From NCBI RefSeq assembly GCF_003324485.1, contig NZ_QODK01000001.1:310001-374000 (forward strand): a stretch of 64,000 bases of DNA, written 5' to 3'. Positions 1 to 64,000 of this stretch are shown one piece after another. This stretch comes from Cohaesibacter intestini (GTDB taxonomy: Bacteria; Pseudomonadota; Alphaproteobacteria; Rhizobiales; Cohaesibacteraceae). Both the position numbers and the translations under genes were made by a program. How positions within the stretch are numbered: the first letter of the stretch is position 1; every line of letters begins with the position of its first letter. A model generated the notes under the pieces. That model saw only the letters and a list, made by a program, of their open reading frames with translations, was not told the origin of the DNA and searched no databases.

Positions 1-21
1 TATTAATTGCTCTACTCACCT

Positions 22-684
22 TCAGGCAAGGACATAGGCACGCAGAGCATCAAAATGGGAGAAGGAAAAAGTGTGTGGCAGGCTTTCCAGTGGGGCCTTG
101 CGATAGCCTTCACTATAGAGCGCAAAAGCGGGACCTGCGACACGCGCGGTCTCTGCATCGACTTCGCTATCGCCAACATAGAGGCACTGATCGACGCTCA
201 GATTGCCATCCCCCAGAGCAGAAAGGGTGGTCAGCAACGGCTCGGCTGCGGGCTTGCGCTGGGGCAGGCTGTCGCCACCAATCACTTTGCCAAAATAGTG
301 TGCCATATCCAGTTCCTTGAGGATCGACAAGGTCTGGGCTTCTGGCTTGTTGGTGCAAAGGCCCATCGGGATGCCCGCCTCGGCCAGCGCATCAAGGCAA
401 TCGCGGACGCCGGGATAAAGGGTGGTACGCCCGGTCAGAGCGGCATTGTAATGATCGAGAAACGCCTTGATGAAGCTTTTCTGGCTGGCCTCATCCAGAG
501 GCAGGTCAGTGGCCTTGGAGATCCGTTCCACCAGATTGGCAACGCCATTGCCAACAAAGGACCTGATCGTCGGCAGGTCCAAAGGTGATTTGCCCTGATC
601 CTGCAACAACTTCTCGGATGCCCCATGAAGATCTGGAACACTGTCGATCAGGGTTCCGTCGAGATCAAAAATAACTGCCTTCAT
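22..684 (-). CDS. gph: phosphoglycolate phosphatase (HAD family)
   Basis: A 220-residue HAD-superfamily phosphatase, expected to hydrolyse 2-phosphoglycolate in the cytoplasm. Motif I DLDGT is at residues 7-11 with both aspartates present. Motif II is the TN pair at 111-112, the motif III lysine is K144 in QRKP, and the acidic motif GDSEVD is at 171-176. The length fits the Gph/CbbZ family. A purine-rich GGAAG lies just before the ATG. It is the last gene seen of a minus-strand series after fbp and the cbbY-like gene, so it probably serves phosphoglycolate from Rubisco oxygenation or DNA repair. The gene is complete; what follows lies outside the window. The exact substrate is inferred from family and context. 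Confidence 0.87.
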   Translation of the reverse strand: MKAVIFDLDGTLIDSVPDLHGASEKLLQDQGKSPLDLPTIRSFVGNGVANLVERISKATDLPLDEASQKSFIKAFLDHYNAALTGRTTLYPGVRDCLDALAEAGIPMGLCTNKPEAQTLSILKELDMAHYFGKVIGGDSLPQRKPAAEPLLTTLSALGDGNLSVDQCLYVGDSEVDAETARVAGPAFALYSEGYRKAPLESLPHTFSFSHFDALRAYVLA

Positions 685-715
685 GGTCTTCCTTTCCTTT
701 GTCAGCGGGCTCTTT

Positions 716-1414
716 TCACGGTCCCGCCTTTCCCGTCGTGATGGCCAGAATATGATCGGGCTTGATATGATCGGACACCCAGTCGGCGGCGCTCAGATCA
801 TCTTGCTGGCAATATAGGCTCGGCGTGGCATATACCGCCAGCCCCGCAGCCTTGGCCGACGCGATGCCCGACTGGCTGCCTTCAAAGGCAAGACATTCTT
901 GAGCGGTCAGGCCCAAGCGATCAAGCGCCAAATCATAGAGATTGGACTCGGGCCCCTTATGGCCCATATCCTCACAGGCCGCAACGACTTCGAAGATTTC
1001 ATCCGCCTCTTGCCCCCAGCAAGAGCGGCACAGGGCCTCTACATGGGGGCGCTTGGCGGTGGTGGCAATGGCCAGCCGCAAGCCCCGATGCAAGGCATGG
1101 GCGATCAACTCCTTCACCCCGGCCCGCAACGACAACAGGCCCTCGGACAGCAGATCACGGTAGCGGCGCATCTTGGCCTTGTAGATGGCACGGATTTCCG
1201 GGTCTTGCAGGGTGCGCAGACCATTGGGATGAGCTTTTTGATAGGCCCGCATCCGTTCCTTTCCACCGGTGATGCGCAGCAGTTTGTGGTAGGTCTCTTT
1301 CGACCAGTACCAGTCGAGGTGAAAGAACTCGAAGGTGTCATTGAAAGCGCGACGATGCGCCTCCTCGGTTTCCGCAAGGATCCCGTCGACGTCGAAAATC
1401 AGTGCCTTGATCAT
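716..1414 (-). CDS. cbbY: CbbY-like HAD hydrolase
   Basis: A 232-residue HAD hydrolase. Motif I is DVDGI with the cap beginning AETEEAHRRAF, which matches the CbbY group, whose characterised members dephosphorylate xylulose-1,5-bisphosphate, a Rubisco inhibitor. I chose the ATG at 1414 because GGGGGAACT precedes it directly; a TTG at 1426 would add four residues. It lies 30 bases before gph and 88 bases after fbp on the same strand. The last motif I position is Ile rather than the usual Thr (DGI instead of DGT), which is seen in CbbY-type proteins. The sugar-phosphate substrate is inferred from similarity and neighbours. Confidence 0.82.
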   Translation of the reverse strand: MIKALIFDVDGILAETEEAHRRAFNDTFEFFHLDWYWSKETYHKLLRITGGKERMRAYQKAHPNGLRTLQDPEIRAIYKAKMRRYRDLLSEGLLSLRAGVKELIAHALHRGLRLAIATTAKRPHVEALCRSCWGQEADEIFEVVAACEDMGHKGPESNLYDLALDRLGLTAQECLAFEGSQSGIASAKAAGLAVYATPSLYCQQDDLSAADWVSDHIKPDHILAITTGKAGP

Positions 1415-1474
1415 AGTTCCCCCCAATTGCCACCCTGCTTGACGCTCTGTCTGATGGATATGGTAAAGTTTCTC

Positions 1475-1490
1475 GCCCTCAAAAGAGGGC
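1475..1490 (-). other. intercistronic hairpin between fbp and cbbY
   Basis: GCCCTC and GAGGGC form a perfect 6-bp stem around a 4-base A/T loop in the 88-base gap between fbp and the cbbY-like gene. No T-run follows it on the minus strand, so it is more likely an mRNA processing or stability element than a terminator. Confidence 0.35.
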
Positions 1491-1502
1491 CAAAAGGTGA
1501 GG

Positions 1503-2564
1503 TTATCGTCGGTCTGATGGCACCACGCCGGACAGACGGTCGAGTTCCTCGTCGGACATGGCGTGATAGTCCACGACCCGCGTCACATTGTCCGCCGACC
1601 CAAAAACATAAGCGGTGCGCACATGCAGTTTGGGTGCGGTCAGGGACAGAATGTCATTGACACTGTCGGTTGCCCGCCCACCGGCCTGTTCAACCAGAAA
1701 GGCGATTGGCGCGGCTTCGTAGACCATCCGCAACCGGCCTGCGCCATAGCCATCACGCTGGTCGGACGGATAGAGAAAAATCCCACCCCGGCTCATGATG
1801 CGATGGGTCTCGGCCACCAGAGAGGCAATCCAGCGCATGTTGAAATTGCGCCCCTTGGGGCCTTCAACCCCGGCCATGCAGCCATCGATGTAGGTGCGCA
1901 CGGGCTTGGTCCAGTGGCGATAATTGGACGCATTGATGGCATATTCCGACGAAACCGAAGGGATCGTCACATTCTCTCGTACCAGACAGAAACGGCCACT
2001 GTCAGGATCGAGAATGTAGAAATGCGTGCCGTTGCCGAAGGTGATCATCAGTCCTGTCTGTGGCCCATAGATGACATAGCCTGCGGCAATCTGTTCATGG
2101 CCGGGGCGCAGAATGCTGGCCTCGGCATCGGCCTTGGCGTCAAACAGCGAAAAAATGGTGCCAATGGAGACATTGACGTCGATATTGCCCGAGCCATCAA
2201 GGGGATCGATGGCAATTGCCACCGCACCGTCCGGGTCGAGGGGCAGGATGTCTTCCTGTTCCTCGGAGGCATACCAGCGGACATTGGCAGTGCTGAGCGC
2301 AGCGCGAAACAGGTCATCGGCGATGACATCAAGCGCTTTTTGCCCATCTCCGTCGCTGTTCATCTCGCCGACTTCCGTGCCCAGGGCCTGTTCCAGAGGC
2401 CCCTTGGCAATGATGCGAGAGACATCACGCGCCGCTCCACACAGGGCGTCTATGGTGGCGAACAACGCGGCGGGAATGCCGTCGGCTGCGATATTGTGAT
2501 CCGGTTTCTGTTGAGGCGTCAACATGTTCCCATAAACTCCCACTTGACGGGTTGGTTCTTTCAT
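1503..2564 (-). CDS. fbp: class 1 fructose-1,6-bisphosphatase
   Basis: A 353-residue class 1 fructose-bisphosphatase, hydrolysing fructose-1,6-bisphosphate to fructose-6-phosphate in gluconeogenesis and the Calvin cycle. The metal-binding acidic motif DPLDGSGN is at residues 120-127 and the SEEQE segment at 100-104; the length is normal for the family. The ATG at 2564 gives the longest reading; an internal ATG at 2525 (MLTPQQ) is possible because neither has a strong ribosome binding site. The divergent CbbR-type regulator 59 bases away and the CbbY/Gph genes downstream suggest this is the cbbF form of a cbb operon. No Rubisco or phosphoribulokinase gene is visible in the window. Confidence 0.92.
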   Translation of the reverse strand: MKEPTRQVGVYGNMLTPQQKPDHNIAADGIPAALFATIDALCGAARDVSRIIAKGPLEQALGTEVGEMNSDGDGQKALDVIADDLFRAALSTANVRWYASEEQEDILPLDPDGAVAIAIDPLDGSGNIDVNVSIGTIFSLFDAKADAEASILRPGHEQIAAGYVIYGPQTGLMITFGNGTHFYILDPDSGRFCLVRENVTIPSVSSEYAINASNYRHWTKPVRTYIDGCMAGVEGPKGRNFNMRWIASLVAETHRIMSRGGIFLYPSDQRDGYGAGRLRMVYEAAPIAFLVEQAGGRATDSVNDILSLTAPKLHVRTAYVFGSADNVTRVVDYHAMSDEELDRLSGVVPSDRR

Positions 2565-2623
2565 CCCACAGTTTCAACGAAAGAAAAATTTAAAAATTTC
2601 TATCTCATCTTAAAGAAAATCGA
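2565..2623. promoter_or_regulatory. divergent fbp/cbbR control region
   Basis: This 59-base spacer between fbp (minus) and the LysR gene (plus) is very AT-rich, with an A/T block near 2585-2600 that offers several T-N11-A matches of the kind LysR-type regulators bind. Such matches are common in AT-rich DNA. The assignment rests mainly on the divergent arrangement. Confidence 0.4.
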
Positions 2624-3550
2624 ATGCAGAAGATCAATGCAGTGACCTTGAAGCAGTTGCGGGCGCTTCGACACGTGGCCGCAGAGGGATCGATTTCCAG
2701 TGCGGCGGCCGAGCTTGGTTTGACCGCCCCTGCTGTTCATACCCAGATCCGTAACCTCGAGAAAGCCCTAGATTGCGCAATTCTCGAACAGTCTGGTGCC
2801 TTTGGCGCCCGCTTCACACCGGAAGGGCAAGTGATGCTGGAAGTGGAGACGCAGATCAGCGCCAGCCTGACCAACGGTCTGGAGCGCATCCGCTCGCTGC
2901 AGCATGGCCAGAGCGGGTTGGTGGTGCTCGGTGTGGTCAGCACGGCGAAATATTTCGTCCCTGGCCTTGTCGCCCAGATCAACCGGGCCTTCCCCGAGAT
3001 TGATGTCATCCTGAAGGTTGGCAACCGACAGGAAATCCTGCGGGAGCTCAATGACAGCAGTCTCGACCTGATCATCATGGGACGGCCGCCCAGAAGCCCG
3101 ATCAACATAGCCTACAATATTGGTCCCCATCCCCATGTCATGGTGGCCTCCAGTGACAATCCCCTTAGCCATCGCCGCGATATTCCGGCGATGGATCTTC
3201 TGGCCGAGACCTTCCTTGCGCGGGAAGAAGGATCGGGCACCCGGTTGCTGATGACCCGCTATCTGGACCGGATCGGCGAGGGCGTGCCCTATCGGATGAT
3301 CGAGATGGGATCGAACGAAACCATCAAACAGGCGGTGATGGCCGATCTGGGTGTGGCGATGATTTCACAGCATACGGTGACCGAGGAAATTCGGTCAGGG
3401 CGGCTGGTGGCGCTGGACGCGCCGGAGCTGCCAATGACCCGGCAATGGTATGTGCTGCATCGCGAGGATCTGACGATCTCCAAGACGACGGAAACCGTGC
3501 TTGATTTTATTCTGGCGCAGAATGCCGCGTTTCTGCCAAGGCTCGATTGA
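2624..3550 (+). CDS. cbbR: LysR-type transcriptional regulator (CbbR-like)
   Basis: A 308-residue LysR-type regulator. The winged helix-turn-helix covers about residues 8-66 (SAAAELGLTAPAVHTQI is the recognition part) and the rest is a type 2 periplasmic-binding-like co-inducer domain. The start is the ATG at 2624; a GTG six codons later would remove MQKINA. It is divergent from fbp, cbbY and gph, the standard position of CbbR, which senses Calvin-cycle or reductant metabolites such as NADPH or phosphoenolpyruvate in known cases. The CbbR identity is inferred from sequence style and context; another LysR subfamily cannot be excluded. Confidence 0.8.
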   Translation: MQKINAVTLKQLRALRHVAAEGSISSAAAELGLTAPAVHTQIRNLEKALDCAILEQSGAFGARFTPEGQVMLEVETQISASLTNGLERIRSLQHGQSGLVVLGVVSTAKYFVPGLVAQINRAFPEIDVILKVGNRQEILRELNDSSLDLIIMGRPPRSPINIAYNIGPHPHVMVASSDNPLSHRRDIPAMDLLAETFLAREEGSGTRLLMTRYLDRIGEGVPYRMIEMGSNETIKQAVMADLGVAMISQHTVTEEIRSGRLVALDAPELPMTRQWYVLHREDLTISKTTETVLDFILAQNAAFLPRLD

Positions 3551-3821
3551 CCGTCCACGACCCTTCTCCCCGTCATACGGTCCAACAGTTTCAAAGGCTT
3601 AAAAGCGCCATTTTGTCCCTGATACGGGTCTTTGGCGGATTAGGCTTCTGTTAACGATATGCTCAGGCTTGTTTGTTAAGCTTGCCTTGTCCGGGTCAAA
3701 GATTTTGCCTATATCATGGGTTCAGTCTTGTCATGGTCACCATGGATTACGGCAAATCGCCCCTATCCTACGGGGGCATTTTGCTTTAGGAATCGGGACT
3801 GGGTGCTGGAGTGTATTGAGT

Positions 3822-5762
3822 ATGCCATTTGGTCCAAAAGGGAATCGGCTTGATAGCCGCTGCCGTGCTTTCGCGGCGGTGCGCTCACGGCTGTCCGCAC
3901 CAGCGCTAGCCTTGTTGCTTGCAAGCACCGGCCTCTCGGCCCCCGCACAGGCCTTTGAATTTCTCGGGTTCAATTTCGGGTCCGAAGACAAGAGCGCTAA
4001 AGAACAGGATATTCCCGATCCGGTCTCCTATCAGGCCGCTATGGCTGGCATAGAAGGGGACCGCAAGGCGGCGCTCAAAGACGCCTCTGTCCTCATAACC
4101 AAACAGGAACAGCCTGTCTCGGGCACGACCGGATTGCTGGTTCGGGCGCGCTCGGACCAGAAACGATTGATTGGTGCCCTCTATCAACAGGGGCGCTATG
4201 GCGGGGTTGTCGAGATCCGGGTCAATGGCCAGCCTTATGAGGATGTGCCGCTGGATGCCGACCTTCAAGCCCATGGCCCTGCGCAGGTGGAAATTAAGGT
4301 GCAGGAAGGCCCGGAATTTCGCTTTGCTGCGCCAAAGGCGAGCCTGAGCGACGGCACGCCGATTGCCCTTGCGGACTATGGCATCATCGAGGGCAAGATT
4401 GCCTTGTCCGAGCAAGTGCTTGAAGCGGAAGACGCGATCGTTGCGCATTATCGACGCGCAGGCTATCCGTTGGCCAAAATCAGCCAGCGCCAGCTCGAAG
4501 CCGACCATGATCGTAACCTGCTCGATGTTTCACTTGAAGTGGAAACCGGCCCGCAGGCACGACTGGGTGCCGCGCAGATATCCGGGTCCAAAAGCGTCGA
4601 TGCAACCTTCATTCGCCGTCAAGCCGATGTACCCGAAGGGACGCTTTACACACCCGAGGCCATTCAGGCGACGGCCAAGCGGCTGCGGGCGCTTGGGGTG
4701 TTTGACAGCGTGATTGTCAAGACCGCCGATGAGGTTGGCCCGGATGGTACTGTGCCGGTGCTGATTGACGTCAAGGAACGCAAGATGCGCACGCTGGGCG
4801 CCGGGGTCACGGTGGGCAATACCGATGGCATCGGCCTTGAGACCTTCTGGACCCATCGCAACATTTTTGGCCGTGCGGAAACCCTGCGCATCGAGGGGGG
4901 CGTTGCCCGAATCGGGCAAAATGATTTCGACCAGCTCGACTATGATGCCGCGGTTCTGTTCGCCAAGCCCGGTGTCATTGGCCCGGCCAGCACCTTTGAT
5001 GCCAAGCTGAGCGTTAAAATCGAGAATCCCGATGCCTTCCACAAGCGCGCCATCAGCGGCGAGGTCGGCATTCGACAGCAAATGTCAGATGAATTGTCCG
5101 GCCGCATCGGCATCAATGTGGAATATGCCCGGGTCAAGGACAGCACAAGCTCCCAGACGAGCCTGCTGACAGCCCTGCCGATGGAGTTGAGCTGGGACAA
5201 TCGCGACAACAAGCTCGACCCGACCGAAGGCTTTCAGGTGCTGCTCGAGGCAGAACCGACCATCAGCGCCAGCGATGACGTGCACTTTTTCAAGATCGGT
5301 GCCACCGCGACCGCCTATTATGCGCTTGATGAGGCCAAACGCTTCGTGCTGGCAGGCAAGATCGCCGCCGGGTCGATCATCGGGGCCAACAAGAGCGATA
5401 TTCCGGCCGACCGCCGTTTCTATACCGGTGGTGGTGGCTCGATCCGTGGCTATGCCTTTCAGGCGGCTGGCCCACGGGATGCCGCCAACAAGCCATCCGG
5501 CGGGCGTTCCTATGCGCTTGTCTCGGTGGAAGGGCGCATGCGGGTGACCGACACGATCGGTCTTGCGGCGTTTGTCGATACGGGCGGCAGCTTCAATTCG
5601 ACCCTGCCCGGCAAGGATGGCGACTATTATACCGGCGTCGGAGCCGGGATCCGCTATCTCACCCCTGTTGGCCCATTGCGGCTGGATGTGGCTGTTCCTT
5701 TGAAGAAAATCAAAGGCGAGCCACAATATGGTGTTTATTTGGGGTTAGGTCAGGCCTTCTGA
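3822..5762 (+). CDS. tamA: TamA, outer-membrane translocation and assembly protein (Omp85 family)
   Basis: A 646-residue Omp85-family outer-membrane protein that pairs with TamB to insert or transport autotransporters and envelope components. A basic N-terminus and hydrophobic stretch end in the signal cleavage motif APAQA at about residue 44. POTRA-like domains follow (about 110-300), then a beta-barrel ending in the aromatic terminal residue of GLGQAF. RGYAF in the barrel is close to the conserved Omp85 loop motif (V/I)RG(Y/F). I chose the ATG at 3822 because it directly precedes the signal peptide; in-frame sequence upstream (from 3669) has no signal-like character. tamB follows 113 bases downstream. 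Confidence 0.93.
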   Translation: MPFGPKGNRLDSRCRAFAAVRSRLSAPALALLLASTGLSAPAQAFEFLGFNFGSEDKSAKEQDIPDPVSYQAAMAGIEGDRKAALKDASVLITKQEQPVSGTTGLLVRARSDQKRLIGALYQQGRYGGVVEIRVNGQPYEDVPLDADLQAHGPAQVEIKVQEGPEFRFAAPKASLSDGTPIALADYGIIEGKIALSEQVLEAEDAIVAHYRRAGYPLAKISQRQLEADHDRNLLDVSLEVETGPQARLGAAQISGSKSVDATFIRRQADVPEGTLYTPEAIQATAKRLRALGVFDSVIVKTADEVGPDGTVPVLIDVKERKMRTLGAGVTVGNTDGIGLETFWTHRNIFGRAETLRIEGGVARIGQNDFDQLDYDAAVLFAKPGVIGPASTFDAKLSVKIENPDAFHKRAISGEVGIRQQMSDELSGRIGINVEYARVKDSTSSQTSLLTALPMELSWDNRDNKLDPTEGFQVLLEAEPTISASDDVHFFKIGATATAYYALDEAKRFVLAGKIAAGSIIGANKSDIPADRRFYTGGGGSIRGYAFQAAGPRDAANKPSGGRSYALVSVEGRMRVTDTIGLAAFVDTGGSFNSTLPGKDGDYYTGVGAGIRYLTPVGPLRLDVAVPLKKIKGEPQYGVYLGLGQAF

Positions 5763-5875
5763 TACGGGGTTGGTTCGTCTTCATCGGACGCCGTGCCCAA
5801 GAGATGCTTCGCGTGTGAATGCGTGGACTTGTCGCTGCAACCTGTCACCAGAGATCATGACAATTCGGGGATTAG

Positions 5876-8800
5876 ATGAAAGCTGCTTCCTTCTGGCAAA
5901 GTGTCCGACCTTGGCTCAAGCGTGGTCTGATCGCCGTTGCTGCGTTGTTTTTGCTGATCGGACTTTCCGTCGCGGGTTTACTGGGCACCGGAGCGGGACG
6001 ATCTTTCAGCGCCGATCTGATCAATCGCTTAGCCAGTTCCGAGGATCAACGGATCGAGATTACCGGGCTTGATCGCCTGATTGGCGGCGTTCGCATCAAA
6101 GGCCTGACGCTGGCTGATCGCGACGGCGTTTGGTTGGAAGCGTCCGATTTCACCTTCACCTACAGCCTGTCGGATCTCTTGTCCCTGCGGCTCTCCTCGG
6201 ACCAGTTGAGCCTTGGCCGTCTGGTGGTGCATCGCGCGCCGATCAGTGCAGCGCCCGACCCTGCCCCCGCCTCGGATGGACCATTGATTCCCGACCTCCC
6301 CGCCCTGCGAGCCCGAATCGAGCAAATTGCCATCTCGGAAATCGTTCTTGGTGAAGACCTGCTGGGCAAGCCAGCAAACCTGTCTTTGGCCGGGCACTTG
6401 ACGATGGAGGATGCTCCGCTGCATGTCAGTGGCGCACTGAGCGTGGCACATCGCGACCAAGGGGACGGAGCGATCAAGGCCAGCTGGGATTTTCTGCCGT
6501 CCGAGAACAAACGACAGATGGCGCTGGAGCTGGATGAACCACGCGGCGGCTTGGCCGCCCGACTGCTGGACATGGCCGCGCTGCCTGCTGTGCGCCTGTC
6601 CTTGCGCGGCGACGGTCCTGCAGAGGACTGGCGCTCCAAACTGTCCGTATCGCTTGACGGCACCGCAATTGTCGAAGGTGGCCTGACAGCACAGCTGACC
6701 AATGAGGCAAAGCAGATCCAAGCCGCATTGACTGGCAATCTTGCGCCCTTTGTTCCCGGCCAGTTGGTGCCATTGGTGGCAGGGAAAAGCCAATTGACGC
6801 TGGAGGCCAAGGAACAGGATCAGGTTATCACCCTGTCAACCTTCGACTTTGCCTCTGACCTTGCCCATGTCAGCGCCTTTGGAACGGTGGATCTGGCCAA
6901 TCAACAGCTTGATGTCTCCTCGGAACTTGCCTTGGGGCAGGATGGGCTCGCCATATCTTTCCAGATACCCGATGCTGCGCCGGTCCTTGTCGAACCGATT
7001 GCCTTGGCAATGCGGATGCAAGGCCCGCTGACGAAAGCCCGTTTCCGGGCGCAACTGGCCGCAGAACGCATTGCCCAGGGCGCTCTGGTGATCTCTGAGA
7101 CAAAGGCGGATTTGGTCGGCTCCGACATTGATTTTCAGGCAGGACAAGGCGCCCTGACGGCCAAGTTGACTGTGGCATCCCTCAAGACCGGAACCGCGCA
7201 GGCAGACTCCCTGCTTGAAGGACCGATCCAACTGACGGCTGCGGTCAGTCTGGCTGATGGCAATCTGTCGATTGCCCAAAGCCAATTGAAGGGCCAACAT
7301 CTCGCCGCCGAGGTTGCTGGCACGGTGGCACAGGACGAACTGGCACTTGAAGGACAGGCGAATGTAAGCGGACTTCGTCGCATCGATCCGCAACTGGCTG
7401 GAAGGCTTCTGGCCAAATTCTCGACCAGTGGCCCCCCCGCAGACCCCGCTGTTTCCCTCAATGTAACCGGTCAGGATGTGGCCATTGCCGGCAAAGCGGT
7501 CGAAGACCTCATCTTGACGCTGACGGCGGATGCAGCCCCGACGCTGACGCTGGACATGTCTGGGCGCTATGACGACGCCCCCTTGTCGGTCAGCTCTCGG
7601 GTGACCAGCGACGAGACGGGTGACATTGCGATCAAGGATGTGAGCATCAAGGCACCGGGCGCGGATATTTCCGGTGCTCTGACGGTGTCACCTCAAGGGA
7701 TTGCCGCTGGCGAGCTGAGCGTCAATGTCGCCGCGCTCGACAAACTCGGTCCCTTGCTCTTGCAACCTGATCTGAAAGGCAGCGTCACAGGCACCCTCAA
7801 CCTCAATGAACAAGGCGGCAAGCAGGCCGTGTCACTGGCAGCCCGTGCCCCTGATATCAGCCTGCCCGGTGTGCGGCTGGTCAGTCTGGATCTCAATGGC
7901 AGTCTGTTCGATCCCGCAGGCACACCGGCCACCAAGCTGACCGCACGCCTTGACCAACTGACAGCAGGCGGTGAAACCCTGCGTGGCCTCGAAGCCAAGA
8001 TCGACGGATCCGGTGGGCAACTGCCTTTCACGGCCCGTGCCAGTTTGTCCGGTCAGCCTTTGGGGCTGGATGGTACATTCCTGCAGGAAGATGGCCAGAT
8101 GGCTCTGGCGCTCAACCGCTTGCAAGCCAGTTGGAAGGGCATTGCCGTCAAACTGACGGAAGCCACGCAAATCGACCTGAGCAACGGCGCACGCTTCATC
8201 AAGCCGCTCACCCTGTCAATCGATGGCGGACGCGCGACCCTGACAGGCGCCGCCGCCGATACGCTTGATCTGACCCTGTCGGTTGCGCAATTGCCTTTGT
8301 CGATTGCCGACAAGGTTGCCAAGACGGGAGAAGCGATCTCTGGCTCCTTATCGCTGGAGGCCAAAGTGTCTGGGGCATCGTCGAACCCGCTGGTGCGCTG
8401 GACGGGAACAGTGTCAGGCCTCAGCGCCCGGACCATGCGCAACACGGGAACCCCTGCCCTTGGCATTCAAAGCGAGGGGCAGTTTCAGGGCAGCAGCATC
8501 GTGATGAAAAACCGCATCACCGGTGGCGGGGCCGATCTTAGCCTTGCCGGGCTGGTGGCTCTGGAGCCGCAGCGGCTTGATCTCGACGTCAAAGGCGGTT
8601 TGCCTTTCGGCCTTGCCGCCAGAGCTCTGGCTGATGCGGGAATCCGGCTGGACGGCAATGCCCGGATCGAGGCAAAGATCAAAGGATCGCCGTCCGCCCC
8701 GGATGTTTCAGGCCTGATCCGCACCAATGGAGCACGGTTGATCGAATTGTCCTCGGGCGTGGTGGTGCGCGATCTGTCCGGTCAGATCGTGCTAGGAAAA

Positions 8801-9880
8801 CAGCAGGCACGGCTTGAATCCTTCACAGGCCGGTTGGGCAAGGACGGGACCTTGAAGCTCGGCGGGACAATCGGCATCGATCCACAGCAAAGCCTGCCCG
8901 TTGATATCAAACTGAGCTTGCGCGATGGGGCCTTCAAGCATGAAGATATTTTGACAACCCAGTTCAATGCAGATCTGGCTCTCAAGGGAGCACTGGCAGG
9001 CGCCTCGGTGTTGACTGGAACGATCAATCTTTCCAGCACGGAAATTTCCATCCCGGAAAGCCTGCCGGGCAGTATTTCCCCGGTGGCGGTGGAGCATGTG
9101 AACGCCACTGGCAAAGTGGCAGAGCAGGCCAAACGCTTCAAGCCAAAGGAAGAGGCCGGTGCGTCGCAGGGCTCCTCCATCGGACTTGACCTCCTGATCG
9201 CCTCGCCACGGCGGATCTATGTGCGCGGTCGCGGGCTTGATACCGAAATGGGCGGCACCATCCGGATAACCGGCACGACCGACAGCCCCAACCCGGTTGG
9301 TTCGGTGTCGCTTCTGCGCGGGCGAATGGATCTTCTCTCCCGCAGGCTCGATTTTGACAGTGGCACAGTCACCTTCGCGGGCAGCCTTGATCCGGCGCTC
9401 GATTTCAGCGCCACCACCACAAATGCCGGGGGCAGTTATACCCTGAGCGTCGGCGGCTATGCGTCTTCGCCGGAGATCGCCCTCTCCTCCTCGCCAAGTT
9501 TGCCACAGGACGAAATTCTGGCGCAGATTTTCTTCAATGAGAATATCAGCGATCTGTCGCCGATCCAGCTGGCGCAACTGGCCAATGCGGTGGCGACCTT
9601 GAGCGGGGCGAATTCCGGCCCCGGTCTGGTGGACCGGCTGCGCAGTCTGGCAGGCATCGACAATATCGATGTGAAATCGGACGCAGAGACCGGGGAGACA
9701 ACCGTCGGGGTTGGCCGCTATCTCAATGATCGCACCTACATCAACGTGGAAAAGGGTGCGACCAGCAACTCGGGCAAGGTGACGATCGATCTGGAAATCA
9801 CCAACCAACTCAAGGCGCGGGGAGAAGCGGACGTGACCGGCAAGTCGAAAGCAGGGATTTTCTTTGAACGTGACTATTGA
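5876..9880 (+). CDS. tamB: TamB, translocation and assembly module inner-membrane protein
   Basis: A 1334-residue TamB/AsmA-like protein. One N-terminal membrane segment (about residues 17-38) anchors a long periplasmic body rich in short beta-strand repeats, and the C-terminal DUF490/TamB domain covers roughly the last 350 residues. Such proteins bridge the periplasm as a hydrophobic groove and work with TamA, and they are also implicated in phospholipid transport to the outer membrane. The ATG at 5876 is preceded by GGGGATTAG. The length is typical for alphaproteobacterial TamB. It lies directly behind tamA, the usual two-gene order. Confidence 0.93.
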   Translation: MKAASFWQSVRPWLKRGLIAVAALFLLIGLSVAGLLGTGAGRSFSADLINRLASSEDQRIEITGLDRLIGGVRIKGLTLADRDGVWLEASDFTFTYSLSDLLSLRLSSDQLSLGRLVVHRAPISAAPDPAPASDGPLIPDLPALRARIEQIAISEIVLGEDLLGKPANLSLAGHLTMEDAPLHVSGALSVAHRDQGDGAIKASWDFLPSENKRQMALELDEPRGGLAARLLDMAALPAVRLSLRGDGPAEDWRSKLSVSLDGTAIVEGGLTAQLTNEAKQIQAALTGNLAPFVPGQLVPLVAGKSQLTLEAKEQDQVITLSTFDFASDLAHVSAFGTVDLANQQLDVSSELALGQDGLAISFQIPDAAPVLVEPIALAMRMQGPLTKARFRAQLAAERIAQGALVISETKADLVGSDIDFQAGQGALTAKLTVASLKTGTAQADSLLEGPIQLTAAVSLADGNLSIAQSQLKGQHLAAEVAGTVAQDELALEGQANVSGLRRIDPQLAGRLLAKFSTSGPPADPAVSLNVTGQDVAIAGKAVEDLILTLTADAAPTLTLDMSGRYDDAPLSVSSRVTSDETGDIAIKDVSIKAPGADISGALTVSPQGIAAGELSVNVAALDKLGPLLLQPDLKGSVTGTLNLNEQGGKQAVSLAARAPDISLPGVRLVSLDLNGSLFDPAGTPATKLTARLDQLTAGGETLRGLEAKIDGSGGQLPFTARASLSGQPLGLDGTFLQEDGQMALALNRLQASWKGIAVKLTEATQIDLSNGARFIKPLTLSIDGGRATLTGAAADTLDLTLSVAQLPLSIADKVAKTGEAISGSLSLEAKVSGASSNPLVRWTGTVSGLSARTMRNTGTPALGIQSEGQFQGSSIVMKNRITGGGADLSLAGLVALEPQRLDLDVKGGLPFGLAARALADAGIRLDGNARIEAKIKGSPSAPDVSGLIRTNGARLIELSSGVVVRDLSGQIVLGKQQARLESFTGRLGKDGTLKLGGTIGIDPQQSLPVDIKLSLRDGAFKHEDILTTQFNADLALKGALAGASVLTGTINLSSTEISIPESLPGSISPVAVEHVNATGKVAEQAKRFKPKEEAGASQGSSIGLDLLIASPRRIYVRGRGLDTEMGGTIRITGTTDSPNPVGSVSLLRGRMDLLSRRLDFDSGTVTFAGSLDPALDFSATTTNAGGSYTLSVGGYASSPEIALSSSPSLPQDEILAQIFFNENISDLSPIQLAQLANAVATLSGANSGPGLVDRLRSLAGIDNIDVKSDAETGETTVGVGRYLNDRTYINVEKGATSNSGKVTIDLEITNQLKARGEADVTGKSKAGIFFERDY

Positions 9881-9936
9881 CGCCTGAGACGCGTCTGACA
9901 AGCGTTGCGAACAATCCGCTCACTCCGGTGCCCAGC

Positions 9937-10716
9937 TCACTTTAGCGACATACGGTACTTTTTCAGGATCGCCGCATGAGTGCCATCCTTCTTCATGGCA
10001 TCGAGTTGATCCTGCAAGGCCCGAACGATAGCGTCCGGGGTCTTGATGCTCAAAGCCAGATAGAGGGCGCTGCGCTGCAATTCATAGATAACCTCATAGT
10101 CTGAGGGATTCTGTCCCATTTCGGCCAGCTGATACATCGAAACACTGGTTTCATAGGCAATCGCATCCAGCCGGTTGGCAATCAGTTTCTTGTAATTCTG
10201 CCCATTGAGCAGGACCGGTTCGATACGGCTGCGGGGCATGTTGATTTCCTGCAGCAACAGATGGCCGATATCATCCCTGACGGCGCCAATGCGCAGGGTA
10301 ACCAGATCGCTGAGCGACTGGATCTTCAAGTGCCGTTCCTTCTTGGCGATCACTCCGACCACCGTTGGCACAAATGGACCGACCCATTTGAACAAATATT
10401 CACGGCTCGGGGTGCGGGTTGTCGAGAAAAGCGCTTGATCCTCTTCGGACTGAACCAGCTTGTAGGCACGAGTCCAGGGCAAGAGGCGAATGTCCGCGAC
10501 GCCCAGCTTGCTGTCCACACGCTTGAGCATTTCAGCCATGATTTCAGTGCTGACCCCTTGAAGGCGGTTGTCTTTGCTGAAATTGAAGGGCGGATAGTCC
10601 TCGGTCATAATCGACAGGCGATCCACCGGACTGTCGGCCGAAGCTGGCATCAACGCCGCTAGCATGACAGACAAAGCTGCCAGAAACGGGATCACAATAT
10701 GCTTCCAAATGGCCAT
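9937..10716 (-). CDS. periplasmic solute-binding protein, family 3
   Basis: A 259-residue secreted protein. A hydrophobic signal peptide ends in MPASA (residues 23-27), followed by a family-3 (amino-acid type) periplasmic binding domain beginning with MTEDYPPFNF, a typical opening for this fold. The start at 10716 is set by AAGGAGG five bases upstream. No permease or ATPase gene is near; instead it follows a membrane GGDEF-EAL protein with only 13 bases between them. That suggests a sensory role, feeding ligand information to the cyclic-di-GMP enzyme, as NspS does for MbaA in Vibrio. The ligand is unknown, and the sensory role is inference. Confidence 0.8.
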   Translation of the reverse strand: MAIWKHIVIPFLAALSVMLAALMPASADSPVDRLSIMTEDYPPFNFSKDNRLQGVSTEIMAEMLKRVDSKLGVADIRLLPWTRAYKLVQSEEDQALFSTTRTPSREYLFKWVGPFVPTVVGVIAKKERHLKIQSLSDLVTLRIGAVRDDIGHLLLQEINMPRSRIEPVLLNGQNYKKLIANRLDAIAYETSVSMYQLAEMGQNPSDYEVIYELQRSALYLALSIKTPDAIVRALQDQLDAMKKDGTHAAILKKYRMSLK

Positions 10717-10729
10717 TTTGGCCTCCTTC

Positions 10730-13129
10730 TTACCCGGCCATGGCCCCACTTGCCCACCGGGCATCCTCGATAAATTGATCGATGGGCACCGGTCGGGAAT
10801 AGTAATATCCCTGCGCCATGTCCGCGGCAAGATCATGGACCCGTTCAGCATCCTCTTCCGTTTCTACCCCTTCAATGACCACATCGAGATTGAGTTCGTG
10901 AGTCATGGCAACAATGCCTTGCAGCAAGGTCTGGGTCTTTTGGGCGCGCACCGGATGGGACTCAGCATCTGCCATCATCCGCACGAACGACCGGTCGATC
11001 TTGAGAATACTGACCGGAAATTCATTGAGATAGCTGAGCGAAGAATAGCCGGTGCCGAAATCATCCAGCGCAAAGCGGCAGCCAAGGGCACTGATCGCAT
11101 CAAAAATCTCGCCAAGATGCTCGATCTCCTGCATCAACACCGTTTCGGTGATTTCCAGCACCAGTTTTTCCGGCGGCAAGCCATGTTGCATCAATTTCGT
11201 CGCCAGTTTGGCAGGTAGGCCAGGCAGGAACTGCGCCGCAGACAAGTTGACAGTCAGGTAGCAATCCTTGAGCAGCGGTATCGTCTGGAAGGTGGCCAGA
11301 TGCTCAATCGCCAGATCGATCACCCGATCACCGATTTCAAGGATTTGCGTCGATTTTTCCGCCGTTTCGATGATTTGTTGTGGCGGCATCAGACCATTCT
11401 CGGGATGATTAAGACGCAACAAGGCCTCAAGTCCCGTCATGCGATCCTCTTGAATGTCAATGATCGGCTGGAGGTGCAATTCGAACCAGTCGTTCGCCAG
11501 TGCCTGATTGATCAACTGCTCGATTTCAAGGAACTGACCGGCATGCTGCCCCAGCTTCTGGTCATAAAGCGTGTAACCATTGCGACCGCTATTCTTGCGG
11601 TGATACATGGCCACATCGGCAGACTTGATCAACTCACTGGCGCTTTTTGCATGGTCAGGATAGATGGCAATGCCAATACTGACCGCTACCTTGAAATCGT
11701 GGCCGCGAATGCAGTGGGTCTCGCCAAGCGCCTGCTGGATTGCCTCGGCCAGTTCAACCACCCGATCAACTGCATTTTCTCCCTTGACGACAACAGCAAA
11801 TTCATCGCCACCGAACCGCCCGACAAACTCATTCTCCTGTGTCAGGCCGCTGACGCGATTGGAAACCAGTTGCAGCAGTTCATCACCCGCCCCGTGACCG
11901 AGATTGTCATTGACCCATTTGAAGCGATCCATGTCGAGGAACAACAATCCCATGCTGGAGCCAGTGGCGCTTGCTTCCTCGACACCGAGCCGGATGACGT
12001 TGGCCACGCCTTCGCGGTTCATCAAGCCGGTAAGGCTGTCGGTTTCCGCCAGCACGCGCAAGGCGTCCTTCGCCTTTCTCATGCTGGTGAAATCGGTCAT
12101 CACCGCCAGTGTCATCTGTTCGCCAGTCAGGCTGTCACTGTCGATGGTTTCACGGATCAGAATGTCGATGATCGTGCCGTCCTGTTTGCGAAAGGCACAG
12201 GTCACTTCGGCAAATTCACCCGCCTTGAGCCCGCGAGTGTCGGGCTTGTTGAGATATTCGGCCAGATGTTGCTCTGGAATAAAATCGGAAAATCTCCGCC
12301 CGATCACCTCAGCTTTCCCATAGCCGGTTTCGGCCAACCAGAAATCAGATACCGCCCGGATCACGCCGTGGGAATCGAGGGAATAGAGCAGAGCCGGGGT
12401 GTTGTTATGCCAGTCCGTCAGTCGCTTGTAGGCGCGCTTGATACGCAGGCTTTCGGATTCCAGTTTGTTCTGCATATCGTTGAAGCTGGCAGAGACGCGG
12501 GCGATTTCGTCGTCTTCGGTAAACTCCACCAAATGCTTGCGACCAGTTGCCTGCGTCGCGGCAATTGCCTTCATCAATCGGAAAATCGGACGGTCGATCC
12601 AGTAGCGATTGAAGAACAAAGCCGCGAGCAAAATGGCGCCAATCGAAATCGACATCAGAAGCAACGACTTCAACACGACCGACCAGATGGTTTCGGCGAT
12701 GCCGAAGTGATCGAAATGCAACTGCAGCCGCCCGACCTTGACAATTTTCCCATCGACCTCACGCTCAACTATGGTGCTGAGAACCGAGTGATCGCCATGG
12801 CTATGCCAATGATCTTGCGCGGCACTTTCAACGCTGACCAGCAAGGTCTCGCGATGGTCATAGATCCGGACCTCGCAGATATTCTTTTCCAGCAGCATGG
12901 TGTCCGCCCAACTGGGCAGGCTGTCATAATCGAAATCCCACAGAGGTTTTTCCAAAGAGGCTGCGTTGGTCGTCAGAAGCGCATTGTTGCGATCGTTGAA
13001 CTCATCATTCAGGGACCGCTTCATGACGCCCACATAGATGGCAAGCAACGGCACATTGACGACCAGCAAGGTCAACAACATGAGGGCCATGAATTTCCGA
13101 TGAATCGACTTGCCTAAATATGCGCGCAT
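10730..13129 (-). CDS. membrane PAS-GGDEF-EAL cyclic-di-GMP enzyme
   Basis: A 799-residue inner-membrane protein (counted from ATG 13129). The order is membrane segment 1 (about 13-34), a periplasmic domain of about 115 residues, membrane segment 2 (152-173), HAMP (173-226), PAS (235-345), GGDEF domain with intact GGDEF at 440-444, and EAL domain with EAL at 568-570. The phosphodiesterase residues N628, E659, D689-D690, K710, E753 and Q773 are all present, so both activities may be functional. The RxxD inhibition site is absent before GGDEF. Starts at 13156 (ATG) or 13195 (TTG) are possible; none has a strong ribosome binding site. It appears to form an operon with the solute-binding protein gene. 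Confidence 0.9.
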   Translation of the reverse strand: MRAYLGKSIHRKFMALMLLTLLVVNVPLLAIYVGVMKRSLNDEFNDRNNALLTTNAASLEKPLWDFDYDSLPSWADTMLLEKNICEVRIYDHRETLLVSVESAAQDHWHSHGDHSVLSTIVEREVDGKIVKVGRLQLHFDHFGIAETIWSVVLKSLLLMSISIGAILLAALFFNRYWIDRPIFRLMKAIAATQATGRKHLVEFTEDDEIARVSASFNDMQNKLESESLRIKRAYKRLTDWHNNTPALLYSLDSHGVIRAVSDFWLAETGYGKAEVIGRRFSDFIPEQHLAEYLNKPDTRGLKAGEFAEVTCAFRKQDGTIIDILIRETIDSDSLTGEQMTLAVMTDFTSMRKAKDALRVLAETDSLTGLMNREGVANVIRLGVEEASATGSSMGLLFLDMDRFKWVNDNLGHGAGDELLQLVSNRVSGLTQENEFVGRFGGDEFAVVVKGENAVDRVVELAEAIQQALGETHCIRGHDFKVAVSIGIAIYPDHAKSASELIKSADVAMYHRKNSGRNGYTLYDQKLGQHAGQFLEIEQLINQALANDWFELHLQPIIDIQEDRMTGLEALLRLNHPENGLMPPQQIIETAEKSTQILEIGDRVIDLAIEHLATFQTIPLLKDCYLTVNLSAAQFLPGLPAKLATKLMQHGLPPEKLVLEITETVLMQEIEHLGEIFDAISALGCRFALDDFGTGYSSLSYLNEFPVSILKIDRSFVRMMADAESHPVRAQKTQTLLQGIVAMTHELNLDVVIEGVETEEDAERVHDLAADMAQGYYYSRPVPIDQFIEDARWASGAMAG

Positions 13130-13221
13130 GCAGAGTCTCTTGTTCTTTTCTTGCATCCAATCATATGGACGTAAAGAAAATAAGAATCCCTCCAACTTCC
13201 CCTAAGTATTTTTGCGGCTTC

Positions 13222-13239
13222 ATATGTGTTATTACATAT
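13222..13239. promoter_or_regulatory. palindrome upstream of the GGDEF-EAL gene
   Basis: ATATGT, six bases and ACATAT form a perfect dyad in the short spacer upstream of the GGDEF-EAL gene and beyond the nifJ-nfn terminator. It could be an operator for the GGDEF-EAL operon. No known regulator motif was matched. Confidence 0.3.
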
Positions 13240-13267
13240 TCCTCAATAGCTTGGAGCGTGGTTGCTC

Positions 13268-13300
13268 AAAAAAGCGCGCCCCCAACACGGGGCCGCGCTT
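13268..13300 (-). terminator. rho-independent terminator of the nifJ-nfn operon
   Basis: On the minus strand a stem pairs AAGCGCG and CCCC with GGGG and CGCGCTT around a 5-base loop, with one C/C mismatch, followed directly by six T residues. It lies about 30 bases after the stop of the Nfn fusion gene. Confidence 0.85.
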
Positions 13301-13329
13301 GTCTTGCTCTTTGCAGTTTTTGCTGCCGA

Positions 13330-16092
13330 TCAGCCGAGGCCATGATCTTTCATGCTGGTGGCTTCCTGCGTTTTGAATTGATGGAAGCGCGGCATGAACT
13401 TGTCCCATTCGACAGTGTGGGCATCAAATTCCGGCCCATCGATGCAGGCATGCAATCTGAGTGGTTTGCCCTCTTCCGTCAGAACAGGCACCATGCAAGC
13501 CCCGCACATGCCGGTGGCATCGACCATGATCGAGTTGAGGCTGACCACGGTTGGCACCCCGTAAGGCTGGGTCAGATCGCTCACCGCACGCATCATCATC
13601 GGCGGGCCGACCGAGATCACTTCGGCAATGGCACGGCCCTTGGACGTCTTGCCATCCTTCAGCATGGCCTCAAGCGGTGTGGTGACAAAGCCTTCGATAC
13701 CGAAGGTGCCGTCGTTGGAGCAATAGATGACATCGAGCTGATCGCCATATTTGGCTTGCAGCAGGCCCATCCGTTCATCTTCGCCAGTCCAGAAGAGATG
13801 GTCGGCAGAGCGGAAACCAATGATCATGGTGACATGATTGCCCTTGGCCAAGTGGGCCTTGGCGATTGGATAGATCGCAGGCAAGCCAACACCGCCAGCA
13901 GTGAAGACCACGGTTTCCTTGTCGGCATCATAGCCATGGACGGCGCTTGGTGCCCCCAATGGTCCGGCAATGCCGGCAAAGGCATCGCCTTCAGCCATCT
14001 TGTTCATCAATTTGGTTGAGGTGCCCATCCCCTGAATGACCAGATCGATGGTGCCCTGCTCAACATCCCAATCCGCCAAGGTCAGCGGGATCAGCTCGCC
14101 ATCCTCGGTTGCCAGAATGCGGACAAATTGTCCGGCGCGGGCCGATTGGGCCACGACAGGCGCTTGCACCGTCATCTCTACAATGCCATTGGCAAGGTCG
14201 ATATGCTTGGTGACGGTATGCTCTGCCTGTCCCAGGCCGGTGAAGTGATCGGCTGTCTTGACGCGGGTGCGAATGTCGGCGGCATCAAGATCGATTGAGC
14301 CGACAATTTCGCGGGCCGCAGCCTGACCGTCGCCTGCGGCGAGAATGGCGGTTGAGCCACCACGGGCAGCATCGCCCCCGGTATAAACATCCTTGATCGA
14401 GGTTTCCTGACTGTTCTCCTCAACCTCGATGGTGCCCCATTTGCTGAGCTTCATATTCGGCTCGGAGGCCGGAATGATCGGGTTGGACTTGTTGCCGAGC
14501 GCCATGATGACCAGATCGGCGGGCATGTTGATCTGCTCGCCGGTTGGCTGTGGCCGTCTGCGACCAGAGGCATCTGGCTCTCCCAACTCATTGACGTCCA
14601 CCACCGCATGGGTGACAAAATGGGTGTGGTGATCGCCGACAAATTCCGTCGGGCCGCGCAATTCGGCCAGCTCGATGCCCTCTTCCAGCGCATGATGCAA
14701 TTCCTCGACGCGGCATGGCATCTCGGATTGGGTGCGGCGATAGACGATGGTCACCTTGCCGCCCAGACGCTTGGCGGTGCGGGCCGCATCCATCGCGGTG
14801 TTGCCGCCACCGATGACGAGGATATTCTTGTCCTTGACCTCTGGCAGCGGGGTTTCATAGCTGGGATCACGACCGCGCATCAGATTGACGCGGGTGAGGA
14901 ATTCGTTGGCCGACATGATGCCAAGCAAATGCTCGCCGGGCACATTCATGAAGGTTGGCAGGCCTGCGCCGGAGCCAACGAAGATTTTCCAGAAGCCTGC
15001 CGCTTTGAGATCTTCGAGGGTGGCGGTTTTGCCAACAACGAAGTTTTTGACGAAGCGTCCGCCCAAGGCATCAATCTTGGCGACCACATCGTCGATCAGG
15101 CTGTTGGGCAAACGGAATTCCGGAATGCCATAGCGCAACACACCGCCCAGTTCATGGAAGGCTTCAAATACCGTTACGGGGAAACCTTCGACCGCCAGCA
15201 GATAGGCATTGATCAGGCCGGATGGACCTGAACCAACCACGGCGATGGGGGGCTTTTCGGCCTTTTCCCATGGGCTGACAATGCCAGCAAAGCGGGCCAT
15301 GCGGTCCGGCTCGGCCAATTTTTCATGTTCAGGCAAATACCATTCCAGCTGGCCGATTTCGATGGGCCGTTTGGTATGTTTGCAGACGCCCTGACATTGA
15401 TGCTCTTGCGGGCAGACGCGGCCTGTGACGTTGGGCAGCGGGTTGCACCCCTCGATCAATTCCAGAGCCTGACGGATCTTGCCCTTGCCGAGCAGATCAA
15501 TCATTTCGGGAATATGGATCTTGACCGGGCAACCGCCAATTTTCTCGCTCTTTTTGTGGCGCTCCATGATGACGCCAAGCTCGCAAGGGCGATCCTCGCA
15601 TTGCTTGTCGCGCAGCACTTCGAGCCAGACAAACAGATCGACTTCCCGCAGGCTATAGCCGAGCGCCTGATAGCCCAGATAGCCTTGGTTGACGAGTTCG
15701 AAGTCACGGCTTCTGTCTTCAGGCGGGCGGACATAGGGTGGGATGAAATTCTCTGCCGGCCAGCCTTCCGACAGGCCCTTGAACATCGGGTAGCGGTCGG
15801 ACAGATGGGCATCGAGCGCCCGGATGAAGGTGCGCTTGAATTTGAGCGGCAGGCCCCAGAGAAATCTCTGGAGCACTGTGCTCATGTCATCATCGCGCAG
15901 CAACAAGGCCCAGAGGGTTTTGGTGAAACCCTCTGCCAGCTCGCCTTGCTGGAACTCCCATGCCACGGCCTTCATGCCGTCATTGACGAACAGGGAGCGC
16001 AGGGACCTTGGATCCGCTGCGAGATGCTTTTTCAGAACGTCGAGTTGCTGGGCAAACAGCGCGTCCTGATTGATGGCTGTATCGACACTCAT
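13330..16092 (-). CDS. single-chain NfnB-NfnA fusion, ferredoxin:NAD(P) transhydrogenase-like
   Basis: A 920-residue flavoprotein joining two proteins that are normally separate. Residues about 130-600 are NfnB/GltD-like: cluster cysteines C188 (GGCPV), C227, C233 and C237, a dinucleotide fold with GSGPSG at 287-292, and a second with GGGNTAMD at 428-435. Residues about 622-920 are NfnA-like (dihydroorotate dehydrogenase electron-transfer type), with [2Fe-2S] ligands C863, C866 and C883 and the usual Asp before them (D858). The N-terminal 120 residues are not recognised. The usual first cluster pattern C-x2-C-x4-C-x3-CP is altered: only C165 and C170 precede C188, with an insertion between. 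The start codon overlaps the nifJ stop (ATGA), implying translational coupling, so it probably links NifJ-reduced ferredoxin to NAD(P)H. Confidence 0.85.
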   Translation of the reverse strand: MSVDTAINQDALFAQQLDVLKKHLAADPRSLRSLFVNDGMKAVAWEFQQGELAEGFTKTLWALLLRDDDMSTVLQRFLWGLPLKFKRTFIRALDAHLSDRYPMFKGLSEGWPAENFIPPYVRPPEDRSRDFELVNQGYLGYQALGYSLREVDLFVWLEVLRDKQCEDRPCELGVIMERHKKSEKIGGCPVKIHIPEMIDLLGKGKIRQALELIEGCNPLPNVTGRVCPQEHQCQGVCKHTKRPIEIGQLEWYLPEHEKLAEPDRMARFAGIVSPWEKAEKPPIAVVGSGPSGLINAYLLAVEGFPVTVFEAFHELGGVLRYGIPEFRLPNSLIDDVVAKIDALGGRFVKNFVVGKTATLEDLKAAGFWKIFVGSGAGLPTFMNVPGEHLLGIMSANEFLTRVNLMRGRDPSYETPLPEVKDKNILVIGGGNTAMDAARTAKRLGGKVTIVYRRTQSEMPCRVEELHHALEEGIELAELRGPTEFVGDHHTHFVTHAVVDVNELGEPDASGRRRPQPTGEQINMPADLVIMALGNKSNPIIPASEPNMKLSKWGTIEVEENSQETSIKDVYTGGDAARGGSTAILAAGDGQAAAREIVGSIDLDAADIRTRVKTADHFTGLGQAEHTVTKHIDLANGIVEMTVQAPVVAQSARAGQFVRILATEDGELIPLTLADWDVEQGTIDLVIQGMGTSTKLMNKMAEGDAFAGIAGPLGAPSAVHGYDADKETVVFTAGGVGLPAIYPIAKAHLAKGNHVTMIIGFRSADHLFWTGEDERMGLLQAKYGDQLDVIYCSNDGTFGIEGFVTTPLEAMLKDGKTSKGRAIAEVISVGPPMMMRAVSDLTQPYGVPTVVSLNSIMVDATGMCGACMVPVLTEEGKPLRLHACIDGPEFDAHTVEWDKFMPRFHQFKTQEATSMKDHGLG

Positions 16093-19000
16093 TTGACGAT
16101 CTCCGCATCACAGGTGGCTGACACCCGATCAAGCCGGGCGCGCAATTGAGGGGTCATCTCGACCGCTTCCAACGCGCCGGGGATGGTGTGGGCCACCGAT
16201 TTGGCCTGACCATCGACGATGATCTTGGTCAGTTCGAACAGCTCAGGCACTTCCTCGTAACAGGTCTTGCAGTCGGTGCACAGGCTCATATCCTCATCGT
16301 GGATATGCGGCACGCTAGACCCATTGGCTGCCGGGGCTGCCCCAGAGGCCGCTCCATTGGCAGCTGGTGCCGCAGCGCTTGGCGCCAGAGCATCGCCCAA
16401 GCCGAAGGCGGCGGCCGGAGCACCAGACGATGCCGCCAGCTCACTCATGCCGGTGGCGATGCTGTCCATGCTGGTCTCACGGGCATCCAAGGCGTCCTTA
16501 TATTTGGCTTCCAAGGCTGCCAGTTCTGCCTTGTGGGCCTTGTCGAGGGCAACCACATGGAGACCGGCCAGATGTTTGAGGGTGCGCCAATAGCGGCGGC
16601 GTTCCTCAACCAGATGGACGATGGTGGCACCAACCTCCATTTTGACCAGATTGCGGTTCTTGTCGGTGGTCAGCACATAGGCAACCATCCGCCCCCGCTC
16701 AGCTATTGGCAGGTCGATATAGTCATGGACCGGCGCTGCCTCGACGCCGTCTTTCAATGGGCGGAACTGCTTTTTGAAGCGGGTTTCATCCAAAGCGAAG
16801 TCGGCGGGCGTGACTGGCACATCCATCAGTTTCAATGCACCGTCCTCGAGATATTCGAGGCTGCGGGTGGCCCAGTCTTGATCCAGAGCCGGGTTGCCGT
16901 CGAGCGAAAAGCGCTCGGCCAGCGTGTCACCCGCCCGTGGGTCATGGACAAAGAGCGGGCTGACGCGGGATTCGACCGCCAGCTTGGTGCGGCGATAGGC
17001 AGCGTCATCGGCGATGCCATGTTCCCCCTGACAAGGGGTATAGACATCGAGCAGGGCTGGCGAGGTGGTTTCTTCCAGATAGGCCCGCAAGCTTTTCAGG
17101 AAATGCCCCTGCATCGCTGTGGCGCTTTGCACCACAAAGACCTGCGGATGGAAGGCGGCGATCAGACCAAGTTCCTTGCGGTCTTCCTGCTTGCCTGCCA
17201 CGGCCGGACCAAAGCGGGCCAAGTCACTATCCTGCCCGGAGAGCGACGCGGTGGAGGCCTGACCACCGGTGTTCGAATAAACCCCCGAGTTCAGCACCAT
17301 CACCTTAACCGGCGTGTTGCTGGACAAGAGCCGAGACAGGGCACCGAAGCCAATGTCATAGGCTGCGCCATCGCCGGAAATATTCATCACGGTTGGCATC
17401 AGGGCACGTTCGGCCTTGGTGAATTGCTGCCACTCGAAATTGCGCAAAGCCATATCATCCGTTGCCGGATCATAGGCATCAGCCAATTCGAGCTTGGCAA
17501 TGCGGATGGCCTTGAAGTCGACCGCGGCACTTGCCGACAGCCCCTCAAAAATCCCCTTGGACAAGGCCGGGCTGTCCTGAAACAGGCTGTTCACCCATGG
17601 GTCATTATAGGGGTTGAACGGGAAGGTCGAGGCATAGACCGAGCTACAGCCGGTGGCGTTGGCCACCACCATCGGGGCCGGACCATTACCGGTTGGACCA
17701 CCTTCGAGCAAGAAGAGGCGTTTTTCCAACACGTCAAGAGCCCCGTCAATGCGGGCCAGACGAACAGCATCATCGCTCACGCTCTGGCGTTTGGCCTGAA
17801 GTTTATTGAGCAGGCCTTCCAACTCGCGGATATGGGTGCGCTGGCGGCGTTCATTCAGTGCATGGGTGGCGGAGACCACCTGCCGGATCGCGGTCACCTC
17901 ACCACAACCACGGCAAGCCCCATGACCGCCGGTGGTGGCATAATAGGTGTCGCGGTCAAGCATCATCCGCTTGAGATCGCCTTCCGGTTCAAAGGCAGGC
18001 TCAATGAAACGTTGCGGGGTGCTTGGGGTCTTGCTGTAGAAGGCGAATTCGGCTTGCAGTTTTTCGAGCAAGGCCGCGTCCTGATCTTCGACAGACAGGG
18101 CACCGGGGCCGCAAATGTCGATACATTCCAGACAGCCAGAGCATTTCCACGGGTCAACGGCCAAGGCATAGAGGCCACCCGAGCCGGTATGGTCTTTTTC
18201 CGGTGTGTCAAAGAAAGGCCTTGTCTTGGCAACCGGCAGGATGGCAACGGCGTCAGCAATGCGAGCAAGATTGCTCTTGACCACGGCGCTTTCGACATAG
18301 AGCTCTTCCACCGCATCGGCGACAAGTTGCGCAAAGGGCTTGCCATCCGTCGAAGCTTGCAGACGGCCTCGGACAGCCGCCCCAATGGTGCGGATATATT
18401 CGCGGACCACTTCGCGCTGAGCGGCTGGCATGTCGAGGTCTTTGGCGGCAGTCATCAACAGATCGTCAATGTCGAGCACGCTGGCTGGCAGGGCGGCATC
18501 GGGACAAACCATCGTACAGTCGATACAGCCGGTGCAGAGATCAGGATCAAAGACTGGAACCGAGCGGCGGAACAGGCCCTTGTCCTTGGCCGCTGCCGTG
18601 CCCGATGGCATGAACATGCCCGCCCCCGGCAGAACCGGCGCTTCTCCGATGGTCCCGTCCCGGAATGGTGAGGCCATGGTTTCTTCATAATAGTCGTGAT
18701 CGAACATGCCGACCGGTGAGGCATCATTGGCGATGCGGCAGGCCGAGGCGGAAATACTCGCAGCAAAGGCTGGCGCCTGATCGGGCAGCTTGGCGATTTC
18801 GGCCAGATCATCTGATTGGTAGTCCATCTGGCGGGTGGCTTCGAGGCCATCGCGGATCACCGCCATGTTGCCCTCGACCACGGCCTGACCCTTGGAGCCG
18901 AATTTCTTGGCGATTTGGTTGCGCACCATATCGAGCACGGCTGCTTCATCCGCCCCTTGGGTGACGCGCTCCACATGGCCACAGACCGCGCCAATGAAGG

Positions 19001-21095
19001 CAATGCCCATCATGCGGGTTTCCAGCTCTGGCGATGGGGCATGTTTCTTGGCGATGGCGAAACCATCGAGCACAAAGAAATTGATCTTGCGCTTGATGAT
19101 GGTGTCGCGGAAGGCCTTTGGCAGATCACGCCAGACTTCAGCACGGCTGAGGCTTGACTGAAGGATGAAGGTACCGCCCTCAACCAGCCCGCGCAACGGG
19201 TTGGAATGGGAGAAGACCTTGTGGTCCGGCGAAATCACCACTTCGACATCTTCAAGATCGGCGTTGGTGATCTTCACGGGTTCCGGGCTCAATGTGATGT
19301 AATAGTTGGTTGGTGCCCCGCTTTTCTCCGAGCCATATTTCGGCGCGGATTTGGAATAGAGCCCCAAGGCATTGGCCAGAATGTCGGTCAACAATTTGCC
19401 CGTGGCGATGGTGCCGTAGCCACCGACCGAGTGGAAGCGGATGCGCAAGGCGCCGTCTGGCAATAGGTTCGGGTTGGGCTTGGTGTCGATCGCCATCATT
19501 TCCGTTTCCGGATAGGCTTCTTTCAATTTGGCCTGCAACTCGCCAATGGCCGGGCTTGGATTGGCGACAAAGAATTGGCTACCGAGATAGACAAAGGGCT
19601 TCTGGCCCGTTTCCATATTCTCATAAGCCGCGATCAGATGGCGTGGCTGAAGATCATGGGCCCCAAGGCCGAAAATGGCAGTGGTGACTTTGGGCATATG
19701 CTCAAGTGCCGGAATGCCGACATAGCGTTCGCCGTCGCGGTTTTCGACCGCCTTCATCAAAGCTTCCTTGACGAAGGTGGTCAGTGCGGTGACATCCGAG
19801 CGCTCCAGGATCGTGACCGCCTTCTTGCCCTGCAAGGCCTCGACCAGATCAGCTTCCGGGAACGGCTGAAGCAGTTTGACGGAAATGACGCCGACCTTCT
19901 TGCCCTGCCGCCGCAGATAGGCTGCGACCGCTTCGGCGTCGTCGGTGACCGAACCAAGGCCGATCAGTACCATCTCGGCATCATCGCATTCAAAGGTCTT
20001 GAGCGGCGCATAATCGCGCCCGGTCAGAGCGGAATATTCAGCCATCGCATCGCGGACAAAGCCCGGCACGTCGCGGACAAAGTGGGTGCGGTGATCGACG
20101 GCACCGGCCTGATAGTCGGGCTGGTTCTGCACACCACCGGTCAGGCCCGGATTGTGAATATCGACCTGTGCTGGAACCCGCTGGCGGGTGCCTTTTTCAA
20201 AAGCATTGAGCCATTGACGACGCCATTGGTCATGGAGCTCGGATGGCACCAGAGCGAGGGTCTCGTCGATCAGTTTGGCTTCGCTGTCTTTCTCGATGGC
20301 GTCCGCATGGGCATCGAGGAAAGCGATCAACTTGGTGTAGATGTCGGTTTCCATGTCGGCGCTGTGGCGGCCCAGATAGCGCTTCAATTGGAAGACACGG
20401 CCCTTGGCACCGAACAGCATCTCTTGGGCCACCGTTGGGCAAGGGATGCGATCATTGGGATCACCGATGAAGGCGCGGAGCAACGCATCCTCCGGCATCA
20501 TCACTTCGCTCATCATGTGCGATGTGACAAAGCCATCCATGGCATTGGTCACCGGCACCATCGACATGGCGCTGACCTTGTAGGAAATGGCGGCCAGATC
20601 GGCGGCTTCCTGCGGGTTGGAGCCAAACAGAATGGTATAGCCCGATGGCAGCAAGGCATAGACGTCATCATGACCGGCCATCACATTGAGCGAATGGCGG
20701 GAGACGGAGCGGGCTGCCACCTGCATGACAAAACCGCCGACTTTCTTGCCGACGGTTACATAATGGGATTCGAGTCCATAAAGCACACCCTGTGAGGAGG
20801 AGGCGTTGGAAATATACTGCCCCCCGGTGAGGGCTGCACCCAGCGCGCCCGATTGGGCGGAATGCTCGCCTTCAGGCTCGAAGAAGAAGGGGTGTCTACC
20901 CCAAATATTGACCCCACCGCCTGCGCGGAAGGCTTCGTATAATTCAGCAATTTCGGTTGATGGCGTGATCGGATAGCCAATCACCCCGCCGCATACCTGG
21001 CCCATCACCTGCGCGATGGCACCATTGCCGTGAATCACTGTCGAAATGCCCGGGAATACCGGTTTTTTGGAAACTTTCTGGTCCATTTGCTCCAC
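16089..21095 (-). CDS. nifJ: long pyruvate:ferredoxin (flavodoxin) oxidoreductase, NifJ type
   Basis: A 1668-residue homodimer-type 2-oxoacid oxidoreductase, about 470 residues longer than typical NifJ (about 1175-1200). Order: alpha domain with YPITPSTE at 41-48; gamma domain from about 548; two ferredoxin clusters (C854/857/860/864 and C985/988/991/995); TPP domain with proximal-cluster cysteines C1061, C1064, C1150 and C1355, GDG at 1241-1243 and N1269. An extra C-terminal region (about 1360-1668) adds a helical part, an Ala/Pro-rich linker (1553-1595) and a four-cysteine ferredoxin-like tail (C1606, C1609, C1612, C1662). It converts pyruvate and CoA to acetyl-CoA, CO2 and reduced ferredoxin. 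All catalytic motifs are intact. It is cotranscribed with the downstream Nfn fusion. Confidence 0.9.
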   Translation of the reverse strand: MEQMDQKVSKKPVFPGISTVIHGNGAIAQVMGQVCGGVIGYPITPSTEIAELYEAFRAGGGVNIWGRHPFFFEPEGEHSAQSGALGAALTGGQYISNASSSQGVLYGLESHYVTVGKKVGGFVMQVAARSVSRHSLNVMAGHDDVYALLPSGYTILFGSNPQEAADLAAISYKVSAMSMVPVTNAMDGFVTSHMMSEVMMPEDALLRAFIGDPNDRIPCPTVAQEMLFGAKGRVFQLKRYLGRHSADMETDIYTKLIAFLDAHADAIEKDSEAKLIDETLALVPSELHDQWRRQWLNAFEKGTRQRVPAQVDIHNPGLTGGVQNQPDYQAGAVDHRTHFVRDVPGFVRDAMAEYSALTGRDYAPLKTFECDDAEMVLIGLGSVTDDAEAVAAYLRRQGKKVGVISVKLLQPFPEADLVEALQGKKAVTILERSDVTALTTFVKEALMKAVENRDGERYVGIPALEHMPKVTTAIFGLGAHDLQPRHLIAAYENMETGQKPFVYLGSQFFVANPSPAIGELQAKLKEAYPETEMMAIDTKPNPNLLPDGALRIRFHSVGGYGTIATGKLLTDILANALGLYSKSAPKYGSEKSGAPTNYYITLSPEPVKITNADLEDVEVVISPDHKVFSHSNPLRGLVEGGTFILQSSLSRAEVWRDLPKAFRDTIIKRKINFFVLDGFAIAKKHAPSPELETRMMGIAFIGAVCGHVERVTQGADEAAVLDMVRNQIAKKFGSKGQAVVEGNMAVIRDGLEATRQMDYQSDDLAEIAKLPDQAPAFAASISASACRIANDASPVGMFDHDYYEETMASPFRDGTIGEAPVLPGAGMFMPSGTAAAKDKGLFRRSVPVFDPDLCTGCIDCTMVCPDAALPASVLDIDDLLMTAAKDLDMPAAQREVVREYIRTIGAAVRGRLQASTDGKPFAQLVADAVEELYVESAVVKSNLARIADAVAILPVAKTRPFFDTPEKDHTGSGGLYALAVDPWKCSGCLECIDICGPGALSVEDQDAALLEKLQAEFAFYSKTPSTPQRFIEPAFEPEGDLKRMMLDRDTYYATTGGHGACRGCGEVTAIRQVVSATHALNERRQRTHIRELEGLLNKLQAKRQSVSDDAVRLARIDGALDVLEKRLFLLEGGPTGNGPAPMVVANATGCSSVYASTFPFNPYNDPWVNSLFQDSPALSKGIFEGLSASAAVDFKAIRIAKLELADAYDPATDDMALRNFEWQQFTKAERALMPTVMNISGDGAAYDIGFGALSRLLSSNTPVKVMVLNSGVYSNTGGQASTASLSGQDSDLARFGPAVAGKQEDRKELGLIAAFHPQVFVVQSATAMQGHFLKSLRAYLEETTSPALLDVYTPCQGEHGIADDAAYRRTKLAVESRVSPLFVHDPRAGDTLAERFSLDGNPALDQDWATRSLEYLEDGALKLMDVPVTPADFALDETRFKKQFRPLKDGVEAAPVHDYIDLPIAERGRMVAYVLTTDKNRNLVKMEVGATIVHLVEERRRYWRTLKHLAGLHVVALDKAHKAELAALEAKYKDALDARETSMDSIATGMSELAASSGAPAAAFGLGDALAPSAAAPAANGAASGAAPAANGSSVPHIHDEDMSLCTDCKTCYEEVPELFELTKIIVDGQAKSVAHTIPGALEAVEMTPQLRARLDRVSATCDAEIVK

Positions 21096-21380
21096 CCGAC
21101 GACAGCCGCAGCGGGAGCAATCTCCCCTTAGAGGGCCTGTCGTTAAAGAATAAGACGCCTGCTAGGTCGATACAAATCCGGACATGATCTGGTCGTGATC
21201 TGGTTTTGGTGGCTGAGATATGGCTCAGCTGGTTTGTATCGGCTAACGGATGAGAAATTAAAATTGGCTGTCTTTTGTTATGGTGGCCATGGCATACTGT
21301 CTCGGCAATTCAATCGCACTGCGTCGACCCTCCCTATGCTTTGGTCGTAGAAAGCTTAGAACATTTGTCGTAGTTGGAAG

Positions 21381-21394
21381 TTGACCTGTATCAA
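21381..21394. promoter_or_regulatory. FNR/FixK-like binding site
   Basis: TTGACCTGTATCAA is a full match to TTGA-N6-TCAA, the FNR/FixK-family consensus. It lies 286 bases before the nifJ start and about 364 bases before the DUF2946 start, so it could control either operon under low oxygen. Function is inferred from sequence and gene context. Confidence 0.6.
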
Positions 21395-21480
21395 CTCAGT
21401 CCGCCAGCTCGCCGCTGATGGAGGATGAGACCGCGCGAAAACCGCCTCTCAGATATGCGATTTTGCAGTCGATTTCTTCC

Positions 21481-21509
21481 TAAGAACAATAACTAACAAA
21501 CTGTTCTTA
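21481..21509. promoter_or_regulatory. 8-bp inverted repeat upstream of the cyd locus
   Basis: TAAGAACA and TGTTCTTA are perfect complements separated by 13 AT-rich bases. The spacing suits a dimeric regulator. It does not match the FNR or alphaproteobacterial LexA consensus. Confidence 0.4.
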
Positions 21510-21744
21510 TTTACTTTTTCTTCTCCAATTGACTCTTCGAAAGCCGTTCCACAGCACGCAGCGTTATCCGTGTTTGACCGGATGTGAGCCGTGCATCTGA
21601 CACGGGTCAGCTGCGCTGTCAGCGCATCGCTCAGTGTGTATTCAAGGCGTCTGTTGCGACCGGTTGTCTCAGTTGGGACTTTTGATCTTGTTAAAGAGGA
21701 GTTTTCTATGCTTGTTTAAATCTACGTGTTTTTTTGTATTTCAA

Positions 21745-22188
21745 ATGGAACCGTTGCACCGCATGCGCCCCGCTCCCGCCCCTTTCCTGAAGATGCCACC
21801 GCGCCGGAAGCCCGGCAGGGCCGCCGTTGGCTGGGCATTGTTGGCGATGTGGTTGCAGGTGGTGTTTGCCGGTCTGCATCTGGCGACCGTCTCGCACGCG
21901 CTCGGCGGACCAGTTGCGCATCAGGCGGCGATCTGGACCATCTGCACGGCAGAGGGGAATATCCTGACCCTTGATGAGTCTGGCGACCCGATCTCGCGGG
22001 GGATCGAAACGCTGTGCGCCATTTGCGTTTCAGGGGTTGCTGACGGGCTGGTGCTCGATATGCCGCAGCCGGTTGCACTCAATTTCTCGCCACCAATCCT
22101 GTATGATCGTCCCCTGTCCGGCTTTGACACGCCATGGTGGAAACAATCCCCAAGGGTGGGGACAAGCCGCGCCCCACCCCTCCTCTAG
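21745..22188 (+). CDS. DUF2946-like small exported or membrane protein
   Basis: A 147-residue protein with a proline- and arginine-rich start, one hydrophobic segment (about residues 27-50) that could be a signal anchor, and two cysteine motifs: WTICTAEGN and LCAIC. The ICTxxG plus CxxC pattern matches the DUF2946 family, which is often found near metal (copper) genes but has no settled function. The ATG at 21745 is my choice; a GTG at 21634 would add an unlikely Cys- and Leu-rich leader, and ATG 21763 is another option. It lies 105 bases before cydA on the same strand, so a role in metal or haem supply to the oxidase is possible but not shown. Confidence 0.6.
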   Translation: MEPLHRMRPAPAPFLKMPPRRKPGRAAVGWALLAMWLQVVFAGLHLATVSHALGGPVAHQAAIWTICTAEGNILTLDESGDPISRGIETLCAICVSGVADGLVLDMPQPVALNFSPPILYDRPLSGFDTPWWKQSPRVGTSRAPPLL

Positions 22189-22215
22189 GGCACGTCCATT
22201 CTTTTCACGCGTCAC

Positions 22216-22254
22216 CGCCCCGCCAGCCATTGCCAATTGTCATTTGCCGGGGCG
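22216..22254. other. inverted repeat between the DUF2946 gene and cydA
   Basis: CGCCCCG (22216-22222) and CGGGGCG (22248-22254) pair across 25 bases in the 105-base gap. No T-run follows. It may be an mRNA leader or processing structure. Confidence 0.3.
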
Positions 22255-22293
22255 ACCCTGTCCTGCTGATACAGCATCACCAAGAGAGCTGTC

Positions 22294-23880
22294 ATGGAAC
22301 CCATTTATGACGACCTGTTCGTCAATCTCTCGCGCTGGCAATTTGCCGCCACGGCGCTTTATCACTTTCTGTTTGTGCCCCTCACTTTGGGCCTGACATG
22401 GATCCTCGTGATCATGGAGTCGGTCTATGTGATGACCGGCAAAGAGATCTATCGCGATATGACCAAATTCTGGGGCAAGTTGTTCGGTATCAACTTTGCT
22501 CTGGGCGTGACCACCGGCCTGACGATGGAATTTCAGTTCGGCACCAACTGGTCCTATTATTCGCACTATGTCGGCGACGTCTTTGGCGCGCCGCTGGCAA
22601 TTGAAGGCCTGATGGCTTTCTTTCTGGAATCGACCTTTGTCGGCCTGTTCTTCCTTGGTTGGGACAAATTGTCAAAACGCCAGCATCTGGCCGTGACCTT
22701 CTTTACAGCGCTCGGCTCGAACCTGTCGGCGCTTTGGATTCTGGTGGCCAATGGCTGGATGCAAAATCCCGTCGGCTCGGAATTTTCGGCCGAGACTATG
22801 CGGATGGAAATGACCAACTTCGCGGAAGTGGTGCTCAATCCAGTTGCGCAGGTGAAATTCGTGCATACGGTTGCCGCGGGCTATGTCACAGCCTCGATGT
22901 TCGTCATCGGCATTTCCGCCTGGTACATCCTCAAGGGCCGCGATCTGGCCTTTGCCAAACGGTCCTTCTCGGTTGCTGCGGGCTTCGGTCTTGCTGCGTC
23001 GCTGTCGGTCATTGTGTTGGGCGACGAGTCCGGTTACGAGCTGGGCGATGTGCAAAAGGTAAAACTGGCGACCATCGAAGCGGAATATCATACGGAAGAG
23101 GCACCTGCCGCCTTCAATGTCATCGGCATCCCGAATGACAAGGAAATGCGGGTTGATTATGCATTTCAAATCCCGTGGGCCATGGGGCTGATTGCCACGC
23201 GCTCGTTCGATAAAGAGGTCACCGGCATTTCCGAGTTGAAAGACCAGCATGAAGTGCGGATTCGCTCGGGCATGATTGCCTATGACTATCTGACCAAGCT
23301 GCGGGCAGGTGACAAATCGGAAGAGACCAAGACCGCCTTCAACGAGCATAAGGCCGATCTGGGCTATGGCTTGTTGCTCAAGCGCTATATCGACAATCCG
23401 ATGGAAGCGAGCGAAGAGATGATCAAGGCAGCCGTTGACGATTCCATTCCTTCGGTGCCCTACCTTTTCTGGAGCTTCCGGATCATGGTTGGCTTTGGCT
23501 TCCTGATGCTGTTCCTGTTCAGCCTGTCCTTCTATTACAACGCCAAACGCGTAATCGAGGAAAAACGCTGGCTGTTGCGCATGCTCGTTATTTCCATTCC
23601 CGTGCCATGGCTCGCCTGTGAGCTGGGCTGGTTCGTGGCCGAATATGGTCGCCAACCATGGGCAATTGGTGAGGTGCTGCCAACCTTCCTTGCGGCCTCC
23701 AGCCTGACGATCAGCGATTTGATCTTCTCGCTTGTCGGCTTCCTCACCTTCTACACCTTCCTGCTGGTCATCGAAATGTGGCTGATGGTGAAATTTGCCC
23801 GTCTGGGGCCGAGCGCCCTGCATACGGGCCGCTATCACCATGAGCAATTTGACCGCTCCCCTCTGGCCCCTGCCGAATGA
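22294..23880 (+). CDS. cydA: cytochrome bd ubiquinol oxidase subunit I
   Basis: A 528-residue polytopic inner-membrane protein carrying haems b558, b595 and d. It oxidises quinol and reduces oxygen to water with high affinity. The haem-ligand histidine near the N-terminus is in LYHFLF (H24), a second lies in KFVHTV, and the conserved GRQPW motif is near the C-terminus. A hydrophilic Q-loop of about 130 residues (after DESGYELGD) places it in the long Q-loop (E. coli-like) group; the length fits CydA of that type. AGAGAG precedes the ATG. It is the first gene of cydABXDC. Confidence 0.96.
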
Positions 23881-23904
23881 CGGGTATTGAGAAGGATTCT
23901 GACA

Positions 23905-25062
23905 ATGCTACTTGATTATGAAGTTTTGAAACTGGCCTGGTGGGCGCTCGTGGGTGTGTTGCTCATCGGCTTTGCCATCACCGATGGCATGGATATGGGC
24001 GTGGGCAATCTGTTGCCCTTCCTTGGCAAGAATGATGCTGAGCGCCGCATCATCATCAACACGGTCGGGCCGCACTGGGATGGCAACCAGGTCTGGTTTA
24101 TCACGGCGGGTGGGGCGATTTTTGCCGCTTGGCCTGCGGTTTATGCTGCGGCCTTCTCCGGCTTTTACATGGCCATGCTGTTGGTGCTGTTTGCGCTCTT
24201 CTTCCGGCCTGTCGGCTTTGACTATCGCTCAAAGATCGACAATCCCAAATGGCGCAATGCGTGGGATTGGGGGCTGTTTGCAGGCGGCTTTATTCCATCG
24301 CTGATTTTCGGTGTTGCCTTTGGCAATCTGCTGCAGGGCGTGACCTTCCATCTCGATGAGTTCCTGCGGGTCACCTATGATGCAACCTTCATCTGGGCCT
24401 TGCTGCCGTTGCTCAATCCCTTTGCCATTCTGGCGGGACTTGTTTCGGTCGCCATGCTGACCGGTCACGGCTCAACATGGCTGCAAATGCGAGCGGATCA
24501 TGTGGTCGCCGCACGTGCCCGGACCATGGGCATGATTTTCGGGGTCGCCACCAGCGCGCTGTTCACTCTCGCCGGGCTGTGGATCTGGATTGGCAATTTC
24601 GACTATTTCGTCATTGTCAGCCAGCCTCCCCTTGATGCCCTTCCCAACCCACTGGCCAAGGAAGTAGCCATGCAAGCGGGTGCCCTGTTCAATATCTATC
24701 AGGATTATCCGATTGCGATGCTGGCTCCGGCGCTCGGCATTTTTGCACCACTGCTGATGGCTCTGATGAGCCGGATTGGCCGGGGTGGCTTTGCCTTTGT
24801 CTTCAGTGCCCTTGGCATGACGGGGATCATTTCGACCGCCGGTTTGTCAATGTTCCCGTTCATCATGCCATCGATCAGCGATCCGGTCTCATCGCTGACC
24901 ATCTGGGATGCCCCTTCAAGCCACCTTACCCTGACAGTGATGTTCTGGGCGGCTGTGATCTTCGTGCCGATCGTGCTCGCCTACACCATCTGGTGCTACG
25001 TGCGCATGTGGGGTCGGGTCACACTGGAAGAAATCGATGCCCGCTCTCATTCTGCTTACTGA
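23905..25062 (+). CDS. cydB: cytochrome bd ubiquinol oxidase subunit II
   Basis: A 385-residue integral membrane protein, the second subunit of cytochrome bd. The N-terminal region contains ITDGMDMGVGNLLP and GPHWDGNQVW, conserved in CydB, and about eight to nine membrane segments follow. I chose the ATG at 23905 (MLLDYEVLK) because GAAGGA lies upstream and the extra upstream residues MRRILT are not family-like. It starts 24 bases after cydA and is followed by cydX. Confidence 0.96.
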   Translation: MLLDYEVLKLAWWALVGVLLIGFAITDGMDMGVGNLLPFLGKNDAERRIIINTVGPHWDGNQVWFITAGGAIFAAWPAVYAAAFSGFYMAMLLVLFALFFRPVGFDYRSKIDNPKWRNAWDWGLFAGGFIPSLIFGVAFGNLLQGVTFHLDEFLRVTYDATFIWALLPLLNPFAILAGLVSVAMLTGHGSTWLQMRADHVVAARARTMGMIFGVATSALFTLAGLWIWIGNFDYFVIVSQPPLDALPNPLAKEVAMQAGALFNIYQDYPIAMLAPALGIFAPLLMALMSRIGRGGFAFVFSALGMTGIISTAGLSMFPFIMPSISDPVSSLTIWDAPSSHLTLTVMFWAAVIFVPIVLAYTIWCYVRMWGRVTLEEIDARSHSAY

Positions 25063-25086
25063 GCCTCACGAAAAAGGAGATAGACT

Positions 25087-25206
25087 ATGTGGTATTTCGC
25101 CTGGATTCTGGGGCTGACGGCGGCCCTTTCGATCGGCATCATAAACGTCATGTGGTACGAAGCCCAACACAGCTTCGATGACAAGGAAGGGGCCGACGAG
25201 GCCTGA
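25087..25206 (+). CDS. cydX: cytochrome bd small subunit CydX
   Basis: A 39-residue single-pass membrane peptide starting MWYFAWILG, the conserved opening of CydX (YbgT family), with a short acidic tail ending in GADEA. It stabilises the CydAB haem sites in known cases. AAGGAG lies a few bases before the ATG, and the gene starts 24 bases after cydB. Confidence 0.93.
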   Translation: MWYFAWILGLTAALSIGIINVMWYEAQHSFDDKEGADEA

Positions 25207-25279
25207 TCTTCCCCCGAAACTGGCCGGTGGACACCTCTTGCCCACTGGCCGTACTCTTTGAGAATGAGAGCCGCCCTTG

Positions 25280-27046
25280 ATGTCCAAAGCCAATCTCTCC
25301 CGCTATCTCAAGCGCGAAGCCAAACGGATCGAGCAGCCGATCCGTTGGTCGATCGGCTTGAGCTTGATGAGCGGCTTGTTGTTGATCGGGCAGATGGGGA
25401 TGATTGCCAGCATCATTTCCGATGTGCTGACCAAGCATGCGGGCCTTGCAGATGTCATGCTGCCGCTCTGCCTGCTGCCGCTGCTGTTTGTTGCCCGCGC
25501 GGTTTTGTCTTATGGCGCGGAAAAGCTGGCGCTGCATGCAGCGATTGACCTCAAACATGATATGCGTGGCCGGTTGCTCTCACGGCTGATTGCCAAAGGG
25601 CCGATCCGCAGCCGCGAAGGCGATAGCGCCACTGGTGATCAGGTCACCATGCTGACCGAGGGCATCGAAGCTTTGGAAGGCTATTTTGCCCGCTATTTGC
25701 CTGCGATGGTGATGATGGTCCTGCTGCCACTTGCCATTCTGGCGGTCACCTTGGTGCGTGACTGGCTGTCGGCCTTGGTGATGGTGGTCACCGCGCCTTT
25801 GATCCCCTTCTTCATGATCCTGATCGGCAAGGGCACGGAAAAGCTCAACCAGAAGCAATGGCGCAAGCTGGCGGTCCTGTCGGCGCATTTTCTCGACATG
25901 ATCCAAGGCTTGACGACGCTCAAATGGTTCAACGCTTCCCGGCGCGAGGCCGAGAGCGTGTCACGGATGGCGGATGATTATCGCCGCACCACCATGAGTG
26001 TGCTGCGCGTCGCCTTTTTGTCGTCGCTGGTGTTGGAATTTTTCGCCACCATTTCCATTGCCATCATCGCGGTCTTTATCGGCTTCCGGCTGCTCTATGG
26101 GGAGATGAGCTTTTATGACGGCTTTTATGTGTTGCTGCTGGCTCCGGATTTCTATTTGCCGCTGCGGCAAATGGGCAGTCATTATCATGCAAGGATGGAG
26201 GCGGTTGGCGCAGCGGAACGCTTTGTCGATCTGATGGAAGAGGATGAGGCGCCAAAGACGAAAGAAACCGCCCTGCCAGTGCCGCAAGCGGGTCTGTCGC
26301 TAAGTTTCGAGCATGTGCAGTTTGCCTATGATGATGGCACGGTGGCTTTGCAAGATGTGTCCTTTTCCCTGTCTGCGGGGCAAAAGCTGGCTCTGGTGGG
26401 ACCGTCCGGGGCGGGCAAAAGCACGATCCTTGATTTGCTGCTTGGGCTGATCCAGCCAACCGGTGGCCGCATTCTGATCAACGGGATCGATTTGTCACAT
26501 CTGCCGATGGATCTTTGGCGGCAGCAGCTTGGCTATTTACCGCAAGCCCCAACGCTCTTTTCCGGCACGATTGCCGAAGCGCTGCGTTATGGCTGCCCGG
26601 ACGCGCCGATGGAAGCGATCATCGGGGCCGCAAGGCAGGCCGAGATCCATGACTTCATAATGTCTTTGCCAGACGGCTATGACTCCGTCTTGCAGGAAAA
26701 AGGCGGTGGGCTGTCCGGCGGACAAATTCAACGCATCGCCATTGCTCGCGCCTTGCTGCGCGATGCGCCCTTGCTGCTGCTTGACGAACCCTCGGCCCAT
26801 CTGGACCGGGCGACAGAGGGAAAAATCACAGCGGCTCTCCAGCATTTGCTGCAAAACCGAACCGCAATCACGATTGCCCATCGCCTGAGCACCATCAAAG
26901 AGGCGGATTTGATACTGGTGCTGGAAGGCGGGACAATTGTTGAAAGCGGCACGCATGATCAGCTGATGGCAGCCAAAGGGGCCTATCTGCGGCAGGTAAC
27001 CGCAAGCTTTGTTGCGGCGGGCGGTCAGGAGGGGCATGATGGCTGA
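25280..27046 (+). CDS. cydD: thiol reductant ABC exporter subunit CydD
   Basis: A 588-residue half-ABC exporter: an N-terminal membrane domain of about six helices (residues 20-300) and a C-terminal ATPase with Walker A GPSGAGKST, signature LSGGQIQRIAIARAL and Walker B LLLLDEPSAHLD. With CydC it exports glutathione or cysteine to the periplasm, needed for assembly of cytochrome bd. The ATG at 25280 is chosen over the TTG three bases earlier. It is 73 bases after cydX and its end overlaps cydC by 11 bases. Confidence 0.93.
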   Translation: MSKANLSRYLKREAKRIEQPIRWSIGLSLMSGLLLIGQMGMIASIISDVLTKHAGLADVMLPLCLLPLLFVARAVLSYGAEKLALHAAIDLKHDMRGRLLSRLIAKGPIRSREGDSATGDQVTMLTEGIEALEGYFARYLPAMVMMVLLPLAILAVTLVRDWLSALVMVVTAPLIPFFMILIGKGTEKLNQKQWRKLAVLSAHFLDMIQGLTTLKWFNASRREAESVSRMADDYRRTTMSVLRVAFLSSLVLEFFATISIAIIAVFIGFRLLYGEMSFYDGFYVLLLAPDFYLPLRQMGSHYHARMEAVGAAERFVDLMEEDEAPKTKETALPVPQAGLSLSFEHVQFAYDDGTVALQDVSFSLSAGQKLALVGPSGAGKSTILDLLLGLIQPTGGRILINGIDLSHLPMDLWRQQLGYLPQAPTLFSGTIAEALRYGCPDAPMEAIIGAARQAEIHDFIMSLPDGYDSVLQEKGGGLSGGQIQRIAIARALLRDAPLLLLDEPSAHLDRATEGKITAALQHLLQNRTAITIAHRLSTIKEADLILVLEGGTIVESGTHDQLMAAKGAYLRQVTASFVAAGGQEGHDG

Positions 27047-28715
27047 TATTCGCTTGTTGCTCTCCTTGATGCGGCCATGGCTTGGCTGGATCCTGCTTGG
27101 CATCTTTCTCTCGCTCGTCACGCTGTTGGCCAATGTCACCTTGATGGCAACCTCGGGCTGGTTCATCGCCTCGATGGCACTGGCGGGGCTTGCCGGGGTC
27201 AGCATGAATTACTTCACCCCGGCGGCGATCATCCGGGCGATGGCCATCATCCGCACCGTCGGGCGCTATGCGGAACGGCTGGTGACCCATGAAGCGACAT
27301 TGAGACTGGTGGCCCATTTGCGGCGCTGGTTTTATGATCGCCTCGAACCATTGGCCCCGGCGGGCCTTGTGGCGAGCAAGAGCGGCGACATTTTTTCACG
27401 CATCGGCTCTGACATTTCGGTGCTGGAAAATTTCTATCTCCGTGTCTTGGTGCCTGTGTCCGTGGCGCTGATTGCCCTGCCTTTGTTCCTTGTGTTTCTA
27501 TCCCACTATTCCGGCTGGCTTGGCTTTATCGCCGGGCTGCTTTATCTGCTGGTCGGGCTGGTCCTCCCTCTGTTCCTGCATTGGGCAGGCAAGGATGCGG
27601 CGCGCGCCCAGATTGGAGAGGCCGCCGACATACGGGCGGATCTGGTCGAGGGACAGCAGGCCTTGCGCGAAATGCTGGTCTATGGCCGGGCTGACGCCTA
27701 TCATACCAGCATCATGCGTCAGTCGCAGCGCATCGCGAGCCACCAGAGGGCACTGGCCAATCTTCAGGCGGTTTCACAAAGCAGCATCAGTTTTGCGGCC
27801 AATCTGGCGCTTCTGGTGGTTCTGGTGACCATCATTCCCCACGTCCAAAGCGGTCTTCTCGCCGGACCGATCCTGCCGATGCTCTGTCTGTTTGCGCTCG
27901 CCAGTTTCGAAGTCATTCAGCCCCTGCCACTGGCGGTGCAATCCTTGCTTGAAACCCAGACGGCAGCGGCGCGCATCTTCGGGCTTGTCACGGTGCGTCG
28001 CAAGCGGGTGTCGACCTCTTCGGGACGCCCTGCAGCGTCCCATCAAAAGCCGGATTATGACCATCCGGCGCTGGAGTTCCTGAAAGCGGGCTTGACCTAT
28101 CCGAACCGGGAGGCCCCGGCATTCAGCGGCCTCAGCCTGACCATCAACAAGGGTGAACGGGTTGCGCTGGTTGGTCCGTCTGGCTCGGGAAAATCCAGTG
28201 TCATTCAGGCCTTGTCCGGTTTCTGGCCGCTGACTGAGGGCATGATCCTCGTTGATGGCACACCCCATGATTGCCTGAACGAAGAAGCCCTGCGCGCCCA
28301 TTTCGCCGTCGCACCGCAAAAACCTCACATTTTCAATGCCAGCATCCGGGGCAATCTGCTGATTGCCAATCCGGATGCCTCAGAACAGGACATCCTCACC
28401 GTTCTGGAGCAGGTTGCCCTCAGAGCCTTTGTCGACAGTCTGCCCAAAGGTCTAGAGACAGCCTTGGGAGAGGCCGGAGACAGTCTGTCGGGGGGGCAAA
28501 TCCGGCGGTTGGCCATTGCGCGTGCCTTGCTGTCACCTGCGCCGATCCTGTTGCTCGATGAACCCGGCGAAGGACTTGATGCGGAGATGGAGCAGAACAT
28601 TCTCAAGACCATTCTCGCACAAGACCCACGCACCGTGCTGCTGATCACCCACGGACAAGCGGGCCTTGGCTTGATAGATCAGATTCATCACTTTCCTGAT
28701 AAAACGGAACCGTGA
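27036..28715 (+). CDS. cydC: thiol reductant ABC exporter subunit CydC
   Basis: A 559-residue half-ABC exporter that pairs with CydD. The membrane domain spans about residues 10-300 and the ATPase contains Walker A GPSGSGKSS, signature LSGGQIRRLAIARAL and Walker B ILLLDEPGEGLD. The Walker A ends in Ser rather than Thr, which is acceptable. ATG 27036 follows GGAGGGGC; ATG 27039 is an equal option. The overlap with cydD implies translational coupling. No clear terminator follows. Confidence 0.93.
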   Translation: MMADIRLLLSLMRPWLGWILLGIFLSLVTLLANVTLMATSGWFIASMALAGLAGVSMNYFTPAAIIRAMAIIRTVGRYAERLVTHEATLRLVAHLRRWFYDRLEPLAPAGLVASKSGDIFSRIGSDISVLENFYLRVLVPVSVALIALPLFLVFLSHYSGWLGFIAGLLYLLVGLVLPLFLHWAGKDAARAQIGEAADIRADLVEGQQALREMLVYGRADAYHTSIMRQSQRIASHQRALANLQAVSQSSISFAANLALLVVLVTIIPHVQSGLLAGPILPMLCLFALASFEVIQPLPLAVQSLLETQTAAARIFGLVTVRRKRVSTSSGRPAASHQKPDYDHPALEFLKAGLTYPNREAPAFSGLSLTINKGERVALVGPSGSGKSSVIQALSGFWPLTEGMILVDGTPHDCLNEEALRAHFAVAPQKPHIFNASIRGNLLIANPDASEQDILTVLEQVALRAFVDSLPKGLETALGEAGDSLSGGQIRRLAIARALLSPAPILLLDEPGEGLDAEMEQNILKTILAQDPRTVLLITHGQAGLGLIDQIHHFPDKTEP

Positions 28716-29063
28716 GGCACCCGGCTACAGCGCTCTAATACTATCGTCTTACAAAACAAAACTATCCACAAGCGCTAACTGCTGATTTCTGGCAATGGCC
28801 ACGACAAGCTGTCGTCAGCCTGTCACCTCACTGGCATTTCCCGCCAAAAGCTTCCCAAATTTCGCGACATCCCGTCGCATATTGTATCGATTTAAATTCT
28901 CGGTGATCTGAGGCCCCAAGTTGGCGATTTCATTGACACGGGTCAATGCATCAAGACCTGTCAGGCGTAGCGTCAGATCAGTTGTTGCTGTGCCCACAGA
29001 TGATTTGCCGGAGGCGATTTGCTGGAGGACCGGGCGCAGGGGTGCAACAGTGGGAGTGAAATA
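28716..29063. promoter_or_regulatory. 348-base control region before the nfnA operon
   Basis: No convincing gene is seen here. The region holds an FNR/FixK-like site at 28933-28946 and should carry the promoter of the nfnA-nfnB-korA-korB operon. A 60-codon minus-strand reading has no family-like features. Confidence 0.55.
28933..28946. promoter_or_regulatory. FNR/FixK-like binding site
   Basis: TTGACACGGGTCAA matches TTGA-N6-TCAA, and the symmetry extends to TTGAC/GTCAA. It lies 117 bases before the nfnA start, in a position suited to activation or repression under low oxygen. Function is inferred. Confidence 0.6.
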
Positions 29064-30017
29064 ATGTCCGATCGCGAACAGGAGGGCGGTCTGACGGCCG
29101 CCAACCAGTCGCAGGGCGTGGCCAGCATGGTCACGTCCCGCTTTCCGATTGTCTCGCGGACCGATTTTTCCGAGACAACCTTTCTTCTAGACATTCTGCA
29201 TCCGACCATGGCCCGGGCCGCAAAGCCCGGCCAGTTTGTCATTGTGATGCTGGATGAGCATGGCGAGCGCATTCCGCTGACCATCGCCGATTTTGACCGT
29301 GACAAGGGCACGATCACATTGGTCGTGCAGGCAGTGGGAAAATCAAGCCGTCAGATGCAGGCCGATTGTCAGGCAGGTGGCTCGATTTATGCCATCGTTG
29401 GCCCAATGGGCATCCCCAGCGAAATTTCGAACGCCAAAACAGTCATTTGCGTTGGTGGGGGGTTGGGCGTTGCGCCGATCTATCCGCAAGCCCGGGCCTT
29501 CAAGGAAGCCGGAGCCTATGTGATTGGCGTTGTAGGGTTTCGCTCTGCCAATCTGATGTTCTGGGAAGAGAAATTCAAGGCGGTCTGCGACGAGTTCATC
29601 GTCTGCACCGATGATGGCTCGGCGGGTCTGCATGGGCTGGTGACCGAAGGCATCGAACAGGCAATTGCCAAGCATGGCACCATCGATGAGGTGGTGGCGA
29701 TCGGCCCACCGATCATGATGCGGGCCTGCGCGGAAACCACCCGTCCCCACAAGATCAAAACCATGGTCAGCCTCAATCCCATCATGGTGGATGGCACGGG
29801 CATGTGCGGCGGTTGCCGGGTGCGGGTCAATGCGCAAATCAAGTTTGCCTGCGTTGACGGGCCGGATTTTGACGGCCATCAGGTCGATTTTGACGATCTC
29901 TTCTCGCGGCTCAATCGCTACCGGGCCGAAGAGAAGCAAGCCATGGAACGCTATTCGGACAGTTGCCGTCGCCTGATCGCGGCTGACGCAGCCGCAGCCC
30001 AAGAGGGGGGCAAGTGA
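29064..30017 (+). CDS. nfnA: NfnA-like ferredoxin:NAD+ oxidoreductase subunit
   Basis: A 317-residue FAD/NAD-binding protein of the dihydroorotate-dehydrogenase electron-transfer (PyrK) type, the small subunit of Nfn. The [2Fe-2S] site has DGTGMCGGCR followed by FACVDGP, giving Asp plus three Cys as in known NfnA. The NAD-binding motif is VGGGLGVAPIYPQA. The ATG at 29064 is chosen because GGGAG lies eight bases upstream; MVTSRFPI 21 codons later is an alternative start that would remove a low-complexity leader. It is the first gene of a five-gene operon, one base before nfnB. It is clearly related to the C-terminal third of the Nfn fusion at 13.3-16.1 kb. Confidence 0.85.
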   Translation: MSDREQEGGLTAANQSQGVASMVTSRFPIVSRTDFSETTFLLDILHPTMARAAKPGQFVIVMLDEHGERIPLTIADFDRDKGTITLVVQAVGKSSRQMQADCQAGGSIYAIVGPMGIPSEISNAKTVICVGGGLGVAPIYPQARAFKEAGAYVIGVVGFRSANLMFWEEKFKAVCDEFIVCTDDGSAGLHGLVTEGIEQAIAKHGTIDEVVAIGPPIMMRACAETTRPHKIKTMVSLNPIMVDGTGMCGGCRVRVNAQIKFACVDGPDFDGHQVDFDDLFSRLNRYRAEEKQAMERYSDSCRRLIAADAAAAQEGGK

Positions 30018-30018
30018 T

Positions 30019-31527
30019 ATGGTCCGCAAGACAATCAGAACCATCCCGCAAGAGCGGGCTCCCATGCCGGTGCAGGACCCGGACATTCGTGCCACCAATT
30101 TTGACGAAGTGGCGCTGGGCTTTGACATTGAAGCAGCCAAACTGGAAAGCGAGCGCTGTTTGATGTGCCCGGAACCGGCCTGTGTGGAAGGTTGCCCGGT
30201 CAAGATCGACATTCCCGGCTTCATCGAAAAGATCCTTACCAAGGATTATCGCGGCGCCTATGATCACATGACCAACGCCACCATGTTGCCAGCGGTCTGC
30301 GGTCGGGTCTGCCCGCAGGAAGATCAATGCGAGGGCGTGTGCGCGGTTGGTGCTGGCACCGGGCTGGAACCGGTCGCCATTGGCCGTCTGGAACGCTTCC
30401 TTGGCGATATGGCCATCAAGGAAGGCTGGAAAAAGTCGACCCATATCGAGCCCGCTCCCTTCAAGGTGGCAATTGTCGGCTCAGGTCCGGCAGGTATGGC
30501 CTGCGCGGCTGATCTGGCCAAGGCGGGCTGCAAGGTGACCATCTACGAGGCCCTGCACAAGCCGGGCGGCGTGTTGCGCTATGGCATCCCTGAATTTCGA
30601 CTGCCCAATGATGTGGTGGATGCGGAAATCGCCAATCTCGATGCCCTTGGTGTCGAAATTATCTGCAACACATTGGTCGGACGGCTGTTCGCCATCGAGG
30701 ACATGCTCGGTGACATGGCCTATGACGCGGTCTTTATCGGCGTTGGAGCCGGGACACCTTATTTCATGGACATTCCGGGAGAAAATCTCAACGGTGTCCT
30801 GTCGGCCAACGAATTGCTGACCCGCTGCAATTTGATGCATGCGGGCGAGTTCCCGGCCTTTGATACCCCGCTCGGCCTGGGCCGCAAGGTGGCGGTGATC
30901 GGCTCTGGCAACACTGCGATGGACGCAATGCGGGTCTCCAAACGCCTCGGCGCGGAAGAGGTTCACTGCATCTATCGCCGCTCCGAGGTGGAATGCCCGG
31001 CACGGGCCGAAGAGCTGCATCATGCGCAGGAAGAAGGCATTGATTTTCACTGGCTGACCAACCCGGTCGAAATTCTTGGCGATGCCAACAACAATGTGCG
31101 CGGCATCCGCTGCATTCGCATGGAGTTGGGCGAGCCGGACAAATCCGGTCGACGCCGTCCGGTGGCGGTGGAAGGCAGCGCGTTCGACTTTGAAGCAGAC
31201 ACGGTGGTCTATGCCATCGGCACCTCGCCAAACCCGATCCTTGGTCAAACCTCGACAATCGGCCTCAACAAATGGGGCTATATCGACACCGACGAGAGCC
31301 TCGCCACCTCACTGGCCGGGGTTTATGCGGGCGGCGACATTGTTACCGGTGCTGCCACCGTCATTCAGGCGATGGGTGCAGGCCGCAAGGCTGCCAGCAG
31401 CATCAAGCACTATTTGCGTATCCGTGACAGCGACGTGGTCTACATGCCCGAAGAACACGGATTTGCCCATAGCCTGTTTGGCATTGATACGGACGAGCAG
31501 AATTTCGTCCGAATTCGTCAGATCTGA
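30019..31527 (+). CDS. nfnB: NfnB-like NADP-dependent oxidoreductase subunit (GltD family)
   Basis: A 502-residue GltD-family flavoprotein, the large subunit of Nfn, which carries the bifurcating FAD and binds NADPH in studied cases. The N-terminal clusters are canonical: RCLMCPEPACVEGCPV, then GRVCPQEDQCEGVC. FAD binding is at GSGPAGMACA and NADP binding at GSGNTAMDAM. Both cluster patterns are complete, unlike those of the fused copy. It follows nfnA by one base and precedes korA by 17. It probably equilibrates ferredoxin reduced by KorAB with NADH and NADPH. Confidence 0.87.
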   Translation: MVRKTIRTIPQERAPMPVQDPDIRATNFDEVALGFDIEAAKLESERCLMCPEPACVEGCPVKIDIPGFIEKILTKDYRGAYDHMTNATMLPAVCGRVCPQEDQCEGVCAVGAGTGLEPVAIGRLERFLGDMAIKEGWKKSTHIEPAPFKVAIVGSGPAGMACAADLAKAGCKVTIYEALHKPGGVLRYGIPEFRLPNDVVDAEIANLDALGVEIICNTLVGRLFAIEDMLGDMAYDAVFIGVGAGTPYFMDIPGENLNGVLSANELLTRCNLMHAGEFPAFDTPLGLGRKVAVIGSGNTAMDAMRVSKRLGAEEVHCIYRRSEVECPARAEELHHAQEEGIDFHWLTNPVEILGDANNNVRGIRCIRMELGEPDKSGRRRPVAVEGSAFDFEADTVVYAIGTSPNPILGQTSTIGLNKWGYIDTDESLATSLAGVYAGGDIVTGAATVIQAMGAGRKAASSIKHYLRIRDSDVVYMPEEHGFAHSLFGIDTDEQNFVRIRQI

Positions 31528-31544
31528 AGAGCGGAGCCCCCACA

Positions 31545-33473
31545 ATGACATCTGATAGCTCTCAGCCTATCGCACAAGACACCCCACTTCCCGCCGCCGG
31601 GTCTGCCACTGGTGCCAAGACCGCCATGCGACCCGCCGAAGTGATCCATGAACATATCATCGAAATTGTCAGTGATTCTGGTGAAGGCGCGCAGAGATGC
31701 GGCCAATCACTCGCATCCATCGCGGCCCGTTCGGGTATGGGCATCTGGACGGTGGAAATCATCCCTGCCGAAATCCAGCCACCGCCCCGCTCTGTCGCCG
31801 GCGCCAGTGGCAACCGGGTGCGAATGGCCGCCCACAAGGTGACCAATGTTGGCGATCAGGCCGATCTGGTCATCGCCTTCAATGAACAGGTTTTGCTCAG
31901 CCGCCTTCGGGCCGGAGAGATCAAGCAGGGTGCGACCATTCTGCTTGAGGACATGTGGAAGCGGGATGCCCATCAGCCGATTGCTGATGCCTATGCGGAC
32001 GTGTGCGCTGAAATCCGCGCCGGTGGTTATCGCTTGATCGAAGTACCGATGGAAGCGGAATGCCAGAAATATGTGCCGGACCCGCGCAAGGGCAAGAATA
32101 TGTTCGTGCTGGGCATGCTCTGCTCGATCTATTCCCTTGATGAAGAGCTGGCAGCGTCACAGGTGAAGCTGACCTTCATCAAAAAGGATCGCAAGATCAT
32201 CGACGCCAACCTTGAACTCATGGCAGCGGGTCGAGTATGGGCCAACGACAATCTTGACATGCACTACCGCATCCCTGCCCCGCCGGTTGAAAAGCCGCAG
32301 GTGGTAACCAACGGCAATGCGGCCTTGGCTTTGGGGGTTGTGGCCTCGGGCATGGAAGTCTGTGCCATGTATCCCATCACGCCAGCCACCTCGGCCTCGC
32401 ATTATCTCTCGAGCATTTTCGAAAAAGTGGGTTGCGTGGTGCATCAGGCCGAGGATGAAATCTCGGCGGCAACCTTTGCCATTGGCGCTTCTTATGCGGG
32501 CAAATGTGCGGTGACCATCACCTCCGGTCCCGGCCTGTCACTAAAACAGGAAGCCATTGGCCTTGCGGTGATGGCGGAAATCCCGCTGGTGCTGATCGAT
32601 GTGCAGCGTGGTGGCCCCAGCACCGGTTTGCCGACCAAGGTCGAACAAAGCGATTTGATGGCCGCCATTTTCGGTAGCCATGGGGATGCGCCCAAGGTGG
32701 TGATGGCGGTCGATAGCATTGAGGATTGCTTCTATTCGGTGATCACCGCGCGCAAGATTGCCGAGACCTTCAATATGGTGGTGATGATCCTGTCTGATGC
32801 CGCCCTGTCGACGGCGCAACAGCCTTTTGACCGCCCGGTCTTCAGCGCCGATTGGCTGGCCCCGCCGGTCAACCAAAGCGCGGTGCCGCCGGATGCCAAG
32901 CCCTATGACTGGGACGAGCGAACGGGCATTGCCACCCGCTTCATTCCCGGCCAGCCAAACGGCATGCACTGCCTGACAGGCTTGGCCCATGATCGCAACA
33001 GCCGGGTGGCCTATGACCCGAAAACCAACGAGGAAGGGCTGATCAACCGGACCCGCAAACTCGCCGCCCTGCAAAAGACCCTGCGTCTGGCACCGGTCTT
33101 TGGCGACGAGGAAGGGGATTTGTTGCTGATCGGCTGGGGCAGCACCCGCGGCGCCATCGAAGAAGCGGTGACCGCCCTCAGGCAAGAGGGCCACAAGGTT
33201 TCCTCCCTGCATCTGAAGTATCTCCAGCCGATGGCGTCAGGCATTGACGAGGTGATGGGTCGCTTCAAAAAGGTGATGACGATCGAGAATAACTGGAATG
33301 ATCCGCTCTCTGATCCGCTGATCAATTCGGACAATCGCCGCTATTCGCAACTGGCGCTGCTGCTGCGGTCGCGCTGGCTGGTGGATGTCGATTGCTGGGG
33401 CAAGTCCCATGGCCAACCGCTCAAACCTGCCCAGATCAAGGCCGCAGCCTTGGCCAAACTCGAACAGGCATGA
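31545..33473 (+). CDS. korA: 2-oxoacid:ferredoxin oxidoreductase alpha subunit (gamma-alpha fusion, KorA-like)
   Basis: A 642-residue protein with an N-terminal gamma domain (about 30-220) and a C-terminal alpha domain. The alpha part holds YPITPATSAS and RGGPSTGLPTKVEQSDL, typical of the two-subunit KorAB type that acts on 2-oxoglutarate or a related 2-oxoacid. With KorB it would make acyl-CoA, CO2 and reduced ferredoxin. It contains no ferredoxin cluster motif. The nine-base gap to korB supports co-expression. The exact substrate cannot be set from sequence alone. Confidence 0.88.
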   Translation: MTSDSSQPIAQDTPLPAAGSATGAKTAMRPAEVIHEHIIEIVSDSGEGAQRCGQSLASIAARSGMGIWTVEIIPAEIQPPPRSVAGASGNRVRMAAHKVTNVGDQADLVIAFNEQVLLSRLRAGEIKQGATILLEDMWKRDAHQPIADAYADVCAEIRAGGYRLIEVPMEAECQKYVPDPRKGKNMFVLGMLCSIYSLDEELAASQVKLTFIKKDRKIIDANLELMAAGRVWANDNLDMHYRIPAPPVEKPQVVTNGNAALALGVVASGMEVCAMYPITPATSASHYLSSIFEKVGCVVHQAEDEISAATFAIGASYAGKCAVTITSGPGLSLKQEAIGLAVMAEIPLVLIDVQRGGPSTGLPTKVEQSDLMAAIFGSHGDAPKVVMAVDSIEDCFYSVITARKIAETFNMVVMILSDAALSTAQQPFDRPVFSADWLAPPVNQSAVPPDAKPYDWDERTGIATRFIPGQPNGMHCLTGLAHDRNSRVAYDPKTNEEGLINRTRKLAALQKTLRLAPVFGDEEGDLLLIGWGSTRGAIEEAVTALRQEGHKVSSLHLKYLQPMASGIDEVMGRFKKVMTIENNWNDPLSDPLINSDNRRYSQLALLLRSRWLVDVDCWGKSHGQPLKPAQIKAAALAKLEQA

Positions 33474-33482
33474 GGTGAGATT

Positions 33483-34475
33483 ATGACTGCTACAATGAGC
33501 CAATGCCTGATGAATATGGTCCAGACGGACTATGGGATCGGCGACTATCAAAGTGCCATCGCGCCGCGTTGGTGCTCGGGCTGTGGGGACACGGCCATTC
33601 TGACCGCGATGCAGAAACTCTGCCGGGACGAACAACTGGCTCCGGAAAAGACCGTCTGTGTTTCCGGGATCGGCTGCGCCTCGCGCTTGCCGCACTATAT
33701 GAATGCCTATGGCTTTCATGGCATTCATGGGCGGGCCCTGCCGATTGCCGAGGGGATCAAGATCCGCCGACCTGACCTCAATGTGTTTGTGACGACCGGG
33801 GATGGCGACTGCTGCTCCATCGGGGCGGCCCACTGGCTGCATGCAATCCGATACAATATGAACATGACGGTGCTGCTGCATGACAACAATGTCTATGGCC
33901 TGACCAAGAAGCAGGCGTCTCCCACCTCGCCCAAAGGACTGAAGAGCAACACGACCCCTTATGGCGCGGCGCTTAATCCGCTCAATCCGCTGACGGTGAC
34001 GTTGGGGGTGGCCAACGTGTCCTTTGTGGCGCAGGCGGTCGACTGGATCCCGGATCTGCTTTATGACATCCTGCAAAAAGCCTATCATCACAAGGGCTTT
34101 TCCTTCATCCGCATCCTGCAACGCTGCCCGAACTTCATGGATCATCATTTTGATGAGGCGGTGCGGGATCCGCTCAAGACCCGCATCCTGACCCATGCAG
34201 ACGGGTTGCGGCTGAAACCGGAAATTTCCCGGATCTACAAGAATCAGGAAACCCACGACCCAATCAACATGGAGCGGGCCTTGGCTCTGGCCGCGATGCA
34301 GGAGGAGCTGCCGGTCGGCATCCTCTATAACAACCCGTCGGTGCCTTGCTATGACGAATTGCGGGCAGGCGAGCGGCCCAGCACGCCGGGGCTGGTGGAA
34401 ACCGTCCTCAATGAGGAATTCGACAAGGTGGGCATCTGGCCGCAAAGCCAGCCAACGCCACAAGCCGGGGAGTAG
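33483..34475 (+). CDS. korB: 2-oxoacid:ferredoxin oxidoreductase beta subunit (KorB-like)
   Basis: A 330-residue TPP-binding subunit. The proximal [4Fe-4S] cysteines are in PRWCSGCGDTA, GIGCAS and LQRCPNF; the TPP/Mg motif is TTGDGDCCSIG followed by DNNVYGLTKKQASPT. All expected catalytic features are intact. The length is normal for KorB/PorB. It pairs with korA directly upstream, and the 736-residue gene starts five bases after it. Confidence 0.9.
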   Translation: MTATMSQCLMNMVQTDYGIGDYQSAIAPRWCSGCGDTAILTAMQKLCRDEQLAPEKTVCVSGIGCASRLPHYMNAYGFHGIHGRALPIAEGIKIRRPDLNVFVTTGDGDCCSIGAAHWLHAIRYNMNMTVLLHDNNVYGLTKKQASPTSPKGLKSNTTPYGAALNPLNPLTVTLGVANVSFVAQAVDWIPDLLYDILQKAYHHKGFSFIRILQRCPNFMDHHFDEAVRDPLKTRILTHADGLRLKPEISRIYKNQETHDPINMERALALAAMQEELPVGILYNNPSVPCYDELRAGERPSTPGLVETVLNEEFDKVGIWPQSQPTPQAGE

Positions 34476-34480
34476 AGATC

Positions 34481-36691
34481 ATGGCACAAGCACAAATCAT
34501 TGCGGCGCCCATGACACCAAAGACGCCAACAGACCCGCACCCTGCCGGGGCGCAATCCCGCCTGTTGCCGGCTTTGTTTGCCCGCTACGGGAATTTGACC
34601 GCCCTGCGGCACGATTATCCGCTGGTGTTGGTGGAAGGGGAAGATGCTCCGCAAATCATCCGGCCCCTCAGCCGGATTGTCGATGATGCCCTGAAAGCCG
34701 CCGCGCCATTGGGACCAGACGGGGAAGCCATGCGGCAGCAGGTCTTGCAGCTGGAACAACGGATCCGCGAGAAGGTCGCAGAAGGCAACGAGGAGCTTCT
34801 CTCCGAGCTGTGGCGCCTTTGCGAGGCGGATCTGGTGCGCGAGAGTGGCGAAGCACCCTTCGGCCCGATGGATCGCAATATGGATCTGGCTCGACAGAAA
34901 GTGTCGGTCGATGGCAAGGTCATCGGCTGTGATGCGGCAACGCCGGACCGCATCCTTGGTCATGCCTGGCAGAAGGTGCATCACAAACGCGCCCGGCAGT
35001 TCCGCAAAAAGGTAGACGGCCTGATCCTCAAGCTGACCGATATCCTGAAGTCGGATCATATGAAATCGGACGAGGCCCACAGTGCCGATGCCCTGTCAAA
35101 GGCGATGGGCATGGACACTGACAACTCGATCGATTTTTCGATGTTGTCGGATATGCTGCATCGGGTGCAACCGGAAGACCGGCTGCCACAAGACCGGGTT
35201 GAGCGGATCAAGCATGCGCTTCATGTGCTTCAGACACAGGCCTTCTTCGGCCCGGGTCGGGCGTCCTACACCGAGCCGGGCAAGGCGATCTGCTACAGCT
35301 ATGTCTTTACCAGCTGTTCGAGCGCGCTTGACGCCTATCGGGAGCGCCTTCCCAGTGTGGTCGAGTTCGTCAAGGCGCTGACCATTGCCGAAATGGAAGT
35401 ACAGAACAAATATGTCTCTGACTTGCATGACGGGATCTTTGCCACCTTTGACGAGCATGATCTGACGGCTGAACAAATGGCATTGCTGCCCTCGGCCATG
35501 ATCTATCTGCGCGACGGGGTGACGGATAGTGCAGAATTGGCCCGGGCCTATGAGGCGCTGGCCTATGGTTTGCCGATCAAGGTGCTCATTCAGGTGGATG
35601 ACGTGTTGGGGCCGACCTCACCGGAACCGCCGCGCAACTCGTTTGGCGCTGGCACACCAAAGCTTGCCGCCATGGCGATGGGCTTGAACAATGCCTTTGT
35701 GATGCAGACCAACAGCGCCCACCTCTACCGAATGCAGGATGCGTTGATGCATGGCATGGCCTATGACGGTCCGGCCATGTTCAGCCTCTATTCGGGAGCC
35801 AGTGAAACCGTTGAGGGGATCGCACCTTACATTCTGGCAGCCGCGGCAGCGGAATCCCGGGCCTTCCCCAACTTCACCTATGACCCGTCCGCCGGGCGGG
35901 ATATTGCCGGGCGGTTCGACCTCTCGGCCAATCCGCAAGTGGAGGCTGACTGGCCGAGCCATGAAATCAGCTTTGAGGACCAGAATGGCAATGCGGTCAC
36001 CGAGTCGGTGCAGTTCACCTATGGGGACTTTGCCCTGTGTGACCGGCGCTATCGCCGCTTCTGTCATCCCGTCAGCAAGAAAGGCTGGAGCGGTGACATG
36101 GTTGCCTTTGCCGAATGGATGAAGGTGCCGCTCAACAGCGACGACATTCGCCGCCCCTTTGTTCTGGGGGTCGACGATGATCTGCAAATGGCTCGCATTG
36201 TGGTGGATGACAAGATCTCCAGCGCTGCACGGCAATGCCTTGACGGCTGGAACCGGCTGCAGGAAATGGCTGGGATCAACAACTCCCACACTCTCGCGGC
36301 ATTGGCAGCCGAACGGGTCAAGCGTGAGGATTTGGCTCGAGAGCAGGCCAATTCGGAACCGACAGCCCCAGTGGCTCCCACATTGTCCAGCGCACCAGTG
36401 GACCCGATCGTTGAAGCTGCCGAGGAAGCAGATGCGCCACCCGAAGGCAGCCCATGGATCGAAACGCCTCGTTGCACAACCTGCAACGAATGCCGCCAGA
36501 TCAATGACCGGCTGTTTGGCTATAACGACAATCTGCAGGCCTATATCGCCGATCCGGATGCGGGCAGCTATCGGCAGTTGGTCGAAGCGGCCGAAAGCTG
36601 TCAGGTCAGCATCATCCATCCCGGTTTGCCACGGGATCCAGATGAGCCCAATCTGGATGAGCTGAAAGAACGCGCCAAGCTGTTCAACTAG
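34481..36691 (+). CDS. NifJ C-terminal-like protein with degenerate TPP domain and four-cysteine tail
   Basis: A 736-residue protein that I do not recognise as a named family. Its central part (about 335-600) lines up by eye with residues 1235-1515 of the NifJ protein at 16.1-21.1 kb: ESRAFPNFTYDPSAG (458-472) matches ESRVSPLFVHDPRAG, and FDLSANPQVEADW matches FSLDGNPALDQDW. At the TPP site GDG is replaced by RDG and the NSGVYSNTGG segment by QVDDVLGPTS, so cofactor binding is probably lost. A Pro/Ala-rich linker (625-660) and C665, C668, C671 and C707 form a ferredoxin-like tail like that of NifJ. Residues 1-330 are helical and unrecognised. It closes the nfn-kor operon and may be an extra electron-transfer or scaffold subunit of KorAB. 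Confidence 0.7.
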   Translation: MAQAQIIAAPMTPKTPTDPHPAGAQSRLLPALFARYGNLTALRHDYPLVLVEGEDAPQIIRPLSRIVDDALKAAAPLGPDGEAMRQQVLQLEQRIREKVAEGNEELLSELWRLCEADLVRESGEAPFGPMDRNMDLARQKVSVDGKVIGCDAATPDRILGHAWQKVHHKRARQFRKKVDGLILKLTDILKSDHMKSDEAHSADALSKAMGMDTDNSIDFSMLSDMLHRVQPEDRLPQDRVERIKHALHVLQTQAFFGPGRASYTEPGKAICYSYVFTSCSSALDAYRERLPSVVEFVKALTIAEMEVQNKYVSDLHDGIFATFDEHDLTAEQMALLPSAMIYLRDGVTDSAELARAYEALAYGLPIKVLIQVDDVLGPTSPEPPRNSFGAGTPKLAAMAMGLNNAFVMQTNSAHLYRMQDALMHGMAYDGPAMFSLYSGASETVEGIAPYILAAAAAESRAFPNFTYDPSAGRDIAGRFDLSANPQVEADWPSHEISFEDQNGNAVTESVQFTYGDFALCDRRYRRFCHPVSKKGWSGDMVAFAEWMKVPLNSDDIRRPFVLGVDDDLQMARIVVDDKISSAARQCLDGWNRLQEMAGINNSHTLAALAAERVKREDLAREQANSEPTAPVAPTLSSAPVDPIVEAAEEADAPPEGSPWIETPRCTTCNECRQINDRLFGYNDNLQAYIADPDAGSYRQLVEAAESCQVSIIHPGLPRDPDEPNLDELKERAKLFN

Positions 36692-36718
36692 TCTCGCCCA
36701 AAGCGCGATTCCAGAATC

Positions 36719-36757
36719 ACCCCGGACAGGCAACAGCCTTTCCGGGGTTTTTCTTTT
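36719..36757 (+). terminator. rho-independent terminator of the nfn-kor operon
   Basis: ACCCCGGA (36719-36726) pairs with TCCGGGGT (36741-36748) over a 14-base loop, followed by TTTTCTTTT. It lies 28 bases after the last operon gene. Confidence 0.85.
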
Positions 36758-36912
36758 GCCCCGCTCGCTCATCCACATGGCGGATTGACGCAGAGTCAAC
36801 GCTTTGGAACGCCTTATCTTTTTTGATCTTGCGTATGCTTTCCTCGTGGCCCATCCTGCGGTATCGTCTGTTTTCGGTGGCACTTGTCACGTTTTTATTG
36901 AATAGTACCTTG

Positions 36913-36926
36913 ATTAAACGTTTAAT
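36913..36926. promoter_or_regulatory. operator for the LacI-family regulator
   Basis: ATTAAACGTTTAAT is a perfect 14-bp palindrome with a central CG, the hallmark of LacI-family operators. It lies 56 bases before the start of the lacI-type gene, so autoregulation of the whole operon is likely. Inferred from sequence form and position. Confidence 0.7.
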
Positions 36927-36981
36927 TATAGAAATTTGTCGTTTGAATATAGTCCGTCCATGACCGGACGAGTGGGGAACT

Positions 36982-37995
36982 ATGGTCAGTATCAAGGACA
37001 TTGCAGCTGATGTGGGCGTCACGGCTGCAACCGTATCCAACGCATTGAATGGCAAAGGACGCGTCTCTGAAAAGCTGGTCGGACGCATCAAGGCGCGGGC
37101 CGAGGAGCTGGGTTATCGACCGAGTTCTGCTGCCATTGCCCTGAAAAGCGGGCGCAGCAACATTCTCGGACTGGTGATGCCAGATCTGACCAACCCCCTC
37201 TTTCCGCATCTTGCCCAAACCCTGTCCATGGCCGCAGAGGACCGCAATCTGGCAATCCTGATAGCCGATTCCCGCCGCAGTGCCACAGAGCAGCAACAGG
37301 CCATGCAACGGTTGGTGAGCCGCGGCATCGATGGCTTGATCATCGTGCCGCAAAGGGGAACGTCGCCAGCCCCGGTCTCCGTGCCGATGGCGATTATCAA
37401 CGCGGCGTCTGACCCGCAAAACACGGTTTCGTCCGATCATCGTGGCGGCGGAGTGATAATCGCCCAACACATTTTTGAGTTGGGCCACAGACATGTCGCC
37501 CTGCTCGGCGAGGACCCGGTTTCCGAGGTGCAGCGCGACAGGATCACGGGTATGCAGTCGGTGCTGGATGGCCGGACCGAACTGAAAATCCAATGGGGGG
37601 ATGCCGGTTTGGCTGCCCTTCCCCAGATTGTGAAGGATGGCGCAACGGCCATTTTGACCACTTCTGACATGCTGGCGCTGAAGGTCCGCTCGCTGTTGAT
37701 GGAAATAGGCCTGAATGTGCCTGAGGATGTCAGCCTCACGGGCTTTGACGACACGACCTTCGGGCGCTTGATGTATCCGCCACTGACCACGATTTCACAG
37801 GATGCCAAAACCATCGCGGAAAAGGCTGTTGCCTTTCTCGCCAGCCAGATCGACGAACGCTGCAAACGCTTGGCGGCCAAGAAAGACACGCCCCCACTTG
37901 CAGCGCCACCCGAACCCGGCCAAACCATTCCCATGCATCTGGTTGCCAGAGACTCCACCTCGAGACCCAAAAAACCTTCCCAACAGGAGACATGA
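36982..37995 (+). CDS. LacI-family transcriptional regulator
   Basis: A 337-residue LacI-family regulator. The helix-turn-helix is at residues 3-35 (IKDIAADVGVTAATVSNAL), followed by a hinge and a periplasmic-binding-like effector domain. A proline-rich tail (about residues 300-337) is unusual but unremarkable. It begins the operon and its stop overlaps an ATG (ATGA) just before the binding-protein gene. Together with the downstream enzymes, the effector may be a purine nucleoside or base; this is inference. Confidence 0.92.
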   Translation: MVSIKDIAADVGVTAATVSNALNGKGRVSEKLVGRIKARAEELGYRPSSAAIALKSGRSNILGLVMPDLTNPLFPHLAQTLSMAAEDRNLAILIADSRRSATEQQQAMQRLVSRGIDGLIIVPQRGTSPAPVSVPMAIINAASDPQNTVSSDHRGGGVIIAQHIFELGHRHVALLGEDPVSEVQRDRITGMQSVLDGRTELKIQWGDAGLAALPQIVKDGATAILTTSDMLALKVRSLLMEIGLNVPEDVSLTGFDDTTFGRLMYPPLTTISQDAKTIAEKAVAFLASQIDERCKRLAAKKDTPPLAAPPEPGQTIPMHLVARDSTSRPKKPSQQET

Positions 37996-37997
37996 TC

Positions 37998-39026
37998 ATG
38001 AAGCCCTTCCTTACGGCTGCCCTACTCGCAACGGCGAGCGTGGCCCTTGTTCCAGCGGCAAACGCTGCCGACAAGACCCTGACCATTTCGGTCTATTCCT
38101 TTGCTCAGGATGCCTACAAAAAAGCCCTTTATGATCCGTTTGAAGAGATGTGCGGCTGTGATCTGGTGGTGGAAACCGGCAATTCGGTCGAGCGCATGGC
38201 AAAAATCGAGGCCAATGCCGCCAAACCGGTGATCGACATGGCGGTCATTTCCTCCCATGACGCCCTTGCGCTGGCGCGCAAGGATCTGATTGCCGATCTG
38301 GATGCCTCCAAACTCTCCAACATGTCCAAGCTCTATCCTTCTGCACAGGATCCGCTGGGCAATGGTCAGGCCGTTGGCTACACTTTTTATGCCAGCTCGA
38401 TTGTCTATCGCAAGGATCTGGTGTCGATTGACAGCTGGGCTGACCTCTTGACCAATCCAAAGCTTGCCAACAATGTGGCCCTGCCCAACATCACTGGCAC
38501 CCAAGGCCCATTGACGCTGATGATGCTCAACAAGGCCAATGATCAGGGTGGTGATTTCTCCAAGACCATCAGTGATATCGGCAAGGCGTCCGACAAGATT
38601 GTCACCTTCTATTCCCGCTCCTCGGAGCTGGCGCAGCTGATGAATCAGGAAGAAGTGATTGCCGCCCCTGTTGGTCGCTTTGCTTGGAGCCGCTTCAAAA
38701 GCTCCCCTCTGCCGTTCGAATGGGCCAATCCGAAAGAAGGGCAGGCCGGTGGCATGAATGTGATGATCATGACCAAGGGCAATGGCAATGAAGACCTGGC
38801 CTATCAGTTCATGGACTACTGGCTGTCCACCGAAGTGCAGACCCGCATCGCCGAGGCGCTGATCGACAGCCCAGCCAATATGGAAGTCAAGGTCAGCGAC
38901 GAAGTGGCCGAAAACCTGACTTATGGCGCTGATCTGATCAACTCACTCAACATTCTGCCGCCAAGCGAAATCATCGACAACCGCGGCAAGTGGGTCGAGC
39001 AGTGGAATGCTGAAGTGATCAAATAG
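37998..39026 (+). CDS. ABC transporter substrate-binding protein, polyamine (PotD) type
   Basis: A 342-residue periplasmic binding protein with a signal peptide ending in ANAADK. The body resembles family 1/PotD-type proteins (extracellular iron, polyamine and nucleoside-type binders). I chose ATG 37998 because AGGAGA ends eight bases upstream; ATG 37992 overlaps the lacI stop and has too close a ribosome binding site. It is followed by two permeases, an ATPase, a nucleoside hydrolase and an adenine deaminase, so the ligand is more likely a purine nucleoside than a polyamine. That substrate is inference. Confidence 0.85.
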   Translation: MKPFLTAALLATASVALVPAANAADKTLTISVYSFAQDAYKKALYDPFEEMCGCDLVVETGNSVERMAKIEANAAKPVIDMAVISSHDALALARKDLIADLDASKLSNMSKLYPSAQDPLGNGQAVGYTFYASSIVYRKDLVSIDSWADLLTNPKLANNVALPNITGTQGPLTLMMLNKANDQGGDFSKTISDIGKASDKIVTFYSRSSELAQLMNQEEVIAAPVGRFAWSRFKSSPLPFEWANPKEGQAGGMNVMIMTKGNGNEDLAYQFMDYWLSTEVQTRIAEALIDSPANMEVKVSDEVAENLTYGADLINSLNILPPSEIIDNRGKWVEQWNAEVIK

Positions 39027-39039
39027 AAAACCAGCAAGG

Positions 39040-39081
39040 GAGGGAAGAGGCTGCCTCAAGGCGTGGCCTCTTCCCTCTTTT
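39040..39081 (+). terminator. intercistronic hairpin with T-run after the binding-protein gene
   Basis: GAGGGAAGAGGC (39040-39051) and GCCTCTTCCCTC (39066-39077) form a perfect 12-bp stem with a 14-base loop, followed by TTTT. It probably acts as a partial terminator or 3' stabiliser that keeps binding-protein mRNA more abundant than permease mRNA. It also makes the ATG at 39082, directly after the T-run, an unlikely start. Confidence 0.75.
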
Positions 39082-39105
39082 ATGACGTTCCCAAAGGTCC
39101 CATCC

Positions 39106-39930
39106 ATGTTTCTTGATCAACGGCAAGGGCTTGCGCTTGCCATGCCTGCGGCTTTGTTTGCCCTGCTGATGTTTCTGGTGCCGGTTGCCATGCTGTTGTC
39201 TGAGGCCTTTCGGTCCGATGGCGGATGGTCACTGGCGGCCTATTTTGAGTTTTTCTCCAAGCCACTCAACCAGACGGTCTTTTTGCGCACGCTGAAGCTG
39301 GGCGTAATGGTGGCCGGAACAGCGGCGGTCATTGGCTATGCTGCCGCTTTCTGCATCGTCAATCTGGATGCCAAGGCACGGGGGCAGATTTTTGGCCTTG
39401 TGGTGTTGCCGCTGATGATTTCGCCAGTGGCGCGGACCTATGCGTGGATCGTCATTCTGGGCCGCACGGGCATCGTCAATGACGCGTTGGTCGGCTTGGG
39501 CCTGACAGAGACGCCGCTGCGGTTGCTTTTCACCGAAACGGCGGTGTTTCTCGGTCTGCTACAGCTTTTCCTGCCCTTGATGATCATTTCGCTGGTGTCC
39601 TCAATGGAGAATATACCGCGTGATGTCATTCCGGCGGCACGGGTGTTGGGGGCCAATTGGCTGCAGGTCTTCGTCAAGGTGATCCTGCCTTTGACCAAGG
39701 AGGGGTTGGTGATTGGCGGCACGTTGGTCTTTACCGGCTCGCTGACGGCCTATATCACCCCTGCCATTCTGGGTGGCTCCAAGGTTCTCATGCTCGAAAC
39801 CCTGCTCTATCAGCGGGTCAATGTGTCGAATGACTTTGTCTCGGCCAGCGTCATCGCGATGATCCTGATCGTTATGTCCTTCTCCACCAATCTGCTGCTG
39901 AAGCGGATCGCAACGGCGCGGAGGTCCTGA
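39106..39930 (+). CDS. ABC transporter permease (PotB type)
   Basis: A 274-residue integral membrane permease with about six membrane helices and the cytoplasmic coupling segment around RDVIPAARVLGANWLQVF, the EAA-loop region. I chose ATG 39106 (MFLDQRQGL) because AAAGG lies upstream and the earlier ATG at 39082 sits on the T-run of a hairpin. It pairs with the second permease, which starts one base after its stop. Confidence 0.88.
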   Translation: MFLDQRQGLALAMPAALFALLMFLVPVAMLLSEAFRSDGGWSLAAYFEFFSKPLNQTVFLRTLKLGVMVAGTAAVIGYAAAFCIVNLDAKARGQIFGLVVLPLMISPVARTYAWIVILGRTGIVNDALVGLGLTETPLRLLFTETAVFLGLLQLFLPLMIISLVSSMENIPRDVIPAARVLGANWLQVFVKVILPLTKEGLVIGGTLVFTGSLTAYITPAILGGSKVLMLETLLYQRVNVSNDFVSASVIAMILIVMSFSTNLLLKRIATARRS

Positions 39931-39931
39931 G

Positions 39932-40708
39932 ATGAGACAGTTTGCCAACTGGGCCATATTGGGCCTGACGCTGACCTTTCTGATCGGCCCGTTTCTGATC
40001 ATCATTTTTGCTGGCGCCTCGGCAGGGGATTTTCTGGCCTTTCCACCCGATGGCCTGTCGCTCAAATGGTATGCCAAGGTCTTCACCGTCGAAAGCTTCC
40101 GCGCCAGCTTTGCCCTGTCCCTGTTCCTTGCGGTCTTTGGAACATTGACCGCTTTGCTGATCGGCATTCCGGCGGCCTATGCACTCAATCGATACAAACT
40201 GCCCGGAGCAGAGACGATCCGCACCATTGTCGCCGCGCCGATCATCGTGCCGGGCATCATTGTCGGTCTTGCCTTGCTGCGTTATTTGGTGGTGCCGCTT
40301 AATTTCGGCATCACGCTGGCGCTGTTTCTGGCCCATACGGCACTGGTGTTGCCTTATGCGGTGCGGGTGGTCAGCTCGAGCCTGCATAATCTGCGCTCGG
40401 ATATGGAAGAGGCTGCGGTTTTGCTTGGCTGTACCCGGCTGCAAGCCTTCACCAAGGTGGTGCTGCCGAACATTCGCGGCGGGGTTTTGGCCGCCTTCAT
40501 TCTGGGTTTTGTAACCAGCTTCAATCAGGTGCCGGTGTCGCTGTTCCTGTCCGGCCCCGGGGTGCGGACCCTGCCGATCGACATGCTCTCCTATATGGAG
40601 ATCACCTATGACCCGTCGGTCGCAGCCCTGTCCGCCCTGCTCGCTTTCATGTCGCTCGCCATTGTCTTTGCCGCTGAGCGCCTTTTGGGATTCTCTCGTT
40701 ATGTCTGA
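39932..40708 (+). CDS. ABC transporter permease (PotC type)
   Basis: A 258-residue permease with about six membrane helices and an EAA-like loop at MEEAAVLLGCTRLQAF. GGAGG precedes the ATG. It forms the importer channel with the PotB-type subunit and its last bases overlap the ATPase gene start by eight bases. Confidence 0.9.
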   Translation: MRQFANWAILGLTLTFLIGPFLIIIFAGASAGDFLAFPPDGLSLKWYAKVFTVESFRASFALSLFLAVFGTLTALLIGIPAAYALNRYKLPGAETIRTIVAAPIIVPGIIVGLALLRYLVVPLNFGITLALFLAHTALVLPYAVRVVSSSLHNLRSDMEEAAVLLGCTRLQAFTKVVLPNIRGGVLAAFILGFVTSFNQVPVSLFLSGPGVRTLPIDMLSYMEITYDPSVAALSALLAFMSLAIVFAAERLLGFSRYV

Positions 40709-41711
40709 TCAGTTTGTCCATCTTCAGAATCTGACCCTGTCCTATGGCAAGTCGATTGCCGTGCCCAATCTGGATCTTTCGGTGCGCAAGGGGGAGCTGA
40801 TCGCTCTGCTCGGGCCATCAGGCTGTGGCAAGACCACGACCATGCGGGCGATTGCCGGCTTGATGCCACCAACAAGCGGCAGCATTCATATTGACGGGGT
40901 TGATGTCACCCGCATGCCCGCCAACAAGCGGGGCATTGGTTTGGTCTTCCAGTCTTATGCCCTGTTTCCGCATTTGAGCGTGTTTGAAAATGCCGCCTTT
41001 GGCTTGCGGCTGCAAAAGCTGGCTGACAAGCAAATCCAGTCCAAAGTTGGCGTCGTGCTGGAAAAGGTCGGCCTTTCGGGTTTTGAGAAGCGCAAACCGG
41101 CAGAGCTGTCCGGTGGCCAGCAGCAGCGCCTGTCTCTGGCCCGCTCGCTGGTGATGGAGCCAAAGGTTTTGTTGCTGGATGAACCCTTGTCGAACCTCGA
41201 TGCAAGGCTGCGGTTGGAGATGCGCACCGAGTTGCAACGAGTTCAGCGCGAGACGGGCATCACGATGGTCTTTGTCACCCATGATCAGGCCGAAGCGTTG
41301 GGCATGGCGGATCGAATCGTCTTGATGCGCGATGGCAAGATTGAGCAGATCGGCACGCCGGAGGATCTCTATGCACGTCCGGAAACCGCCTTCGCCGCCG
41401 ACTTTATCGGCTTTGAGAATATCTTTCGCGTGGAGGACGGGGCTTTGGTGTCCGACAAGGGACGGCTGCCTTTCGCGGGCAATTCGGCTGCGTCGATCCT
41501 TGCCTGGCGTCCGGGAGGCGTGCAGGTGGGCGACGGGCCGCATCAAGGCGAAATCCTCGGCACAGCCTTTGCCGGAGACTGCCGGGAGTATGTGATCGAC
41601 AGTCCACTGGGCCCCATCAAGGCAGAAGCGCCAATTGGTTTAGCGGCCAAACTGGGCGACATGATTGCCTTCGACCTGCCGCTCGATACCGCCCGCCCAC
41701 TGAAAGCCTGA
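40701..41711 (+). CDS. ABC transporter ATP-binding protein (PotA type)
   Basis: A 336-residue importer ATPase: Walker A GPSGCGKTTT, signature LSGGQQQRLSLARSL, Walker B LLLDEPLSNLD, and a short C-terminal TOBE-like domain (about residues 250-336). I chose ATG 40701 (MSDQFVHLQ); in-frame sequence further upstream lies inside the permease gene. The ATPase energises uptake by the PotD/B/C-type parts next to it. Confidence 0.92.
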   Translation: MSDQFVHLQNLTLSYGKSIAVPNLDLSVRKGELIALLGPSGCGKTTTMRAIAGLMPPTSGSIHIDGVDVTRMPANKRGIGLVFQSYALFPHLSVFENAAFGLRLQKLADKQIQSKVGVVLEKVGLSGFEKRKPAELSGGQQQRLSLARSLVMEPKVLLLDEPLSNLDARLRLEMRTELQRVQRETGITMVFVTHDQAEALGMADRIVLMRDGKIEQIGTPEDLYARPETAFAADFIGFENIFRVEDGALVSDKGRLPFAGNSAASILAWRPGGVQVGDGPHQGEILGTAFAGDCREYVIDSPLGPIKAEAPIGLAAKLGDMIAFDLPLDTARPLKA

Positions 41712-41715
41712 CGCG

Positions 41716-42618
41716 ATGCTGTGGGTGGATACGGATTTTGGATTTGATGACCTCTGGGCCTTGCTGATCCTGAAGACGCGCGATGTCGCGCCCGCTGGCG
41801 TGTCGTTGGTGGCGGGCAATGCGCCCTTGGCTCAGGTAACAGCCAATGCCCTTGGTGCCAATCTGGCCTATGGGCTGTCGCTGCCGCTGTTTGTTGGCGC
41901 AGACAGACCCTTGGTGCGTGAGGCGGAAACTGCCACCGCCATTCTCGGTCCCAAAGGCATGCGCAGTTTGGGGCAGGAATTGCCCGAAGTGCCGAGCGAC
42001 CTAGACCTCCCACCAGTCCTTCCTGCACTCATCAACTGGCTCGAAAGCGCCAGAGAGGGTGAGACGCGGGACATATTGGCGCTTGGGCCGCTCACCAACA
42101 TCGCCCGATTGATCGAAGTCGCACCGGAAGCCGCCGCGAAGATTACCCGGCTCGTCTGGATGGGCGGCAGCAACGGGCCGGGCAACCATACCCCCCATGC
42201 CGAATATAATGCATTTGCCGACCCGGAAGCTGTCTCCATCGTCGCCCAATCTGGTCTTCCATTCGACGTGATCGACCTCACCCTGTGCCGCAAGGTGCAG
42301 TTCACGGCTGCTGATTGTCCGTCTTGTGACCAATTGACGGCTGATCTGTTGGGCGGCTATCTCCAAATTGCACAGGAACGGGGACGCGAAAGTATGTCGA
42401 TTTATGATCCGGTGGCAGCCTTTGCCCATCTGGATCCGGCATCCTTTGTCTTTCTCCCCGCCCATATGCATGTGACCACAGAGCGGGGAAGCCATTATGG
42501 CGCCACCCACTTTGACCCCACATCCACCAGTCGGACACGACTTGCGACGGCAGCACCAGCTGATTTGTCCGGTCAATGCCTTGGTGCTTTAAGTCAGGAC
42601 CGCAACCATGGCCATTGA
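41716..42618 (+). CDS. nucleoside hydrolase
   Basis: A 300-residue inosine-uridine-preferring-type nucleoside hydrolase, cleaving ribonucleosides to ribose and free base. The calcium-binding N-terminal motif is DTDFGFDD at residues 5-12, with Phe in place of the usual Pro. AEYNAFADPEA and IYDPVAAFAH match the ribose and calcium site segments. It starts four bases after the ATPase gene and overlaps ade by 11 bases, so imported nucleosides are probably split here first. Confidence 0.85.
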   Translation: MLWVDTDFGFDDLWALLILKTRDVAPAGVSLVAGNAPLAQVTANALGANLAYGLSLPLFVGADRPLVREAETATAILGPKGMRSLGQELPEVPSDLDLPPVLPALINWLESAREGETRDILALGPLTNIARLIEVAPEAAAKITRLVWMGGSNGPGNHTPHAEYNAFADPEAVSIVAQSGLPFDVIDLTLCRKVQFTAADCPSCDQLTADLLGGYLQIAQERGRESMSIYDPVAAFAHLDPASFVFLPAHMHVTTERGSHYGATHFDPTSTSRTRLATAAPADLSGQCLGALSQDRNHGH

Positions 42619-44428
42619 TCGTGATCTCACAGACCCGGCACTGCGTGGTGCAGCCGTCGCTGCTGCCAAGGGCACAGAGCCATTTGACATTCTGATCCGC
42701 AATGCGACCGTGCTCGATATGGTCACGGGGCGGGAACGGTTGGCCGATATTGGTCTTGTCGGCGGGCTGATTGCTTCGGTCCACAGGCCCGATGCTGCCG
42801 CCAAGGCGCAAACCGAGATTGATGCGACGGGTCTTCATGCCGTGCCGGGGCTGATCGATACCCACATGCATATCGAAAGCTCGATGATCACACCGGCGGA
42901 ATATTCAAAAGCGGCGCATCAGCGCGGCATCACCACAATTGTCTGGGACCCGCATGAACTGGCCAACGTCGCCGGTCTGGACGGCATGACTTATGCGCTG
43001 GATGCGGCGCGCGATGCCCCTTTGCGGATTCTCACACTGGCCCCGACCTGTGTGCCCTCGGCCCCCGGATATGAGGTGGCCGGTGGTGATTTCGACGCGG
43101 ATGTGATTGCCTCATTGCTGGCCCGTGATGACATTCATGGTGCGGCGGAACTGATGACCATGCAGCCGCTGATCAACGGTGAGCCGCGGGTCAAGGGTAT
43201 CGTCGACGCCGCACTTGCCAGTGGCAAACGGATTTGCGGCCATGCTCGAGGCCTGTCCGAGCGGGATCTGGCGGCCTTTGCCACGGCGGGCATCGAAACA
43301 GATCATGAGCTTTCCTCCGCCGACGATTTGATGGCCCGCCTTGAAGCAGGCATGACGGTCGAGCTGCGGGGCTCACACGACTATCTGCTGCCCGACTTTG
43401 CAAAAGCCCTTTTGTCGCTGGGACATATGCCGCAGACAGTGACCCTTTGTACCGATGATGTCTTTCCCGACGACCTTCTCAACAAGGGCGCGCTCGATCA
43501 CATGATGCGTCTGCTGATGCAAGTAGACCTACCGGTCTGGTGGGTTTATCAGGCAGCGACCCTCAATGCAGCGACGCGAATCCGGCGACCGGATCTGGGG
43601 CTGATCGCGCCGGGCAAGCGGGCGGATCTGCTCTTGATGGATGATCTCAAAACAGTATCTTCCCTATACGTCATATCTGACGGTTACGTAATCAAAAAGC
43701 CCGCTTTTGACCCCACAGTCGCAACAGAATCACCTGCCCGCAGCACCGACACTGGCACAGTGCACCCGGACGATGAAAACCGGCCGCTTGGCGACTCCGT
43801 CAAGACCAACCTCTTTTCTCCATCCGACTTCGAAATTGCGGCAAAGGGTGACCGTGCCCGAATCGCCACTCTGTCCAAACCACGGTTTCCCGACTGGGGC
43901 GAGCGGTGGGTGCCGATCCACAAGGATGTACTGACGCTGCCGGACGACATGATGCGCATGGCAATCGTCAATCGCCACGGGCAGTATAGCCCGGTGCGGG
44001 TGGCCTTCATGGAGCATTGGGGACAGTGGCGCGGAGCCTATGCCTCGACCGTGTCTCACGACTGCCACAACCTCACGGTTTTTGGACGCGACAGCACCGA
44101 TATGGCAATTGCTGCCAATGCCTTACGGGATATGGATGGCGGTTCGGTGGTGGTCAGGGATGGCGCAGTGATCGCGTCGCTGGCGCTGCCCATTGCCGGA
44201 TTGATAAGCCCACAAAGTCTGGAACAGGTGGCGGCTGGCTTTGCCGCAATCCGCACGGCGATGGATGAGGTGGTCGATTGGCAACCGCCCTATCTGGTCT
44301 TCAAGGCTTTGTTCGGAGCCTCCCTTGTGTGCAACAAGGGACCGAGGCTGAGCGATGTGGGGCTCGTCGATATATTTGAGCAGCGCCTTTTGGAGCGCTG
44401 TATTCTGGAGACGGCTATTGATTCATGA
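42608..44428 (+). CDS. ade: adenine deaminase
   Basis: A 606-residue amidohydrolase of the Ade family, which converts adenine to hypoxanthine and ammonia. The metal-binding segment DTHMHIESSM follows GLI near residue 85, CGHARGLSERDL is the typical middle motif, and the C-terminal adenine-deaminase domain follows. Length and motif order fit the family. Together with the nucleoside hydrolase it makes a purine salvage route. No clear terminator follows; a GTGAGTC/GACTCAC pair (44429-44483) lies just after the stop. Confidence 0.9.
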   Translation: MAIDRDLTDPALRGAAVAAAKGTEPFDILIRNATVLDMVTGRERLADIGLVGGLIASVHRPDAAAKAQTEIDATGLHAVPGLIDTHMHIESSMITPAEYSKAAHQRGITTIVWDPHELANVAGLDGMTYALDAARDAPLRILTLAPTCVPSAPGYEVAGGDFDADVIASLLARDDIHGAAELMTMQPLINGEPRVKGIVDAALASGKRICGHARGLSERDLAAFATAGIETDHELSSADDLMARLEAGMTVELRGSHDYLLPDFAKALLSLGHMPQTVTLCTDDVFPDDLLNKGALDHMMRLLMQVDLPVWWVYQAATLNAATRIRRPDLGLIAPGKRADLLLMDDLKTVSSLYVISDGYVIKKPAFDPTVATESPARSTDTGTVHPDDENRPLGDSVKTNLFSPSDFEIAAKGDRARIATLSKPRFPDWGERWVPIHKDVLTLPDDMMRMAIVNRHGQYSPVRVAFMEHWGQWRGAYASTVSHDCHNLTVFGRDSTDMAIAANALRDMDGGSVVVRDGAVIASLALPIAGLISPQSLEQVAAGFAAIRTAMDEVVDWQPPYLVFKALFGASLVCNKGPRLSDVGLVDIFEQRLLERCILETAIDS

Positions 44429-44822
44429 GTGAGTCAGCAATCATTAAGGCCTCTCCTTTGGGCGAAGGGACCTTTGGACTCACAATTTGGCGAACAAATG
44501 CCTCTGATTGCGATTTCCCCTAAGGGAACCGGGGCCTTACGCTCACGTTAAAGAAAGAATTTATTCACGCTTCGCAAGTGTGTTTTCTTTTTGAGTTAAG
44601 TATTTTCACTTATTTAAATCGGCCTGACCCTCCATTTTTAGCCTTTCGTCTATTTCTGGATTTGATCTCGATCCTATAATGTCATGGGCGAAGGGGCTAA
44701 GACTTTAGTTGTTGAGGATCTTCGCAACATGCAAGTGATGCAGAGATGCCCGCGGGAGGTCCCGCTCTTTCCTCAGAAAACGAAGCGACCGGTTGGTCGC
44801 GCTCAAACAAAACGGTTATATT
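44429..44822. promoter_or_regulatory. 394-base region before mmdA, with leader hairpins
   Basis: No convincing gene is seen here. The first half is AT-rich and probably carries the mmdA promoter. The end holds two short hairpins: GCGGG/CCCGC around 44752-44765 and GCGACC/GGTCGC at 44785-44800, less than 25 bases before the mmdA start. They could shape the leader of a strongly expressed mRNA. Confidence 0.45.
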
Positions 44823-46376
44823 ATGGCGATTTCCAAAACTCTCGCAGACGAGTTGGAGAAACGGCGCGCCGCAGCCCTTGAAGGTGGCGGTCAGAAAAAG
44901 GCAGACGAAAGACACGCGAAAGGTCGTATGACCGCCCGCGAGCGCCTTGAAGCCCTTTTCTCCAAAGGGACATTCCAAGAATTTGGTTTGCATGTCCAGC
45001 ACAACACTCGCAACTTCGGCATGGAAGGCAAATCCATCCCTACCGACGGTGTGATCACTGGTACCGGTTTTGTTGACGGACGTCCGGTCGCTGCATTCTC
45101 GCAGGACTTCACCGTTGTCGGCGGTTCCCTGGGTGAAATGCACGCGAAGAAAATCTGTGCATCTCTGGATCATGCTGTGAAAGCTGGTGTTCCGGTCGTT
45201 GGCTTCAACGATTCCGGCGGGGCCCGCATTCACGAAGCGGTTGGCGCTCTGTCCGGTTACGGTCAGGTCTTCTATCGCAACGTACTGTTGTCTGGTGTTG
45301 TTCCGCAGATTTCCGTTATTGCCGGTCCTTGTGCTGGTGGTGCTGCTTACAGCCCTGCGCTGACCGACTTCATCATCATGACCCGCGAAAATGCGCAGAT
45401 GTTCATCTGTGGTCCTGAAGTTATCCGTGCTGTGACCGGTGAGGTCTGCACCATGGACGATATCGGTTCCGCGATGGCTCATGCTTCGGTTTCCGGTAAC
45501 ATCCACTTCATCGCAGAAAATGATGCGGACGCTGTTGCAACCGTTCATCGTCTGCTGTCGTTCCTGCCATCCAACAACATGATGGATCCTCCGCATCGCA
45601 TCGAGCAGGATCTGCAGATCAAGGATGACGTGGAACTCGACAAACTGGTTCCAGAAGATCCAAAAGCACCATTCGATTGCCGCGACGTTCTCAAGCGCGT
45701 TGCCGACGATGGCGACTTCTTGGAAATTCAGGAGCATTTCGCTGCCAACCTCGTCATCGGCTTCGGTCGTGTCGGTGGTATCGTTTCCGGCTTCGTTGCC
45801 AACCAGCCAAAAGTCAAAGCTGGCTGCCTGGACATCGACGCTTCGGACAAAGCAGCACGCTTCGTTCGCTTCTGTAACGTCTACAACATTCCTATCCTGA
45901 CCTTCGTTGACGTCCCTGGCTTCTTGCCTGGCGTGAACCAGGAGAAAATGGGCATCATTCGCCACGGCGCCAAAATGCTGTTTGCTTACGCATCTGCTAC
46001 TGTGCCGAAAATCACCATCATCATGCGTAAAGCATATGGCGGTGCTTACCTGGCAATGTGCTCTGAAGATATGGGTGCTGACCGTGTCATCGCTTGGCCA
46101 ACCGCTGAGGTTGCCGTTATGGGCGCTGAGGGTGCAGTGAACATCCTGTATCGTAAGGAAATGAAGGAAGCCGACGACAAGGTCGCCAAGGCAAAAGAAC
46201 TGGCCGCAGAATATCGCGAAAAGTTCGCAACGCCTTACCTGTCCGCTGGTCGCCTGAACGTTCACGACATTATCCAGCCACGCGAAACCCGTGGTGCAGT
46301 TGCTCTGGCTCTGCGCGGTCTGATGTCCAAGCGTGAAACTCGTCCGCCGAAGAAACACGGCAACATTCCGCTCTAA
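44823..46376 (+). CDS. mmdA: acyl-CoA (methylmalonyl-CoA-type) decarboxylase alpha subunit, carboxyltransferase
   Basis: A 517-residue carboxyltransferase of the crotonase fold, the subunit that moves the carboxyl group from acyl-CoA to biotin. GGARIHEAVGALSGYG and AYGGAYLAM are the two oxyanion-hole segments. The start ATG 44823 (MAISKTLADEL) matches the family; no strong ribosome binding site precedes it. With MmdD, C and B downstream it forms a sodium-pumping decarboxylase; the same fold also occurs in propionyl-CoA carboxylase beta, but the pump subunits next to it decide the call. Codon use (many GGT, GCT, CGT) differs from flanking genes. Confidence 0.9.
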   Translation: MAISKTLADELEKRRAAALEGGGQKKADERHAKGRMTARERLEALFSKGTFQEFGLHVQHNTRNFGMEGKSIPTDGVITGTGFVDGRPVAAFSQDFTVVGGSLGEMHAKKICASLDHAVKAGVPVVGFNDSGGARIHEAVGALSGYGQVFYRNVLLSGVVPQISVIAGPCAGGAAYSPALTDFIIMTRENAQMFICGPEVIRAVTGEVCTMDDIGSAMAHASVSGNIHFIAENDADAVATVHRLLSFLPSNNMMDPPHRIEQDLQIKDDVELDKLVPEDPKAPFDCRDVLKRVADDGDFLEIQEHFAANLVIGFGRVGGIVSGFVANQPKVKAGCLDIDASDKAARFVRFCNVYNIPILTFVDVPGFLPGVNQEKMGIIRHGAKMLFAYASATVPKITIIMRKAYGGAYLAMCSEDMGADRVIAWPTAEVAVMGAEGAVNILYRKEMKEADDKVAKAKELAAEYREKFATPYLSAGRLNVHDIIQPRETRGAVALALRGLMSKRETRPPKKHGNIPL

Positions 46377-46391
46377 TCAAAGGACATATCT

Positions 46392-46826
46392 ATGTTTGCT
46401 GATGCAATTGGTTTGATCCTGACGGGCTTTAGCGTTGTCATGGTCGCCTTGGCTTCCCTCTGGGCAGCATGTGCGGCGGTTGGCTATTGCTTTACCAACG
46501 CAGCCTTCAAGGCAAAAGCTGCAGCAGTATTCGGGGGAGCAGATGCAGCAGCTGCAGCTGCTCCAGCTCCCGCTGCTCCGGCGGCACCTGCTCCTACGAG
46601 CGGTGTACCACCTCATCATCTGGTCGCAATCGCTGCGGCTGTGGCCTCCACTCTTGGCGGTAGCTACGTTGTCACCAACGTTGCAGCTCCTGCTCACGAA
46701 GTGTCCGCTTGGCCAACCGAAGGTCGTAACTCGATCTATTCCAGCCACGTAACCCGCCACGGCTGGGGCGCTACTATTCCGACCACCGTAGTTGCTGGTC
46801 GCGCAACCACTACGAAAAGAGGATAA
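46392..46826 (+). CDS. mmdD: sodium-pumping decarboxylase delta subunit (OadG/MmdD family)
   Basis: A 144-residue small membrane subunit: one N-terminal membrane helix (about residues 5-28), an Ala/Pro-rich linker (50-70) and a polar C-terminus. It holds the complex together in related decarboxylases. AAAGGA precedes the ATG. It lies 15 bases after mmdA and four before mmdC. Confidence 0.82.
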
Positions 46827-46830
46827 TCCT

Positions 46831-47259
46831 ATGAAACGCTTGCGTGTCACTGTTGAAGGCATCGCTTACGATGTAACGGTGGAAGATCAAGACGGTGCTG
46901 CTGCACCAGCTCCTGCCGCCGCTCCTGCTCCGGCACCAGCTCCTGTAGCTGCTCCGGCTCCTGCTGCTGCCCCAGCTCCTGCTGCTCCGGCTCCAGCTCC
47001 TGCTCCTGCTCCTGCCGCTCCGGCTCCTGCTGCTGCTGCTCCTGCAGCCGGTGGTGTTCCAGCTCCTCTGGCTGGTACCGTGGTTAGCGTAGAGGTTTCT
47101 GTTGGTCAGCAGGTTGCTGCCGGCGACACCCTCGTTGTTCTGGAAGCAATGAAAATGAACACCAACATTACCGCTCCTAGCGCTGGTACTGTTGCTGCTG
47201 TTAACGTTGCTGCTGGCGCTTCCGTGACCGAGGGTCAGGCCCTCGTAACTCTTTCATGA
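46831..47259 (+). CDS. mmdC: biotin carboxyl carrier subunit
   Basis: A 142-residue biotin carrier. A short N-terminal beta region is followed by a very Ala/Pro-rich flexible arm (about 23-75) and the biotinyl domain with EAMKMN, the biotinylated lysine being K108. It carries CO2 as carboxybiotin from MmdA to the membrane subunit MmdB. ATG 46831 follows AGAGGA; an upstream in-frame start lies inside mmdD and is unlikely. Confidence 0.92.
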
Positions 47260-47278
47260 TTGAGAGGTAAATCCAATC

Positions 47279-48493
47279 ATGTCTGCAACAACCCAAACCG
47301 TAACGCAAGCAGTCGACCACGCCGCTCAGGCCGTGGCTGCTGCTCCGGCGGCGGCTGCGGCGGAGATGTCTCGGATCGAGCAGCTCTTCCACATGACCGC
47401 AATCGGTGATGTCACATGGCAAATGATGGTCATGTGGGCTATCATCGCCGTGCTGTTCTATCTTGCAGTCGCAAAAGAATTTGAGCCTCTCCTGCTCATC
47501 CCAATCGCCTTCGGCGCCTTGTTGGCCAACCTGCCTACGCAGGGTCTGGTGAACCTGCCTCACGGCGATCATCCTGGTGGTTTGTACTACTATATCTCCA
47601 AGGGTGTTGAGTTCGAGATCTTCCCGCCCGTGATTTTCTTGGGCGTGGGTGCTCTAACGGACTTTGGTCCGCTGATCGCTAACCCGCGTACCCTGCTGCT
47701 CGGTGCTGCTGCACAGTTCGGCGTGTTCGCAACCTTCATGGGTGCTATTGCTATCGGCTTTTCGCCACAAGAAGCTGGCGCGATTGGTATCATCGGCGGC
47801 GCCGATGGCCCAACCTCCATCTTCCTGGCCAACAAGCTGGCTCCGCACCTGATGGCTCCGATCGCTGTTGCCGCCTACAGCTACATGGCCCTCGTGCCTA
47901 TGCTGCAGCCACCGGTAATGATCGCTTTGACCACGCCTGAAGAGCGTATGATCCGCATGAAATCCCTGCGTCCGGTTTCCCGTCTTGAGAAACTGATCTT
48001 CGCAGGCATGGTAACCGTTGTTGTTATCCTGCTGGTTCCTGCGGCTGCTGCTCTGATCGGCATGCTGATGCTCGGCAACTTCCTGCGTGAAAGCCAGGTT
48101 ACCGAACGTCTGACCAAAGCTGCGCAGAACGAGATCATCAACATCACGACCATCTTCCTTGGCACCTCTGTCGGTATCACCATGACCGGCGAAGCCTTCC
48201 TGAACGGCTCGACCCTCGGCATTCTTGCCCTCGGCGTTGTTGCTTTCGGTATCGCAACTGCCTGTGGTGTTCTGATGGCCAAGGTTATGAACAAGTTCAG
48301 CAAGGACAAGATCAACCCGTTGATCGGTTCGGCCGGTGTGTCTGCTGTGCCAATGGCTGCTCGTGTGAGCCAGGTTGTTGGTCAGAAATACGACCAAGGC
48401 AACTTCCTGCTGATGCATGCGATGGGTCCAAACGTAGCTGGTGTTATCGGCACCGCAGTTTGTGCCGGCTTCTTCATCGCTTGGTTCACCTAG
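47279..48493 (+). CDS. mmdB: sodium-translocating decarboxylase beta subunit
   Basis: A 404-residue polytopic membrane protein of the OadB/MmdB family, which decarboxylates carboxybiotin and exports sodium ions. [15 protein letters not shown] carries the conserved Asp of the sodium path, and [14 protein letters not shown] near the C-terminus is a second ion-path segment. An Ala-rich N-terminal 30 residues precede the first helix. It lies 19 bases after mmdC, and a strong terminator follows. Confidence 0.94.
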
Positions 48494-48534
48494 GATCGGA
48501 TTTGGGGCCGCGTGCCCCACTTCCCAAAAGACGA

Positions 48535-48567
48535 AGCCCGGACGGTTCCCCGTCCGGGCTTTTTTTA
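48535..48567 (+). terminator. rho-independent terminator of the mmd operon
   Basis: AGCCCGGACGG and CCGTCCGGGCT form a perfect 11-bp stem with a TTCC loop, followed by a run of T. It lies 42 bases after mmdB. Confidence 0.93.
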
Positions 48568-48580
48568 TGTCGGGATAAGA

Positions 48581-48615
48581 CCCGGGCGCTGTTTATTGCG
48601 GAGCCAGCGCCCGGG
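48581..48615 (-). terminator. hairpin at the end of katG
   Basis: CCCGGGCGCT (48581-48590) and AGCGCCCGGG (48606-48615) form a perfect 10-bp stem 28 bases beyond the katG stop. The T-tract on the minus strand is weak (TCTTAT), so the nearby mmd terminator may also help in this direction. Confidence 0.55.
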
Positions 48616-48643
48616 CGGATCCTGAGGCCTGCCCGATGGATGA

Positions 48644-50981
<2,338 letters not shown>

Positions 50982-51938
50982 ATGAACAGGATCTCCATGA
51001 AACATCTGCGTTATTTCGATGCTCTGGCCCGACACGGTCATTTTGGTCGGGCCGCGGAAGACTGCGCCATTTCCCAGCCGGCCCTGTCGGTGCAGATCCG
51101 TGAGCTCGAGCAGTTGATGGGCGTGCCTTTGGTGGAGCGTGGATCGCGACAGATCCATCTGACCGGGCTCGGCGTGGAATTTGCGGAGCGGGCGCAAGCG
51201 ATATTGCGCTCGGTGGGGGAGTTGGAAGATCTCGCCCGCGCCGCCCGCGGTCCCTATTCGGGACAATTCCGCTTTGGCATCATTCCAACCATCGCCCCTT
51301 ACTTGCTGTCAGACATCATCAAGACGCTGAGCGTACGCCTGCCCGGCCTTGAATTGCGGCCAAGGGAAGCGAAAACACCTGTTCTGGTGCAGGATTTGCT
51401 CGAAGCGCGGTTGGATGCCGCCATTTTGGCGCTGCCTTTATCGGAAAGCTCTTTGCATGAGGAAGCCTTGTTTGATGAGGAGTTCGTGCTGTTGCGCTCA
51501 GCGGCCGATGCGGGACAGCCCGTGCCCAACCCGGACGGGTTGAAGGAAATGCAACTGCTGTTGCTTGAGGAAGGCCATTGTTTCCGTGATCAGGCCATTT
51601 CCTATTGTTCAGGCAACGCGGTGTTGCCGCGCAACCTGATGGAAGGCAGTTCTCTGAGCACATTGGTGCAGATGGTCGGTGCCGGAATTGGCGTCACCTT
51701 GATCCCGGAAATGGCAGTCGGCGTCGAGGTCCGCTCGGCGGCGGTCTCGATTGCCCATCTGCCCGAACCAAGGCCCAAGCGGACCATCGGGATGGTTTGG
51801 CGCAGGACCAATCCTTTGCTTGAACAATTGGTTCAGATCGCTGACATTGTCAGAGAGATCGGATTGAATCGGCCTGCCGTGACGGATTCCCTTGCCAGCA
51901 ACACTGATGCGGCCTTGCTCCCCACCAGTTTTGCCTGA
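50982..51938 (+). CDS. oxyR: OxyR-type peroxide-sensing LysR regulator
   Basis: A 318-residue LysR regulator. The helix-turn-helix is at about residues 7-65. The redox cysteines C200 and C209 in EGHCFRDQAISYC match C199 and C208 of E. coli OxyR, which form a disulfide on peroxide exposure. ATG 50982 has AGGA upstream; ATG 50997 (MKHLRYFDAL) also has AGGATC and is closer to the usual family start. Divergent from katG, it is followed by a thioredoxin-like gene. Confidence 0.93.
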   Translation: MNRISMKHLRYFDALARHGHFGRAAEDCAISQPALSVQIRELEQLMGVPLVERGSRQIHLTGLGVEFAERAQAILRSVGELEDLARAARGPYSGQFRFGIIPTIAPYLLSDIIKTLSVRLPGLELRPREAKTPVLVQDLLEARLDAAILALPLSESSLHEEALFDEEFVLLRSAADAGQPVPNPDGLKEMQLLLLEEGHCFRDQAISYCSGNAVLPRNLMEGSSLSTLVQMVGAGIGVTLIPEMAVGVEVRSAAVSIAHLPEPRPKRTIGMVWRRTNPLLEQLVQIADIVREIGLNRPAVTDSLASNTDAALLPTSFA

Positions 51939-51984
51939 CCAACGGAGCGCTCGTCAAGACAGGCGATACGTAGGAGATGACACC

Positions 51985-52533
51985 ATGTTGCTTGACACCC
52001 CTCTTTGCGATTTTGGCTGGGACGCACCGGATTTCACACTGAAAGATGCCCATGGCAAGGCGCACCGGATGCAGGATTATGTCGACAAGGGACTGTTGAT
52101 CGCGTTCATTTGCAATCACTGCCCCTATGTCAAGGCCATCGCCGACCGGATGGCGGCTGATGCCCGAGTTCTGCAGGACAATGGCATTGGCGTGCTTGCG
52201 GTGATGTCCAATGATTATGCCAATTATCCTGATGATGCACCGGGCAAGATGATCGAATTTGCCGCCAAGCATGATTTCCCCTTCCCCTATTTGATCGATG
52301 AGGATCAATCCGTGGGACGTGCCTATGGTGCGCTTTGCACACCGGACTTTTTCGGCTTGAATGCAGACGGCAAGTTGCAATATCGCGGCCGTCTGGACGA
52401 TGCGCGCATGGAGGATGCGGCAGGGCGCACACCGGAGCTGGTCAATGCCATGCTGGCCATTGCCAAGACCGGACAAGGGCCACAAGACCAGTCGCCCAGC
52501 ATGGGCTGCTCGATCAAGTGGCGCGAAGGTTAA
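51985..52533 (+). CDS. thioredoxin-like (AhpC/TSA family) protein
   Basis: A 182-residue cytoplasmic thioredoxin-fold protein with the active site CNHC (C43, C46) in FICNHCPYVK, as in a widespread group annotated as redoxin or thioredoxin family protein. No signal peptide is visible. GGAG lies upstream of ATG 51985. It starts 46 bases after oxyR on the same strand, which suggests a role in thiol or peroxide stress; the actual substrate is unknown. Confidence 0.82.
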   Translation: MLLDTPLCDFGWDAPDFTLKDAHGKAHRMQDYVDKGLLIAFICNHCPYVKAIADRMAADARVLQDNGIGVLAVMSNDYANYPDDAPGKMIEFAAKHDFPFPYLIDEDQSVGRAYGALCTPDFFGLNADGKLQYRGRLDDARMEDAAGRTPELVNAMLAIAKTGQGPQDQSPSMGCSIKWREG

Positions 52534-52714
52534 GTGTCCCGCAACCTATTCCTTTCTGCGTGAGGCAATCCACCTCATTCAATTGCCCATGCAATTTTTG
52601 CTAAGCCAAAGCCAAGGACCGAACGGCAAGTCGGCCCTTTGGCGCTGGATCAATGTCAGCGCCTTGCGGGGCGGTTAGACTGTTCTCAACCACGGGCTTT
52701 TCGAGGACCTCAGT

Positions 52715-53443
52715 ATGAAGATCGATTGGGAACAGCACCGCCGCGAGGTGCACAATCTGGGGCAGGTACAGGACTTTCTGAAGCAGATCGTCTATGGCGG
52801 CAATGATGGCATTGTCACCACCTTTGCCATTGTCGCCGGGTTTGCGGGCGCACAGGCCGAGGGCACGGCCCAGATCGGGGCCATTGCCGTTCTGGTCTTT
52901 GGCCTTGCCAACCTGTTTGCCGATGCCGTTTCGATGGGGCTTGGGGAGTTTCTCTCCACCCGGTCACAAAAGGACATCTATCTCAGCCAGCGCAAATTCG
53001 TCTATCACGAGCTGGAAACCAATCCGGCTCACGAACAAGCCGAGTTGGTGCAGATGATGACCGAACGCGGCATGGAGCAAAAGGCAGCGCACGAGGTGGC
53101 GGGCAAGCTGATCAAGTGTCCCGAACTGGTCGCCGACCTGATGATGAGCTACGAGTTGGAAATGCACGACATGCGGCAGGTGTCTCCTGCGCTCGACGGG
53201 CTGGTGACCTTCCTTGCCTTTGTGCTGTTTGGCTCGGCGCCGTTGGTGCCCTATTTCCTGATGGATGCCACCGACACAACCTTCCTTCTGTCGGTTGTCG
53301 CAACCTTCGGTGCACTGGTGGCCTTGGGACTGATGCGCTGGTGGTCAACCCGCGAAGGGCTGCTGCGCTGCGTAGGCGAGACGGTTTTGGTGGGCACAGC
53401 CTGTGCGCTGGTGGCCTTCATCGTCGGGGCGCTGGTCGGCTAG
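52715..53443 (+). CDS. VIT1/CCC1-family iron/manganese transporter
   Basis: A 242-residue membrane protein. The first helix region VYGGNDGIVTTFAIVAG is the signature of the VIT1/CCC1 family; five membrane segments surround a cytoplasmic, Glu/His-rich metal-binding part (about residues 90-150). Such proteins move Fe2+ or Mn2+ out of the cytoplasm. It follows the thioredoxin-like gene by 181 bases and ends 12 bases before thiX on the other strand. The metal is inferred from family, and the context with katG and oxyR suits metal control in oxidative stress. Confidence 0.87.
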   Translation: MKIDWEQHRREVHNLGQVQDFLKQIVYGGNDGIVTTFAIVAGFAGAQAEGTAQIGAIAVLVFGLANLFADAVSMGLGEFLSTRSQKDIYLSQRKFVYHELETNPAHEQAELVQMMTERGMEQKAAHEVAGKLIKCPELVADLMMSYELEMHDMRQVSPALDGLVTFLAFVLFGSAPLVPYFLMDATDTTFLLSVVATFGALVALGLMRWWSTREGLLRCVGETVLVGTACALVAFIVGALVG

Positions 53444-53455
53444 GTTTGGCAATCC

Positions 53456-54187
53456 CTATTGGGGACGGGTGGGATCGAGATATCGCTTCAACAGCCAGTC
53501 TGCGCCCTTGTGCAGACTGAGGGTCATGGCGACAATCAGCACCAAAGCGGCAAACATCAACTCGATCCGGGTGCGGGCATTGGCCATCAACATCAAATAG
53601 CCAAGGCCCTTTGACGCGCCGATCCATTCGCCAATCACCGCCCCTGTCGGTGCATAAGTGATAGCGATGCGAATACTGGCGGCCAGATGCGGCAGGGCGT
53701 GCGGCAAGCGCAGCCAGAATAGCGTTCGGACGGGACTGGCCCGCGCGATGTGGGCGAGGTCCAGCGTGGCAGCAGGGGTCGAGATCATACCATCGAGCAG
53801 TCCCGACATGATGGGAAAGAAGACCAGCAGGATCGTCATGACGACTTTCGGCTCCATACCATAGCCGAACCACAGGGTGAGGATGGGGGCGAGGACAAAA
53901 ACCGGAATGGCCTGAGACGCATTGAGGATCGGCCGCAGGTTGAGCCTTGCGACTGGCGACAGCATCATGGCCACCGCAAAGGCCACGCCGAGCGCCGCGC
54001 CAATAACAAAGCCTGCGGCAACTTCCCCCAGCGTGACCAGCAAATGCTCGCCGAGCAAGGCGCGGTTGGACCATATGGCTTCAGCCACTGCAATCGGGCC
54101 GGGCAGAATGAAACGCGGCACCAGCTCGAGCCATGGTATGGCCTGCCAGACAGCAAGCAGGGAAAAAGGCAGGATCAGCTTGTTCAT
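53456..54187 (-). CDS. thiX: ABC permease for thiamine pyrimidine precursor
   Basis: A 243-residue permease with about six membrane helices and an EAA-like loop near ARASPVRTLFWLRLPHAL. It belongs with ThiY and ThiZ, whose complex imports the thiamine precursor hydroxymethylpyrimidine or a formyl-amino derivative. The start overlaps the thiZ stop by four bases. It is the last gene of the thi operon. Confidence 0.85.
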   Translation of the reverse strand: MNKLILPFSLLAVWQAIPWLELVPRFILPGPIAVAEAIWSNRALLGEHLLVTLGEVAAGFVIGAALGVAFAVAMMLSPVARLNLRPILNASQAIPVFVLAPILTLWFGYGMEPKVVMTILLVFFPIMSGLLDGMISTPAATLDLAHIARASPVRTLFWLRLPHALPHLAASIRIAITYAPTGAVIGEWIGASKGLGYLMLMANARTRIELMFAALVLIVAMTLSLHKGADWLLKRYLDPTRPQ

Positions 54188-54897
54188 GGGCTTTCCTTCA
54201 CACCTCTGATCCGCTTGATCAGATCAGCGGCGGCCATGGCGAGCGGCATATGATCAAGGGAGTGGGGGCGCGTGCCCCGCAAGGGTGGCACAGGCTGAAG
54301 CTGGTGATTGGCCAAAAGCCAGATCTGGTCGCCCAGCCGCAGAGCCTCGAACGGATCATGGGTGACCAACAGCACCCGGCGCCCGGCAAATTGCGCGTGG
54401 GCCAGTTCCTGCATCGCTGCGCGGGTGGCTGCATCAAGGGCCGAGAAAGGTTCGTCCAGCAGGATCAGCTCCGCGTCGCTCATCAAGGTGCGGGCCAATG
54501 CCACCCTCTGACGCTGACCACCGGACAAGCTGTCAGGCATGCGGTCACCCATATCGGCGAGCCCCACTTGGGCCAAGAGATGCTGGGCCTTGTCCTTGTC
54601 CGGATTGCGCCCGGCCAACTGCTCGACCAGCATGACATTATTCAGGATCGAGAGGCGCGGCTGCATCAGATCGGCCTGCGCCATCCAGCCGACGCGGTGG
54701 GGCACACTGAGGGTGCCTTCAAACCGGGCCGAAATATCCAGCCCGGCAAAGAGCCGCAGCAAGGTGGACTTGCCCGCCCCGGACGGGCCGAGCAAACAGG
54801 TCCAACCCATGGGAGGGGTCAGAGAGAAAGGCTCAATGAGCCTTTCTCCATCAAGCATCAAATGCCCGGTCACCTCTATCCGCACAGATGCGGTCAT
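54184..54897 (-). CDS. thiZ: ABC ATPase for thiamine pyrimidine precursor
   Basis: A 237-residue importer ATPase with Walker A GPSGAGKST, signature LSGGQRQRVALARTL and Walker B LILLDEPFSALD. It overlaps thiX at its end and thiY at its start by four bases each (ATGA type), so the three subunits are translated together. Confidence 0.87.
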   Translation of the reverse strand: MTASVRIEVTGHLMLDGERLIEPFSLTPPMGWTCLLGPSGAGKSTLLRLFAGLDISARFEGTLSVPHRVGWMAQADLMQPRLSILNNVMLVEQLAGRNPDKDKAQHLLAQVGLADMGDRMPDSLSGGQRQRVALARTLMSDAELILLDEPFSALDAATRAAMQELAHAQFAGRRVLLVTHDPFEALRLGDQIWLLANHQLQPVPPLRGTRPHSLDHMPLAMAAADLIKRIRGVKESP

Positions 54898-55844
54898 TGC
54901 GCCCCCAGATCGCGGGCGATGGTCTCAATTGCGGGCGCTTCGTCAATCATGCCGACGTCCTTGAGATAGGCGCCAAAGGCTTTGTATCCTTCAACGTCCA
55001 GACTGATCGGGTCGGTCGCGAATTTCGGATAGGTGTCAAACCAGGCCGCATGATTGAGCTTGTCGTCGAGTTCCGCACCATAGGATTTGAACTCATTCCA
55101 CGTGCCTTCCGGGTCGGCAAGGATGTCCTTGGTGGCGCGGGCTGTTGCGCTTAGGAATTTTTTCACATCAGAAAAGTTGGTGCGCTCGGCGCTGGCTTCA
55201 TAGATCAGCTCTTCATAGCTTGGCACGCCATGTTCTTCTGGCAGGAAGCATTTGCCTTTGCGATCAACGGCTTCCATTTGATGCAGCTCGAAATTGCGGA
55301 ACGCTCCGGAGGTGGCATCCACCCGGCCAGCAGCCAAGGCGGCGGTCAAAGCAAAATTGACATTGATCTGCTCGACCTCAGAAGGCTCAACCCCATTGCT
55401 ACGCAGCATGCGGTGCAGCAATGCTTCCTCAATGCCGGGCACGGAAAAACCGACACGCTTGCCTTTGAGATCGGCAAGGCTTTTGATCGGGCCATCGGCG
55501 TCGACCATGACACAATAGAGCGGCGAACTGACCAAAGTGCCGACACGCACCACGGGCAGGCCTTCTTTATGCTGCAGATAAAGCTGTGGCTGATAGGAAA
55601 CCGCCAGATCAACCTTGCCAGCAGCGGCCATTTTCGGCGGATCGCTGGGGTCGGCGGGCGCGATGATGGTGACGTCAAGGCCCGCTTCTTTGAAATAGCC
55701 GCGTTGTTTGGCGATGATGATCGGGCCATGGTCTGGATTGATGAACCAGTCGAGCATCACAGAGAATTTGGTTTCGGCAGCGGTGGCGGCCGTACCTGCG
55801 GCAGCAGAGGCCGCCAACATCAGGGCAGCGAGAATAGATTTCAT
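54894..55844 (-). CDS. thiY: periplasmic binding protein for thiamine pyrimidine precursor
   Basis: A 316-residue NMT1/THI5-like binding protein with a signal peptide (about 1-23). KFSVMLDWFINPDHGPI near the N-terminus is the typical opening of ThiY-type proteins, which bind pyrimidine precursors of thiamine. It lies four bases after thiD and overlaps thiZ. Confidence 0.88.
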   Translation of the reverse strand: MKSILAALMLAASAAAGTAATAAETKFSVMLDWFINPDHGPIIIAKQRGYFKEAGLDVTIIAPADPSDPPKMAAAGKVDLAVSYQPQLYLQHKEGLPVVRVGTLVSSPLYCVMVDADGPIKSLADLKGKRVGFSVPGIEEALLHRMLRSNGVEPSEVEQINVNFALTAALAAGRVDATSGAFRNFELHQMEAVDRKGKCFLPEEHGVPSYEELIYEASAERTNFSDVKKFLSATARATKDILADPEGTWNEFKSYGAELDDKLNHAAWFDTYPKFATDPISLDVEGYKAFGAYLKDVGMIDEAPAIETIARDLGAQ

Positions 55845-55848
55845 GACA

Positions 55849-56658
55849 TTACGTCCTTAGGGCAAAGAAATGATCGGTCGGGCCGTGACCATGACCAACA
55901 GACAGGGCATCGGCGGCAGCAATCGCCTCAAATATGAAGGCCTTGGCGGCTTTTGCGGCTGCAAGGCCATCTTCAGTGAGCGCCAGATGGGTGGCGAGCG
56001 CCGACGACAAGGTGCAGCCGGTGCCGTGGGTGTTTTTGGTATCGATGCGGCGTGACGGCAGCCAGACGGTCTGATCCTTGGTGAGATACAGATCCGGGCT
56101 GGTCTCATCAGCCAGATGACCGCCTTTGAGCAAGACTTGCTCTGGCCCCATGGCCAGCAAGGCGCGGGCCTGCTGTTCCATTTCGGCCTCATCCCTCGCT
56201 TCGTCCACACCGAGCAGGTCGGCGGCTTCAGGCAGATTGGGGGTGATCATCGTGGCGCGGGGCAACAGGATGGCGCGCATGGCGTCCACCGCATCGGCCC
56301 GCAGCAGGCGGTCGCCGCCCTTGGCAACCATCACCGTGTCGAGCACCATTGGCGCGTCGCAAGGTTTGAGCGCCTCGGCTACGGCTTTGATGATTTCGGC
56401 GCTGCCCAACATGCCGATCTTGATGGCATCGACCCGGATGTCATCAAGGATCGCTGCGATCTGGGCAGTGACGAAATCCGGCTCGATGGTCAGAACACCG
56501 CTCACCCCTTTGGTGCTCTGAGCGGTCAGCGCGGTGATGACGGCCATGGCATAGCCGCCATTGGCCGAGATCGACTTGAGATCCGCCTGAATGCCCGCCC
56601 CACCCGACGGGTCAGACCCGGCAATCGACAGGATATTCGGGGTTCGGGATGCCGCCAT
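55849..56658 (-). CDS. thiD: hydroxymethylpyrimidine/phosphomethylpyrimidine kinase
   Basis: A 269-residue ribokinase-fold kinase that phosphorylates hydroxymethylpyrimidine twice. IAGSDPSGGAGIQADLK is the substrate-binding N-terminal motif and GTGCTLSSALA the anion-hole motif with the catalytic region. ATG 56658 shares bases with the thiE stop (TAATG), so I prefer it over an ATG 15 bases upstream. Confidence 0.93.
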   Translation of the reverse strand: MAASRTPNILSIAGSDPSGGAGIQADLKSISANGGYAMAVITALTAQSTKGVSGVLTIEPDFVTAQIAAILDDIRVDAIKIGMLGSAEIIKAVAEALKPCDAPMVLDTVMVAKGGDRLLRADAVDAMRAILLPRATMITPNLPEAADLLGVDEARDEAEMEQQARALLAMGPEQVLLKGGHLADETSPDLYLTKDQTVWLPSRRIDTKNTHGTGCTLSSALATHLALTEDGLAAAKAAKAFIFEAIAAADALSVGHGHGPTDHFFALRT

Positions 56659-57272
56659 TAGGCCTGCCTCCATTGGGCGACCAGTGTTTCGGTTGCCGCC
56701 TTCGGGTCATCGGCGGCAGAAATCGCCGAGACGATGGCAAGCCCTGCGCAGCCTGCCGCCTTGACCGCCGGGATATCGGCTGCCTTGACGCCGCCAATCG
56801 CAACGCTTGGGACCGGGGCTGCAGCAACGATATCCGCCAGTCGCTCAAAGCCGATGGGCGGCGCATGATCGATTTTGGACGGGGTGGCCCGCACCGGACC
56901 GATGCCGACATAGTCAAGGGTGCCCTCCGGCAAAGCCGCTGCGACCGCCATTTGCACTTCATTCTCGACAGAAAGGCCGAGAATCTTGTCGGGGCCGAGC
57001 TTGGCACGCATGGCCTTTGGGTCACCATCGGACTGGCCCATATGCAGCCCCGCCGCGCCGCAGGCCAAGGCCACCTCGATGCGGTCATTGATGATCAAGG
57101 GGACATTGTGGCGTTCGGCCAGGGCCACCAATGTCTTGGCGCGGGCGATCAGGTCTTCATCGGACGCAACCTTGTCGCGCAGCTGGATGATGCTGGCACC
57201 GCCTTGCAGGGCAGCTTCGACCAGTTTTGCATCCGGGTCATGTGGGGTGACGAAATAGATGGACAGATCCAT
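56658..57272 (-). CDS. thiE: thiamine-phosphate synthase
   Basis: A 204-residue TIM-barrel enzyme that joins the pyrimidine pyrophosphate and thiazole phosphate into thiamine phosphate. IQLRDK, LIINDRIEVA and GLHMGQSDG are the family motifs. It lies two bases after thiM and overlaps thiD. Confidence 0.93.
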   Translation of the reverse strand: MDLSIYFVTPHDPDAKLVEAALQGGASIIQLRDKVASDEDLIARAKTLVALAERHNVPLIINDRIEVALACGAAGLHMGQSDGDPKAMRAKLGPDKILGLSVENEVQMAVAAALPEGTLDYVGIGPVRATPSKIDHAPPIGFERLADIVAAAPVPSVAIGGVKAADIPAVKAAGCAGLAIVSAISAADDPKAATETLVAQWRQA

Positions 57273-57274
57273 GA

Positions 57275-58063
57275 TCAGGCCTCCTCGATCCGTGCCCCGG
57301 CGGCAAGGTCGGCTGGCGTGATCTCATGAAGGGCATCAATGAAGGCGACCGCAAAGCTGCCGGGCGCGGTGGCTTTTTGAGCGGCGCGTTCGCCCGCCAA
57401 GCCGTAAAATGCGATGGCCGCTGTGGTGGCTTCCAATCGGTCTTGCCCGACGGCAAAAGCGGCAACCACACCGGTTAGCGAGCAGCCAAGGGCTGTGACC
57501 AGCGGCATCAGAGCATGACCATTGGCGATGCTGTAGGCTGTCTCGCCGTCGGTCACAAAATCCACCTCACCAGTGACTGCGACGATGGCGCCAGAATTTT
57601 TGGCAAGCGCGATGGCGGCATCCTTGGCGGCGTCAACGCTGTCTGCGGCATCAGCCCCTTTGCCTTTGGCGACCATGCCGCCAAGCGCCATGATTTCAGA
57701 GGCATTGCCGCGAATGATGGATGGATTGCAGGCGAGCAGTTTCTCTGCCGTCTCGCGGCGGAAGGCTGTGGCCCCGGCAGCAACCGGGTCGAGCACCCAA
57801 GGGGTGCCAGCCGCATCAGCAGCTTTGGCGGCGCTCTCCATCGACTTGACCCATTCGCGAGACAGGGTGCCAATATTGATGGTGAGGGCTGAGGTGAAGC
57901 TGGCAAATTCAGCAGCTTCTTCCTCGGCATGAACCATGGCTGGCGAGCAGCCAGCGGCCAACAACACATTGGCCATGACATTCATGGACACATAGTTGGC
58001 GATGTTCTGGACGAGTGGCGCATTGGTGCGCATGGTGGATAGATAATGGCCCCAGTCGGTCAT
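57275..58063 (-). CDS. thiM: hydroxyethylthiazole kinase
   Basis: A 262-residue ribokinase-like kinase that phosphorylates the thiazole alcohol salvaged from thiamine. NIANYVSMNVMANVLLA and the C-terminal GCSLTGVVAAFAVG are family motifs. ATG 58063 follows AAGGAG at the right distance; an upstream start at 58111 is unlikely. It is the first gene after the TPP riboswitch and begins the salvage operon thiM-thiE-thiD-thiY-thiZ-thiX. Confidence 0.93.
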   Translation of the reverse strand: MTDWGHYLSTMRTNAPLVQNIANYVSMNVMANVLLAAGCSPAMVHAEEEAAEFASFTSALTINIGTLSREWVKSMESAAKAADAAGTPWVLDPVAAGATAFRRETAEKLLACNPSIIRGNASEIMALGGMVAKGKGADAADSVDAAKDAAIALAKNSGAIVAVTGEVDFVTDGETAYSIANGHALMPLVTALGCSLTGVVAAFAVGQDRLEATTAAIAFYGLAGERAAQKATAPGSFAVAFIDALHEITPADLAAGARIEEA

Positions 58064-58135
58064 TCCAAACTCCTTCTGAGGCGGATGGAATGTCTTCGGG
58101 CCTGCCCCCATTATGACCGGGGACCGAAACCGCGA

Positions 58136-58214
58136 CTCCCTCCGCCAGTATTAACTGGTTCAGGTTCAAAGGGTGCTATCTCAGCCCGATGTCGGGCGCC
58201 CCTGTCACATCCCC
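58136..58214 (-). ncRNA. TPP riboswitch (THI box)
   Basis: On the minus strand the RNA reads ACAGGGGCGCC, CTGAGATAGCACCC, TTTGAACCTGAACC, GGTTAATA and GCGGAGGGAG in order, the conserved TPP aptamer segments including CUGAGA and the ACCUGA element. It lies 73 bases before thiM and should lower expression of the salvage and uptake operon when thiamine pyrophosphate is plentiful. Confidence 0.95.
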
Positions 58215-58288
58215 TAGATAAGCGCGTTTGGTGGCCAATTTCCAGAGCCATCGACAGGTTTTTCTCACTCTGCCCGGTGACAAGACAC

Positions 58289-58333
58289 AAAAAACCCGCC
58301 CGATCGCCGGTCTGGTGCGGTCTGGCGGGTTTT
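58289..58333 (-). terminator. rho-independent terminator of the ugp operon
   Basis: AAAACCCGCC and GGCGGGTTTT pair in a 10-bp stem (58291-58300 with 58324-58333), ending in TTTTTT on the minus strand. It lies 41 bases after the stop of the last ugp-operon gene and just before the riboswitch of the thi operon. Confidence 0.85.
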
Positions 58334-58373
58334 GTCAGAGGCATCGATTTCTGTGCATCACCACAAGAAAGGC

Positions 58374-59387
58374 TCAGAGGGTCACCTTGCAAAGGATGCA
58401 TTCATGGTCGGACAGGGGCCCTTGCCCATCGAGAGAGGGCAACAAAGGCAGGGCTTCCCCACCAAAGCCACGGGCACAGAACCAGTCCAGCTTCATTCGG
58501 CGGGTGTCATGGGGGGTGATCAGGCTGTTGCGGGTGGTGACGCCATCCGCCGTCAGGTCCCAATGATAGCCGCGCTCACGAGCGAGATCGAACAGGGTTT
58601 CAACGCGCCAGTCATAGTCTGGCGGGATGTGATTGCCGGTATTGAGGTCACCGCCAATCAGCACCGGCAGACCCGGCGCAAAAGCCTCGATCCGGTCGAG
58701 CAGATCGGCAAATTGACTGTGGCGATGGGCGGCATCCGCGTTGCTTTCCAGATGGGTGGAAACAACGCAGATCGCGCCCTGCTCAGTCGGCAAAATGGCA
58801 GCGACCGCCATCCGTCCACCCACACGCGGCTGGTCCGGATCGGCACCCGGATTGACATCAAGCGAGAACCAATGGCCTTTTTCGTCCAGCCGGAACAGAG
58901 CCAGCTTTTCAAAAGGCACGGCAGAGAGGATGCCATTGCCATGCCAGCCGTCGGCATTGAAGCTATCGGAACAGAAGACCCGCTCGGTCGGACCGCCGAG
59001 ATCCATTTCGAAGAATTCCACCCCATAGGCATAATGCATGCCCAATGCCTTGGCCATCTGGGCGGTGGTGTTGACTTGCGACGTCCGGGCCATGCCCTTG
59101 TCCATTTCGCTGAGCAGCACCACACTTGGAGCATGGTTGGCCAGATGGGCGGCGCTGCGATCCGGGAACAGGCAGCGTTCGACATTCCATGCCGCAACCG
59201 CAAAGCTTTGCGGCAGGCGATCAAGGTTGCCAGCGCCGCCCACTTCCAACTCCCTCATGGCAGGCAAGGAATTGAGCAATGTATCATGGGCGGCCGTGAC
59301 CCGCTCGGAGGCCAGAATTTGCTGTTTCTGGTCATCCGTGATGCGGGTCAGGGTCGAGACAAGATTGGTCCCCTCATGCGACGTCAT
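58374..59387 (-). CDS. endonuclease/exonuclease/phosphatase-family protein in the ugp operon
   Basis: A 337-residue protein of the EEP fold (DNase I / inositol phosphatase / sphingomyelinase superfamily). The motifs VLLSEMD, VSTHLES, GGDLNTG and the C-terminal SDHECI fit the metal-binding and catalytic sites. No signal peptide is visible. Its start overlaps the ugpC stop (ATGA). ugpQ, a glycerophosphodiester phosphodiesterase, often holds this place, so a phosphodiesterase or phosphatase role on imported glycerophospho-compounds is a reasonable but unproven idea. Confidence 0.75.
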   Translation of the reverse strand: MTSHEGTNLVSTLTRITDDQKQQILASERVTAAHDTLLNSLPAMRELEVGGAGNLDRLPQSFAVAAWNVERCLFPDRSAAHLANHAPSVVLLSEMDKGMARTSQVNTTAQMAKALGMHYAYGVEFFEMDLGGPTERVFCSDSFNADGWHGNGILSAVPFEKLALFRLDEKGHWFSLDVNPGADPDQPRVGGRMAVAAILPTEQGAICVVSTHLESNADAAHRHSQFADLLDRIEAFAPGLPVLIGGDLNTGNHIPPDYDWRVETLFDLARERGYHWDLTADGVTTRNSLITPHDTRRMKLDWFCARGFGGEALPLLPSLDGQGPLSDHECILCKVTL

Positions 59388-60436
59388 AGACGGGCTCCGC
59401 TGTCTTTGGAGAAGAAATGCACCGCGCTTGGTTTGATACCCAGTTTCACCGGACCGATGCCTGTCGGGATATGCTTGGGCACACTGACGGAAATGTCCTG
59501 CCCACCGATCTTGCCATGCAGCAAATGATGCGCACCCAACGCTTCGACAATCTCGACATTGCAGTCAAAGCCATTGTCGACATGGATGTCGATATCTTCG
59601 GGCCGGATGCCGACCAGAAAATCGCCCTTGGCGTCTTTTGGTAGGGCGGTGTCGAGATGGATATCCTCGCCAATCATCGGACGGCCATCGCCGTTGACCT
59701 TGCCATTGAGCAGGTTCATCGGAGGCGCGCCCATGAAGCCGGCCACGAAGGTGGAGGCGGGATTGTTGTAGATTTCGTCCGGGGTGCCGATCTGCTCAAT
59801 ACGCCCTTCATTGAGGACGATGATCCGGTCAGCCATGGTCATGGCTTCGATCTGGTCGTGGGTCACATAGATGGCAGTGACACCGAGGCGGCGCTGTAGC
59901 GAGCGGATCTCGATGCGCATCTGGTTGCGCAATTTGGCGTCGAGGTTGGAGAGTGGCTCGTCGAACAGGAACAATTCCGGATTACGAACGATGGCGCGGC
60001 CCATGGCAACACGCTGGCGCTGGCCACCGGACAGCTGACTCGGGCGACGGTCGAGATAGTCGGTGAGATTGAGCATCTTGGCTGCATCCAGCACCTTCTG
60101 CTCGATCTCGGACTTGGGCAGACCACGATTTTTGAGGCCATAGCCCATATTTTTGGCGACCGTCATATGCGGATAGAGGGCATAATTCTGGAACACCATG
60201 GCGATGTTGCGCTGGGCAGGCTCGACATCATTGACGACCCGCTGGCCGATGGAGATCGTGCCGCCGGAGACCTCTTCAAGGCCGGCAATCATCCGCAACA
60301 GGGTGGATTTGCCACAGCCGGACGGGCCGACCAGAACGACGAATTCGCCGTCGGGAATTTTGAAGTTGCAAGGTTTGACCGCTTCGAACCCGTTTGGATA
60401 AATCTTGCGGACCATATCAAGCGAAACTGAGGTCAT
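59384..60436 (-). CDS. ugpC: sn-glycerol-3-phosphate ABC importer ATPase
   Basis: A 350-residue carbohydrate-type importer ATPase: Walker A GPSGCGKST, signature LSGGQRQRVAMGRAI, Walker B FLFDEPLSNLD, and a C-terminal regulatory OB-like domain (about 240-350), as in UgpC/MalK. It is 11 bases after ugpE and overlaps the EEP gene. Confidence 0.92.
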   Translation of the reverse strand: MTSVSLDMVRKIYPNGFEAVKPCNFKIPDGEFVVLVGPSGCGKSTLLRMIAGLEEVSGGTISIGQRVVNDVEPAQRNIAMVFQNYALYPHMTVAKNMGYGLKNRGLPKSEIEQKVLDAAKMLNLTDYLDRRPSQLSGGQRQRVAMGRAIVRNPELFLFDEPLSNLDAKLRNQMRIEIRSLQRRLGVTAIYVTHDQIEAMTMADRIIVLNEGRIEQIGTPDEIYNNPASTFVAGFMGAPPMNLLNGKVNGDGRPMIGEDIHLDTALPKDAKGDFLVGIRPEDIDIHVDNGFDCNVEIVEALGAHHLLHGKIGGQDISVSVPKHIPTGIGPVKLGIKPSAVHFFSKDSGARL

Positions 60437-60447
60437 GATGGGTATCC

Positions 60448-61350
60448 TTATTTGTCGGATTCAGTGAGGCCCTTGACGAACCAGCTCTGGAAAAAGACCA
60501 CGACAGCCACAGGCGGGATGACGGCCAGCAAAGCCAGCAGGTTGCCACGGCCATATTCGGGGATTTGCCCGTCATACATGGTCTGGGTGATCTGCTTGAT
60601 GCCTCTGAGCAAGGTGAACATGCCTTCGTCGGTGGTGATCATGGTCGGCCAGAGATATTGGTTCCAGCCATAGACGAACATGATGATGAAGATGGCAGCG
60701 ATCATGGTGCGCGACAGGGGCACCAAAATGTCGATGAAATATTTGATCGGCCCGGCCCCGTCGATGCGGGCGGCTTCGGACAATTCCTCTGGCACCGACA
60801 GGAAAAACTGGCGGAAGAAGAAGGTTGCCGTCGCCGAGGCCACCAAGGGCAGAATGAGGCCGGTATAGCTGTTGAGCAGCCCCAGCTTCTGGACGATCTC
60901 GTAGGAGGGCAGAATGCGCACCTCGAGCGGCAACAAAAGCGTGGTGAAGATCAGCCAGAAGGCAAAGGTGGCAAAGCGCAGGCGGAAATAGACAATGCCA
61001 TAGGCCGCCATCATCGAAATGACGATCTTGCCAAGGGCAAAGCCAACCCCGAGGATCAGCGAGTTCTTGAACATGTTGAGGCCGGTATTCTCGCCGGAGA
61101 AACCGGACGCGCCGAACAGAGCCTTGTCAAGATTGTTGCCGAACTCGTCGCCGATGGTCAGGCCGGGGCCGTTTTTCAGCACATCGACGTCAGACATGGT
61201 GGTCATTTGCAGCACCATCAGCAGCGGCACGATCATCAGCAAGGCACCGAAAATCAGGATGCCGTGATCGACAATAGCGCTGAGTTTGATGCGGTTTTTC
61301 CAAGCCTTTGGCGTGGTGACCGGATTGGTTTCAGTTTGGTCAGTCATCAT
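60448..61350 (-). CDS. ugpE: sn-glycerol-3-phosphate ABC permease UgpE
   Basis: A 300-residue permease with about six membrane helices and the EAA-type loop ELSEAARIDGAGPIKYF. ATG 61350 and ATG 61347 are equal start options behind GAGGGG. It lies seven bases after ugpA. Confidence 0.92.
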   Translation of the reverse strand: MMTDQTETNPVTTPKAWKNRIKLSAIVDHGILIFGALLMIVPLLMVLQMTTMSDVDVLKNGPGLTIGDEFGNNLDKALFGASGFSGENTGLNMFKNSLILGVGFALGKIVISMMAAYGIVYFRLRFATFAFWLIFTTLLLPLEVRILPSYEIVQKLGLLNSYTGLILPLVASATATFFFRQFFLSVPEELSEAARIDGAGPIKYFIDILVPLSRTMIAAIFIIMFVYGWNQYLWPTMITTDEGMFTLLRGIKQITQTMYDGQIPEYGRGNLLALLAVIPPVAVVVFFQSWFVKGLTESDK

Positions 61351-61357
61351 GCGCCCC

Positions 61358-62239
61358 TCAGGTATAGTGAATGCGCCGCTCGACGAGGCGGAACTGGAAG
61401 ATGGTCATGGCCAGAACCAGCACCATCAGGATCACCGACTGGGCCGAAGAGCCGCCCAGATCGTTGCCGCGAAAGCCGTCGACATAGACCTTGTAGACAA
61501 GGGTCATCGGGTTGGAAGCCGGTTCCCCACGCAGCACCGTGTCGATCGTGCCGAAGGTGTCGAACAGCGAGTAGGTGAAATTGGTGATCAACAAAAAGAA
61601 GCCGGTCGGGGCCAGTAGCGGGAAGGTCACGTCCCAGAAGCGGCGCTGGGCCGACGCATTGTCAATGCGGGCCGCTTCCATCACCGAGCGCGGGATGGAT
61701 TGCAGGCCGGAGAGGAAGAAAATGAAATTGATCGGAATCTGCTTCCAGACCGAGGCCGTGATCATGACAATCGCGGTGTCGGTATAGTCGAGGCCAACGC
61801 GGAAATCATAGCCGAACTGGGCGAGAAATTCGGTGATCGGGCCCCAGCGCTGGGAGAACATGACAAGGAAAATGAAGCCCGCGACCGGCGGCGCGACCGC
61901 ATAGACCCACATCAGAAGCGTGCGATAGGTGCGCGCCCCGCGAATGACTTTGTCGGCCTTGACCGCAAAGAGCAGGGCAATGGCCAGCGACAGGAAGGTC
62001 ACCGACACGCTGAAGACAATCGTGAAACCGGCAATTCTGAGATATTCGGCATTGTTGAAGATGTCGCGATAATTGTCGAAGCCAACGAAGGTGGATCCAA
62101 AACCAAACGGGTCTTCCAGATAGAAAGACAGGCGCAGGGCCTGCCATGCCGGCCAGTAGAAAAAGATGACAATGATCGACAGCTGCGGCAGCAGGAAGAA
62201 CAAGGGCAGCCATTTGTTGTTGAATGTGGCGCGTTTCAC
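61358..62239 (-). CDS. ugpA: sn-glycerol-3-phosphate ABC permease UgpA
   Basis: A 293-residue permease with about six membrane helices and the loop VMEAARIDNASAQRRF. I chose the GTG at 62239, giving (V)KRATFNNKW, because AGAGG lies eight bases upstream and family members start near here; an ATG at 62305 would add a poor leader. It is 123 bases after ugpB, with a hairpin between them. Confidence 0.88.
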   Translation of the reverse strand: MKRATFNNKWLPLFFLLPQLSIIVIFFYWPAWQALRLSFYLEDPFGFGSTFVGFDNYRDIFNNAEYLRIAGFTIVFSVSVTFLSLAIALLFAVKADKVIRGARTYRTLLMWVYAVAPPVAGFIFLVMFSQRWGPITEFLAQFGYDFRVGLDYTDTAIVMITASVWKQIPINFIFFLSGLQSIPRSVMEAARIDNASAQRRFWDVTFPLLAPTGFFLLITNFTYSLFDTFGTIDTVLRGEPASNPMTLVYKVYVDGFRGNDLGGSSAQSVILMVLVLAMTIFQFRLVERRIHYT

Positions 62240-62314
62240 GTCTTGGCCTCTTGAAGCTGGCGCCCTTGGACCACTCCCAAGATAGGGGGCAAACCCAAAG
62301 CGCAAAAGAGAAGA

Positions 62315-62341
62315 GACGACCGCGCGGGAAGCGCGATCGTC
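62315..62341 (-). other. hairpin between ugpB and ugpA
   Basis: On the minus strand GACGATCGCGC and GCGCGGTCGTC pair as an 11-bp stem with one G-U pair and a 5-base loop, followed by TCTTCTCTTTT. It probably limits readthrough or protects the ugpB mRNA, as often seen after binding-protein genes. Confidence 0.6.
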
Positions 62342-62362
62342 CTTTGGAGAGCTCAGAAATGC

Positions 62363-63670
62363 TTATTTCTGGGTCTTGGAGAAGCGATCAAGAAGGCCGT
62401 TGCCTTCTTTCTCGATGGCAGCCAGAGCGCTGTCGATGTCGGTTTCACCATTCAGGAAGCGGGTGAATTCACGGTTTTCGACGTCGCGGATCTGAACATA
62501 GAAGCCCATGCGGTAACCGCGGGTATTCTCGCCGGACTGCAGGGAGAGCTGCTTGATGCCAACTTCGGCAGCTGGGAAGCGGTCATAGTGACCGTCTTTT
62601 TTGGCCAGTTCGTAAGCCGCCGTGGTGATCGGCACATAGCCGGTCTGCTGGTGCCAGAAATACTGGATTTCAGGGGAGGTCAGGAACTGGAAGAAAGCAG
62701 CGGTTGCCTGATTTTCTTCAGCAGGCTTGCCGGACATGGCAAACAGGGACGCGCCACCGATGAAGGTCTGATAGCCTTCTTTGGTGATGGCTTCCCAGTA
62801 AGGCAGGTTGGTCGCAGACCATTTGAATGGCAGGTTCTTTTTCAACAGGCCACCGAAGGACCCCGAAGAGCCAATCCAGAGGGCAACATTGCCATCTTCG
62901 AATTGAGACTGATTGTCACCCCAAGAGGTGCCATAGAAACCGAAATATCCCTGATCCAGCCATTTCTTGACAGCGGTCCAGTGCATTTTCTGCTCTTTGG
63001 AATTGATCAGAATCTTGGTGCCTTTGGCGCCAGCATAGCCATTGTTGTTGGTGGCGAATGGCAGATTGTGGCGCGAGAAGAAGTTCTCGACAAATTCCCA
63101 CGGCAGGTGAGACTGAGCGAAAGGAACGTAACCAGCATCTTTCAGGGCTGGAGCGGTTACTTTTTCAAACTCTTCGTAGGTTTTTGGGGCTTCAACGCCA
63201 GCTTTTTTCAAAGCATCTTCGTTGTAATACATGATTGGCGAAGAGGAGTTGAACGGCATGCCGATCATCTTGCCATCATTGTCCGCATAGAAGTAACGCA
63301 CACCGGAAATGTAGTTTTCGATGTTGAAGTCTACACCATTGTCAACCAGCAGATCCTGCACGGGAACGGTTGCGCCTTTGGCGCCGATGATGGTTGCGGA
63401 GCCAGCATCAAAAACCTGCATGATGTTTGGCTGTTCGCCAGCGCGGAAGGCGGCGATGCCAGCGGTCAGGGTGTCTTCATAGCCGCCCTTGAAGACCGGG
63501 GTGATCTTGTAGTCGCTCTGAGAGGCATTGAATTTCTCAGCAATCGCATTGACGGTTTCGCCGAGCTGGCCGCCCATTGCATGCCACCAGGTGATTTCGG
63601 TTTGCGCCTGAGCGACGCCAGACATCAGGCTCAGCGCGACGCTGGCTGCTGCGATTTTCAAGAGTTTCAT
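62363..63670 (-). CDS. ugpB: sn-glycerol-3-phosphate-binding periplasmic protein
   Basis: A 435-residue periplasmic binding protein with a signal peptide ending in GVAQAQ. TEITWWHAMGGQLGE and FNSSSPIMYYNEDALKKAG are highly typical of UgpB, which binds glycerol-3-phosphate and glycerophosphodiesters. ATG 63670 follows GGAGC at a proper distance. It is the first gene of ugpBAEC. Confidence 0.94.
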   Translation of the reverse strand: MKLLKIAAASVALSLMSGVAQAQTEITWWHAMGGQLGETVNAIAEKFNASQSDYKITPVFKGGYEDTLTAGIAAFRAGEQPNIMQVFDAGSATIIGAKGATVPVQDLLVDNGVDFNIENYISGVRYFYADNDGKMIGMPFNSSSPIMYYNEDALKKAGVEAPKTYEEFEKVTAPALKDAGYVPFAQSHLPWEFVENFFSRHNLPFATNNNGYAGAKGTKILINSKEQKMHWTAVKKWLDQGYFGFYGTSWGDNQSQFEDGNVALWIGSSGSFGGLLKKNLPFKWSATNLPYWEAITKEGYQTFIGGASLFAMSGKPAEENQATAAFFQFLTSPEIQYFWHQQTGYVPITTAAYELAKKDGHYDRFPAAEVGIKQLSLQSGENTRGYRMGFYVQIRDVENREFTRFLNGETDIDSALAAIEKEGNGLLDRFSKTQK

Positions 63671-64000
63671 TGTTTGCTCCAAACAAATGTGCCTTACGGC
63701 TTGCATAAACATCACCGACATGCAGCTGCAGGTCGGATTTCAAAACCAATTCGGGTCACGACCCGATCTGTCGTCAGGCAGCCGTAAATCCTTGACCGGA
63801 CAGGAAGCATTCCCTCCATGCTCCAGCCCGGCTCTGGTCGCGTCCTCATCGCGATTCTGAACTGACAATCCAGCCCAGCACCCCTGCCCGGCATCCTAGC
63901 CAAGGCACTTGATGAGGGATGAGACCAAATGAGATATTGCGTCCATCCTGCACACGTGTTCACATAGAGACCGAGTGTTACAGCGATGTGACGCATTGGT
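63671..64000. promoter_or_regulatory. 330-base region upstream of ugpB
   Basis: No convincing gene is seen to the window end. It should hold the ugp promoter. A weak PHO-box-like pair (GCGTCAC and CTGTAAC, minus strand, 63977-63994) matches 9 of 14 positions of the E. coli consensus, and CTGTCGT occurs at 63768 on the plus strand. Neither is convincing on its own. Confidence 0.35.

Follow-up and report, generated by a model that had tools for sequence, protein, structure and literature searches.

What is the role of the 736-residue protein encoded immediately downstream of korAB in Cohaesibacter intestini? The first-pass annotation of this stretch of 64,000 nucleotides (the window) took the protein, here called X736, for a detached NifJ C-terminus with a dead TPP site that could act as a third subunit carrying electrons from KorB to NfnAB. 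The features of the operon are as follows.

29019..30017, forward strand: nfnA, Nfn small subunit (308 bits to 5jca_S).
30019..31527, forward strand: nfnB, Nfn large subunit (548 bits to 4ylf_B).
31417..31524, forward strand: C-terminal extension of NfnB (residues 467–502), a candidate docking element of X736 operons.
31545..33473, forward strand: korA, with domains III–I–II (TIGR03710).
33483..34475, forward strand: korB, TPP subunit, apparently active, with GDG and four cluster cysteines.
34362..34442, forward strand: C-terminal tail of KorB (residues 294–320), a candidate docking element.
34481..36691, forward strand: X736, 736 residues, a detached, apparently inactive NifJ domain V–VI half with a ferredoxin tail (open reading frame, hhalign, Foldseek).
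36719..36757, forward strand: intrinsic terminator after X736, predicted from the sequence (fold −23.1 kcal/mol, z −4.5).

The true start of nfnA is probably downstream of the TTG; homology begins at residue 41. The consensus terminator scan did not list 36719..36757. NfnB keeps its eight N-terminal cysteines in 62/62 sequences, and NfnAB, as an NfnI by sequence match, may bifurcate electrons. KorA matches the Pfam families POR, POR_N and PFOR_II, and KorB matches TPP_enzyme_C and PFO_beta_C; neither has a Fer4 domain at E ≤ 1, as expected from the earlier remark that KorAB lacks a ferredoxin domain. The GDG motif of KorB is kept in all 71 sequences with letters at this position, and its four cysteines in 70/70, 70/70, 70/70 and 73/73.

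X736 is homologous to the domain V–VI half of the tailed long NifJ proteins, one of which is encoded in the window.

16089..21095, reverse strand: tailed long NifJ, 1668 residues, apparently active, a relative of X736.
13330..16092, reverse strand: fused Nfn, 920 residues, NfnB part followed by NfnA part, adjoining the long NifJ.

BLASTP aligns X736 with this NifJ at 83 bits (E 5e-20), and hhalign aligns profiles of 63 X736 proteins and nine long NifJ proteins with a probability of 100 and an E-value of 1.8e-39 over columns 28–605 and 837–1527, that is about residues 27–604 of X736 and 827–1517 of NifJ. In the best block (458–503 against 1375–1420), for which about 17 of 45 identities had been estimated by eye, we counted 17 in 46 gap-free positions. 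The local alignment of X736 291–605 with NifJ 1041–1540 scores 209, compared with a mean of 36 (s.d. 5.2, maximum 58) over 200 shuffles; at 33 s.d., and with the hhalign E-value, a chance resemblance was rejected. In Foldseek, 16/16 PDB hits of the whole model at E ≤ 1e-3 are PFORs, and 22/22 hits of residues 281–605 alone are PFORs or oxalate oxidoreductase, which is the thiamine-type fold anticipated by the first-pass annotation, albeit with loose superpositions (TMq about 0.22 for the whole model and about 0.45 for the core).

The NifJ likeness therefore stands, with the qualification that the partner is the tailed long NifJ: among the canonical PFORs compared (12 rows, two of them column by column), no match extends to the tail. 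TIGR02176, the canonical NifJ family, is matched neither by X736 at E ≤ 1 nor by the 63 homologues at E ≤ 0.01. The hits of X736 in NCBIfam are weak and unrelated (E 0.04–0.05), as are those of a few homologues (best 1.9e-4), Pfam recognises only the tail of the family proteins, and a PDB sequence search with X736 gave credible E-values only for ferredoxin I, at the tail. A broken NifJ fragment was also rejected, the matched part being in open frame in 82/82 sequences (X736 itself, 80 loci and L011, an X736-type homologue) and the tail conserved. The domains of X736 are laid out as follows.

34562..34900, forward strand: helical remnant of domain V (X736 28–140), both cluster motifs deleted in the hhalign register.
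34901..35320, forward strand: first half of domain VI (141–280), its CxGC loop down to one cysteine, C150.
35321..36295, forward strand: apparently inactive TPP-fold core (281–605), GDG replaced by RDG (AF2 pLDDT 86.1, pTM 0.81; Foldseek).
36296..36445, forward strand: linker (606–655), variable and partly Pro/Ala-rich, mean pairwise identity 0.33.
36446..36688, forward strand: single-cluster ferredoxin tail (656–736) with C665, C668, C671 and C707 (Fer4_13, Foldseek).

The N-terminal 330 residues, previously described as helical and unexplained, are thus not an unrelated helical domain: by their homology to NifJ, they are a domain V remnant without clusters followed by the first half of domain VI. 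The Pro/Ala linker and the C-x2-C-x2-C...C tail do follow the core in the same order as in the long NifJ; residues 628–650 of the linker are poorly predicted (pLDDT < 50).

The TPP site of X736 is apparently inactive, since the GDG motif is found at the position of residues 344–346 in 0/82 sequences, with RDG, the replacement reported earlier, in 21/82; one homologue (L047) has a GDG a few residues beyond this position. All eight domain V cluster cysteines of NifJ lie opposite gaps in the alignment. At the positions of NifJ C1061, C1064, C1150 and C1355, which we take to be the proximal-cluster ligands (an assumption for all but the CXGC loop), X736 has V147, C150, a gap (or C279) and A440, so that the set of four cysteines is incomplete; C279 is the match according to BLASTP, with which MAFFT and hhalign disagree. 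The CXGC loop is given as a proximal-cluster ligand site in PMC5020499.

The tail is the best-conserved part of X736: its mean pairwise identity is 0.72, comparable with KorA, KorB and NfnB (0.69–0.73), against 0.33–0.51 for the remainder and 0.44–0.51 for the pseudo-enzyme body. Its four cysteines, whose conservation had been proposed as a check, are kept in 82/82 sequences. Fer4_13 matches 63/63 X736 proteins at E ≤ 1 in Pfam, and in X736 itself exceeds the gathering score (26 versus 24.5 bits). The tail superposes on 1fxr (TMt 0.85, r.m.s.d. 0.8, E 0.022; Foldseek) and resembles an electron-carrying ferredoxin, Desulfovibrio africanus Fd I; it would be expected to bind a single [4Fe-4S] cluster. 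The dicluster motif CX2CX2CX3C is present in 0/82 X736-type sequences, and X736 as an OFOR delta subunit was rejected on this ground.

In a tree of 26 of the 81 X736 sequences plus L011, 12 Nfn-type NifJ proteins of those at hand and 12 PFORs (four partial PFOR loci being omitted), the tailed long NifJ proteins are the closest relatives of X736; the branching of X736 relative to the two tailed NifJ kinds is not settled. Tailed NifJ proteins of the Nfn type adjoin a fused Nfn in 16/16 cases examined, and the fused Nfn of the window fits 'pattern C' as outlined in PMC6405883. The sole tail-less long NifJ of the Nfn kind examined (G180) has no Nfn match within 20 kb, which is one case. Other long NifJ genes lie in rnf operons, three of them in the order rnfB–NifJ–rnfC. 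Taken together, these three sets of loci indicate that the tail goes with electron-accepting flavoproteins. Two long-NifJ loci occur, without annotation, in plasmid records.

Relatives of X736 are encoded in 310 stretches of a homologue scan, and linkage was read from the best 80 of these 310. The constant korAB linkage looked for by the first-pass annotation was found: among these 80, korB is immediately upstream of the X736 homologue in 74/74 loci with more than 400 bp of upstream sequence, and the order nfnA–nfnB–korA–korB–X736 is kept in 56/56 loci with enough upstream sequence (55 by script and one by reading), with no sixth gene widely conserved beside the five. More distant homologues located away from korAB are possible beyond these 80. 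Synteny and co-inheritance of the five genes fit co-regulation as well. The protein is uncommon in the class: X736 occurs in 5/385 genomes, the same five that have a KorB at least 59% identical to that of the window. In the order, 13/199 genomes matched, nine with an X736-type protein (one, in G057, split across two contig ends) and four with a long NifJ only. A phylum survey with the L011 protein matched 11/398 genomes, all but its own with a long NifJ. L011 itself has the order korB–X807–rnfB on a single 4.6-kb contig of a genome that is 86% complete with 5% contamination. An artefact of metagenome-assembled genomes (MAGs) was rejected, as genomes named as Cohaesibacter, Aliiruegeria and Tropicimonas strains carry X736. 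In some betaproteobacterial loci, the stretch contains a second cluster, GltD-like–KorA–KorB, and only the one X736; X736 is hence not required for coupling KorAB to a pyridine-nucleotide flavoprotein.

The proposal of a third subunit between KorB and NfnAB gives the best fit to this evidence, and we think it likely that X736 is the fifth subunit of a KorAB–NfnAB enzyme, in which its tethered tail wires KorB to NfnB. The simplest source of X736 is a tailed long NifJ, of which it would be the C-terminal half (domains V and VI and the ferredoxin tail), an order in which the tailed form would have come first. X736 would have lost two domain V clusters, the TPP motif and most proximal ligands, while its tethered tail with a single [4Fe-4S] cluster remained. 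As we infer the physical complex of KorAB, X736 and NfnAB, with its electron route, direction and substrate, KorAB would oxidise a 2-oxoacid (probably 2-oxoglutarate) with CoA at TPP, and electrons would exit via the [4Fe-4S] cluster of KorB itself. The pseudo-V/VI body would occupy, on KorAB, the ferredoxin pocket that stands empty in two-subunit OFORs; structures of the latter lack domain V and have a large pocket seemingly able to bind ferredoxin, according to PMC5020499. On its flexible linker, the tail cluster would shuttle single electrons from KorB to the Fe–S clusters of NfnB, and from there onward to the flavins that serve NADP(H)/NAD(H), with no need for soluble ferredoxin.

The high conservation of the tail and its resemblance to an electron carrier speak against a role of X736 in the assembly or structure of KorAB (such as stabilising an (αβ)2 core or shielding it from oxygen), with a tail cluster that is structural or a redox sensor instead of a relay. 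The large, less conserved pseudo-enzyme body speaks for such a role, and the genome also encodes an OGDH E1, so that KorAB need not be a main catabolic flux and could serve special conditions. Yet in the relatives the tail goes with Nfn (16/16 tailed against 0/1 tail-less), and we regard such a role as unlikely. It is quite unlikely that X736 passes the electrons of KorB to soluble ferredoxin or another acceptor, nfnAB being merely co-transcribed and using free ferredoxin, although co-transcription by itself accounts for the linkage and reduced ferredoxin is the described substrate of Nfn (PMC6405883). Against it, the NfnB extension is almost without gaps in 62 sequences (the window and 61 loci, a fragment at a contig end in L216 being uninformative) and is unmatched in 11 other NfnB-like proteins, including the fused Nfn of the window. 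Moreover, the KorB C-tail is found in five X736-linked KorB proteins and in 0/25 unlinked ones among the 30 best matches read, out of matches in 125 genomes, and the single gene order spans loci labelled Alpha-, Beta-, Gamma- and Deltaproteobacteria and Acidobacteria, labels that are not counted as reliable for MAGs.

A second, altered cluster is conceivable because C150 (81/82), C279 (79/82) and C586 (74/82) are near-invariant without explanation. With C150 at a proximal-cluster ligand position, the three cysteines, alone or together with a partner subunit, might coordinate a second cluster (e.g. [2Fe-2S]) or a metal and make X736 a two-cluster relay; we consider this very unlikely, and positions 150 and 586 are Ile and Arg in the divergent L011 protein. 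Returning to the wiring of KorB to NfnB by the tethered tail, it is plausible, if somewhat short of an even chance, that the V–VI–tail module is a plug-in adaptor moved between NifJ or KorAB and Nfn or Rnf, with X736 as its stand-alone form. The dead half-enzyme would then have become a wiring subunit of a five-subunit machine, in which a bifurcating flavoprotein is fed straight from 2-oxoacid oxidation without free ferredoxin. All four combinations are seen, that of KorAB with Rnf coming from a single short contig.

Low-potential electrons from 2-oxoacids normally go via diffusible ferredoxin, which is open to many enzymes. If our proposal is true, a dedicated carrier, tethered to an inactive enzyme body, would shield this flow and couple it to the balance of NADPH and NADH, or to an ion pump in the Rnf relatives. 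In a family spread across Proteobacteria (310 stretches in one scan, the best 80 examined), the conversion of half an enzyme into a part for electron wiring could thereby be tested, and the unassigned protein adjoining korAB gains a candidate function. We found no description of an X736-type subunit in the open-access literature, in line with the first-pass annotation.

X736 shares with PFOR/NifJ (1b0p, 6cin) the homologous fold and order of domains V and VI, but lacks domains I–IV, the TPP motif, the domain V clusters and most proximal ligands, and has a C-terminal ferredoxin tail that the canonical PFORs compared lack. The linker and C-x2-C-x2-C...C tail are shared with the tailed long NifJ proteins (1.65–1.7 kaa; beside a fused Nfn or within rnf operons), which span the full length and seem active, the rows checked having both the TPP motif and the cluster cysteines, whereas X736 is the apparently inactive half only. 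KorA and KorB are of the same type as the two-subunit enzymes Sulfolobus tokodaii OFOR and Magnetococcus OGOR (6n2n); the former has two subunits, neither with a ferredoxin domain, and works with a separate ferredoxin (PMC5020499). Helicobacter pylori OorDABC (8ys5), a four-subunit OGOR (korABCD in PMC6315080), carries extra subunits on an OFOR, as the proposed X736 enzyme would. Unlike the delta subunit of OGOR, X736 has no dicluster motif and has a 600-residue pseudo-enzyme body. That delta subunit is a small dicluster ferredoxin. In the Azoarcus evansii 2-oxoglutarate:NADP+ oxidoreductase KorABC, KorAB is coupled to a GltD/NfnB-like NADP flavoprotein, to our knowledge with no X736-like subunit. 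In some X736 loci, a KorABC-like GltD-like–KorA–KorB cluster is present as a separate neighbour.

The gene for the 736-residue protein, hereafter X736, closes a tightly packed run of five, its start lying 5 bases past the end of korB:

29019-30017, + strand: nfnA, 308 bits to the solved NfnI subunit 5jca_S
30019-31527, + strand: nfnB, 548 bits to the solved NfnI subunit 4ylf_B
31545-33473, + strand: korA, exceeding the TIGR03710 cut-off
33483-34475, + strand: korB, PorB/KorB-like, slightly below the cut-off of the PorB/KorB model
34481-36691, + strand: X736, an open reading frame of 736 residues
36719-36757: strong intrinsic terminator 3′ of X736 (absent from the consensus-scan list)

The top PDB match of KorB is the Magnetococcus 2-oxoglutarate:ferredoxin oxidoreductase. 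Neither KorA nor KorB matches a ferredoxin domain at E ≤ 1, in agreement with the first-pass annotation. Genes for cytochrome bd oxidase subunits I and II and for CydD/CydC transporter proteins lie upstream of the operon (22294-28715, + strand), and these cydAB-/cydDC-type genes hint at low-oxygen use. Elsewhere in the window, a TPP riboswitch exceeds its gathering score (58120-58213, − strand).

The sole Pfam match of X736 is a Fer4_13 ferredoxin domain (residues 664-713), in its C-terminal tail. The likeness to NifJ that had been noticed by eye was borne out: the long NifJ of the window is matched by BLASTP at E = 5e-20, 17 of the 46 positions in the best block proposed earlier are identical, and the alignment scores 33 standard deviations above 200 shuffles. 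A profile–profile comparison of 63 X736 proteins with nine long NifJ proteins gives E = 1.8e-39 (X736 residues ~27-604 with NifJ 827-1517), and residues 141-735, tail included, match the tailed NifJ of another genome, G014 (194 bits, E = 4e-56). AlphaFold2 models were obtained for the whole protein (pLDDT 84.1, pTM 0.73) and for residues 281-605 alone (pLDDT 86.1, pTM 0.81). Foldseek against the PDB gave, at E ≤ 1e-3, 16 matches to the whole model, every one a PFOR, and 22 to the core, each a PFOR or an oxalate oxidoreductase, so that the thiamine fold predicted for the core was recovered; the models superpose loosely on PFOR (TMq about 0.22 for the whole and about 0.45 for the core). The tail aligns with Desulfovibrio africanus ferredoxin I (TMt 0.85, r.m.s.d. 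0.8 Å, E = 0.022).

Residues that hold cofactors in NifJ are largely missing from X736. In a 54-row alignment, all eight cluster cysteines of NifJ domain V (854, 857, 860, 864, 985, 988, 991 and 995) stand opposite gaps, from which we read residues 28-140 as the helical portion of a domain V that has lost its clusters; the N-terminus, previously left unexplained, is accounted for by homology. At the four proximal-cluster positions C150 alone is clearly retained, and C279 may stand for a second (it does so in BLASTP, but not in MAFFT or hhalign). Counted over 82 sequences (X736, the best 80 of 310 loci and a divergent member, L011), GDG occurs at the TPP-motif position in none and the four tail cysteines in all, as the first-pass annotation had anticipated from one protein; one locus, L047, has a GDG a few residues beyond that position. 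A dicluster motif was sought in the same 82 and found in none. Outside the tail, three further cysteines are conserved almost throughout (C150 in 81/82, C279 in 79/82 and C586 in 74/82):

34928, + strand: first base of X736 codon 150
35315, + strand: first base of codon 279
36236, + strand: first base of codon 586

KorB of X736 operons has GDG in 71/71 sequences with letters at the site and its cluster cysteines in 70/70, 70/70, 70/70 and 73/73; the eight N-terminal cysteines of NfnB are present in 62/62.

Scanning genome_contigs (84,980 species) yielded 310 stretches with X736 relatives, of which the best 80 were analysed. The proposed linkage to korAB held throughout: korB lies directly upstream in 74/74 of these loci with more than 400 bp of upstream sequence, the remaining six having at most 323 bp. 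Upstream sequence of at least 5.7 kb is available in 56, and nfnA-nfnB-korA-korB-X736 was found on one strand by script in 55; in the last, L091, the same order is seen by reading, with korA within an over-long stop-to-stop frame. A survey of 385 genomes from the class found X736 in five and KorB (E ≤ 1e-30) in 125. These five, our own included, are exactly those in which KorB shares 59% identity or more with that of the window (next best 51%), and korB and X736 are adjacent on the same contig and strand in 5/5. Outside this set of five, a second korAB cluster is the most frequent neighbour (10 of the best 80 loci). A second, diverged GltD-like–KorA–KorB cluster, which resembles Azoarcus KorABC, lies beside the X736 operon in several Betaproteobacteria-labelled loci (L055, 13160-17849; also L059, L072, L090, L091 and L096). 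The MAG labels of L024, L096 and L098 (Anaerolineae, Bordetella and Chitinophaga) look unlikely because the sequences group with Alpha- or Betaproteobacteria-labelled rows.

NfnB of X736 operons carries a C-terminal extension of 35 residues, nearly gap-free in 62 sequences, whereas in 11 other NfnB-like proteins of the class the match ends at 466-473. A KorB C-tail pattern like TPxLVxxVLNxEFDKFxIWP, loose in some, is found in the five X736-linked proteins of 30 examined and, by eye, in 0/25 unlinked ones. Judged from sequence, both features may be signs of a complex. Over 58 operons, mean pairwise identity is 0.72 for the X736 tail, close to NfnB (0.73), KorA (0.70) and KorB (0.69), and 0.33-0.51 for X736 outside the tail. 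X736 identities track those of its operon partners (r = 0.95 for KorA, 0.93 for NfnB, 0.93 for KorB and 0.76 for NfnA); these correlations show co-inheritance, not contact.

A maximum-likelihood tree was built from 54 rows of the domain VI region, with 12 canonical PFORs chosen as outgroup; in it, the 26 X736 rows group with L011 as a single clade (100/98). It adjoins two kinds of tailed long NifJ, and all are separated from the canonical PFORs (100/100). The simplest inference is that X736 derived from a full-length tailed NifJ, a step beyond the tree itself, which does not fix how X736 and the two NifJ kinds branch. The first kind has a fused Nfn alongside in 16/16 loci with the tail (the window, G137, G165, G592 and 12 more). 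In the window (13330-21095, − strand) the tailed 1668-residue NifJ is followed by the 920-residue fused Nfn, a pair seen in 15 further loci examined, and it is likely a pyruvate–NAD(P) system parallel to the Kor operon. 'Pattern C' of PMC6405883, an uncharacterized one, fits the fused Nfn. The long NifJ of genome G180 (L119, 7988-12664) lacks the tail, its frame ending at 1559 residues with a plain stop, and no Nfn or Rnf match occurs in the surrounding 20 kb; this single case is a small natural control for the idea that the tail is what links to Nfn. The second kind lies in rnf operons (rnfB-NifJ-rnfC in G014, G803 and G886), with rnfB and rnfC queries exceeding the TIGR01944 and TIGR01945 cut-offs:

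L116, 4406-11678: tailed NifJ inside or beside rnf genes, order rnfB-NifJ-rnfC
L178, 5312-12534: likewise, same order
L179, 4549-11946: likewise, same order
L217, 6022-18060: tailed NifJ inside or beside rnf genes

A Persicobacter plasmid has NifJ-rnfC, followed some 5 kb later by rnfB. Placement of tailed NifJ inside or beside rnf genes suggests direct NifJ–Rnf coupling. On a Gemmatirosa plasmid (L218, 1185-12461), korA-korB-rnfB-NifJ-rnfC form a single run, and KorAB next to a complete tailed NifJ plausibly shows what the arrangement looked like before X736 became separate. Contig G113 carries korB-X807-rnfB (the L011 case). All four combinations of NifJ or KorAB with Nfn or Rnf are thus found, KorAB–Rnf on a single short contig, and the V–VI–tail module is the constant part.

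According to PMC5020499, domain V is absent from two-subunit OFOR structures, and between domains III and VI they have a large pocket in which ferredoxin could apparently bind. In the mechanism we propose, the pseudo-V/VI body of X736 would bind KorAB, and its tethered tail cluster would accept electrons from the KorB cluster and pass them on to NfnB. The genome also encodes an OGDH E1 (1122.6 bits, cut-off 770), so KorAB is not needed for closing the oxidative TCA cycle and may serve in low-oxygen or reductive metabolism.

No description of an X736-like subunit was found in the open-access literature searched. To our knowledge, the extra OFOR subunits described are small gamma and dicluster delta proteins. 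The 2-oxoglutarate:NADP+ oxidoreductase of Azoarcus evansii, in which KorAB is coupled to a GltD-like flavoprotein, contains nothing like X736 that we know of. An OFOR with extra subunits is represented by the solved structure of Helicobacter pylori OorDABC (PDB entry 8ys5).
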